DNA of 39,256 nt from positions 1-39,256 of the forward strand of contig JAKFVK010000225.1 of assembly GCA_021732205.1 (NCBI GenBank). The letters run 5' to 3'. Made by a program: the position numbers and the translations under genes. The notes beneath the pieces were generated by a model that was not told the origin of the DNA, made no database searches, and saw only the letters and a list, made by a program, of their open reading frames with translations. The DNA comes from Hyphomicrobiales bacterium (lineage in GTDB: Bacteria; Pseudomonadota; Alphaproteobacteria; Rhizobiales; UBA4765). Below, in pieces: positions 1-39,256 of the stretch. Numbering within the stretch: position 1 is the first letter of the stretch; the number at the start of each line of letters is the position of its first letter.

Positions 1-929
1 TCGATCCGGCGGAAATGCAATCACCTGGCATGCGCGCGATCGCTGCCGGCATGACGATGGTGTGCGCCACGGATGGCAATCACGGGCGCGCGGTCGCCGC
101 CGGCGCGCGTCTTGTTGGTTGCCGCTCCATCATCTTCATCCATGAAGGCGTGAGCGAACCTCGCGCCGCCGCCATCGCTGCCTTCGGTGGCGAGATCGTC
201 CGCGTCGCCGGCAGCTACGATGATTCTGTTGTCGAGGCGGCGCGCCAGGCCAGCCGCCATGGCTGGACGGTCGTCTCCGATACCTCGTGGGAGGGGTATG
301 AGGACATTCCCCTCACCGTCATGCAGGGCTACACGGTGACGGCGGGCGAAGCGTTCGAGAAATTGCTGCAGCCACCGACTCATATTTTCATTCAGGCGGG
401 TGTGGGCGGTGTCGCTGCTGCGGTCGCGGCCCACGCCCTGGCGGTTTACGGGCAGGCGATGCCGAAGATCGTCATTGTCGAGCCGGAGCGCGCCGCCTGT
501 CTGCTGGCAAGCGCTGAGGCGGGCCGTGTCACCACGGTGGCGCACGGATTGCCAACCGTGATGGCAATGCTCGAATGCGCCGAACCATCGCCGCTTGCTT
601 TCGAGATCGTGCAATCCCTTGCAGAGGGTTTTGTTGCCGTTAGTGAAGACAGTGCGATCGTCGCGATGAATGAGCTTGCCCGGCCAGCAGAAAGCGATTG
701 CGCGATCATTGCCGGGGAAAGCGGAGCAGCGGGTCTTGCCGGCCTGATGACCTGCCTTGATGATGAGACCGCGCGCACGTTGCTCGAACTGGGGCACACC
801 GCGCGCGTGCTTCTTTTCAATACCGAAGGCGCGACCGATGCGGCGCTTTACGAGAAGCTCACCGGCATTGATCCCGCACGGATTCCCCGCACCGGCCCGT
901 CATCGACCATGACGGTGAGCCCGGTGTAA
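1..929 (+). CDS. dpaL: Diaminopropionate ammonia-lyase, 5'-truncated by the window edge
   Basis: PLP-dependent lyase that degrades 2,3-diaminopropionate to pyruvate and ammonia in the cytoplasm. The reading frame is open to the left edge, so the true start lies outside. About 308 residues are present against roughly 400 for the family, and the N-terminal part with the PLP lysine is missing. Visible family marks are the ATDGNHG motif near the start of the fragment, the DTSWEGYEDIP and MQGY stretch that separates DpaL from threonine dehydratases, and the glycine-rich GVGGVAAAVA loop that holds the PLP phosphate. It is the only gene of this pathway in view. A related fold-type II PLP lyase is the alternative, but the WEGYE/MQGY pattern makes DpaL the best call. 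Confidence 0.85.
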   Translation, partial: DPAEMQSPGMRAIAAGMTMVCATDGNHGRAVAAGARLVGCRSIIFIHEGVSEPRAAAIAAFGGEIVRVAGSYDDSVVEAARQASRHGWTVVSDTSWEGYEDIPLTVMQGYTVTAGEAFEKLLQPPTHIFIQAGVGGVAAAVAAHALAVYGQAMPKIVIVEPERAACLLASAEAGRVTTVAHGLPTVMAMLECAEPSPLAFEIVQSLAEGFVAVSEDSAIVAMNELARPAESDCAIIAGESGAAGLAGLMTCLDDETARTLLELGHTARVLLFNTEGATDAALYEKLTGIDPARIPRTGPSSTMTVSPV

Positions 930-976
930 ACCGGCCTTGCGAATGCGAGTTTGATGCAGGAGGAGCCGCTGGGGGG

Positions 977-1444
977 GTGGTGCCCTTTCCAAGCTTCACC
1001 ATCGGACTGGCGAGCTATCTCGCGGTGCTCGAAGGGTTGTGGCTCTTTACCGGCAAATCGGTTTTCAGGAATCTCTACCTGTTCTGGATCAAGATCTTTG
1101 CCATCGCCTTTGGCATGGGCGTCGTCTCGGGCGTGGTCATGAGCTGCCAGTTCGGCACCAATCGGTCTGTCTTTTCGGATGTCGCCGGCAGTGTGCCGGG
1201 GCCGTTGCTGGCCTATGAGGTGCTGACGGCTTTCTTTCTCGAAGCCTCCTTCCTCGGCATCATGCTGTTTGGCTGGCAGCGCGTCGGGCCGACGCTGCAT
1301 TTTGTCGCCACCGTCTGCGTTGCCTTTGGCACGGCGACATCGGCCTTCTGGATTTTGTCGGCCAATTCATGGATGCAGACGCCGGCGGGGTTTGCCTGGG
1401 AAAATGGCCGTCCGGATGTCGCAACATCAGGAGGATCTCAGTGA
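977..1444 (+). pseudogene. cydA: Internal fragment of cytochrome bd-type quinol oxidase subunit I
   Basis: The translation matches only TM helices 2 to 4 of CydA/CioA: FPSFTIGLASYLAVLEGLW, then FGTN, LAYEVLTAFFLE and ANSWMQTPAG. Similarity begins abruptly at a GTG preceded by unrelated sequence and stops near base 1410, after which the frame runs about ten codons to TGA. A functional subunit has roughly 450-530 residues; here there are 155. The parts carrying the haem-ligand histidines and methionine of the full protein are gone, although the two glutamates of the LAxExxxAFFLE motif remain. The usual FGTNW is FGTNR. No cydB follows. I read this as a decayed remnant with both ends deleted, not a functional gene. 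Confidence 0.85.
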
Positions 1445-1624
1445 TGCGTCTGGCAGATTGAGCTTGCCAGCGGCGCGCCTGCCGATGGCGGCCCATTGAC
1501 TAATCTCAACAAGCGTGGGGTCCACGTCTGATCACGACGACATTGCGCCGCTCAGGGCTCCCCGGAGCCAGTCATGAAGACTGCTCGGATTATTCAGGCA
1601 CCAAGCAGCAAGCGCTGCATGAAA

Positions 1625-1654
1625 CCGCCGGCTTCGGGTATGCGAAGCCGGCGG
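1625..1654 (-). terminator. Probable intrinsic terminator of the YHS gene
   Basis: A perfect 12-bp GC-rich inverted repeat (1625-1636 with 1643-1654, arm CCGCCGGCTTCG, 6-nt loop) lies 13 bp downstream of the stop codon of the minus-strand YHS gene. Only a short TTT follows on that strand, so termination efficiency is uncertain. Confidence 0.6.
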
Positions 1655-1667
1655 CTCACAGATTGGA

Positions 1668-2195
1668 TCAGAAGCCAAAAAGCTCGCGCGGTGTCTTGTC
1701 CACGATCTTCGACCAGTTGTCATTGGCCTTGGCCGCATTGCCTGCCGGATCCTTCAGGAAGCCGTCCAGGGCTGCCTTGTAGGAGAAGACAGCGAGCTTG
1801 CCATCTGCAACCCGGAAGATGGTCGGATCGCCATCCAGCTTCTTGCCGCCTGCTGCGCCCTGCTGGCAGAAACCGCCATAGAGAGGGGCATACTTGACCG
1901 GGTCAGCCTTGAATGCCTTGAGGTTTTCTTCTGATGAAAAGCGATAGATCGCCCCTTCATGTTCAGCAGAAAACTTTTCCTGACCCAGTACCGGCTTGCC
2001 AACGGTGTGGTAGGCGACCGGATCATGGCTCTGAAGCGCTACTCTGGAAGAGGTCACGTTGACCGCAGCCTTTGACGTAATGTCATATGCCTGCGCCGAA
2101 ATCAGACTACCGGCCATAAAGGGAGCAATCGAAACCACCGCAGCAATGCTCGCGCCGCGAAGCAGGCGCGACAGGGATTGCGAAAGAACTGACAT
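1668..2195 (-). CDS. Secreted YHS-domain protein, likely member of the SigF regulon
   Basis: A 175-residue protein with an N-terminal signal peptide (basic start, hydrophobic run, SAQA at the end) and one YHS domain: DPVAYHTVGKPV, then EGAIYRFSSEENLKAFKADP and YAPLYGGFC. YHS domains are small metal-associated modules found in copper and other metal proteins; a periplasmic site is inferred from the signal. The ATG at 2195 is chosen because GGAG lies 8 nt upstream. A longer reading to 2285 would begin upstream of the expected transcript start, because a GTAACC-N16-CGAA promoter occupies 2272-2297. The gene follows nrsF on the same strand but has its own promoter. Its biochemical role is unknown. 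Confidence 0.85.
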   Translation of the reverse strand: MSVLSQSLSRLLRGASIAAVVSIAPFMAGSLISAQAYDITSKAAVNVTSSRVALQSHDPVAYHTVGKPVLGQEKFSAEHEGAIYRFSSEENLKAFKADPVKYAPLYGGFCQQGAAGGKKLDGDPTIFRVADGKLAVFSYKAALDGFLKDPAGNAAKANDNWSKIVDKTPRELFGF

Positions 2196-2271
2196 GGATT
2201 TTCTCCGACGGATTGGGTTCCCCGGCTTTAACAGGGGCATGACCGACGTTTTACCGATCTGCATTCCGTCA

Positions 2272-2297
2272 TTCGCCCTGGCCAATACAAAGGTTAC
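2272..2297 (-). promoter_or_regulatory. SigF-type ECF promoter of the YHS gene
   Basis: On the minus strand GTAACC (2297-2292) is followed by exactly 16 nt and CGAA (2275-2272). The same two elements and spacing occur in front of sigF in this window. The expected transcript start is near 2265, leaving a 5' leader of about 70 nt before the ATG at 2195. Confidence 0.8.
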
Positions 2298-2331
2298 AGC
2301 TCGAAATTCATTTTTTTTAAACCTGCCTCAC

Positions 2332-2967
2332 CTACCAGCGAAGCAGCCGCGGCCCCGCCAACGCACCCATACCCGCAGACAGAATGATGCCAAGGCTGTA
2401 CCAGAGGGCCACAAAGCCGATTGCGTCTTCCTCGCAGGTCAGGGCATAGCCGGCAGCCGCGAGCGAACCTGCGAGAAGCCCGGCTGCAAACCCGGCCCAG
2501 CGCAGGTCGGTTGGCGCAAAGCGCCGTGTCAGCCGCAAGAGACTGATCAGTGTCGGGAGGGAGAGCAGAGGAATGGCCCAGGGGCAGGTCAGTGCAAACT
2601 TCCCAAGGATGTAGGGCAGTTTTTCGCCGGCAGGGACATTGAGAACCGAAACCGTGCCGATATCTGCCATGGACAGGACGACCATGACAATGATGCGGAA
2701 GGCCGGGGCGGCGCGTTTGCCGGGAAAAGCCAGCATATTCAGGCACCAGGCGCTGCTTGCCGCCAGCGCCATGGCATAGGCAAGCTTTGTCCAGAGCGCC
2801 GCGCCTGTCCACATGGCCTGCGGCACGAATTCACGCAGGCCAAGAGAAACGGCGGTGCAAAAAATCATGCCCGCGCCTGCGATCAGCGCCAGATCGCGGC
2901 CAATGAAGACTCTCCGGGCCGGGCCAGCGCCTGAGGCGAGACCCGCAATCAATGCGTCGGTATTCAT
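2332..2967 (-). CDS. nrsF: NrsF/DUF1109-family membrane anti-sigma factor
   Basis: A 211-residue integral membrane protein with about six hydrophobic helices and short loops, the pattern of the NrsF (DUF1109) family that holds SigF-type ECF sigma factors at the inner membrane until stress. Cysteines at 128 (LTCPWAIPLLSLP) and 178 (LTCEEDAIGFVALWYSLGI) sit in the two conserved motifs of the family and are the likely redox or metal-sensing residues; Cys37 and Cys75 are extra. Its ATG overlaps the sigF stop as ATGA, so the pair is translationally coupled. The function is inferred from the family and from this gene order. Confidence 0.88.
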   Translation of the reverse strand: MNTDALIAGLASGAGPARRVFIGRDLALIAGAGMIFCTAVSLGLREFVPQAMWTGAALWTKLAYAMALAASSAWCLNMLAFPGKRAAPAFRIIVMVVLSMADIGTVSVLNVPAGEKLPYILGKFALTCPWAIPLLSLPTLISLLRLTRRFAPTDLRWAGFAAGLLAGSLAAAGYALTCEEDAIGFVALWYSLGIILSAGMGALAGPRLLRW

Positions 2968-3521
2968 TGCGGTGTCCTGACCATCACCATGAGCTGTTTC
3001 AGCCCGCGATGCACCTGCACCTTCAGGGCGGAAACGGAGACGCCGCTCCGTCTGGATGCTTCCGACATGGACAGGCCTTCAAGTCTGGTGAGCACAATCG
3101 CCCTTCGCTGTGGCGCGGGCAGGGTATCAAGAAGAACGCGAATGTCCTGCCCGGCAGCGACATCCACGCCCGTTTCATAAACAAGCAGGTCATCATCCGT
3201 CACATCAAGCGGTTGGTGCAGGGCCTCGCGCCGCCCATGCCGCCGCCAGAAATCGACGAGCTTGTAGCCGGCAATCGCAAACACCCAGTTCGACACCGGC
3301 AAGGCCGGATCATGGGTGCCGCGCTTGGCGTGCAAGGCGAGCAGCGTTTCCTGCACAAGATCCTCCGTTTCGTCGGACAGCGACGACAACCGACGTCTGA
3401 AATAGCTTCTCAGACGCCCGGCAATGAGATGCAAGGCCTGGGCATAGGCTGCCTCGTCTCCCGACTGGGCCCGCACCCACAAAGGGCGCAACGCGGCTGC
3501 GAAGCGATCAACCTTGTCCAT
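2964..3521 (-). CDS. sigF: ECF RNA polymerase sigma factor of the SigF group
   Basis: A 185-residue group IV sigma factor. Region 2 covers roughly residues 22-95 (DETEDLVQETLLALHAKR, then NWVFAIAGYKLVDFWRR). Region 4 covers about 128-178 (LPAPQRRAIVLTRLEGLSMSEASRRSG helix-turn-helix, followed by VHRGLKQL). It should direct RNA polymerase to GTAACC-N16-CGAA promoters, found both just upstream of itself and upstream of the nearby YHS gene, so it is probably autoregulated. nrsF follows with an ATGA overlap and should be its inhibitor. The -10 element ends only 7 nt before the ATG, so the mRNA may be leaderless; a GTG at 3476 is the only other plausible early start. Confidence 0.92.
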   Translation of the reverse strand: MDKVDRFAAALRPLWVRAQSGDEAAYAQALHLIAGRLRSYFRRRLSSLSDETEDLVQETLLALHAKRGTHDPALPVSNWVFAIAGYKLVDFWRRHGRREALHQPLDVTDDDLLVYETGVDVAAGQDIRVLLDTLPAPQRRAIVLTRLEGLSMSEASRRSGVSVSALKVQVHRGLKQLMVMVRTPQ

Positions 3522-3528
3522 TGCTGCA

Positions 3529-3554
3529 TTCGCCCTGTGAGAGCGTCCGGTTAC
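3529..3554 (-). promoter_or_regulatory. SigF-type autoregulatory promoter of sigF-nrsF
   Basis: On the minus strand GTAACC (3554-3549), 16 nt and CGAA (3532-3529) match the Caulobacter SigF promoter form and the copy at 2272-2297. The sigF ATG at 3521 falls where transcription is expected to begin. Confidence 0.8.
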
Positions 3555-3610
3555 AGGCCGCCGGAAAGAACGCTGCGTTCGCCGGAGCCGTCGGGCGGAA
3601 AAACACGCTC

Positions 3611-3661
3611 ACCCTGTCACGCTCCGCACCCTGTCACGCTCCGCACCCTGTCATGCTCCGC
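3611..3661. repeat. Three tandem copies of a 17-bp unit
   Basis: Three adjacent 17-bp units (ACCCTGTCACGCTCCGC); the third has one C-to-T change. There are no spacers, so this is a short tandem repeat and not a CRISPR array. Confidence 0.85.
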
Positions 3662-3842
3662 ACCCGCATCCAGACCTGCCCGCCACCTTTGCGATTGGAA
3701 ACCGGCTTGGAATCCGGTCCTATACCGCCACAGTGAGCCCGATCGGGCGAGGCTTTGCCAATCACGAACACCTAGCTCGCAGGCACATTGCCGTTATCGG
3801 CGGGCAAGACATGTTTCGCGGGAAGACGGGTGATTGAGGCAC

Positions 3843-4037
3843 CCGCGCGTCATGCGCGGATCAAGCCCCGGATCAAGTTTGAGGGCGGGCAAAACGTGTG
3901 GCGGATTGGCACCGCCGCGATCCCCGGACGGGTGCAGCGCCAGCGGAACCCGATCCGGGGTCCAGCACAGGGAGAGCTGCGAAACGGAACCAAAGAAAAT
4001 GCCGCTTCCCGATTGATCCGCTGGACTCCGGGGTCCA
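3843..4037. repeat. REP-like cluster of short palindromes and direct repeats
   Basis: Contains an inverted repeat CCGCGC-5 nt-GCGCGG (3843-3859), two GGATCAAG direct repeats 12 bp apart (3858-3877) and two copies of CCGGGGTCCA (3955-3964 and 4028-4037) inside near-palindromes. The composition resembles dispersed intergenic repeats of alphaproteobacteria; membership in a named family is not established. Confidence 0.45.
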
Positions 4038-4174
4038 TTCAGCTGATGCTGCTTGGCCCCGAAGATCGGGCCTGTGGCAGGTCAGCAGCTACCGAAAAGG
4101 AGCTTGAATCACGATTGCCGTTGTGAGGGAATCCCGCGACGCTGTTTATGAGTTGACGGCCCAGGATCCAGGAT

Positions 4175-5275
4175 ATGCGAATTCTTCACGGCCCGCTCAA
4201 TATTGGTAACCAACCATGGACGTTATCCAGGGCTGAGCGGCGCCAGGGTGCATCCAGCGATGTTGTTCTGGCGTTCGGCTCGCGGTTTCAGTTTTCCGCC
4301 GATGACATCCTTTCCGGCGATAATCCCGCAAGCTTTAGATCTCGCCTGCGTCGATATGGTTTCGGGTTTATCGCGGCACTGCGTTACGATGTTATGCATT
4401 ACTATTTCGGCAAGACATTTCTGACATCCAGCGGATACAGATCAAGAAACTGGCTATTAAACAGACTTTTTCGGGCAGATTTATTTCTGGCACAGAAATT
4501 GGGAAAAAAAATGTTTATGACGTTACAGGGGTGTGACGCTCGAATAGCTAAAAAATCAAATATTATGAACAATTGGACGATGTGTGCTTCTGGACGTTGC
4601 TCACTGTTCGGGACGTGTATAGAATTCCTTGACCAGGAGCGGCTGGACATGCTGCGAGACATCCTGCCGTTATGCGACAAGGTGTTTTATCTCAATCCTG
4701 AGATAGGGCACTTCGTGTCAGGCGCGCATTTTTTGCCTTATTCGAATACCAATGTGTTCGCGACAGAACTGAGTCTGCCCACGCAAACCGGGCGGCCGCG
4801 GATCGTTCATGCGCCGACAGATTCAGGAATCAAAGGAACCGCACTGATCCTCGATGCATTGGACCAGCTGAAGGGCCAATTCGATTTTGATCTGGTTTTG
4901 ATTAAGGACAAGACGCACGCCGAGGCAATGGATTTATATCGATCAGCCGACCTGGCAATCGATCAGGTTCTTGCGGGCTGGTATGGCGGCGTGGCCGTTG
5001 AATGGATGGCAATGGGCAAGCCAGTCGCGGCCTATATCAGGGACAGCGATCTTGGATTTATTGACCAGAACATGAGAAGAGACATCCCGATATTGCAACT
5101 CAGGCCTTCTCATTTGGTCGAAGATCTTGCGGCAATTCTCAGCAAGAGATCGCAGTGGCGGCAGATTGGCGAGCAGTCACGTCAATTCGTTGAAAAATGG
5201 CATAACCCGGATAAAATCGCTCGGGCGATGCTCAAATGTTATCGGGATCCGCGCCTTCCTTTTGTCCTCGAATGA
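4175..5275 (+). CDS. Glycosyltransferase with CX4CX5C cluster, plus-strand paralog of the 10828-11961 gene
   Basis: A 366-residue GT-B-type glycosyltransferase, presumed to add one sugar in polysaccharide assembly at the cytoplasmic membrane face. It begins MRILHGPLNIGNQPW and shares this start, RYDVMHYYFGK, TLQGCDAR, RIVHAP-type and GWYGGVAVEWMAMGKPVAAYIR motifs with the gene at 10828-11961. Shortly after GCDAR come three cysteines, Cys137, Cys142 and Cys148, spaced CX4CX5C as in the paralog. It is the only plus-strand gene of the locus and converges on the minus-strand operon with a 34-bp gap. Its base composition is visibly more AT-rich than the neighbours, suggesting separate acquisition. 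Donor and acceptor are unknown. Confidence 0.82.
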   Translation: MRILHGPLNIGNQPWTLSRAERRQGASSDVVLAFGSRFQFSADDILSGDNPASFRSRLRRYGFGFIAALRYDVMHYYFGKTFLTSSGYRSRNWLLNRLFRADLFLAQKLGKKMFMTLQGCDARIAKKSNIMNNWTMCASGRCSLFGTCIEFLDQERLDMLRDILPLCDKVFYLNPEIGHFVSGAHFLPYSNTNVFATELSLPTQTGRPRIVHAPTDSGIKGTALILDALDQLKGQFDFDLVLIKDKTHAEAMDLYRSADLAIDQVLAGWYGGVAVEWMAMGKPVAAYIRDSDLGFIDQNMRRDIPILQLRPSHLVEDLAAILSKRSQWRQIGEQSRQFVEKWHNPDKIARAMLKCYRDPRLPFVLE

Positions 5276-5309
5276 GACGACAGGCGTCGCATCGCCGCGA
5301 GGCATCGCT

Positions 5310-6185
5310 TCATTGACCTCCAGCAAGGGTCGCAGCAATGCCTTCATCGAAACTGCGGAACCGTGTCAGGTCGTAACGCTGCGCAAGCTTTGCAAGCTCA
5401 GGTACGACCACGGGTGAACCACCAGGCTTTCGCTCGAACACAGGAGACTTGTCCAGCAGCTTTCCGATCGTTCGCACCGCCTCCTCGATCGTCAGCGCCT
5501 GGGGTGTGGCGACATTGAACACGCCGCTCCATTTTTCTGCGAGAGCAGCAAGTATCACCGAACTGACATCATCGACGTAAGTCGGGGCAAAGCGCATCCC
5601 TCCGCCGCTCTGTGGAAGTGTCACAGCTTCACCGACGCGCACGCGGCGAATAAGGTCCGGGATTAGCCTTGCGCTCTGCCCGGGTCCATAAGGAGAAAAC
5701 AGACGCAGCACAGAGACAGGACACATCGCGCCAAACGGATGCGCCAGAATTTCCGCAGCCAATTTCGTTGCGCCGAGATTGGACCGGGGGAGAAGCGCCG
5801 CATCTTCGCTAAGGGCGCCGGCGAAGGGTTCATATACTGTCCCGCTGGATACAAGGCAAAACCGCGATACCTGCGCCTGTGCCGCCGCCATCAACAATTC
5901 ATGCGCGCCTTTGACGTTGACGCGGAACATCTCGTCCGCATCATCTGGAAAGGCGCGATAGGCCCGAGATTGCGCCAGATGTGCGACGGCATCGATGCCG
6001 GCAGGAAAAGTCAGAGAATGGCCGGCGCCAAGTGCATGCACCAGGGTGCCGCAACCCGCTGGCGTCTGTGTCGTCTGGCGCACAAGCGCGGTGACGAGAT
6101 GACCGTTCTCCAGCAAAAGGCGTACGAGCGCCTGCCCTACAAAGCCGGACGCGCCGGTGACGAGGATGTGCAGCTTGCCCGTCAT
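5310..6185 (-). CDS. NAD-dependent epimerase/dehydratase-like SDR lacking the catalytic tyrosine
   Basis: A 291-residue extended short-chain dehydrogenase with the Rossmann motif TGASGFVG (10-17), a Ser/Thr-rich SSGTVYEP strand and LRLFSPYGPGQ typical of nucleotide-sugar epimerases. Where the family has YxxxK, the sequence reads SNLGATKLAAE: the lysine is kept but the tyrosine is leucine (codon CTC). The epimerase at 21936-22931 in the same locus has an intact YGATK. It therefore may be inactive, use another acid/base residue, or have a binding role. It is the last gene of the long minus-strand unit, 4 bp after the methyltransferase. Confidence 0.8.
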   Translation of the reverse strand: MTGKLHILVTGASGFVGQALVRLLLENGHLVTALVRQTTQTPAGCGTLVHALGAGHSLTFPAGIDAVAHLAQSRAYRAFPDDADEMFRVNVKGAHELLMAAAQAQVSRFCLVSSGTVYEPFAGALSEDAALLPRSNLGATKLAAEILAHPFGAMCPVSVLRLFSPYGPGQSARLIPDLIRRVRVGEAVTLPQSGGGMRFAPTYVDDVSSVILAALAEKWSGVFNVATPQALTIEEAVRTIGKLLDKSPVFERKPGGSPVVVPELAKLAQRYDLTRFRSFDEGIAATLAGGQ

Positions 6186-6189
6186 GCTA

Positions 6190-7314
6190 TCAGACCGGCT
6201 TCGTCACCAGCACGGAAATGCCGTTGGGGTTGGCATCATTGACCTGCCATTCTTTCGCGCCGAGGTCGCGCAGCCAGCCCTCCACCTCGTCCTGCGTATG
6301 CTGCCAGGCATTGTGGGGATGATACCAGTCGAAATTGACCATGTTGTTGGTCTCGTAATCAAAAGCCTCGTTCCAGAAGCACTTGACGAAATTGTAGTAG
6401 ATCAGGCGCTGGACATCATGGGTCCCTGCCGGGATGCCCAGGACCGGGATTGGCTTTTCCAGTGTGATCTTTGCATTGAGGCGTGACAATTCGCGGCCAA
6501 GCTCTGTCAGGCCTTCACAGGCGGCATAGCAATCATCCGGCGACATCGGCATGAAATTGTTGCGAATATGCTCGTCGGCGAAGACGCGGGCGGCGCCCAT
6601 CTTCTTGTAGACGTAGAAGAAGAACTGGCCGCCTGGCATCAGCTTTTTGTAAAGCGCCTCGACAGCCGCGCGAGTGTCCGGCGTGTGGTGCAGGACGCCA
6701 TCGGCGATGATGAAATCGAAGCTGCCGTCAGCGAAGGGGGCGTCCATCAGGTCGGCCTGTACCACGGTGCAGTTGGGCAGATGCCGTGTGTTGCCAAAGG
6801 TGGTGAAGGCAGCGGCTGAAATGTCAAGGGCGAAGACCTCGCCGGCGCATTGCTCGGCCATGAAGCGTGAGTTGAAGCCGGAGCCAGGCCCGCATTCCAG
6901 GATGCGCTTCCGCTTGGCGTGAAAGGCTTTCAACTCATCGACATTGGCGAGGCCGAATTTCTTGCAGTACCAGTCGTAGAGGAACTCCTGATGTTGCGGA
7001 TCCAGGCCATAGTTCTTGAAGCGGGTCCACTTGTCGGAGAATGTTTCGTTGGTCTTGGCCTGCTCGGCGGCGTCCTCGCGCGCTGTTGTGGTCTGGTAGG
7101 AAAGGTTGTGCCGCTTGGCAAAATCGCTCAAATCCTGCTGCAATACGCCAGTGAGGAAGGATGGAACGCCCTCGATGATCGGCACCCATCGCCCGTCGCC
7201 GGTGCGCAGTACACCATCAATGATCTGGTCGCCCTCGCTCTTGAAGGATTCAACTGTCAGAGCTTGCCCTTTGAGGTGGGCGGGCTGGAACTGGGAGACG
7301 CTGGATACGCGCAA
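6190..7314 (-). CDS. Class I SAM-dependent methyltransferase with Trm112-like N-terminus
   Basis: A cytoplasmic methyltransferase. The N-terminal part resembles a Trm112-like segment (GVLRTGDGRWVPIIEGVPSFL) without zinc cysteines. The SAM fold follows, with motif I LECGPGSG (about 139-146) and later FDFIIADGVLHH, then KLMPGGQFFFYVYKK. Substrate is probably a sugar or lipid-linked glycan, judged only from the neighbours. I choose a TTG start at 7314 because GAGGAA lies at ideal distance upstream and it leaves a 50-bp gap after the preceding gene; an ATG at 7458 would give 422 residues but overlap that gene by 94 bp with unconvincing residues. Confidence 0.78.
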   Translation of the reverse strand: MRVSSVSQFQPAHLKGQALTVESFKSEGDQIIDGVLRTGDGRWVPIIEGVPSFLTGVLQQDLSDFAKRHNLSYQTTTAREDAAEQAKTNETFSDKWTRFKNYGLDPQHQEFLYDWYCKKFGLANVDELKAFHAKRKRILECGPGSGFNSRFMAEQCAGEVFALDISAAAFTTFGNTRHLPNCTVVQADLMDAPFADGSFDFIIADGVLHHTPDTRAAVEALYKKLMPGGQFFFYVYKKMGAARVFADEHIRNNFMPMSPDDCYAACEGLTELGRELSRLNAKITLEKPIPVLGIPAGTHDVQRLIYYNFVKCFWNEAFDYETNNMVNFDWYHPHNAWQHTQDEVEGWLRDLGAKEWQVNDANPNGISVLVTKPV

Positions 7315-7364
7315 GGGAATTTCCTCGATCAGGGCGAAATATGCTGAGTCAGATTGGGCACTTC

Positions 7365-8933
7365 CTAGACAGGGTGTGACGTATCGTCCAGCATTTTCCG
7401 GTAAGCTGCAGCCTGAAGAGCTGTGACGCGCCGTGCCGAATGGTGGCGTTCGATCCATATGGCGGCCTTGGCGCCCATGAGGGCCGTGTCGTCAGGATCA
7501 GCGGCGATTTTGGCTAGGGCGGCCGCGATGGTCCGTGTTTCGTTTGCAGCGAAGAGAGGCGGGGCTTCACCGAAGAAGCGGAGTGCCGCCGTTTCATCCA
7601 GCGCGGTGATGACACGTCGCCCCAGCGCCAGCGCCTCGAAGGTGACGCCGCCAAAGGCTGCGAGACGGAACTGGTCAATGACGGCATGGTGCGTGAGGTA
7701 AGCGTGCCACAGCTCGGTTTTCTGCATCGGCCCCACCCATGTGACTTGGTTGGTCAGACCCAGTTCGTCGATCAGTGCCTTGCTGGCCTCCAGGTCTCTG
7801 CCCCAATTGACGGCTGTGATGGATAGGGGCGTGCCACCTTTCACCAGCAGGCTGCAGGCGCGAAAGAAGAGGTCATTGCCCTTCGCCAGATTGGGGTCGC
7901 CATCCTGCCAGTCCTGCCGCGCAGGCATGAACAGGCGCAGTGGTCCGCATGCGGGCACGAGGGCACAGTTGTCTGCCCGGAATTGGCGTAGTTTTGCATC
8001 GTCAAACGCATGAGGCAGAGGCGTGACGCGACTGGTGTCAAGATCCAGGCGGTCGGCCGAGGCCAGACAATCGATATTGGTCACGAAGACCCGATCGGCC
8101 AGGCCGTATACCATTGCCACGATGCGGCCGACGACATTGTCCTCGAACGGCAGCTGCCGCAGCGTGCCATGCTCGTAGGCTGCATAGGGTTTACCGGCCA
8201 GAAGTGCCCAGATGCCATCCTGCGCATAGCCTTGGATGATGTCATAATGGCCAAGCAGCCTGTGGATGGACTTATACTGTTGCCAATAGCGATCAAGATC
8301 AGTCGCGAGCGCAGGGAAGGGCTTTTTGTTATGCCTTGACTGCCAAAGTGCAATAAGATCGGCCCTGCTTCTTGCGCCGATAGCTGACGCTGCACGTTCG
8401 TGCCTGTCTGCGAGAATGCCGAGATTATTGATCAGCTCTTGTTGCTCATGGCGGAGCTTCCAGCCAATCTTGCGTCGCAGCAGGCCCAGCTTTGCGATTT
8501 GGCTTTTCGAGCAACGCACATGCCGCTCATGCTCCATCCTGTGCCAGAGCCGGTCCGCTTCGGTGGCGGTGCCGCCGGCACGGGCCTCCAGATAGCGGCA
8601 GGCATCCTGCAAGGGAGCGGCTGCAAACCAGCGTGGACGCTGGTATCCGTGGAGATTTATCGTGGACCAGTCCGGAAAGAATGCATCTTCGGGGGCTGCG
8701 TCAAATTGCGCCTCCTCCCATTCTGGCGTGGCCATGATGTGGTAATTGTCGGCGCAAAGCACATCTGCCTCGATGCGATGGCTTCTCTGGATGCGGGCAT
8801 TGTTGAAGGCGTTGTTGGCAATGTTGCCAATATGCAGCACCCGCAAGGGGCGGCCAAGGCGCTGGTGTGCCCGGTCGAGCCAGGCTAGCTCAGCTGCTTC
8901 GCTCTCTGGTGTCATAGCTGCCGGAGGGCCCAT
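7365..8933 (-). CDS. Glycosyltransferase of the LRVLHIGNIANNA type, copy 1
   Basis: About 522 residues; a GT-B glycosyltransferase presumed to act in chain assembly. The N-terminus GRPLRVLHIGNIANNAFNN and the segment YHIMATPEWE are shared with the gene at 13496-15187, as are YAAYEHGTLRQLPFE, FMPARQDW and the C-terminal AFGGVTFEALALGRRVITALD donor-site region. The start at 8933 shares one base with the stop of the upstream amidotransferase gene (TGATG), implying coupling; an in-frame ATG at 8915 is possible, and a longer form to 8999 would overlap that gene. Sugar specificity is unknown. Confidence 0.8.
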   Translation of the reverse strand: MGPPAAMTPESEAAELAWLDRAHQRLGRPLRVLHIGNIANNAFNNARIQRSHRIEADVLCADNYHIMATPEWEEAQFDAAPEDAFFPDWSTINLHGYQRPRWFAAAPLQDACRYLEARAGGTATEADRLWHRMEHERHVRCSKSQIAKLGLLRRKIGWKLRHEQQELINNLGILADRHERAASAIGARSRADLIALWQSRHNKKPFPALATDLDRYWQQYKSIHRLLGHYDIIQGYAQDGIWALLAGKPYAAYEHGTLRQLPFEDNVVGRIVAMVYGLADRVFVTNIDCLASADRLDLDTSRVTPLPHAFDDAKLRQFRADNCALVPACGPLRLFMPARQDWQDGDPNLAKGNDLFFRACSLLVKGGTPLSITAVNWGRDLEASKALIDELGLTNQVTWVGPMQKTELWHAYLTHHAVIDQFRLAAFGGVTFEALALGRRVITALDETAALRFFGEAPPLFAANETRTIAAALAKIAADPDDTALMGAKAAIWIERHHSARRVTALQAAAYRKMLDDTSHPV

Positions 8934-10828
8934 CAATGCGGGATATGCCGCATGGGCTGGCCAAGGTCGCCGCCATAAACGCCGTAAATTTCGCACCACG
9001 CATCGAAGGACAGGAGCGACCAGATGAGGGGCAGCTTGTTGGCAGAGCCGTCCATATGACTTTCAATGGAGGTGGTCACGAAACCTGGATCGAACACGCC
9101 GCGCGCGGCAATGCGCTCCGGCGAGAGGAGCTTGCGGATGAAGGGTTGCAGGGCACCGCGATACCAGGAGGCATCAGGCGGGCCAAAGCCCATTTTTGGC
9201 TTGTCGGCAATCAGCGGCGGCACCCAGTCGCGGATGGCGTTGCGGAAGGCGATCTTGCCGGTTGTGCCGTCGCAGAGCAGATCCCAGTCATAGGTGAGCG
9301 CCAGATCGATCAGCTCATTGTCGAGCAGGGGCACGCGCGTTTCCAGGCTGTGCGCCATCGAGAGCTTGTCCTCGACCATCAGCAGGCCGGCCAGATAGGT
9401 CTTGGCATCGGCATACATCAGCCGGTCCCAGTCATTGTCTGACGGGCAGGTTCTCAGCACGTCATCCAGTGCGCACGCGAGGCTGTAGTCCCCGGCGACC
9501 CTGCGGAATTGTGGCGTGAAGGCAAAGCCGGTTTCGTGGCCAGCTACCGGATAACCCAGCATTTCGAGCAGGCGGGCACGCATGTCGAGCCGCGTTGTTG
9601 CCGGAGGGTGTAACCGGCGCATGATCCGCCCGATCAGTGAGGTCGCCTCCGGGGTTGTTGCGACCGGATATGGCAAGCGCACATGGGCATAGCGACCGAC
9701 ATAACCGCCGAGGATCTCATCCCCGCCACAGCCTGAGAGCACTACCTTGCTGTCCTGGGCCACCCGCCCGGCAATGAGATAATTAACGTAGGCCATGCCC
9801 ATCCGCGGTTCTTCCAGGGCATCAATCGTATCATGCAGCGCTCCGATCAGCGCCGTCTGAGGCAGCTCCAGCTCGACATGGGCAATGCCCAGGGCAGCCG
9901 CCACGGCACGGGAGAATTCCCGCTCGTCGACGAACTTGTCGACACCGACATTTTCGAGATTGAAGATGCAGGAATAGGCTTTCACGCCCGGATCGATCCG
10001 GTGCGCGCCGGCCACCAGCGAGCTGGAATCAATGCCGCCTGAGAGATAGGCCATGACAGGTACATCGGCGGCCATCTGGCGGCTGATCGCGCCTTCCAGC
10101 GTGGTGCGCAACGCCTGAGCCGCATCGCCGGAGGACATCTTGTGGCGGTTGAATGTCATGTCCCAGTATTGAGTGCTGGTGCGGCGGCCCGGCTCGTCCA
10201 CCAGCACATGCCCGCCCTCGATCTGGCGGATGCCCTTGAAGAGCGAGCGCCCGGCCCAGGCATTCTGCTGAAGGAAATACGCATAAACCGCATTGTCATC
10301 CGGGGCGATCTCAACCAGCCCGGAGGCATGGATGGCGCGGATTTCGGAGGCAAAGACCAACGCGCCATCAGGCCGTTCGGCGATGTAGAGTGGCTTGATG
10401 CCCAACCTGTCGCGCCCGAGGATAAGGCGGCGGCTTTTGGTGTCCCACAGGGCAAAGGCGAACATGCCATTGAGGCGCGGCAACAGACCCTCGCCCCACT
10501 GCTCGTAGCCGTGAACGAGAACTTCGGTATCTGAGTGGTGGCTGGCGAAGACGTGTCCCAGCGACTCAAGCTCGCGGCGCAGGGCGACATGGTTGTAGAT
10601 CTCACCGTTGAAGATGACCCGGATGGAGCCATCCTCATTGGCCATGGGCTGGTGGCCGCTGGTCAGATCCACGATCGACAGCCGCCGAAAACCCAGCGCC
10701 GCATTCTCGTCGGACCAGAAGCCTTCATCATCCGGGCCGCGATGGGCGATGGAATCGGCCATGCGCTTCACGCGAGCGGGCGCATCACCAAGCCGCTTGC
10801 GGTGAAGAATGCCAACGATGCCGCACAT
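8933..10828 (-). CDS. asnB: Asparagine-synthase-like glutamine amidotransferase, copy 1
   Basis: A 631-residue two-domain enzyme. The N-terminal class II glutaminase has Cys2 as nucleophile, AHRGPDDEG (29-37) and FNGEIYNH. The C-terminal ATP-pyrophosphatase domain has the SGGIDSS loop (263-269) and SGCGGDEILGGY. The class forms an amide from a carboxylate using ATP and glutamine. E. coli AsnB has about 554 residues, so this is longer, and it lies between two glycosyltransferase genes. Amidation of a uronic acid of the polysaccharide is therefore at least as likely as asparagine synthesis; the sequence alone does not decide. Its ATG shares a base with the stop of the upstream glycosyltransferase gene. 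Confidence 0.9.
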   Translation of the reverse strand: MCGIVGILHRKRLGDAPARVKRMADSIAHRGPDDEGFWSDENAALGFRRLSIVDLTSGHQPMANEDGSIRVIFNGEIYNHVALRRELESLGHVFASHHSDTEVLVHGYEQWGEGLLPRLNGMFAFALWDTKSRRLILGRDRLGIKPLYIAERPDGALVFASEIRAIHASGLVEIAPDDNAVYAYFLQQNAWAGRSLFKGIRQIEGGHVLVDEPGRRTSTQYWDMTFNRHKMSSGDAAQALRTTLEGAISRQMAADVPVMAYLSGGIDSSSLVAGAHRIDPGVKAYSCIFNLENVGVDKFVDEREFSRAVAAALGIAHVELELPQTALIGALHDTIDALEEPRMGMAYVNYLIAGRVAQDSKVVLSGCGGDEILGGYVGRYAHVRLPYPVATTPEATSLIGRIMRRLHPPATTRLDMRARLLEMLGYPVAGHETGFAFTPQFRRVAGDYSLACALDDVLRTCPSDNDWDRLMYADAKTYLAGLLMVEDKLSMAHSLETRVPLLDNELIDLALTYDWDLLCDGTTGKIAFRNAIRDWVPPLIADKPKMGFGPPDASWYRGALQPFIRKLLSPERIAARGVFDPGFVTTSIESHMDGSANKLPLIWSLLSFDAWCEIYGVYGGDLGQPMRHIPH

Positions 10829-11961
10829 CAGGCTGCTTCCTTCCTCATGTCTCGGCTGATATCGAACGGCGCATTCGGGTCCTCGTAGATGCGCGCGAGG
10901 GCCTTGGCTGTCACCGCCGGATTATGCCAGCGTAGGACAAACCGCCGGGAGCGTTCTCCCTGCTCTACAAGCTTGGCCGGGCTTGCCAGGATGGCGGCCA
11001 GGTCATCATCCAGCGTGCGCGGGTCCAGCCGCAGGATCGGTAGCTCATCCCACATTTTTGCCGGCAAGAAGGAGCGGTCCTCCTCGCGGATATAGGCGGC
11101 GACAGGCTTGCCCATCGCCATCAGTTCGACGGCGAAACCACCATACCAACCCGCCAGAACCTGATCGATGGCCATGTCAGCCGATTGGTACAGCTTCATC
11201 GCTTCGGTGTGCGGTGTGTTTTCGATCAGGATCAGTTCGAAATCAAACCGGGCTTTCAGCCGCTCCAGTGCTGCCAGAACCAGAGGCGTCCCCTTGATGC
11301 CGGCGTTGCTGGGGGCGTGGACAATCCGTGGACGGCGGCCGGGAACGGGCGCGAACTCGTTCTGTCCTTCCACATTGACATTGGCATAAGGCATGAATGT
11401 GCCATTGGGAACGAGGTGGCCCAGTTCAGGGTTGAGATAGAACACCCGGTCCATCAATGGGAGCAGTTTCTCGATCATGGCGCGGCGCGTCGTGTCGATG
11501 CCGGTGGTGCACGCGACATAGGCCGGGCAGCCATCGGGCTTGCACATGGTGATGGTATTGGTCCGGTTCGACACATCCGCCTGCCGCGCATCGCAGCCCT
11601 GAAGCGTCATGAACAGCTTGCGACCAAGCTTCTTGGCCAGAGTGGCGTCGCGCAGGGCATTGCGGTCCTCCTCGGGACTGCGGCCCAGAATCCGGCCAAA
11701 ATCATCCCAGAGCATGAAGCTGCGGCCGAAATAATAGTGGATCACATCATAGCGAAAGGGCGCGGTGAGCGCGAAGGCAGTTCGGGCCAGCCTCGCCTTG
11801 CGGCTGTCCTTGCCATATTCGCTCAGGGTCTTGTCCGCCGGATATCCCAGCCAGGTGCCATAGTTCACGACCACATCGCTCTTGTGGCCAAGCGCCCGCT
11901 CGGCGCGCGAGAGGCTCCAGGGCTGGTTGCCGACATTGACTGGGCCGTGCAGGATTCGCAT
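10828..11961 (-). CDS. Glycosyltransferase with CX4CX5C cluster, minus-strand paralog
   Basis: A 377-residue glycosyltransferase starting MRILHGPVNVGNQPW, clearly paralogous to the plus-strand gene at 4175-5275. Shared marks are RYDVIHYYFGRSF, TLQGCDAR (119-126), Cys140, Cys145 and Cys151 (CX4CX5C), RIVHAPSNAGIKGTPL and AGWYGGFAVELMAMGKPV. The ATG at 11961 is fixed by the paralog's start and lies 4 bp after the upstream stop; a longer reading to 12105 only overlaps the neighbour. The stop overlaps the ATG of the amidotransferase gene by one base. Probably adds a sugar at the cytoplasmic membrane; donor unknown. Confidence 0.85.
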   Translation of the reverse strand: MRILHGPVNVGNQPWSLSRAERALGHKSDVVVNYGTWLGYPADKTLSEYGKDSRKARLARTAFALTAPFRYDVIHYYFGRSFMLWDDFGRILGRSPEEDRNALRDATLAKKLGRKLFMTLQGCDARQADVSNRTNTITMCKPDGCPAYVACTTGIDTTRRAMIEKLLPLMDRVFYLNPELGHLVPNGTFMPYANVNVEGQNEFAPVPGRRPRIVHAPSNAGIKGTPLVLAALERLKARFDFELILIENTPHTEAMKLYQSADMAIDQVLAGWYGGFAVELMAMGKPVAAYIREEDRSFLPAKMWDELPILRLDPRTLDDDLAAILASPAKLVEQGERSRRFVLRWHNPAVTAKALARIYEDPNAPFDISRDMRKEAA

Positions 11962-11965
11962 GAAT

Positions 11966-13486
11966 TCAAGCTGTCTTCGTGATTGATGGGGTGCGCGGCA
12001 GGTCGTCATATAGCGTGACGAGCTTTTCCCATTCACTTTTCGCATTGAGCGTCGTGAGGGCTGTGATGGTGTTGTCGCGGCAGGTCTGGGCAAGAGAGGG
12101 ATCATCGATCAGCCGGTTGATCGCCTTGGCAATCGACTTCGGATCATAAGGATCAAAGGTCAGTCCGACCTTGTGGGTCTCGACCATGCGCCTGGCTTCC
12201 GGATAATCCGCCACCAAAGTCGGCAGGCCGGACGCGATGTATTCGAATATCTTGTTGGGTAGCGCATAGGTGAAATTGCGACACAGCGCGGGAAGCGTCC
12301 AGATACCTGCATCAGCACCGCGCGCGGCGGCGGCGACATCGCTGGAGGGCACGGGCCCTTCCAGGATCAGTCGATCAGATGCGCCAATGCGATCGGCGAT
12401 GGCCTGATACTCTTTCCCGAAGAGATCGAGCGACGGTCCCCGGATCACGAAAGTGCATCTGGGCGCAAAAGCCAGAGCCTCGATGATAGGCTCGATCAGG
12501 CGTGTCGATCCGGTCCCGCCTTGCCAGAGCAGCACGAACTGGCTCTCGGGCAGGCCCAGCTGCTCCTTCAGGGCAGGATACGTTTTTGTCGGTGTTGCAC
12601 TTAGGGCAGGGATATTGCGCACCACGAGAGCACGTCGCCCGGCACCCAGTTCCAGCGCGAGTGCATCCGCTATGGAGTCGCATACGGTCACCACCGCAGA
12701 TGCTTCGCGCATCAGCCTGGCTTCCAGAGCCTGCAATTCGGCTTTCCAGTCGTCCCGATAGGGTGCCCATCCTCCCTTTGCGTGGTCCCAATGGACATTT
12801 TCCGATGTCCATTCGTGGAAATCGACGACCAGATGCGCACCGGTCAGCTTTGCGATGCCAAGGCCGACATAACAGGTGTTGAGATCATGTGCATGCAGTG
12901 CAAAAAGCGGTTCGCGCCTTGCGATCTTCAATACATTCGCAAACATCAGTGCGCCTGAAAATCCGGGTCGTGCCATGATGAATGATGCCGTCTGCCAAGG
13001 CAGAAACTGAATCCTGACACCCGATCCCCAGTCCAGGCGCAAATTATCGACCTTGCCTTGTGTGGGATCCGGACAAAGCACATGAACATCATAGCCGCCG
13101 GCGGCCAGGGCACGCGCCTCGCGCTCGACCCTGGGGTCAATCCGCAGGTCCGACACGACAAGCATGAGGATTTTCTTGCCTCTGGCACGTGAACCGATGC
13201 CGGCACCATGATCAAAATATGAGGTGCGTCCCGTTTCAACCGCCTGTTCCATCCGGATACGGGCCAAATCCGATTTGTAGTGCTTGTACTGTCTGTAAAG
13301 TTTACGGGCGTAATCAACCGCAGAAAAAAATTTCAGATGTTTCAGCAGCTGAATTGCCTTCGCGCGTATCCAGGCTTTGTTGTCACGCGTGGCGATGGCG
13401 ATGAATGGATGGATCAATGGCCGCATGATCTTTGCCAGAAGCGGCATGCGCGCTGCCATGCGGGACAGGAACGATGTGATATCCAT
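11966..13486 (-). CDS. GT4-family glycosyltransferase
   Basis: A 506-residue GT4-type retaining glycosyltransferase with a basic N-terminal extension of about 100 residues, which may help membrane association. The GT-B N-domain starts at KKILMLVVSDLRIDPRVEREA, with HAHDLNTCYVG and the later DFHEW. The donor-binding domain has LLWQGGTGSTRLIEP and the C-terminal PNKIFEYIASGLPTLVADYPEA motif carrying the nucleotide-sugar-contacting glutamate. It is separated by 9 bp from the gene before and 4 bp from the gene after, so it is inside the long operon. Sugar and linkage cannot be read from the sequence. Confidence 0.88.
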   Translation of the reverse strand: MDITSFLSRMAARMPLLAKIMRPLIHPFIAIATRDNKAWIRAKAIQLLKHLKFFSAVDYARKLYRQYKHYKSDLARIRMEQAVETGRTSYFDHGAGIGSRARGKKILMLVVSDLRIDPRVEREARALAAGGYDVHVLCPDPTQGKVDNLRLDWGSGVRIQFLPWQTASFIMARPGFSGALMFANVLKIARREPLFALHAHDLNTCYVGLGIAKLTGAHLVVDFHEWTSENVHWDHAKGGWAPYRDDWKAELQALEARLMREASAVVTVCDSIADALALELGAGRRALVVRNIPALSATPTKTYPALKEQLGLPESQFVLLWQGGTGSTRLIEPIIEALAFAPRCTFVIRGPSLDLFGKEYQAIADRIGASDRLILEGPVPSSDVAAAARGADAGIWTLPALCRNFTYALPNKIFEYIASGLPTLVADYPEARRMVETHKVGLTFDPYDPKSIAKAINRLIDDPSLAQTCRDNTITALTTLNAKSEWEKLVTLYDDLPRTPSITKTA

Positions 13487-13495
13487 GGTTTAAAT

Positions 13496-15187
13496 TTACT
13501 TTCCCAAGCTTTCAGCGAGTTTAATATCCATCATTTCGCGGTAAGCCATGGCCTGCAGCGCCGTGATCCTGTCGGCTGAATGGTATTCTTTCATCCAGCG
13601 CTGTGCTGCATCTCCGCGCCCGGCGGTGTCAAGCGGATCAGCGATGACATCACGCATGGCGTTGGCGATGTCCTCGGCAGTCCCCGCATAAAAAATGGGT
13701 GGGGCCTCGCCAAAAAAACGGCGGTTCATATCCAAATCCAAATGAGAAATCAGGCGTCGTCCCAGCACCATGGTCTCAAATGACACGCCGCCCAACGCGG
13801 GCGAGCAAAACTGGTCGACCACAGCATGACTCTCAAGATAGGTTCGCCACAGTTCTTTCTTTTTCATGGCTGGCACCCATTCAACCATATCCTGGATACC
13901 GAGGTTGGTGATGAGTGATTTGCTGGCTTCTACATCAGTTCCCCATGCGACGGCTTTCAGCAGCGGGCGCGCGCCTTCATCCTTCAAGATTTTCAGGGCG
14001 TGGAAAATACGGTCATTATTCTTGGCATAACCAGGATTGGGCTTGGTCCAGTCCTGACGGGCAGGTGTAAAAAATGTGATACGCGCCGTGCTTTCTGGCG
14101 GGCTGATCCCCGTGGTTTTGGCAAAGCGAATGAGTTTCTCATCATCAAAGGCATGGGGAAGCAGGACCACATCCGAGCTCTTGATCTTTAATTTTTCTGT
14201 CGCGACGATATTGTCGGTGTTGGTCACAAAAACGCGTGCAGCGGCCTTGTAGGAGGCGGCACACAGCATCCCTTCATCCGTCGCTTCAAACGGAAGGCTG
14301 CGAATTGTGCCATGTTCATAGGCTGCATAGCAGTATTTTTCGCTACGCGCTGTGCGTCCCAGAAGAAATGGTATGGCTGTATATGTTGCATAGCACTGAA
14401 CGATATCGAATTGATTAAGCAAATGCGGCAAGAATGGGTGCAGCCAATTGCAAATTCTTACTTTAGTAAAAGCCTCATCTATTATATTTGGATTTTTGCT
14501 ATCGATGGAAGCAATTTTCACAGCTTCGATCGCGGGTTGCAAATGCTTGGCAATCAAGTGGTGACGACCTTTTAGCTCCATCGGCTGAGCATATGTGATA
14601 TGCCGCAGCAGCCTGGATAACCTGGTTTGCACTTTTTCTTCGAATTTTCCTCCAATGCGGGCTGCTAGGCCTTTGGCATATCGGGCGACAGCAATGGCAA
14701 ATGCCGCATAGGCGGGCACATAACTTCTCACCTGGCCGGGCGGACAATGTCTGACGAGCCATTCCCGTACCGTATCAGCCCTGGCGGATTTGCGGCATAG
14801 AATCCAATCTTCAATTTTCAGCACCAACCACAGGAAACTGGCGCGTCGCCTGCGCTTAACACGCGCCAAAAGATAGCGAACCGACAAATCCAGCGGCCCG
14901 GCGACGAACCATTTGGGTCGTTTAAATCCGTTGAGATTAACGCCATGCCAATCCGGATAGAACGGGTCGCCTACATCACCTTCAAAATCAGCATCTTCCC
15001 ACTCCGGCGTGGCCATGATGTGATAATATTCGAATGAAAGCACATATGCGTCAATTCCTCTTTGCCGTTGAATACGGGCATTATTATAAGCATTATTGGC
15101 GATGTTACCGATATGGAGCACCCGCAAGGGGCGGCCCAACTTTGCCTCGATGGCCTTTAGGTCGTCGTTGATGAAGGGCATGCTCAC
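13496..15187 (-). CDS. Glycosyltransferase of the LRVLHIGNIANNA type, copy 2
   Basis: A 563-residue paralog of the 7365-8933 gene. Shared segments include GRPLRVLHIGNIANNAYNN, YHIMATPEWED, FYPDWHGVNLNGF, YAAYEHGTIRSLPFE, FFTPARQDWTKPNPGYAK and GGVSFETMVLGRRLISHLD. Compared with copy 1 it has a longer middle part between about residues 110 and 260. Base composition in the middle (about 14380-14560) is clearly AT-rich. The start is GTG at 15187, overlapping the previous stop as GTGA; ATG at 15181 is an equal alternative. Presumed to add a sugar similar to that added by copy 1, at another position or repeat. Confidence 0.82.
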   Translation of the reverse strand: MSMPFINDDLKAIEAKLGRPLRVLHIGNIANNAYNNARIQRQRGIDAYVLSFEYYHIMATPEWEDADFEGDVGDPFYPDWHGVNLNGFKRPKWFVAGPLDLSVRYLLARVKRRRRASFLWLVLKIEDWILCRKSARADTVREWLVRHCPPGQVRSYVPAYAAFAIAVARYAKGLAARIGGKFEEKVQTRLSRLLRHITYAQPMELKGRHHLIAKHLQPAIEAVKIASIDSKNPNIIDEAFTKVRICNWLHPFLPHLLNQFDIVQCYATYTAIPFLLGRTARSEKYCYAAYEHGTIRSLPFEATDEGMLCAASYKAAARVFVTNTDNIVATEKLKIKSSDVVLLPHAFDDEKLIRFAKTTGISPPESTARITFFTPARQDWTKPNPGYAKNNDRIFHALKILKDEGARPLLKAVAWGTDVEASKSLITNLGIQDMVEWVPAMKKKELWRTYLESHAVVDQFCSPALGGVSFETMVLGRRLISHLDLDMNRRFFGEAPPIFYAGTAEDIANAMRDVIADPLDTAGRGDAAQRWMKEYHSADRITALQAMAYREMMDIKLAESLGK

Positions 15188-16677
15188 GGCGCCAGCCCGG
15201 CCACCGGCGGTGATGGATCACCATTCTGGACGAGGTAGGGATGGTGCCATTCCTGCGCCTGCGCAATGGTCTCGCGTGCTACTTCAATGCGCGCGCGGCT
15301 TTCCTCGACCCGGCGGGCAGTGACAGGCGGGAAATCCGCCGTGTCCTGATACATTTTCCCCAGCCGACCCGCGACCGCATCAACCGAATGCCAGCGCTCT
15401 ACATACGCGCGGCCTTGTGCGCCGATCGTTGCGAGTTTGCCCCGGTTTTCAAGGCACCAACGCAACGTCGCTTCCAGCGTGTCGGGCGTGACATTGATCA
15501 GCGGACATTCGCCCACGGCCTCGACCAGATCGGAAGAGCGGACATAGGTCAGCACAGGCTTGCCGCAGGCCATGGCCTCCAGAGCAGTGTAGCCATATGC
15601 CCCGCCGATGAACTGATCGGCGACCAAGTCCGCTTCGCCAAACAGGCGGATCACCTCGGTGTTGGGAACACCTTGAACCTTGATGTATTCGATCGCGTGG
15701 CCGGCCTGCTTCAGCCTGTCGATGGCTTCCTCCAGATAATGCGTACCCTTGAAATGCCCGTGATTGGGCGCATGGGCAATTCTGAGGGGTCCGCTCCCTG
15801 GCTTCGATGGCGCAACTGCAATCTTGTCCAGGTCAATCGGCCAGTAATGCATGCTGCGGGCTTTGGGGACGTAGGTCAGCATGTCTCCCAGCGCATTGGC
15901 GGCAGTCAGTTTTTCGCACATGCCCTGCATGATCTGAGAGCCACTCTCGTCATCGCAGATGCAGAATTTCGGGGGTTCCGGGCAGTCGCTGCAGAAATTC
16001 CATTTGCCAAGCGCCAGCGTGGCCTTGCGGCGACGGACATCGGCTCCATAGGCATAGCCATAGACACGCTTGCCGGCGGCGCGCAGCAGATCCAGTTCCA
16101 TAGGGTTGATGCCAAAGCGGGTGGCGGGGGCCATGAGGCCGCGGTCATAGAAGTAGTGAAACACATCGTAGCGCGAGATAGCCCAGGCCAGGATGAGTTT
16201 GTCGAGTGAGGGAGACAAGCCTGGCGCATATCTGGCGACGCCATTCACCAGCACCCGCAGGTTGAAGTCGAAATTGCGCGTGATGTAATAGGTTACGAAC
16301 ACCAGCGAATGACTCTTGAAGCCAAGCAACCTGTCAGCGCGTGCTTTCAGCGGTAATGTGAGGATCGGCGTCACGCCCCATAGCGTCCGCCCTTTTCCTT
16401 TTTCCAGCCGGCGCCGTGATTTTTCTGGGCCGTTGCGGACAGCCTTGTCGAGCGCGCGGGTGGACATATCCGTAGCGGCTTTGAGTGTTCTTGCCACCAA
16501 ACTGGCAGCGAGAGATCTGATCTTGTTCTCGCTGGTCCTCAAGATGCGCCAGGGCAACCTGCGCAACGAGTCGCGCAAGAACCAGTCAAGGTTGAACGAG
16601 GACAGCTTCTGAGCGGCCTTGGGAACGAAAGCACCAGATTTTTCATACCACCAGCCCTTGAGAGCCTTGACTAGCAT
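15184..16677 (-). CDS. Glycosyltransferase with CX2CX6CXC cluster
   Basis: A 497-residue glycosyltransferase distantly related to the 4175 and 10828 genes. After a basic N-terminal region it shows SRYDVFHYFYDRG (169-180) and YGADVR (210-215), the equivalents of RYDVxHYYFG and GCDAR in those two. Four cysteines follow, Cys229, Cys232, Cys239 and Cys241 (CX2CX6CXC), a likely metal-binding site. The C-terminal half has RIAHAPNHGHFKGT and GAYGYTALEAMACGKPVLTYVR, the donor-binding region. A good TGGAGAG ribosome site precedes the ATG. The gene lies 16 bp after the coiled-coil methyltransferase gene. Donor and acceptor unknown. Confidence 0.82.
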   Translation of the reverse strand: MLVKALKGWWYEKSGAFVPKAAQKLSSFNLDWFLRDSLRRLPWRILRTSENKIRSLAASLVARTLKAATDMSTRALDKAVRNGPEKSRRRLEKGKGRTLWGVTPILTLPLKARADRLLGFKSHSLVFVTYYITRNFDFNLRVLVNGVARYAPGLSPSLDKLILAWAISRYDVFHYFYDRGLMAPATRFGINPMELDLLRAAGKRVYGYAYGADVRRRKATLALGKWNFCSDCPEPPKFCICDDESGSQIMQGMCEKLTAANALGDMLTYVPKARSMHYWPIDLDKIAVAPSKPGSGPLRIAHAPNHGHFKGTHYLEEAIDRLKQAGHAIEYIKVQGVPNTEVIRLFGEADLVADQFIGGAYGYTALEAMACGKPVLTYVRSSDLVEAVGECPLINVTPDTLEATLRWCLENRGKLATIGAQGRAYVERWHSVDAVAGRLGKMYQDTADFPPVTARRVEESRARIEVARETIAQAQEWHHPYLVQNGDPSPPVAGLAP

Positions 16678-16693
16678 ATTGGCTCTCCAGTTA

Positions 16694-17698
16694 TTAGCGG
16701 CGGCGCGGTGTCATGCAATAAAACACGTGATCAAAGCCTGGTTGAGGTACAATTGTAACGTCTTCAATATCGAAATAGCGTTCGAAGAGTGGTTCAATCC
16801 ATATCCGGTCAAAATGAAACAAGTGAAATCTATCAATTGCTTTAAACTCTTGACTTTTTTCATTAAAAGGCGCGGCCCCTGGAATAGACGCCAGCCATAC
16901 GATGTATTTGCCACCTGGCTTCAATACACGATTCACCTCCCGCAAAGATGTATCTAGCGACATGACATGATCGAGCGATGTACCTGATACAACTATGTCA
17001 AACTGTGCGTCATCCCAAGGTAGGAACTCGTTGATACCACGCACCACTTCGAATGCTGCGGTCTCAAGCATAGGCAATGGCTCGAGACCGCACACCATAC
17101 AGGCCTTTCGGGTGGCCAAGTATGACGGTAGGCCGTAAGGGCCACAACCAATGTCCAGAATGCGACCATGGGCATATATCTCCAGATAACATCCAAACAA
17201 CTGTGCGTATTTTTGCTCGCGGTGGCTGCAACTGCCTAGTCGCTCCTCGACATAGCCCTTGGCCCCATTTTCGAACAACTCCCGCCAAACTGGATAGAGC
17301 GCGGGATTGAGCGCTTCGAGACGACGCAGGCTTTCCTCAATGGGCAGCTGTTTTGAAGGCTTAAAAATGGGAGCCTTTATTTCTAATTCTGATCGTAATC
17401 TCGCTGAGCGTGCATGCAACCCCGCAATAACCAGTGAATTGATCTTAGCTGAGGCAACATCGAAAAATTGCTGCTCAATCGCGGATTGCGGTAACAAGAG
17501 ACTCTGATGCAGCTTCGCGTCATGCTGTATAAGCTGCTGTTCAAGCCTCTGTGCGCGTAGTTCATTTTGTGTCTGATAAAATTTTGCTTGCGTGCTGAAC
17601 TCCTCGAGCCGAATGATAACCGCCTCGTAGGAAGCTTGCATCCGGGTCAAGGCCGGAGCGGTCACCCACTCAAGAAAACGATTCATAAATCCAGCCAT
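16694..17698 (-). CDS. SAM-dependent methyltransferase with N-terminal coiled coil
   Basis: A 334-residue protein. Residues about 15-110 are helical and rich in Gln, Glu, Leu and Arg with heptad-like spacing, suggesting a coiled coil. A class I methyltransferase domain follows: ILDIGCGPYGLPSYLA as motif I, FDIVVSGTSLDHV as the post-II region and EVNRVLKPGGKYIVWLASIPG. It lies 3 bp after wzt and has a GAGG ribosome site. Placement beside a Wzt with a C-terminal binding domain makes a chain-terminating methyltransferase plausible, by analogy with WbdD, though no kinase domain is present. AT-rich compared with the neighbouring ABC genes. Confidence 0.82.
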   Translation of the reverse strand: MAGFMNRFLEWVTAPALTRMQASYEAVIIRLEEFSTQAKFYQTQNELRAQRLEQQLIQHDAKLHQSLLLPQSAIEQQFFDVASAKINSLVIAGLHARSARLRSELEIKAPIFKPSKQLPIEESLRRLEALNPALYPVWRELFENGAKGYVEERLGSCSHREQKYAQLFGCYLEIYAHGRILDIGCGPYGLPSYLATRKACMVCGLEPLPMLETAAFEVVRGINEFLPWDDAQFDIVVSGTSLDHVMSLDTSLREVNRVLKPGGKYIVWLASIPGAAPFNEKSQEFKAIDRFHLFHFDRIWIEPLFERYFDIEDVTIVPQPGFDHVFYCMTPRRR

Positions 17699-17701
17699 GA
17701 A

Positions 17702-19120
17702 TTAGTCCTCGGCTAATGGTCGATTTTCGAAAATGGCATGCGGAAAAAAAACTGCTCCAGAAGCATAGCCAGCAGGAATAATGCGGATGCGATAAGTCCG
17801 ATGCCGATATTCATAGAACTCAACATGTCCAGGGATATTGGGCAGCAATCCGACCGAAATAAGATAGTCCCCTTCCATCAATTGAAGCTCGCCAAGATCA
17901 ACAATAAACTGGCCGACCTTTGCTGCGCGCCTCAGGCCTTGAGAATTGGCAATATCGCGTGCGTCATGCCCGGAAGGATTGATCGTTGAAAACTGCGCAA
18001 CCAGCAAAAGGTCGCGCTCTCGCTCAATGCCAATCGCGAGCCCGAGATTTTCGACAGGGGCATCTCCATCACAATGATAATCAACGCAAATGGAAAACTT
18101 ATCCCAGGTGCGGAACATCGTTTCCAACTGACTTGGCCCGGACAAAAATCGCACACTGTCGATAAATACAGGCCCTCGCCGATAGACCGGAATGGTCGCC
18201 GGATCGGGCTCGCTCACTTCCGGCAAAGATGACGCGTCTGCTTGTGCCTGCTCTTCCGGTTGCAAAGTTTCCTGGGCATGTGCAGCGCCGGATGCTGCCG
18301 TCTCGTCGACGATCTCTACAATCTGGCCAAGCTGGTTGGATATGCGCTGATGCACGCTATAATCATAGCGCCGCGTCACGTCCCGCGCGTTGCCGATATC
18401 ACGAAGTTCGCCATGCTCGATCCAGATAGCCTTGTCGCAAAGCTGCGCGACTTGACCCGTGCCGTGGCTAACGAACAGTACAGTTGCTCCAGAATCGCAG
18501 ATTTCACGGATGCGCTTCATGCACTTGGAAACAAAATAGCTGTCACCTGCCGCCAGGGCCTCGTCGACAATGAACACCTCGGGGTCCGCAGAAATGGCGG
18601 TGGCGAATGTCAGCCTCGCCGCCATACCGCTGGAATAGGTGCGGAAGGGCTCGTCGATCACATGACCCAGCTCGCTGAACTCAATGATCCACGGAATCTT
18701 CGCCTCGATCTCGGCGCGGCTCATGCCCATGCAAAGTCCGCCGGTGACGATGTTTTCACGCCCCGTGAAATCCGGGTGGAAGCCTGTGCCCAGCTCCAGG
18801 ATGGCCGAGATGCGGCCATTGATTTTCACATCCCCTGTAGTTGCGTCGAGCAGGCCCGTGATGATTTTCAGCAGAGTACTCTTGCCTGAGCCATTGGGGC
18901 CGATGATGCCGACGATGCTGCCACGCGGCACGTCAAACGAAATGTCCTGCAGCACCCATTTGTCCCGGTGCAGGCTCTTGCGGCTCCAGATCTCGCGCAG
19001 CAGGTCGCTGTTGCGCTCATAAATCTTGTAGGCCTTACCGACATTGCGCACGCTGATCGCAAGGTCATCGGGGTTCAATGACGGAGGGTCTGTTCTGGAT
19101 GTTGGGTCGGTCATGCTCAT
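17702..19120 (-). CDS. wzt: Polysaccharide ABC exporter ATP-binding protein with C-terminal glycan-binding domain
   Basis: The ATPase of a Wzm/Wzt-type polysaccharide exporter, at the cytoplasmic face of the inner membrane. Taking ATG 19120, 4 bp after the permease stop, it has 472 residues. Walker A GPNGSGKST is at about 74-82, the signature YSSGMAARL at 162, Walker B VFIVDEALAAGD at 182 and the switch histidine in FVSHG at 219. After an acidic, Ala/Glu-rich linker, residues about 300-460 form an extra beta-rich domain like the Wzt C-terminus that recognises the modified chain end. Its presence suggests export of a capped chain. A 491-residue start at 19177 overlaps the permease and is less likely. 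Confidence 0.93.
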   Translation of the reverse strand: MSMTDPTSRTDPPSLNPDDLAISVRNVGKAYKIYERNSDLLREIWSRKSLHRDKWVLQDISFDVPRGSIVGIIGPNGSGKSTLLKIITGLLDATTGDVKINGRISAILELGTGFHPDFTGRENIVTGGLCMGMSRAEIEAKIPWIIEFSELGHVIDEPFRTYSSGMAARLTFATAISADPEVFIVDEALAAGDSYFVSKCMKRIREICDSGATVLFVSHGTGQVAQLCDKAIWIEHGELRDIGNARDVTRRYDYSVHQRISNQLGQIVEIVDETAASGAAHAQETLQPEEQAQADASSLPEVSEPDPATIPVYRRGPVFIDSVRFLSGPSQLETMFRTWDKFSICVDYHCDGDAPVENLGLAIGIERERDLLLVAQFSTINPSGHDARDIANSQGLRRAAKVGQFIVDLGELQLMEGDYLISVGLLPNIPGHVEFYEYRHRTYRIRIIPAGYASGAVFFPHAIFENRPLAED

Positions 19121-19124
19121 ATCT

Positions 19125-20003
19125 TTACAGAACGTTGCCAAGGAAGGGCTTGATCTTGCGGAAGACCAAAAGCCCACCCAGAAAGGCAGCTGCTGTCATG
19201 GCCGTAAAAACGACCCAGGCAAAACCATGCTCGATGCGACCGAAAAAGATCACGTCCTGATACACCCAGACCACATAGCTCAGCGGATTGAGATACAGCA
19301 CTGGCCGGATCATGGCAGGCACCCAGTCCGGCAGATACACCGCTGGCGTGAAATACATCGCTACCACTAGATAAATGCCGACAAATTCCCGTATGTCACG
19401 CATGAAAGGCGTGATCACGGAAAGAATCAGCATCAACCCCAGCGCAAACACCATGTGCATGCCAAGCACCACAGGCAGCAGCAGGATGAAGAGAGAGAGG
19501 CCGCCGCCAAAGATGAGCTTATAGCCCAGAAGCAGCACAAGGCAGGGAATGTAAATCATGAAACAGGCCGCAACCCCAGCCACAGGCAGGATTTCAACCG
19601 GAAACACCACCTGCTTTACCAGATTGGCATGTGTGGCAAATAGCGAAGGTCCGCGCCCCAGTGCATTTGAGGTGATTAGCCAAGGCACAAGCCCAGCCAG
19701 GATATAGCTGGTGTAGTCCCCAGGGAAAGTGTTGGTGACCGCCATCTTGGCGCCGATCACCACGCCAAAGATTAGCATGAAAGTCAGCAGCACGACGATG
19801 GGCTGGACATAGACCCAAATGGTGCCAAGCCCATGCCCGGCAAAGCCGCTTTTCAGGTCCCGCGTCATCATTTCGGCCAGTAGGCCGCGGTTGCGGAAGG
19901 CTGTCCAGACAAAGTCGGATACCATGTTCAGGAGGCTAGATGCTGGCTGGGGTGCATGGGCCGACTGTGGCGCTTGGCGCGGCATGGTGTTCTCTTCGCT
20001 CAC
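19125..20003 (-). CDS. wzm: Polysaccharide ABC exporter permease
   Basis: A 292-residue ABC-2-type permease with a cytoplasmic N-terminus (residues 1-45), the family motif FRNRGLLAEMMTRDLKSGFAGHGLG and about six transmembrane helices (first around VQPIVVLLTFMLIFGVVIGA, last around WVVFTAMTAAAFLGGLLVF). It pairs with the ATPase encoded 4 bp downstream to move lipid-linked polysaccharide across the inner membrane. The start is a GTG that overlaps the preceding amidotransferase stop as GTGA and has GAGG 7 nt upstream. Confidence 0.92.
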   Translation of the reverse strand: MSEENTMPRQAPQSAHAPQPASSLLNMVSDFVWTAFRNRGLLAEMMTRDLKSGFAGHGLGTIWVYVQPIVVLLTFMLIFGVVIGAKMAVTNTFPGDYTSYILAGLVPWLITSNALGRGPSLFATHANLVKQVVFPVEILPVAGVAACFMIYIPCLVLLLGYKLIFGGGLSLFILLLPVVLGMHMVFALGLMLILSVITPFMRDIREFVGIYLVVAMYFTPAVYLPDWVPAMIRPVLYLNPLSYVVWVYQDVIFFGRIEHGFAWVVFTAMTAAAFLGGLLVFRKIKPFLGNVL

Positions 20004-21871
20004 AGGTAGGCCTCACAAAACTGTTCGAGATTGAGCAGGGACCAGATCAGCAGGCGGCGGTTCTGGCGGCCTTCGAGATGGTCGTCGATGAGCGAGCGTA
20101 CCGCTTTCGCATCCAGATAATCATAGATGCGAGCGCGGTCGTTGAGCAGTCGACGCTTCACATAGTCGATGCTTTCACCCTTGAACCAGCTGGCATCAGG
20201 AGCGGAGAAACCTTGTTTCTCGCGTTCGGCAATCTGTGCAGGAATATGCCGCGCCATCATATCGCGCAGGATCAGTTTGCCATCACGTGTTTTCTCGAAA
20301 TAGCGCTGCGACTTGCCGCCAGGCTCGTTCTCGTTGAGGCGCACAACCTCGGTGAGATTGCCCAGTTTCATGCGCGCCGGAAGCCGCATGGCGAAATCGA
20401 CGAGATCATTGTCCAAAAAGGGCACGCGGCCTTCCAGCCCATGCGCCATGGCAAGCTTGTCATCGACGATCAGCAGGCCGTTGAGAAATGTCTTGGCCTC
20501 GAAATAGAGCGAATGATTGATGTAGTCCTCGGGCCGTGTCAGCTCATGGGCATGGTCCTGAAACACGCCGCGAAAGATTGCCATCGGGTCGGTGGCGCTG
20601 GCCTGGTTCCAGACCGGTGACATCACGCTGGCAAGCGTATCGGTCGGGATCAGTCGCTGCCAGAAGCCATAATATTTTTCGACGTAATGATCGAAATCAT
20701 CGTTCACGACGGCGCGGTAATAGCGCCACGGATATCCAGCAAAGAGTTCGTCCCCGCCCGTCCCGGACAAGACGACCTTGACGAATTTGGAGGCAAGCTT
20801 GGCTGCATACCAGTTCGGGTAGCATTGGCCAACGCGTGGCTCCTCGAGGTGCCAGGCGAGGCGGGGGATCGCCCGCTCCATATCGCCTGCCTTCAACACC
20901 ATCTCGTAATGCTCTGTCTTGAACAGATACGACATGTGTTCTGCCTTCGCGCGCTCGTCATAACCAAGTTCGACGCCAGAGGCCGAGTTGAGGTCGAAAC
21001 CCACGGTAAACGTCCGCATGAAGGGTAGCTGCTGGGCAGCAAGGGCCGTGATTGAGCCTGAATCCATACCGCCCGAGAGATATGCACCCACATCGACATC
21101 GGAAATCATCTGGCGTGAAACCGCCTGACGGAACAGATGGTCGAGTTCGTCCATAGCGTCCGCTTGGCTTAATGCCTGCTCGGGCTCTTGAAAGTGAAAG
21201 TCCCAATAGCGCTGTGGGGCAGGCGGCGCGCGTCCTTCCTCAATCTGGATGTAGCAGCCGGCAGGTAAAAGCTTCACGTCAGCAAACAATGTGTCATCAG
21301 AGAAGAAATTCTGGAACGTGAGATATTCGGCCAGACCACCGATATTCATCCTCGTCGTGAATTCCGGATAGCCGCGAAAAGCCTTGATCTCTGAGGCAAA
21401 GAGAAACGTGCCATCCACCTGCGTGTAATAAAGTGGCTTCACGCCAAATCGGTCACGTGCGATTGTGAGCTTTCTCGTCTGTCTGTCCCAGACACCGAAG
21501 GCAAACATGCCGTTGAGTTTGTAGAGCGCGGACAGGCCCCATTCGAGGAAGGCAGTGAGCAGGACTTCGCTGTCTCCGCTCGAATGAAACAGGTGCCCGC
21601 GCGCCGACAGATCAGCTTTCAATTCCTGAAAATTGTAGATTTCGCCATTATAGGTCAGCACATAACGCCCGTCGCGCGTCGTCATCGGCTGGCGTGCGGC
21701 ATCCGTGAGATCAATGATCGACAGCCGCCGGTGACCAAGCCCGATTGGTCCGTCGCGGTAATGGCCTTCACCATCAGGCCCGCGATGGGCGATGAGATCC
21801 GTCATTGCCTTGAGCGATACCGGAGAGGCTGGGCGGCCATCCCGGTGGAACATGCCTGCAATACCGCACAT
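20000..21871 (-). CDS. asnB: Asparagine-synthase-like glutamine amidotransferase, copy 2
   Basis: A 623-residue enzyme of the same build as copy 1: Cys2 glutaminase nucleophile, AHRGPDGEG (28-36), YNGEIYNF, then an ATP-pyrophosphatase domain with SGGMDSG (266-272; the usual final Ser is Gly) and SGTGGDELFAGYPWRYY. It forms amides from carboxylates with glutamine as nitrogen donor. It sits between the sugar epimerase and the ABC exporter, so a uronic acid residue of the chain is a likely substrate. It diverges widely from copies 1 and 3 outside the motifs, arguing for separate specificities and not a recent duplication. The ATG at 21871 places Cys at position 2 as the mechanism demands. Confidence 0.9.
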   Translation of the reverse strand: MCGIAGMFHRDGRPASPVSLKAMTDLIAHRGPDGEGHYRDGPIGLGHRRLSIIDLTDAARQPMTTRDGRYVLTYNGEIYNFQELKADLSARGHLFHSSGDSEVLLTAFLEWGLSALYKLNGMFAFGVWDRQTRKLTIARDRFGVKPLYYTQVDGTFLFASEIKAFRGYPEFTTRMNIGGLAEYLTFQNFFSDDTLFADVKLLPAGCYIQIEEGRAPPAPQRYWDFHFQEPEQALSQADAMDELDHLFRQAVSRQMISDVDVGAYLSGGMDSGSITALAAQQLPFMRTFTVGFDLNSASGVELGYDERAKAEHMSYLFKTEHYEMVLKAGDMERAIPRLAWHLEEPRVGQCYPNWYAAKLASKFVKVVLSGTGGDELFAGYPWRYYRAVVNDDFDHYVEKYYGFWQRLIPTDTLASVMSPVWNQASATDPMAIFRGVFQDHAHELTRPEDYINHSLYFEAKTFLNGLLIVDDKLAMAHGLEGRVPFLDNDLVDFAMRLPARMKLGNLTEVVRLNENEPGGKSQRYFEKTRDGKLILRDMMARHIPAQIAEREKQGFSAPDASWFKGESIDYVKRRLLNDRARIYDYLDAKAVRSLIDDHLEGRQNRRLLIWSLLNLEQFCEAYL

Positions 21872-21902
21872 GTGGCTTCAGTCCGTTCTGTCGGAGGGCT
21901 GT

Positions 21903-21922
21903 TTGATCAGGTCCCTGATCAA
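21903..21922. repeat. Perfect 8-bp inverted repeat between epimerase and amidotransferase genes
   Basis: TTGATCAG and CTGATCAA flank a 4-nt spacer in the 64-bp gap between two operon genes. No T tract follows on the minus strand, so it is not a standard terminator; it may be an mRNA processing or stabilising hairpin. Confidence 0.5.
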
Positions 21923-21935
21923 GGTGTCGTAAGGC

Positions 21936-22931
21936 TCATGTGGCAGCCTTGGCGCGGCGCTGCGCGACCTGCTCAATATGATCTTTGCGCCATTGGATCA
22001 GGCGCTTCAATCCTTCCTCCAGATCGATCTTTGCGGTAAAGCCAATTTCCTTGGTGGCACGGACCGGGGAGCCGATGCGATTTCGCACCAGAGTGGCCTG
22101 GCTGCGTGGTGCATAGTTGATCGGCTGATTGGAGCCGGTGAGGTTAAGCAGTTTTTCTGCCACTTCCTTCAGCGAGGTACGCTTGCCGGTGCCGACATTG
22201 TAGAAGCGGTCGGTCGCGTCTGATTTCATGGCGCAAAGATTTGACGCGGCGCAATCCTCGACGGCGACGAAATCGAACGCCTCCGAGCCATCTCCCATGA
22301 TGGTCGGTCCCTCGCCCTTATCGATCGCATCGAGCATCTTCATGATGACGGCAATATAGGCGCCGCGATAATCCTGGCGCGGCCCGTAGACGTTCATATA
22401 GCGCAGACCGACAAAATCGAGTCCGTAGCGGAAGTGATAGGCGCGAGCCATGGCTTCACCGCAGATCTTGGTCGCGCCGTAGAAATTCTTGTTGTTGAAC
22501 GGATGATCCTCCGTCATCGGCTCTTCCACGGCGTCGCCGTATACGGACGCCGAAGACGACCATACCAGCCGTTTCACGCCGTTGCGTACGCAGCCATCGA
22601 GCACGTTGAACATGCCGCGGACATTGGTTTCGAAAGCGGTGCGTGGATATTCGTGGCATTGCAGTAGCCAAAGCGCGGCGAACTGGAAGACGCCATCCAC
22701 ACCCTTCATGGCCGCATCGAGGATGTCAGTCTGGGTGATATCGCCACCAGCTTCGAAGATCTTCACGCGCGGATCTTTCAGAGCGTGTTCGAGATTGGCA
22801 GTCGTGCCGCGGACGAAGTTGTCATAGATGACAATTTCGCCAACATCCTCCTTCGTCAGCTGGTCCACCGCATGCGAGCCGATCAGCCCGGCACCGCCAA
22901 TGACCAGTACGCGCTTGCCCTTGAGTTCCAT
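21936..22931 (-). CDS. NAD-dependent nucleotide-sugar epimerase (extended SDR)
   Basis: A 331-residue cytoplasmic enzyme of the UDP-glucose 4-epimerase/dehydratase type. It has the Rossmann motif GGAGLIGSH (about 13-21), YDNFVRG binding NAD ribose, SSSASVYGD as the catalytic Ser region, the intact Tyr-Lys pair in FYGATK, and LRYMNVYGPRQ. The exact nucleotide sugar cannot be deduced; a C4 epimerisation supplying a galacto-configured sugar is a reasonable guess. It is the first recognised gene of the long unit and has GAAGGA 8 nt before its ATG. A very long leader of about 630 nt precedes it if the promoter at 23564-23612 is used. Confidence 0.87.
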   Translation of the reverse strand: MELKGKRVLVIGGAGLIGSHAVDQLTKEDVGEIVIYDNFVRGTTANLEHALKDPRVKIFEAGGDITQTDILDAAMKGVDGVFQFAALWLLQCHEYPRTAFETNVRGMFNVLDGCVRNGVKRLVWSSSASVYGDAVEEPMTEDHPFNNKNFYGATKICGEAMARAYHFRYGLDFVGLRYMNVYGPRQDYRGAYIAVIMKMLDAIDKGEGPTIMGDGSEAFDFVAVEDCAASNLCAMKSDATDRFYNVGTGKRTSLKEVAEKLLNLTGSNQPINYAPRSQATLVRNRIGSPVRATKEIGFTAKIDLEEGLKRLIQWRKDHIEQVAQRRAKAAT

Positions 22932-23560
22932 GTTTCAAATCCTTCAATTTCACCCGTTTGCCGGGATTGAGTTGAATTGTGTTCATTTTCTGTGACTTGG
23001 AATAACCCAGACGACATGCGATAAGCGCAGCACCGGAGCACGATTACAGCTCGCCGCCGCCGTCGTGCGCAGGTTTGACCGCCCTTGGTGCCTGAGCCGT
23101 GTCGTGACACAGTCTCTATCCCTGACATGCTCGGACCGTCGAGTGCTCCGGCAAAACACATGGGCGTCATTTGACGTCTCGTGGCGTCGCGCTTCACCTT
23201 CGGCTCCAGTGTCACTCAATAAGATCGATGCCATCAGACGAGTAGCGTGGAGCCGGCGGTACGTGCACCAACCTCTCCCGGCGGTCGTCGCTGCGCCACG
23301 AAACGCCCAGCCGATAGGGCGCGCGCGCTGCGTGACGGTGGTGCGTCGCCATGAAACACCAGCTGCGAAGGTCGACAGATGCTGGGTTTCCAGCCAGCAG
23401 GCGTGCCTAACGGACAAAAACATATGCCGTGTCCCTACAGAAGCGCGACCGGCAGGCGTCGCGGTAACTATCTGGGGGTGCGTCGTTGCTAACGCCTCTT
23501 TGAGGTCTTTCAATAGCCCGATATCCGCCGTCGGCTGCAACTGGTTTTGCCATCATAGTT
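22932..23560 (-). other. About 630-nt presumed leader upstream of the export operon
   Basis: No recognised protein is encoded on either strand. Minus-strand frames include one of 185 codons starting with TTG at 23540 and one of about 48 codons starting ATG-ATG at 23556; neither has a familiar sequence or a clear ribosome site. GC-rich self-complementary stretches are present, for example GCTGG/CCAGC around 23380-23397. I interpret it as an untranslated leader, possibly structured, because a promoter matching that of the regulator gene lies just upstream. Confidence 0.45.
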
Positions 23561-23563
23561 GGC

Positions 23564-23612
23564 TCGTTAGCATGTTCAGCGCATGAACGTCAAATATGTT
23601 CATGGCATGAAC
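23564..23612 (-). promoter_or_regulatory. Promoter with twin operator dyads, copy A (export operon)
   Basis: On the minus strand TTGACG (23593-23588) serves as -35 and an extended TGC-TAACGA (-10 TAACGA, 23569-23564) as -10. Between them lies dyad 1, GTTCA-N5-TGAAC (23574-23588). Dyad 2, again GTTCA-N5-TGAAC (23598-23612), is centred 24 bp upstream. A 27-nt block covering the -35, dyad 1 and the start of the -10 is identical in copy B, upstream of the winged-helix regulator. Regulator binding is inferred. Confidence 0.65.
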
Positions 23613-23848
23613 GACGACGCATGATCCGCATTTCCCACCATTACGGTGAGGGAAATATCTCGCCCGGCAAGTCAGAGCTCTTCACGCCATCCAGTCCGAT
23701 TTATGTGAACGTCGTCTCTTCCGCCTGTGCCCCGTTTTGACGGCATAAAACACCTTGTCCTTAGCTTGCTGTGCCTGGGTATCGCCATGCAGGTGTTTTT
23801 TATTGTAGTACATCCACCATACGGGAGGGCTTGCTGGGCAAGCAAAAT
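23613..23848. other. Intergenic stretch downstream of the third amidotransferase gene
   Basis: No gene recognised. It contains a 9-bp inverted repeat AAAACACCT/AGGTGTTTT with a 35-nt loop (23747-23799), and a 6-bp stem GCTTGC-TGG-GCAAGC (23829-23843) six bases beyond the amidotransferase stop. Neither is followed by a strong T tract on the minus strand, so the transcript end is uncertain. Confidence 0.45.
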
Positions 23849-25750
23849 TCAAACCCCTACCCCAAAACGCTCGCCCCAGATGCCAAGATTGACGATGCGC
23901 CACAAAGTGAAATCAAGTGCGCGGCGCCCCTCCATCATGTCGCTGGCAAGCGCACGTACGCCGCCGGGATTCAATAGTCCAGGATAACGACGCATAGTGG
24001 CCTCGACGCCTTCGGTCACCAGATCGCGCAACGGGCCACGAAACCAGATTTGCTCTGGCGTGGCGAAACCGAGCTTGTCGCGGCGATCGCGCACCATATC
24101 CGGCAAAATGCCCGACATGCCCCGGCGCAGCACGCGCTTCGTGTCACCGCCGACAATCTTGTGATCATTGCCAAGCGCAAGGCAGAACTCGACCAAAGGA
24201 TGGTCAAGAAACGGCACACGCGCCTCGATCGAATGGGCCATGGAATTGCGATCCTCCCAATGCAGCAGCATAGCGAGGTTCGAACCGTAGGTCAGAGTGA
24301 GGCAAAGGCTGCGAAGGTCGGTCGGCGCCGGCAGCCCGAGCAGATCGCCGGCAAGCTCGACCGGACCTTTGCCGGTATTGCCGCGCTCGCGCAGCATATC
24401 GGTGCCAAGCCAGTCATGCTGAGCAATTGTCTGGCGACCGCGACGCAGCAGCCGCGAGACGGCGTTTGGCAGGAGTGGCACGACATGGCGCGCCAATTGT
24501 TCGGTGATCGGCGTGCCATGGTAGCGCCTGCGCTCGAAGATGGTGCGCGTGAGCTGGCCGAATTTGCCGCGTCGCGTCAGATCGGCCATATAATAGCTGA
24601 AGCCGCCATGATAGCCGGATAGTTGTTCGTCCGCGCCCTGGCCATCGAGCATGACTTTGACGCCGACGCGTTTTGCTTCCTCGAACACGCACCACTGCGC
24701 GAAAATCGAGGTTGAACCAAATGGTTCGTCCTGGTGCCAGGTGATGTCGGAGGCTTTCTGAAAAACATCCTCCGCCCTGGGAAAAATGAAATGCGGCTCC
24801 GTGTGGGCGTGGGCGACCACCGCGTCCATGAATGGTTTTTCGTCAACGCTTTTTTCTGTGTAGCAGGCTGACACTGTGTTGACCCTGGCGCCCGCAGTGC
24901 TCTGGCGCAAAAGCGGTGCCATCAGGCAGACAATTGCAGACGAATCGAGCCCTCCCGACAGACAGGAGCCAACCGGTACGTCCGAGCGCAGATGCAGACG
25001 TACGGCGTCACTGAGCAGGTCACGAAATTGCTCGGCGGCCTCGCTTTCGCTTATGGAAAGCGTGCCAGCTGTCGCAGGATACCAGCGCGTGATCTTGGCT
25101 TGCAGCGGCAAGCCCTGCCCGGCCTCAACAATGATGTATTCACCGCCGCGCACCTGGCTGATATCAGCGAACATCGTCTCTGAGGTGTGATTGGCGATAC
25201 CAGCGGCAAGAAAATCATGCACGCGGGCAACATTCATCCGTCCGCTCAGGCCAGGCAAACCATGCAATTGCTTGATTTCCGATGCGAGCGCCAGGCCGTG
25301 CGCCGTCTGGGCCAAATAAAGCGGCTTGATGCCATAGCGGTCGCGCGCGGCGAACAGGCGCTGGTCGCGCTCGTCCCAGATGATGACTGCAAACATGCCG
25401 CGCAGGCGATCGAGCGCTGCAGACCCCCAGAGCATATAGGCGCGCAGCAACACTTCCGAATCCGACTGCGTGACAAACACCTCGCCCTTGGCCCGCATCT
25501 CGTCGCGCAGTTCAAGGTAGTTATAGATCTCGCCGTTAAACACCATGTGGAAGCGACCGGTCGCATCACTCATCGGCTGATGGCCGGCCTCGGACACGTC
25601 GATGATCGCAAGACGCCGATGGCCAAGCGCGACCGGCCCGAGCGATGATGCAAACTCCTGCCACCCACGCCCGTCAGGACCGCGATGGGCGACGATATCG
25701 ATCCGGGCCGGGTCTGGTGCGAAGCGGATGGAGGCGAACAGGCCGCACAT
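23849..25750 (-). CDS. asnB: Asparagine-synthase-like glutamine amidotransferase, copy 3
   Basis: A 633-residue amidotransferase. The class II glutaminase has AHRGPDGRG, FNGEIYNY and DSEVLLRAY; the synthetase domain has SGGLDSS (265-271), LDGQGADEQLSGYHGGF and a C-terminal RVPFLDHPLVEF. The ATG at 25750 is preferred to the one at 25753 because only it puts the nucleophilic cysteine second, as autoprocessing requires. That ATG shares its A with the wbpI stop, so the two are coupled. Expression together with the 2-epimerase suggests that the product of that pathway, a diacetamido-mannuronic acid, or the polymer made from it, may be the carboxylate that is amidated. This is inference. Confidence 0.9.
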   Translation of the reverse strand: MCGLFASIRFAPDPARIDIVAHRGPDGRGWQEFASSLGPVALGHRRLAIIDVSEAGHQPMSDATGRFHMVFNGEIYNYLELRDEMRAKGEVFVTQSDSEVLLRAYMLWGSAALDRLRGMFAVIIWDERDQRLFAARDRYGIKPLYLAQTAHGLALASEIKQLHGLPGLSGRMNVARVHDFLAAGIANHTSETMFADISQVRGGEYIIVEAGQGLPLQAKITRWYPATAGTLSISESEAAEQFRDLLSDAVRLHLRSDVPVGSCLSGGLDSSAIVCLMAPLLRQSTAGARVNTVSACYTEKSVDEKPFMDAVVAHAHTEPHFIFPRAEDVFQKASDITWHQDEPFGSTSIFAQWCVFEEAKRVGVKVMLDGQGADEQLSGYHGGFSYYMADLTRRGKFGQLTRTIFERRRYHGTPITEQLARHVVPLLPNAVSRLLRRGRQTIAQHDWLGTDMLRERGNTGKGPVELAGDLLGLPAPTDLRSLCLTLTYGSNLAMLLHWEDRNSMAHSIEARVPFLDHPLVEFCLALGNDHKIVGGDTKRVLRRGMSGILPDMVRDRRDKLGFATPEQIWFRGPLRDLVTEGVEATMRRYPGLLNPGGVRALASDMMEGRRALDFTLWRIVNLGIWGERFGVGV

Positions 25751-26808
25751 CAATGCTGCCCCACATGGCTGCGGATGGCGTCGAGAACCCGCGCGGCCGC
25801 ATCACCCGCGCCGTAATCGTCGATGTCGCGCCGTGGTGATACCCAATCAGGAGCGGTCCACAGACGATTCCAGCCGTGCGAAATCGTCTCGACCCATTCG
25901 GTTTCGTCGCGAAGCGTGATGCAGGGCCGGCGGGCGAAATAGGCTTCCTTCTGCAAGCCACCGGAATCCGTCATCACCAGCGCCGCGCCGTCGATGAGCC
26001 GCGCCATATCGATGGCGCCAACGGGATCGATGATCCGGATCGCACCGCTCTCGACACCGCTCCTGGCGAGAGCATTGCGCGTGCGCGGATGGATCGGCAA
26101 TACGATCGGGCGCCCTTGGGCTTCATTGATGATTGTCGCCATCACGCGCGCCAAGCGCGTTGGATCATCCGTGTTTTCGGCGCGATGAATGGTAGCGAGG
26201 ACATAACCACCTTCGGACAAGGCGCTTGTGGCAAGAATGGTCGACTGTAGGCGCGCGCGCGCCATGGCGAACATCATCGCATCGCACATGACGTCGCCGA
26301 CATGATGCACGCCCTCGACAATCCCCTCGCGCGTCAGATTGTCGATACCTGTCCGGGTCGGGCTGAGCAGCAGCGTCGAGAGGTGATCAACCAGCACCCG
26401 GTTCACCTCTTCCGGCATGCGCCGGTTAAACGAGCGCAACCCCGCCTCGACATGAACAATTGGAATATGCAGTTTGGAGGCGGCGAGCGCGCCGGCGAGC
26501 GTGGAATTGGTGTCACCATAAACCAGCACCCAATCGGGGCGGTGTTTGAGCAGCGCGCCCTCGACCGCCTCGAGCATACGCCCGGTCATGGCGCCGTGAT
26601 GGCCACCGTGAATGCCGAAATGCTCGTCGGGCGCGGGGATATCGAGTTCACGAAAGAACACGTCCGACATCATATCGTCGAAATGCTGTCCAGTGTGAAC
26701 GAGTATCTCTTGAAAATCGCCGCTGGCGCGGATGGCGCGACTGACCGCCGCAGCCTTGATGAATTGCGGGCGGGCGCCGACCACCGTGAGCAAGGTGATG
26801 CGGCTCAT
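25750..26808 (-). CDS. wbpI: Non-hydrolysing UDP-sugar 2-epimerase, probable WbpI
   Basis: A 352-residue epimerase of the UDP-GlcNAc 2-epimerase superfamily: GARPQFIKAAAVSRAI at the N-terminus, HTGQHFDDMMSDVFF, VYGDTNSTLAGALAA, HVEAGLRSFNRRMPEEVNR, and the C-terminal DSGGLQKEA. It could be WecB (UDP-GlcNAc to UDP-ManNAc). I prefer WbpI, which converts UDP-GlcNAc(3NAc)A to UDP-ManNAc(3NAc)A, because wbpA, wbpB, wbpD and wbpE are all present in this locus and no WecC-type partner other than wbpA is seen. It starts one base into the stop of the regulator gene. Confidence 0.85.
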   Translation of the reverse strand: MSRITLLTVVGARPQFIKAAAVSRAIRASGDFQEILVHTGQHFDDMMSDVFFRELDIPAPDEHFGIHGGHHGAMTGRMLEAVEGALLKHRPDWVLVYGDTNSTLAGALAASKLHIPIVHVEAGLRSFNRRMPEEVNRVLVDHLSTLLLSPTRTGIDNLTREGIVEGVHHVGDVMCDAMMFAMARARLQSTILATSALSEGGYVLATIHRAENTDDPTRLARVMATIINEAQGRPIVLPIHPRTRNALARSGVESGAIRIIDPVGAIDMARLIDGAALVMTDSGGLQKEAYFARRPCITLRDETEWVETISHGWNRLWTAPDWVSPRRDIDDYGAGDAAARVLDAIRSHVGQH

Positions 26809-27443
26809 CAGCCATCGCTCACAGGTGATGCATGGCCAAGCATCAGCATGGCCGGCGCCAGAACCGCGCGCGGACCAAACGCCGCGACCAGCGCATCATG
26901 CTGGCCCTGCGCATCATCGATGGCGGTAATGATCCATCCATCCGGCGGCGGGTGGACGGCTTGCGCGCTGGCAACCACCGCCACGCCCATCACATGGGAG
27001 CGGCTCATGCCGGCATCGGCCAGCCCCGCGACCGTCATGCCCTGTTCGGCGGCGGCCAGAATGGCGATCTCCGCCAGATCACTGCCGCCGGCAAGGCCGA
27101 CGCTGCCCCAGCCGCGCGCCTGCGCCACGCCGATCACCGCCGCGCAATCCATCCGCGCCCGCCGGAAAAACGTCAGCGACCAGGAAAGATACTCGGCCGT
27201 CAGGCGTGATTTTTCGGCAAAGCCTTGCGGCGTGAGATAATAGGCATAACGGCGCGAGGGTACTTCCTGAACCTTGATCAGGCCCTTCTTCACGCAGCGC
27301 TTGATGTAGGTGTTGACCAGGCCCAGCGCCACGCCCAGCTCCGAGGCGAGTTTGCGCTGCGAGACCTGCGCCTCGCGCTCCACCGAGGCCAGCAGCCCCG
27401 CAATATGGCGGCGCTCATCCTCGCTGCCGGCAATATCAACCAT
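26808..27443 (-). CDS. Winged-helix transcriptional regulator with extra C-terminal domain
   Basis: A 211-residue protein. Residues about 10-75 form a winged helix-turn-helix (SQRKLASELGVALGLVNTYI, then VKKGLIKVQEVPSRRYAYYLT) like the EPS-associated MarR-type regulators of polysaccharide loci. Residues about 95-205 form a second domain with a Rossmann-like beginning (CAAVIGVAQARGWGSVGLAGG) that could bind a nucleotide or nucleotide sugar. It heads the unit that makes WbpI and an amidotransferase, and its own promoter carries a dyad shared with the export operon. Autoregulation and control of both units is likely but not shown. Activator or repressor action cannot be told, though a dyad between -35 and -10 favours repression. 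Confidence 0.8.
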   Translation of the reverse strand: MVDIAGSEDERRHIAGLLASVEREAQVSQRKLASELGVALGLVNTYIKRCVKKGLIKVQEVPSRRYAYYLTPQGFAEKSRLTAEYLSWSLTFFRRARMDCAAVIGVAQARGWGSVGLAGGSDLAEIAILAAAEQGMTVAGLADAGMSRSHVMGVAVVASAQAVHPPPDGWIITAIDDAQGQHDALVAAFGPRAVLAPAMLMLGHASPVSDG

Positions 27444-27497
27444 TACCGCGCCGCCTCATCGAGCTTGATCGTTTCCGAAGCCATCGGCATGGAGGCT

Positions 27498-27546
27498 CGC
27501 CTAGCATGTTCAGCGCATGAACGTCAAACGAGTTCAAGGCAAATGC
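27498..27546 (-). promoter_or_regulatory. Promoter with operator dyads, copy B (regulator operon)
   Basis: The minus strand has TTGACG (27527-27522) as -35 and TAGGCG (27503-27498) after TGC as a weak -10, with the dyad GTTCA-N5-TGAAC (27508-27522) between them. A second, degenerate dyad (27532-27546) is centred 24 bp upstream, as in copy A. The expected transcript starts near 27491, about 48 nt before the regulator ATG. Confidence 0.65.
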
Positions 27547-27616
27547 TTGCTGGCATGACACAGGCGGAGTGCTTGGTTTTTCCTCTATTGGTGAAGGCGC
27601 CCCAAGACGGCGTGTG

Positions 27617-27652
27617 GGTAAAGCCGGATTGCGTCACTCGGCCGGCTTTACC
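27617..27652 (-). terminator. Hairpin at the end of the wbpA-to-glycosyltransferase unit
   Basis: A perfect 11-bp stem (GGTAAAGCCGG with CCGGCTTTACC, 14-nt loop) lies 34 bp beyond the stop of the minus-strand glycosyltransferase and before the regulator promoter. No T run follows, so it may stabilise the 3' end or act as a weak terminator. Confidence 0.5.
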
Positions 27653-27685
27653 GCCACCTTTTGTTACAAAGGTGCGTTGGTAGGC

Positions 27686-28876
27686 TCACATTCCCCGCAT
27701 CAGGGGCTCAAGCGCATCGCGCAGCACCTCGCGCTCGCTCTCCCAGCACAGTGTCTGCGCCGCCTGGCGCGATGCCGCTTTGAATGCGGATACACTGGCT
27801 TGCGTTAACCTGTTGATGGCATCGGCGGCGGCCTTCGCGCTCGCATCGCGGCTGACCACACCGACGCCATGCCCCTCGACCACGCGCTTCAGGTCCACGC
27901 CTGGCGAGACTGCAACTGCCAGTCCCGCGCCGATATATTCGAACAGCTTGTTGGGTAGGCTGAAATGGCGCTGGTCGGTGTTCAGCGGGGTGAAATGCAC
28001 ACCAAGATCAGCGCTATGCGCGGCCAGCGGCATCACCTCATCCGGCGGGACGGCCTGCTCGAATGTTACCAATTCGGCCCGGCCTGTTGCCTCGATCTTC
28101 GCCTTGAGGCCGGCAATATAACCGGCATTGCCATCGCCCCGGATGGTGAGGCGATGCGGCTCTGCCCATAGCGGAATGGAATCGATCAGCGCCTCCAGCC
28201 CCCGGTCCGGCAGCACCTGGCCATGATAGAGAATGCGCAGCGGCCAGCCGGTCTGCGCGTTCGCATCCAGCGCGATGCGATCGGGAATGTTGCGCACCAC
28301 GGCGGGAGGGTGGGCGAGCGCATAATGCTCCTGGAGGGCTTCTGCGAGTTTCGGGCCAACAGTCGAGATGCTGTCCGCCATGGGGATCGCGTGGCGCTCA
28401 AGCGCCGTCACCATCGGCTTGTAGACCAGCCGCCAGAAGGCGCGCTCATCGAATTCCAGCGTGGCGAATTCATGCGTGTCGTAATGGATCAGGCAGCCGG
28501 AGGCCTGCTTGTAGGCCGCTGCCACCACCAGCGCCGGCCAGTCATTAGCAATGACGAGGCGCGGGGCGTGGCGCTTCAGCGCCTCAAGCGCCCAGCGATG
28601 GCGCGGCTCGATCCAGAAGCCGGCCTTTGCCGCCCATAGGCCGAGATGCGCCGGCAATTGCCGCGCCACCGTGCTGAGCCGGTGGAGCAGCGTCGGTCGC
28701 GGCACTGGCCAAAGGCAGGACGCGTAGGGGAGCGCGTCTTCGGGCTCCCTATAAGCGATGACCAGAGGTTGATGGCTCATGTCCTCTAGCAGGGCGCATT
28801 GGCGCTGCACGCGCCTGTCCCGCGCGATGCGCGAGAAGGAGAGCACAGCGACTTGGCGTTTTGCCTCAACCGCCAT
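27686..28876 (-). CDS. GT4-family glycosyltransferase
   Basis: A 396-residue GT-B glycosyltransferase. The N-domain has VAVLSFSRIARDRRVQRQCALLE, a variant of the D-x-R-V-x-R-E pattern, with IANDWPALVVAAAYK and YDTHEF. The donor domain begins near RILYHGQVLPDRGLEALI and ends with FSLPNKLFEYIGAGLAVAVSPG. Probably transfers one sugar of the repeat unit from a nucleotide donor at the cytoplasmic membrane. It overlaps the preceding glycosyltransferase by 11 bp, and it is the last gene of the wbpA unit, followed by a hairpin. Sugar specificity is unknown. Confidence 0.87.
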   Translation of the reverse strand: MAVEAKRQVAVLSFSRIARDRRVQRQCALLEDMSHQPLVIAYREPEDALPYASCLWPVPRPTLLHRLSTVARQLPAHLGLWAAKAGFWIEPRHRWALEALKRHAPRLVIANDWPALVVAAAYKQASGCLIHYDTHEFATLEFDERAFWRLVYKPMVTALERHAIPMADSISTVGPKLAEALQEHYALAHPPAVVRNIPDRIALDANAQTGWPLRILYHGQVLPDRGLEALIDSIPLWAEPHRLTIRGDGNAGYIAGLKAKIEATGRAELVTFEQAVPPDEVMPLAAHSADLGVHFTPLNTDQRHFSLPNKLFEYIGAGLAVAVSPGVDLKRVVEGHGVGVVSRDASAKAAADAINRLTQASVSAFKAASRQAAQTLCWESEREVLRDALEPLMRGM

Positions 28877-30002
28877 GGCGCACCCGTGAGGTGATCACGC
28901 CTTCGATGATACTTGCCGTCTCGGTGGCGCGCGCCTGCCATGACGCATTTTCGCGCACATAGGCCGCGCCGCGTGCGCCCATATCACGGGCAGCAGCCGG
29001 GTCTGCCGCGAGGCTGGCCACGGCTTCGGCGAGCGCTGCCGGGTTTGCCATCGGGATGACCAGCCCCGCGCTTTGCCCGCGCACGACATCGGCCTGGAAG
29101 GGCAGATCGGTGACGATCACCGCCGCCCCGCTTGCCATCGCCTCGAAGAGCTTCAGCGGCGCGACGCCGGTGCCGAGATGGTTGTCGGTGTCCTGCGTGA
29201 TCGAGAGCGCCGCCAGCGCGCCGCGCAGCCATGTGGCCGCCTCGGCTTGCGGCAGGCGGCCAAGCCATTGGATGCGCGCGGCTTCGTCCGAGAGCATCGC
29301 GGCGCGCAGCTGCCCGCTCTCCTTGCCATCACCGATGATCACCAGTTGCACGCCATCGGGCCATGCGGCCTCGCGCGTGGCGGCCACCATCACATCAATG
29401 CCATGCCAGGCGGTGATGCCGCCGACAAAAGCGATATATTGGCCGGCATTTTCTGGCTTTGAGCCCTGAGGCGTGAACACATCGGTGTTCGCGCCATTGC
29501 CGACAAGGCTGACGCGGGCGTGTCTACATTCTGCCAGCGCCCAGCCGCGCAAGCCCTCGGTCACGGTGATGACATGGGCGGCCCATGTCATCTGCCAGCG
29601 GTAGCTCGCCTTGACCAGCCAGCCGAGCCAGCCCAGCCATGGATAGGTGACGAAAATATCATCCGGCAGGCCGTTGATTTCCTGCACCACCGGCTTGCCG
29701 CGCAGCCTTGCATAGAGGCTGGCCGGCAAGGCGGCGAAATGCGCCCGCATATACACCGCATCATGGCCGGAAAGCCCACGCATCAACCGCCATTGCGCGC
29801 TGATGTAATCCACCCCACGCCGCCAGTAAGCGCTGCCCGAGGCCGAGCCACCGGCTTGCGTGGCGATCAGATCGACCTGCCAGCCGATGGCTTTGAGCCC
29901 ATTGATGATCTCGTGCACATGGGTGTGCGTTGCCTGGCCCTCGCGCGGCGTTTCAAGGCAGAGATAGGCGAGGCGCCGCTGCGGTTGCACGCTTTCACGC
30001 AA
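28866..30002 (-). CDS. GT4-family glycosyltransferase
   Basis: A 378-residue GT-B glycosyltransferase. The N-domain has RLAYLCLETPREGQATHTHVHEIINGL, the classical G-x-x-x-H-x-x-E/x-x-x-L arrangement of GT4 enzymes, and MRAHFAALPASLYAR. The donor domain has YIAFVGGITAWHGIDVMV, VIIGDG and GVAPLKLFEAMASGAAVIVTD, with the EAMASG helix that contacts the nucleotide. It overlaps wbpE by 8 bp and the following glycosyltransferase by 11 bp. A candidate for transfer of the Wbp-pathway sugar or its neighbour, from position only. Confidence 0.87.
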   Translation of the reverse strand: MRESVQPQRRLAYLCLETPREGQATHTHVHEIINGLKAIGWQVDLIATQAGGSASGSAYWRRGVDYISAQWRLMRGLSGHDAVYMRAHFAALPASLYARLRGKPVVQEINGLPDDIFVTYPWLGWLGWLVKASYRWQMTWAAHVITVTEGLRGWALAECRHARVSLVGNGANTDVFTPQGSKPENAGQYIAFVGGITAWHGIDVMVAATREAAWPDGVQLVIIGDGKESGQLRAAMLSDEAARIQWLGRLPQAEAATWLRGALAALSITQDTDNHLGTGVAPLKLFEAMASGAAVIVTDLPFQADVVRGQSAGLVIPMANPAALAEAVASLAADPAAARDMGARGAAYVRENASWQARATETASIIEGVITSRVRHGG

Positions 30003-31152
30003 GGCTCACCCGCGCCACGCCCGCCAATGCCTCGCGCGCTGCGGCGATGATGTAGCTTTGCGTCTCTTCATCAAGATAAGGGTGCATCGGCAGCGAGACG
30101 ACTTCCTTGGCCACTTTCTCACTCACCGGCAGGCCATTTCCCGCAACCGGAAAGCGCTTGTAGGCAGTCTGCTGGTTCAGCGGTTTGGGATAATAGATGT
30201 TTGTGGGCACGCCGCGCGCCTTCATTTCGTCGATGAAGCGTGCGCGCTGCGTTGCAGGAATGCGGATCGTGTACTGGGCCCAAACGGAAACGCAGTGGGC
30301 GGGAACGAACGGGGTGACAACAAAATCACTCAACGCATTGTCATAACGCGCCGCAACAGCCTGTCGCGCGGCGATTTCCTCTTCGAAGATCGCCAGCTTC
30401 TCCAGCAAGATCGCTGCCTGCAGCGTGTCCAGGCGCGAATTCATGCCAATGCGGACATTATCATATTTATCGGCGCCCTTGCCGTGAAAACGCAGCGATC
30501 TCAGCAACTCGGAGTATCCCGCATCGTTCGTCAGGATTGCACCGCCGTCACCATAGCAGCCGAGCGGCTTTGCAGGGAAAAAGCTCGCCGTGGTGAAATC
30601 GCCGATGGCTCCCGCTCTCCGTCCCTTATAGCTGGCGCCAAAGCCTTGCGCGCTATCGCAGATCAGGCTGAGGCCATTATCGCGGCAGAACGCCTCGATC
30701 GGATCGTAATCGGCCATGAGGCCGAACAAGTCGACGGTAATGACTGCACGCGGCGTCAGGCCGGCGCGCCGCGCCATGTCGAGCGCCAGCGGCAGCGCCT
30801 TCGGGTCCATGTTGTAGGTCGCCTCGTCAATATCGACGAAGATCGGCGTTGCCCCAAGCCAGGCAACCGCTTCAGCGGTAGCAGCGAAAGTGAAGGCCGG
30901 ACAAATGACCGCATCGTTTGGTTTCAAGCCGAGCGCCATCAGGCACAGGCCAAGCGCATCGGTACCGTTGGCGGTGCCGATGGCATGCTGAGCGCCACAA
31001 AACGTGGCGAGCTTGCGTTCGAACTCGCCAACCTGCGGACCAAGGATGTATTGCCCGTCATCGACAGCTGACAAAATCGCAGTCGTCATGCGTTCACCGA
31101 TACGGCGGCGTTGCGCCTTCAAGTCGATAAATGCAATCGGCTCGTCGCTCAC
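29995..31152 (-). CDS. wbpE: DegT/DnrJ/EryC1/StrS aminotransferase, probable WbpE
   Basis: A 385-residue PLP enzyme of the sugar aminotransferase family. It has [11 protein letters not shown] at the start, the cofactor-binding [28 protein letters not shown], and the Schiff-base lysine K195 in [16 protein letters not shown]. WbpE aminates UDP-3-keto-GlcNAcA using glutamate to give UDP-GlcNAc(3NH2)A. The lysine-region wording and the position between wbpD and wbpB-type genes fit WbpE well. The start is GTG, overlapping the wbpD stop as GTGA. Confidence 0.9.
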
Positions 31153-31754
31153 GATGCAATTTCCTCAAGACGACCTTCGGAAGTTTCGCGATAGCGTACC
31201 CCCGTTTCCGGGCAAACAAGCTGCTTGTCAAGCTTGACGCCGGCGCGGCTCATCCAGCCGATACGGCGCGCCGGGACGCCGGCCATCAGGGCGAAATCGG
31301 GGACATCTGCGGTGATAACCGCGCCCGCCGCGATGAATGAGTATGCCCCCAACGTGTGACCGCAGACAATCGTCGCGTTGGCGCCGATGGTGGCGCCCGT
31401 CTTGACCAGCGTCCGGCGAAATTGCGATTTCCGGCTGATGAAGGCGCGCGGGTTATTGACGTTGGTGAAGACGCAGGACGGGCCGCAAAACACGCCGTCC
31501 TGCAATTCAACGCCGTCATAGAGCGCGACATTGTTCTGGATCTTGCACTGGTCGCCGACGCGTACGCGGGGCCCGATCATCACGTTCTGGCCGATGATGC
31601 AATCGCGCCCGATCGTGACGTCGGACAACACATGGCAGAAATGCCAGATCCGTGTTCCCCTGCCGAGACTTGCTCCCTCGTCCACGTAGGAACTTTCGTG
31701 AACAAGCACGTCAGGAAAGCGCTGATCTTCACGCATTTGCGAGGCGACGGCCAA
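31149..31754 (-). CDS. wbpD: Hexapeptide-repeat N-acetyltransferase, probable WbpD
   Basis: A 201-residue left-handed beta-helix acetyltransferase. Hexapeptide turns run from about residue 18 to 150 ([52 protein letters not shown]). The family marks [11 protein letters not shown] and [10 protein letters not shown] are present; the short tail has a CPETG motif. WbpD acetylates the 3-amino group of UDP-GlcNAc(3NH2)A with acetyl-CoA, which fits its place next to wbpE and wbpB. It lies 5 bp after wbpB. Confidence 0.92.
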
Positions 31755-31759
31755 TGCAG

Positions 31760-32716
<957 letters not shown>

Positions 32717-32730
32717 TTATTCCAGTTCTT

Positions 32731-34089
32731 TTACGCCTTGACGATGTGATCGCTGACCACATCTCGTCGCGCGCACGCATTGCGCGTGTCGACCACCAAG
32801 CGCGCGGATGCCGCCAGTGCTTTGTAGTCTACGGCATCATGATCCGTGGCGATCAAAACAACATCGTACCCGCTGACGGCACTGTGAGACAATGAAATCG
32901 ACGTTCTGCCGGCAAGCGCAGAATGTTCGCGGGTCATCGGAATGACCGGAATGTGAGGGTCATGAAAATCGGTTTGCGCCCCACGTGCTTCCAGAATTTC
33001 GATCAGACGCAAGGAAGGGCTCTCGCGCATGTCGTCGATATTCTTCTTGTAGGCAACGCCGATGATCAGAACGCGTGCCTTCGATAATCCTGTTCCAGCG
33101 CTCCGATCAAGCGCCTCTGCGAGACGATCAACAACATAATGCGGCATGCTGGTGTTGATTTGCCCAGCCAGCTCAATAAAGCGCGTGGTGACATCAAATT
33201 CGCGTGCCTTCCACGTCAGATAAAAGGGGTCGATTGGAATGCAGTGACCGCCCAGACCGGGTCCGGGATAAAACGGCATGAAGCCGAAAGGTTTCGTTTT
33301 GGCAGCATCGATGACTTCCCACACATCAATGCCCATTTTATCGTAAATCAACTTCAGCTCGTTGACCAAAGCGATATTGACTGAGCGAAAAATATTCTCG
33401 GTAAGTTTGACCGCCTCTGCGGTTTTGCTTGAGGAAACCGGGACGGTTCTGACGATCAATGCGTCATAGACCGCGCGCGCGATCCGTAACGCGTCCTCGC
33501 CGTCTGCGCCGACAACCTTGGGAATTGTTGATGTGGAAAATTCCTCATTGCCGGGATCTTCCCGCTCGGGGGAGAAGGCCAGGAAAAAATCGATGCCACT
33601 GCGCAACCCGCTTTGTTCCAGACGCGGGCGCATCACTTCGTCCGTTGTGCCTGGCCAGGTGGTGGATTCAAGTACGACAAGTTGGCCTTTGCGCAGGTGT
33701 TGTGTGATCGTCTCGGCGGTTTTTTCGATGTAGGTCAAATCCGGTTCGCGGTGCTTGGATAAGGGGGTTGGAACAGCAATGATAATGCAGTCCGTATCCG
33801 TCAGCCGGTCAAACTGAGATGTCGCGACGAAGCGCTTGTTCTTCACCGCCTCGTCGATCGCAATTGTTGAAATATGCTTGATCGCGCTCTCGCCCCGGTT
33901 GAGCTGATCAACCCGCGCCTGATCGATATCAAAACCGATCACATTGAATCCTGCACGACACGCAGCAAGCGCCAGCGGTATCCCGACATAGCCAAGGCCG
34001 ATAATGCCGATGGTGTAATCGCGCGACTTGATCGACGAAATCAGCTTGTCGACGTTGACTTTCTCATCAATCTGCACCGGAAAACTCAC
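32731..34089 (-). CDS. wbpA: UDP-N-acetylglucosamine 6-dehydrogenase, probable WbpA
   Basis: A 452-residue enzyme from GTG 34089, which oxidises UDP-GlcNAc to UDP-GlcNAcA with NAD, the first step of the Wbp route. It has the Rossmann motif IGIIGLGYVGIPLA (27-40), EPDLTYIE, ESTTWPGTTDEV, FSPEREDPGN and the catalytic Cys283 in GPGLGGHCIPIDPFYL. The long open frame reaching 34347 has an N-terminal extension unlike the family, so it is not used. GTG at 34077 is an alternative start with a weak GAG site; neither has a strong ribosome site. It is the first gene of the minus-strand unit. Confidence 0.9.
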   Translation of the reverse strand: MSFPVQIDEKVNVDKLISSIKSRDYTIGIIGLGYVGIPLALAACRAGFNVIGFDIDQARVDQLNRGESAIKHISTIAIDEAVKNKRFVATSQFDRLTDTDCIIIAVPTPLSKHREPDLTYIEKTAETITQHLRKGQLVVLESTTWPGTTDEVMRPRLEQSGLRSGIDFFLAFSPEREDPGNEEFSTSTIPKVVGADGEDALRIARAVYDALIVRTVPVSSSKTAEAVKLTENIFRSVNIALVNELKLIYDKMGIDVWEVIDAAKTKPFGFMPFYPGPGLGGHCIPIDPFYLTWKAREFDVTTRFIELAGQINTSMPHYVVDRLAEALDRSAGTGLSKARVLIIGVAYKKNIDDMRESPSLRLIEILEARGAQTDFHDPHIPVIPMTREHSALAGRTSISLSHSAVSGYDVVLIATDHDAVDYKALAASARLVVDTRNACARRDVVSDHIVKA

Positions 34090-34870
34090 TTTATAAGATC
34101 GCTTCAATAGCTTAGGTTGAAAGCGGCTTGTCGACCAAATTGCCCGAGGACGCAAGGGGACTTTTTGCGCCACGAACCTGTTTTTGCCTGCACCCATGCG
34201 CAGTCCGCCTGGAATTGATCCCCAGCAGCCTCCCGATTGGCGATGGTGACGTGTGTCCGGCTGACGTCGACGTCCCCCGGGGAGGAGCGAGCGTCGACTG
34301 CTGCTGGTGCTGCGCGCCCCGCATGGGACGGAAGATTGTTCAGCCAAGTGATTTTTCGAGCGCTTCGTGAAACGACAGCAATGGAAATCGGAATAAATAA
34401 GCCATTTTAACCCTGATCACCTCAGGAATGGCCGCCGGATCGTCGAACTATCAAGGCAAAACGGCTGATCTTGGGGAATTCAGATTTTGTTTTGCGCCTG
34501 TGACCCATTGTCGAGCGTCAGCTGCGCCAACGGGCTGGGTGGCGGTTCAGCATTGATCCGCGTCACCTCCGACAGCATCGTTGTTCAGGGCATGCAAAGC
34601 GCCAGCGGGATTGCCGAAACGATTGACAGACGGCGCAGCCGGGCGGGAGTGATCGGCTGTCTCGGGAGATTGATCTTGCAGAGACTGCCCTGGCTGAAAC
34701 AATCGTCATTCGTGGCAGAGCATCATTCCCGCGACCGCCATAGGCGAGACGAAGATCGTCGCGCCGAGAAAACCAGATAAGAGTGGTGGAAGGCCCTTCT
34801 CTCCGGCCCATCGGATATGCCAGACGCGCTCTTCCCCGATGTGATCGAGACGGAGCGCGCCCGGTGCCGG
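34090..34870. other. Gene-poor stretch between the MCP and wbpA
   Basis: No gene is recognised. On the minus strand an open frame begins straight after the MCP stop and runs to 34710; its last part reads like a real membrane-protein tail (GFLGATIFVSPMAVAGMMLC) but has no good start. Near 34263-34310 are several GTCGAC-type palindromes. The wbpA promoter should lie here but no convincing boxes are seen. Confidence 0.45.
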
Positions 34871-36943
34871 TCAGGCTGCCTGGACAGCTCCGAGAAACTC
34901 CTCGATCATGCCCTTCAGTTTTGCCGACCCTTCAGTCAGCACCTTCGAGGCGGCGAGGACTTCGCCGGACGCTGACCCCGTCTGGCCGGCGGCCTGCTGA
35001 ACACCCACGATATTGCGGCTGAGTTCGGTCGTGCCGGCGGTTGCCTGGTCGACATTGTGCGCGATCTTGCTGGTGGAGCTCGATTGTTTATCAACAGCGC
35101 TGGAGATCCCCGCAGAAATCATGCCGATTTCTTCGATGACCTTGCCGATGCTGTGAATGGCTTCCACCACGATGTTTGTCTGCTCCTGCACGTCGGCGAT
35201 CTGCTTGGCAATTTCCCCGGTCGCCTGTCCGGTCTGATTGGCGAGGCCCTTGACCTCGCTTGCCACGACCGCGAACCCCTTGCCAGCCTCGCCCGCCCGC
35301 GCTGCCTCGATGGTGGCGTTCAAGGCGAGAAGATTGGTCTGTGCCGCGATGCCATTGATCAGATTGCTGACATCGCCGATCTTCTGGACAGCCAGCGCCA
35401 ATTTTCCAGCGACCTCCGAGGCGCGCCCGGCCTGCAGGGCGGCATTTTCGGAAATCCGCGATGCGGTCGAGACCTGGTGGCCGATTTCACTGATCGAGCT
35501 GTGCAATTCCGACGCCGCCGCGGCGATGGCGCGAACATTGGCGGAAGCCTGTTCCGACACCATACCCACGTTCGAGGCCTCGCGGTCGGTCTGGGTGGCG
35601 GCTGCGCTGAGCCCGTCGGCGGTGCCTTCCAATTGCTTGGCTGCAATCGTCACCGTCTCCACGGCCTGCGAGGCGGCGCGGTCGAAATCCGTCGTCAACC
35701 TTTCCACCCGCTGGGCACGTTCCGACTGGGCTTGCTGGTGGGCCTGATCCTGCGCCAGCTTCTGTTCCTTGAGCCGGCTGCGGAAGACTTCCAGCGCCCG
35801 TGCCATCACGCCCATTTCGTCCTGGCGCTCGCGATCAGCAATGGTGATGTCCAATCGCCCTTCCGACAGGTCGCCAAACACCGTTTTGAGGCGCGCCAAT
35901 GGCGCCACGATCGAGCGCGTCGTCAGCAGTGCGATCACCAGCGAGAGAACGAGGCTGCACAGCAAAACGGCGAACACGACGCGCGCCATGAAGTCCCATT
36001 TGCCTTGAATGGCAACCGCACTTGCATTCAGACGTTCCGTCTGAAGGGGCAGAATTCCGGTGCCGTTGCCTTCAAGACGATTGAGGATCTTGTCGGCCAG
36101 AGGAACGGCTTCCTTGGAAAGCAATTGCAAGGGAATGTTCCAGCCATCGCTCTGGCGGATCGCCAGGATGGCGTCCGCGCGCTGGCGCATTTCCGCGCGC
36201 AGGCTGGTGATAGCAGGCAATCTCGCCCGCTGATCCTCGACCAGCCCGCCTGCCGCTGCTTCCAGCGCCTCGCGCCCTCGGGTCGCGGCAGCCCAGCTGT
36301 CTTCAAAAGCTTTCAAGCCCTTGGGGGACGCCGATACCAGATAGCCACGCAGTGCGGCAGCAGCGCCGGCGGTATTGGCGCGCAGATCGGCCATGTAACG
36401 CAGATGCAGCGCCGTTCCGTCGGCGCGCTTCGTCTCCGCTTCCATCAATGCGGTTGCCTCGGCGAAATGCTTCTGCAACCGAGGTTCCAGCTCATCGTTC
36501 AGCATGCGGTTGGCAGGCATCGCCTCCACCGTACCGACGATCGCTGCGATTTTTTCCTGAACGGATTTCAATTGATCAAGATCGGAGCGGATGGCGCGCC
36601 AGCTCGCAGCATCATCCTGATGGCGAAAACTGGGAGCCAGACGATCTAAACCAGCAGCCGAGGCTGAAATGGCCTTCCACACCGCCACACGATGCTCGTT
36701 ATGCGAGGAATCCCCTGACAGAACGGTTGCCTGCGTATCGGCCATCGAGACATGGATCTGCTTGGCCAGATTTGACAGATGGATGGTGACCGGGACGCGA
36801 TAATCGGTAATCTCGTCAATGGAGGTCTTGACCTCCTGACCTTGAACAAAAATGGTCACGCAAATGGCAGCCAGCGTCACGCCGATTGCAGCAAAGCTTG
36901 AAATCAGGCGACCACTGACGCCAAATCGTTGCAGAATTTTCAT
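34871..36943 (-). CDS. Methyl-accepting chemotaxis protein
   Basis: A 690-residue transmembrane chemoreceptor. TM1 is about residues 12-33, a periplasmic helical sensor domain about 34-315, TM2 about 318-342 (RVVFAVLLCSLVLSLVIALL), a HAMP domain to about 395, and the cytoplasmic signalling domain about 430-690. The tip is recognisable in LNATIEAARAGEAGKGFAVV and EVKGLANQTG, which bind CheA/CheW. The ATG at 36943 is chosen for the GGAGG site 8 nt upstream; an 18-codon longer frame has none. No C-terminal CheR-binding pentapeptide is present. The ligand is unknown. Confidence 0.93.
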   Translation of the reverse strand: MKILQRFGVSGRLISSFAAIGVTLAAICVTIFVQGQEVKTSIDEITDYRVPVTIHLSNLAKQIHVSMADTQATVLSGDSSHNEHRVAVWKAISASAAGLDRLAPSFRHQDDAASWRAIRSDLDQLKSVQEKIAAIVGTVEAMPANRMLNDELEPRLQKHFAEATALMEAETKRADGTALHLRYMADLRANTAGAAAALRGYLVSASPKGLKAFEDSWAAATRGREALEAAAGGLVEDQRARLPAITSLRAEMRQRADAILAIRQSDGWNIPLQLLSKEAVPLADKILNRLEGNGTGILPLQTERLNASAVAIQGKWDFMARVVFAVLLCSLVLSLVIALLTTRSIVAPLARLKTVFGDLSEGRLDITIADRERQDEMGVMARALEVFRSRLKEQKLAQDQAHQQAQSERAQRVERLTTDFDRAASQAVETVTIAAKQLEGTADGLSAAATQTDREASNVGMVSEQASANVRAIAAAASELHSSISEIGHQVSTASRISENAALQAGRASEVAGKLALAVQKIGDVSNLINGIAAQTNLLALNATIEAARAGEAGKGFAVVASEVKGLANQTGQATGEIAKQIADVQEQTNIVVEAIHSIGKVIEEIGMISAGISSAVDKQSSSTSKIAHNVDQATAGTTELSRNIVGVQQAAGQTGSASGEVLAASKVLTEGSAKLKGMIEEFLGAVQAA

Positions 36944-37220
36944 AAGCGAGTCCTCCGGCCCTATGGTGTTCCAACCCAAAGCGACTTTATGAAGCACGCA
37001 TCTTAATTGTTTGTTGATGGTGTCACGGCGTCGTGAAGGGAATTTGATCCATGCGCTGGCTGCCGGCTTGCGCTGACCTGATCTGCAGCTCCGACGTTCT
37101 GGTCCCGATGCGCCATTTTCCGGTCGCGCGTGACCACAATCTGCGCCATACAGGCGATCGTTTGATCCCTTTTCGGTCGCCAGATGATGGTCTCCTGTTT
37201 ATGGCGCGCTCCGCGCGGTT
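36944..37220. other. Divergent intergenic region between the MCP and dusA
   Basis: Contains the promoters of the two divergent genes, not clearly identified, and a 5-bp inverted repeat TCACG-N4-CGTGA (37023-37036). No gene is supported. Confidence 0.5.
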
Positions 37221-38306
37221 ATGGCATCGGTCATCGCCATCGACGGGAAACAGGCAAGGGCAGGGCGCAAGCTGGTGATTGATAGCGTGGAAAAATCAGA
37301 TAATTGCGACGCTTGGCGCTTCTCGGTCGCCCCCATGATGGATTGGACGGACCGGCACTGCCGCGTCTTCCATCGTCAGATGACGCGCCGCGCCCGCCTC
37401 TATACCGAGATGGTGACAACAGGCGCCGTCATTCATGGCGAGCGTGAGAAATTGCTCGGGTTTTCACCGCAGGAGCAGCCGCTGGCCCTCCAGCTTGGCG
37501 GCAGCGTTCCTATCGAGCTTGCCCGGGCAGCGCGCATTGGTGAAGGCTTTGGCTATAGCGAAATCAATCTCAATGTCGGTTGCCCGTCGGACCGCGTGCA
37601 GAACGGGCGCTTCGGGGCCTGCCTGATGGCAGAACCGGCGCTCGTGGGTGAGTGCGTCGCGGCGATGAAGGCGGCAGTTTCAATTCCCGTCACTGTCAAA
37701 TGCCGCATCGGCATCGATGATCAGGACCCGGCCGAGGCGCTTCATACATTGACGCAAACGCTTGTTGCGGCAGGTGTCGATGTGCTCATCGTTCACGCCC
37801 GCAAGGCCTGGCTGAAAGGATTGTCGCCGCGCGAGAACCGCGAGATACCGCCACTGGATTACCCGCTCGTCTATCGTCTGAAACAGGCGTTTCCGCGATT
37901 GCCCGTGGTTATCAATGGCGGCATCACCACGCTCGATGATGTCGATCAACATCTTGCCCATGTTGATGGCGTGATGCTCGGGCGCGCTGCCTACCATCAG
38001 CCGGAATTGCTGCTCGACGTTGATCGACGTTTTTTCGGGCAGAAAAACCCGCATGATGATGCGTCAGCAGCGCTTGATGCCTGCGTCCCCTACATCGAAG
38101 GCCAGTTGGCGCGCGGCGTCAGGCTGTCGGCGGTAACGCGCCACCTCCTGGGGCTTTTTGCCGGCCGCCCCGGCGCCCGATCCTTCCGCCGCCATCTGGC
38201 TGACAGGGCGGTGAAGGAGGGCGCGGGCTGTGAGGTTGTTCGCGAGGCGATGGCCTTTGTCAGCAGGAGTGGTGAGGAGATGGCAGCGCGGGTGAATGCA
38301 GCCTGA
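37221..38306 (+). CDS. dusA: tRNA-dihydrouridine(20/20a) synthase
   Basis: A 361-residue flavoenzyme reducing uridine to dihydrouridine in the tRNA D-loop. The TIM barrel begins at FSVAPMMDWTDRHCR, with the FMN-binding MVTTGAV, LQLGGS and the catalytic cysteine in LNVGCPSDRVQNGRFGACLM; HARKAWLKGLSPRENREIPPLDY is specific to DusA, and GGITTLDDV and DGVMLGRAAY bind the FMN phosphate. The first 25 or so residues before the barrel are not family-like and have no good ribosome site, so the true start may be a later GTG. It converges with cobS, 21 bp apart. Confidence 0.95.
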   Translation: MASVIAIDGKQARAGRKLVIDSVEKSDNCDAWRFSVAPMMDWTDRHCRVFHRQMTRRARLYTEMVTTGAVIHGEREKLLGFSPQEQPLALQLGGSVPIELARAARIGEGFGYSEINLNVGCPSDRVQNGRFGACLMAEPALVGECVAAMKAAVSIPVTVKCRIGIDDQDPAEALHTLTQTLVAAGVDVLIVHARKAWLKGLSPRENREIPPLDYPLVYRLKQAFPRLPVVINGGITTLDDVDQHLAHVDGVMLGRAAYHQPELLLDVDRRFFGQKNPHDDASAALDACVPYIEGQLARGVRLSAVTRHLLGLFAGRPGARSFRRHLADRAVKEGAGCEVVREAMAFVSRSGEEMAARVNAA

Positions 38307-38327
38307 AATCACGCCGCATGGCCCTCG

Positions 38328-39185
38328 TTATCCGGCCGGTGCACCGGTGATTGCCGCCACCACGACGAGAGCGAGTAGAAAACTGATTTCGGCAGCTTGT
38401 TGCGTCGCACCGGCAATGTCGCCGGTCTGCCCGCCAAGGTGACGCTTGGCAAGCCGGCCACCGGCGTGACCTGCCATGAGACTGCCGGCAAGCCCTGCGA
38501 TAAAGGGCGGCATGCCGAGTGCAGGTGCGACGAGGAGGCCCACAAGGGCAATGGCGATGATTGCCGTCAATGTGAAGCGGCGCATATCGGGGGCGCCGGT
38601 GGCAAACGCGGCCCCATCGCTGTGCGCCGGTGGCAGCGCGACTGCTAACCATAACGCCACCACCCGCGACAAACCGCCGCTCGCGATCATGACAAGCGCT
38701 GTTGCCATAGCGCCGCTGCGCTCGACGAGGCTTGCCAGCAGGGCAACGCGCAACATCAGGCTGAACACCAGCGCAACCGTGCCATAGGTGCCGATGCGGC
38801 TGTCGCGCATGATGGCGAGCTTGTCATCGCGATTGGCGCCGCCGCCAATGCCATCGGCCGTGTCGGCAAGACCATCCTCGTGGAAGGCGCCCGTCGACCA
38901 GGTGAGGGCGAGAACGGCGAGGATCGCAGCGATCAGCGGCGACAGCCCTAAACCCAGCATCATCATGAGCACGAGCGCACCGATGCTGTGCAATAGCATG
39001 CCGGCGAGCGGCAGCATCGGCGCGGCGCGTGCGAAATCCGGCCGCCCATGCGGATCATCCTCGAAGGGCAGGGGAGGCAGCGGCAGCCGCGAGAAGAAGC
39101 GCAGCAGAACGGCCAGGTCGATGAGCGCTCTGCGCAGTGCATGCAGAAATATCGACCGTCTCTGCGCCTGGTTATCATCGCCCAT
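38328..39185 (-). CDS. cobS: Adenosylcobinamide-GDP ribazoletransferase (cobalamin synthase)
   Basis: A 285-residue inner-membrane enzyme that joins adenosylcobinamide-GDP to alpha-ribazole, the last assembly step of cobalamin. It shows FFSRLPLPPLPF near the N-terminus, the metal-binding FHEDGLADTADGIGGG motif (about 102-117), KLAIMRDSRIGTYG and then several hydrophobic helices. The end, LAKRHLGGQTGDIAGATQQ, is a family signature. The ATG at 39185 has GAGG 9 nt upstream. Other cob genes are expected to lie beyond the right edge. Confidence 0.95.
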   Translation of the reverse strand: MGDDNQAQRRSIFLHALRRALIDLAVLLRFFSRLPLPPLPFEDDPHGRPDFARAAPMLPLAGMLLHSIGALVLMMMLGLGLSPLIAAILAVLALTWSTGAFHEDGLADTADGIGGGANRDDKLAIMRDSRIGTYGTVALVFSLMLRVALLASLVERSGAMATALVMIASGGLSRVVALWLAVALPPAHSDGAAFATGAPDMRRFTLTAIIAIALVGLLVAPALGMPPFIAGLAGSLMAGHAGGRLAKRHLGGQTGDIAGATQQAAEISFLLALVVVAAITGAPAG

Positions 39186-39256
39186 GACAGGTTGCCTCTT
39201 TGTCTTTGGCGATATAGGAGGCTCAACCGCCTGCGGTCCAGTCTCGAACCGGAATG

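Follow-up and report, generated by a model that had tools for sequence, protein, structure and literature searches.

The window, i.e. the whole 39,256-nucleotide stretch of DNA from a Hyphomicrobiales bacterium that was analysed, contains two operons that concern us here. In operon B the gene of a putative regulator is followed by those of a UDP-GlcNAc 2-epimerase and an amidotransferase. The second is a 13-gene export unit comprising an epimerase, two amidotransferases, a Wzm/Wzt ABC exporter, four glycosyltransferases, two methyltransferases, one gene without a Pfam match and a second epimerase. The unit contains paralogues (the amidotransferases 9300-10762 and 20391-21805, and the glycosyltransferases 8143-8855 and 14286-15136) with 76-83% DNA identity in blocks, and there are three asparagine-synthase-type amidotransferases in the wider cluster. 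The genes of 25750-34347 encode a UDP-sugar dehydrogenase, a Gfo/Idh dehydrogenase, a hexapeptide acetyltransferase, a DegT aminotransferase and the 2-epimerase, and look like a UDP-ManNAc3NAcA-type pathway. The features are collected in the table.

Features of the regulator and export operons, with positions in the window
Feature	Position	Strand	Evidence
13-gene co-directional export unit	5310..22931	-	ORFs, profile searches
Leader, ~630 nt	22932..23563	-	no coding periodicity; neither a family nor a homologue matched
Putative -10 CTAACG of promoter A, weak	23565..23570	-	sequence; aligned promoters
Operator A2, GTTCATGCGCTGAAC dyad in promoter A spacer	23574..23588	-	window dyad scan, repeat alignment
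-35 TTGACG of promoter A	23588..23593	-	sequence; module search in genomes
Operator A1, upstream dyad GTTCATGCCATGAAC with both halves intact, 24 bp from A2	23598..23612	-	window dyad scan
Amidotransferase of asparagine-synthase type; final gene of operon B	23849..25753	-	profile searches
UDP-GlcNAc 2-epimerase gene (WecB/WbpI-like), overlaps regulator stop	25750..26808	-	profile searches
Regulator, winged helix (PF13412; MarR_EPS-like) with Rossmann-like C-terminal domain	26808..27443	-	profile and structure matches
Putative -10 CTAGGC of promoter B, 17-nt spacer, weak	27499..27504	-	sequence; aligned promoters
Operator B2, GTTCATGCGCTGAAC dyad that occupies the whole spacer between -35 and -10 in promoter B, that of the regulator	27508..27522	-	dyad scan; module aligned in relatives
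-35 TTGACG of promoter B	27522..27527	-	sequence; TTGAC-dyad contact in aligned promoters
Operator B1, degenerate upstream half-dyad	27532..27546	-	sequence; tandem dyads of relatives
Hairpin 3' of the upstream operon (27686-34347), parting that operon from promoter B	27617..27652	-	z -2.4 for 27605-27680

A sequence-only reading of the window had singled out two blocks with 27 identical bases that include TTGACG, a dyad located between -35 and -10, and the first part of the -10. These are indeed an exact repeat (TAGCATGTTCAGCGCATGAACGTCAAA, 23568-23594 and 27502-27528) containing TTGACG, the dyad GTTCA-N5-TGAAC and the beginning of a weak -10. The alignment extends to 40 bp with 36 identical positions (90%; 23568-23607 and 27502-27541), and the complete blocks (23564-23612 and 27498-27546, termed copies A and B) have 37 of 49 bases in common. 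There are just three exact GTTCA-N5-TGAAC sequences in the window, at 23574-23588, 23598-23612 and 27508-27522. When two mismatches are allowed the numbers in the window scan are those expected by chance, so weight is placed on the exact sites only. A candidate third site at 34583 (GTTCAGGGCATGCAA), upstream of the UDP-sugar dehydrogenase gene, was rejected on this basis, having two mismatches and no TTGAC.

In both copies a second dyad lies upstream, 24 bp start-to-start from the downstream dyad. It is intact in copy A and degenerate in copy B as had been noted; read on the plus strand, the sequence at B1 (GTTCAAGGCAAATGC) keeps the left half and has lost the right. The remainder of the 2.1-Mb host assembly contains two exact dyads (C12 and C32), one within a coding start and one next to a terminator as judged by reading the sequence. 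Neither adjoins TTGAC and we discounted both as looking like chance occurrences; the assembly is only 56% complete, so more sites may be missing from it.

On the minus strand both copies have the order TTTGACG-TTCATGCGCTGAAC-ATGCTA, and the dyad thus fills a spacer of 17 nt. The -35 is good in both promoters, the -10 weak; in a sigma-70 consensus scan no promoter passed, and the -10 of promoter B was missed. The regulator ATG follows 59 bp downstream of copy B. The two modules had been described as pointing on the minus strand into the regulator gene and the 13-gene unit, and this orientation stands, with the qualification that copy A is separated from the first gene of the unit by ~630 bp. 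The intervening leader is either decayed DNA or an untranslated leader. We considered whether copy A might be the relic of a duplicated regulator gene, and discarded this because the DNA similarity extends over ~48 bp only and coding periodicity is lacking in the leader. Nor is the leader acceptable as a decayed RfaH-like gene, the match against the window reaching an E of only about 1. The hairpin beyond promoter B lacks a T-run.

The regulator is a protein of 211 amino acids. The winged helix-turn-helix PF13412 is matched at 34.6 bits, above the Pfam gathering threshold of 21.9. Its sole NCBIfam match is MarR_EPS (TIGR04176) at 63.9 bits (E 1.2e-17); this falls short of the curated cut-off of 88 bits, and the protein should therefore be filed as MarR_EPS-like. 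The locus shares with TIGR04176 its occurrence in polysaccharide biosynthesis clusters. A Rossmann-like fold is predicted for the C-terminal domain at very high model confidence (pLDDT 96), for which the best matches in the PDB are UDP-glucose 6-dehydrogenases, at a weak level (E 2e-3, TM 0.64), while the winged helix is of low confidence in the full-length model. No close relative was found in a sequence search of solved structures. The Rossmann-like domain may conceivably sense a nucleotide or nucleotide sugar, and any such ligand is a guess.

Orthologous regulators were collected at 80 loci from 84,980 species genomes, and every possible 5-bp palindrome upstream of the gene was enumerated, with no motif named beforehand. 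The top-ranking dyad was GTTCA-N5-TGAAC, present at 73 of 80 loci; in matched control windows no dyad was found at more than 4 loci. Allowing up to one mismatch, the dyad is found upstream of the regulator at all 79 of the testable loci (those with enough upstream sequence), and at 65 of these it forms a tandem pair with a spacing of 22-33 bp. Plasmid-borne relatives that were fetched once the motif had been fixed have it in six of six cases. Conservation of a dyad in the promoter of the gene itself, the characteristic of an autorepressor family, is thus seen at the 79 loci and in the six later cases. The spacing of the pair in the relatives is 22-29 bp, rarely 33, with 27-28 the most common. 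A separation of 24 bp had been taken to represent two helical turns; the distance and its presence in both copies are correct, and since the spacing varies between relatives it does not correspond to a fixed helical phase.

Alignment of the promoters on the last dyad gives the common form CTTGAC-GTTCA(T/C)NNN(A/G)TGAAC-N3-(C/G)TA. In 52 of the 81 promoters aligned, TTGAC is immediately next to the last dyad. In 18 more it is located 27-29 bp before the last dyad, i.e. one dyad earlier; here it is the first dyad that takes up the spacer, with the second just past the -10. In both layouts the spacer is occupied by one palindrome. The TA at the -10 position is kept in about two thirds of the aligned promoters.

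The distribution of the module was analyzed over 298 genomes of one order, taken to be Hyphomicrobiales from contigs in common with named Bradyrhizobium records; 18 of these genomes have a full-length regulator. The promoter-dyad module TTGACGTTCA-N5-TGAAC occurs at 12 sites in nine genomes from several families, and the tandem dyad pattern in six; reversed control patterns are found in none of the 298. All nine module genomes and all six tandem genomes are among the 18 that carry the regulator, giving hypergeometric P values of about 1e-12 for the module and 2e-8 for the tandem pattern, although these overstate the independence of the genomes, which are related. The proposed test of whether dyad pairs in genomes go with the regulator was therefore positive. 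The suggestion that the blocks are the operator of the encoded regulator is likewise supported, and they very probably serve as such given the 79 of 79 relatives and the restriction of the module to genomes with the full-length protein.

In most of 25 regulator-bearing genomes the dyad is present only at the promoter of the regulator itself, or at one or two further places. The module is not scattered through genomes, and the same position is kept in distant orders. The extra sites that were read are intergenic, mostly with TTGAC adjoining the dyad. They precede genes for polysaccharide synthesis, as predicted: an asparagine-synthase-type amidotransferase, DegT and class-III aminotransferases, an epimerase, a NeuD-like acetyltransferase, PseB dehydratase, a NodU-type carbamoyltransferase, WbuX amidotransferase and Gfo/Idh. 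In Bosea sp. Leaf344 the regulator is directly followed by an epimerase (93% identical), an amidotransferase (86%), Wzm and Wzt, and these are the genes that lie behind copy A in the window. Several Bradyrhizobium genomes have a separate module for an amidotransferase like that behind copy B. The same gene set is thus kept under the operator in different arrangements, and no other observation argues more strongly for a functional copy A.

The dyad extends to more distant members of the family. It is present upstream of 15 of 19 MarR_EPS genes of the short form that belong to other orders and classes, in several of which it overlaps the -10/+1 region in a repressor-like position, and upstream of none of five genes with weak, unrelated HTH matches. 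One family of Alphaproteobacteria has the MarR_EPS winged helix at the head of reading frames of ~700 residues, and here the upstream dyad is GTTCA-N4-TGAAC in 11 of 11 cases (L142-L152); the gap of four or five nucleotides thus tracks the protein subfamily. Two genomes (L170 and L171) have GGTCA-N5-TGACC, together with an altered recognition helix in which AKGLANSYFNRC replaces ALGLVN-YLKRC. The tandem pair and the module therefore follow the regulator, and the operator covaries with the recognition helix; a widespread regulator family very probably has this motif as its self-operator.

We consider it highly probable that the dyads are promoter-operators bound by the regulator, providing both autorepression and control of the export operon. 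A dimer would bind each GTTCA-N5-TGAAC palindrome. The downstream palindrome is placed exactly between the -35 and -10, so that its occupancy should block RNA polymerase; the upstream palindrome 24 bp away should assist by tandem or cooperative binding. At copy B the regulator would repress its own operon, i.e. the regulator, UDP-GlcNAc 2-epimerase and amidotransferase genes, while copy A would place the ABC-exporter and glycosyltransferase operon under the same control. Both palindromes of copy A are intact, so it is perhaps the more tightly controlled. Release would probably be brought about by a small molecule that binds the Rossmann-like domain and might be a nucleotide or nucleotide sugar from the pathway. 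Some observations count against this scheme as a whole, i.e. the score below the MarR_EPS cut-off, the weak -10 elements, the lack of a sigma-70 match, the ~630 bp between copy A and the first gene, and the low-confidence model of the winged helix.

Direct binding of the dyads by the regulator is the most secure part of the scheme and is almost certain on the comparative evidence. Operon neighbors can be regulated by third parties, and so another DNA-binding protein might use the dyads with the regulator no more than a bystander. However, the presence of the module follows the regulator over the 298 genomes, the dyad changes along with the recognition helix, and several branches of the family keep it in differing gene contexts, making this very improbable. 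Exact identity over 27 bp inside 4 kb could also arise from a recent functionless duplication, or from a mobile or structural element. Yet the identity ends at the edges of the module (~48 bp), and the same module at the same position in distant orders, without scattering, contradicts such an origin, to which we give almost no credence. As the dyad is matched in nearly every relative, the regulator very probably binds both blocks and co-controls its own genes and those of the export unit.

The sign of the regulation is less certain. The regulator might bind the dyads and activate, or be a dual regulator with a ligand-dependent effect, the weak -10 needing help from it. The combination of a strong TTGAC with a weak -10 would suit such a role, and an intact dyad is often located just upstream of the -35, a usual place for an activator. 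Against this, in most relatives a dyad lies within the spacer, and in the short forms it coincides with the -10 or follows it closely; a protein bound at either location usually obstructs polymerase. Moreover the spacer has a normal length, so that a MerR-type distortion is not needed. We regard activation as unlikely, and the position of the dyads indicates that the regulator is likely to be a repressor.

Classical autorepressors of the MarR and TetR types bind as a dimer to a palindrome between the -35 and -10, and control their own gene and a neighboring operon. The window shares the palindrome in the spacer, and by our interpretation the control of gene and neighbor. The regulator differs in belonging to another subfamily, with tandem dyads, a putative nucleotide-binding sensor domain and a position at the head of large polysaccharide operons. 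Compared with MarR_EPS, the winged-helix domain, the polysaccharide gene context and the upstream GTTCA half-site are the same, whereas the short forms of TIGR04176 stop after ~113 residues and the protein of the window has the additional Rossmann-like domain. The LexA box of the alphaproteobacteria is the direct repeat GTTC-N7-GTTC. It has the GTTC half and 7-bp gap in common with the window sites, but these are inverted repeats (GTTC-N7-GAAC) at three of three positions, so that the orientation is wrong for a LexA operator.

We searched the literature by family name, model number and operator string; no description of the operator was found in the open-access papers covered, where absence is not proof. 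MarR_EPS is widely annotated, and its DNA site, target set and signal were not found in that literature. The specificity of the operator is sufficient for mapping the regulon of any genome, and for selecting inducing ligands using a reporter. One of the ~700-residue frames was scanned (L143:1468-3288), and in this the winged helix is fused to a bifunctional ATP-sulfurylase/APS-kinase (PAPS synthetase); such a protein may be a DNA-binding trigger enzyme concerned with sulfated polysaccharide. This allows a broader and distinctly speculative view that would combine a single operator code (GTTCA-N4/5-TGAAC), a sensor-swapped family and gating by precursor supply. In a Pseudomonadota family of this kind the winged helix would be joined to nothing, to a Rossmann-like domain or to a whole PAPS synthetase. 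The fused forms would each monitor how much of an activated sugar or sulfate precursor is available and act as a gate on the initiation of polysaccharide operons; in many cases an RfaH-like factor would be the partner that gates elongation.

An RfaH/NusG-like gene is found directly behind the regulator at 72 of the 80 loci (L014-L093), about 600-1120 bp after the regulator start. A survey of RfaH/NusG paralogues (mBio 2020, PMC7593976) describes one RfaH cluster associated with an HTH regulator, and the neighborhood seen here is possibly that association; the passage concerned names neither this regulator nor an operator. It appears to be a general arrangement that polysaccharide operons combine both an initiation repressor and an elongation factor at their head. 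In the window no RfaH-like gene was found beside the regulator (best match E about 1); the closest orthologue locus also lacks one, and Bosea (L015) has only a remnant. The gene is lost in the lineage of the window, which has just the initiation half of the combination. The operator opens the study of combined initiation and RfaH-type elongation control in operons for capsule, O-antigen and exopolysaccharide, among them the operons of Bradyrhizobium. The ops-like sequence GCGGTAGC is absent from the coding strand in the window, and a true GCGGTAGC is present in 3 of 77 long-form leaders. GCGGTAG-like bases following the dyad were considered as an ops element and rejected, being located at the -10, with true GCGGTAGC rare in the long-form leaders. 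In the short-form leaders of Rhodobacterales and others (L197-L201 and L172-L176) an ops-like GCGGTAGC often lies between the dyad and the start codon, which suggests recruitment of an RfaH-type factor.
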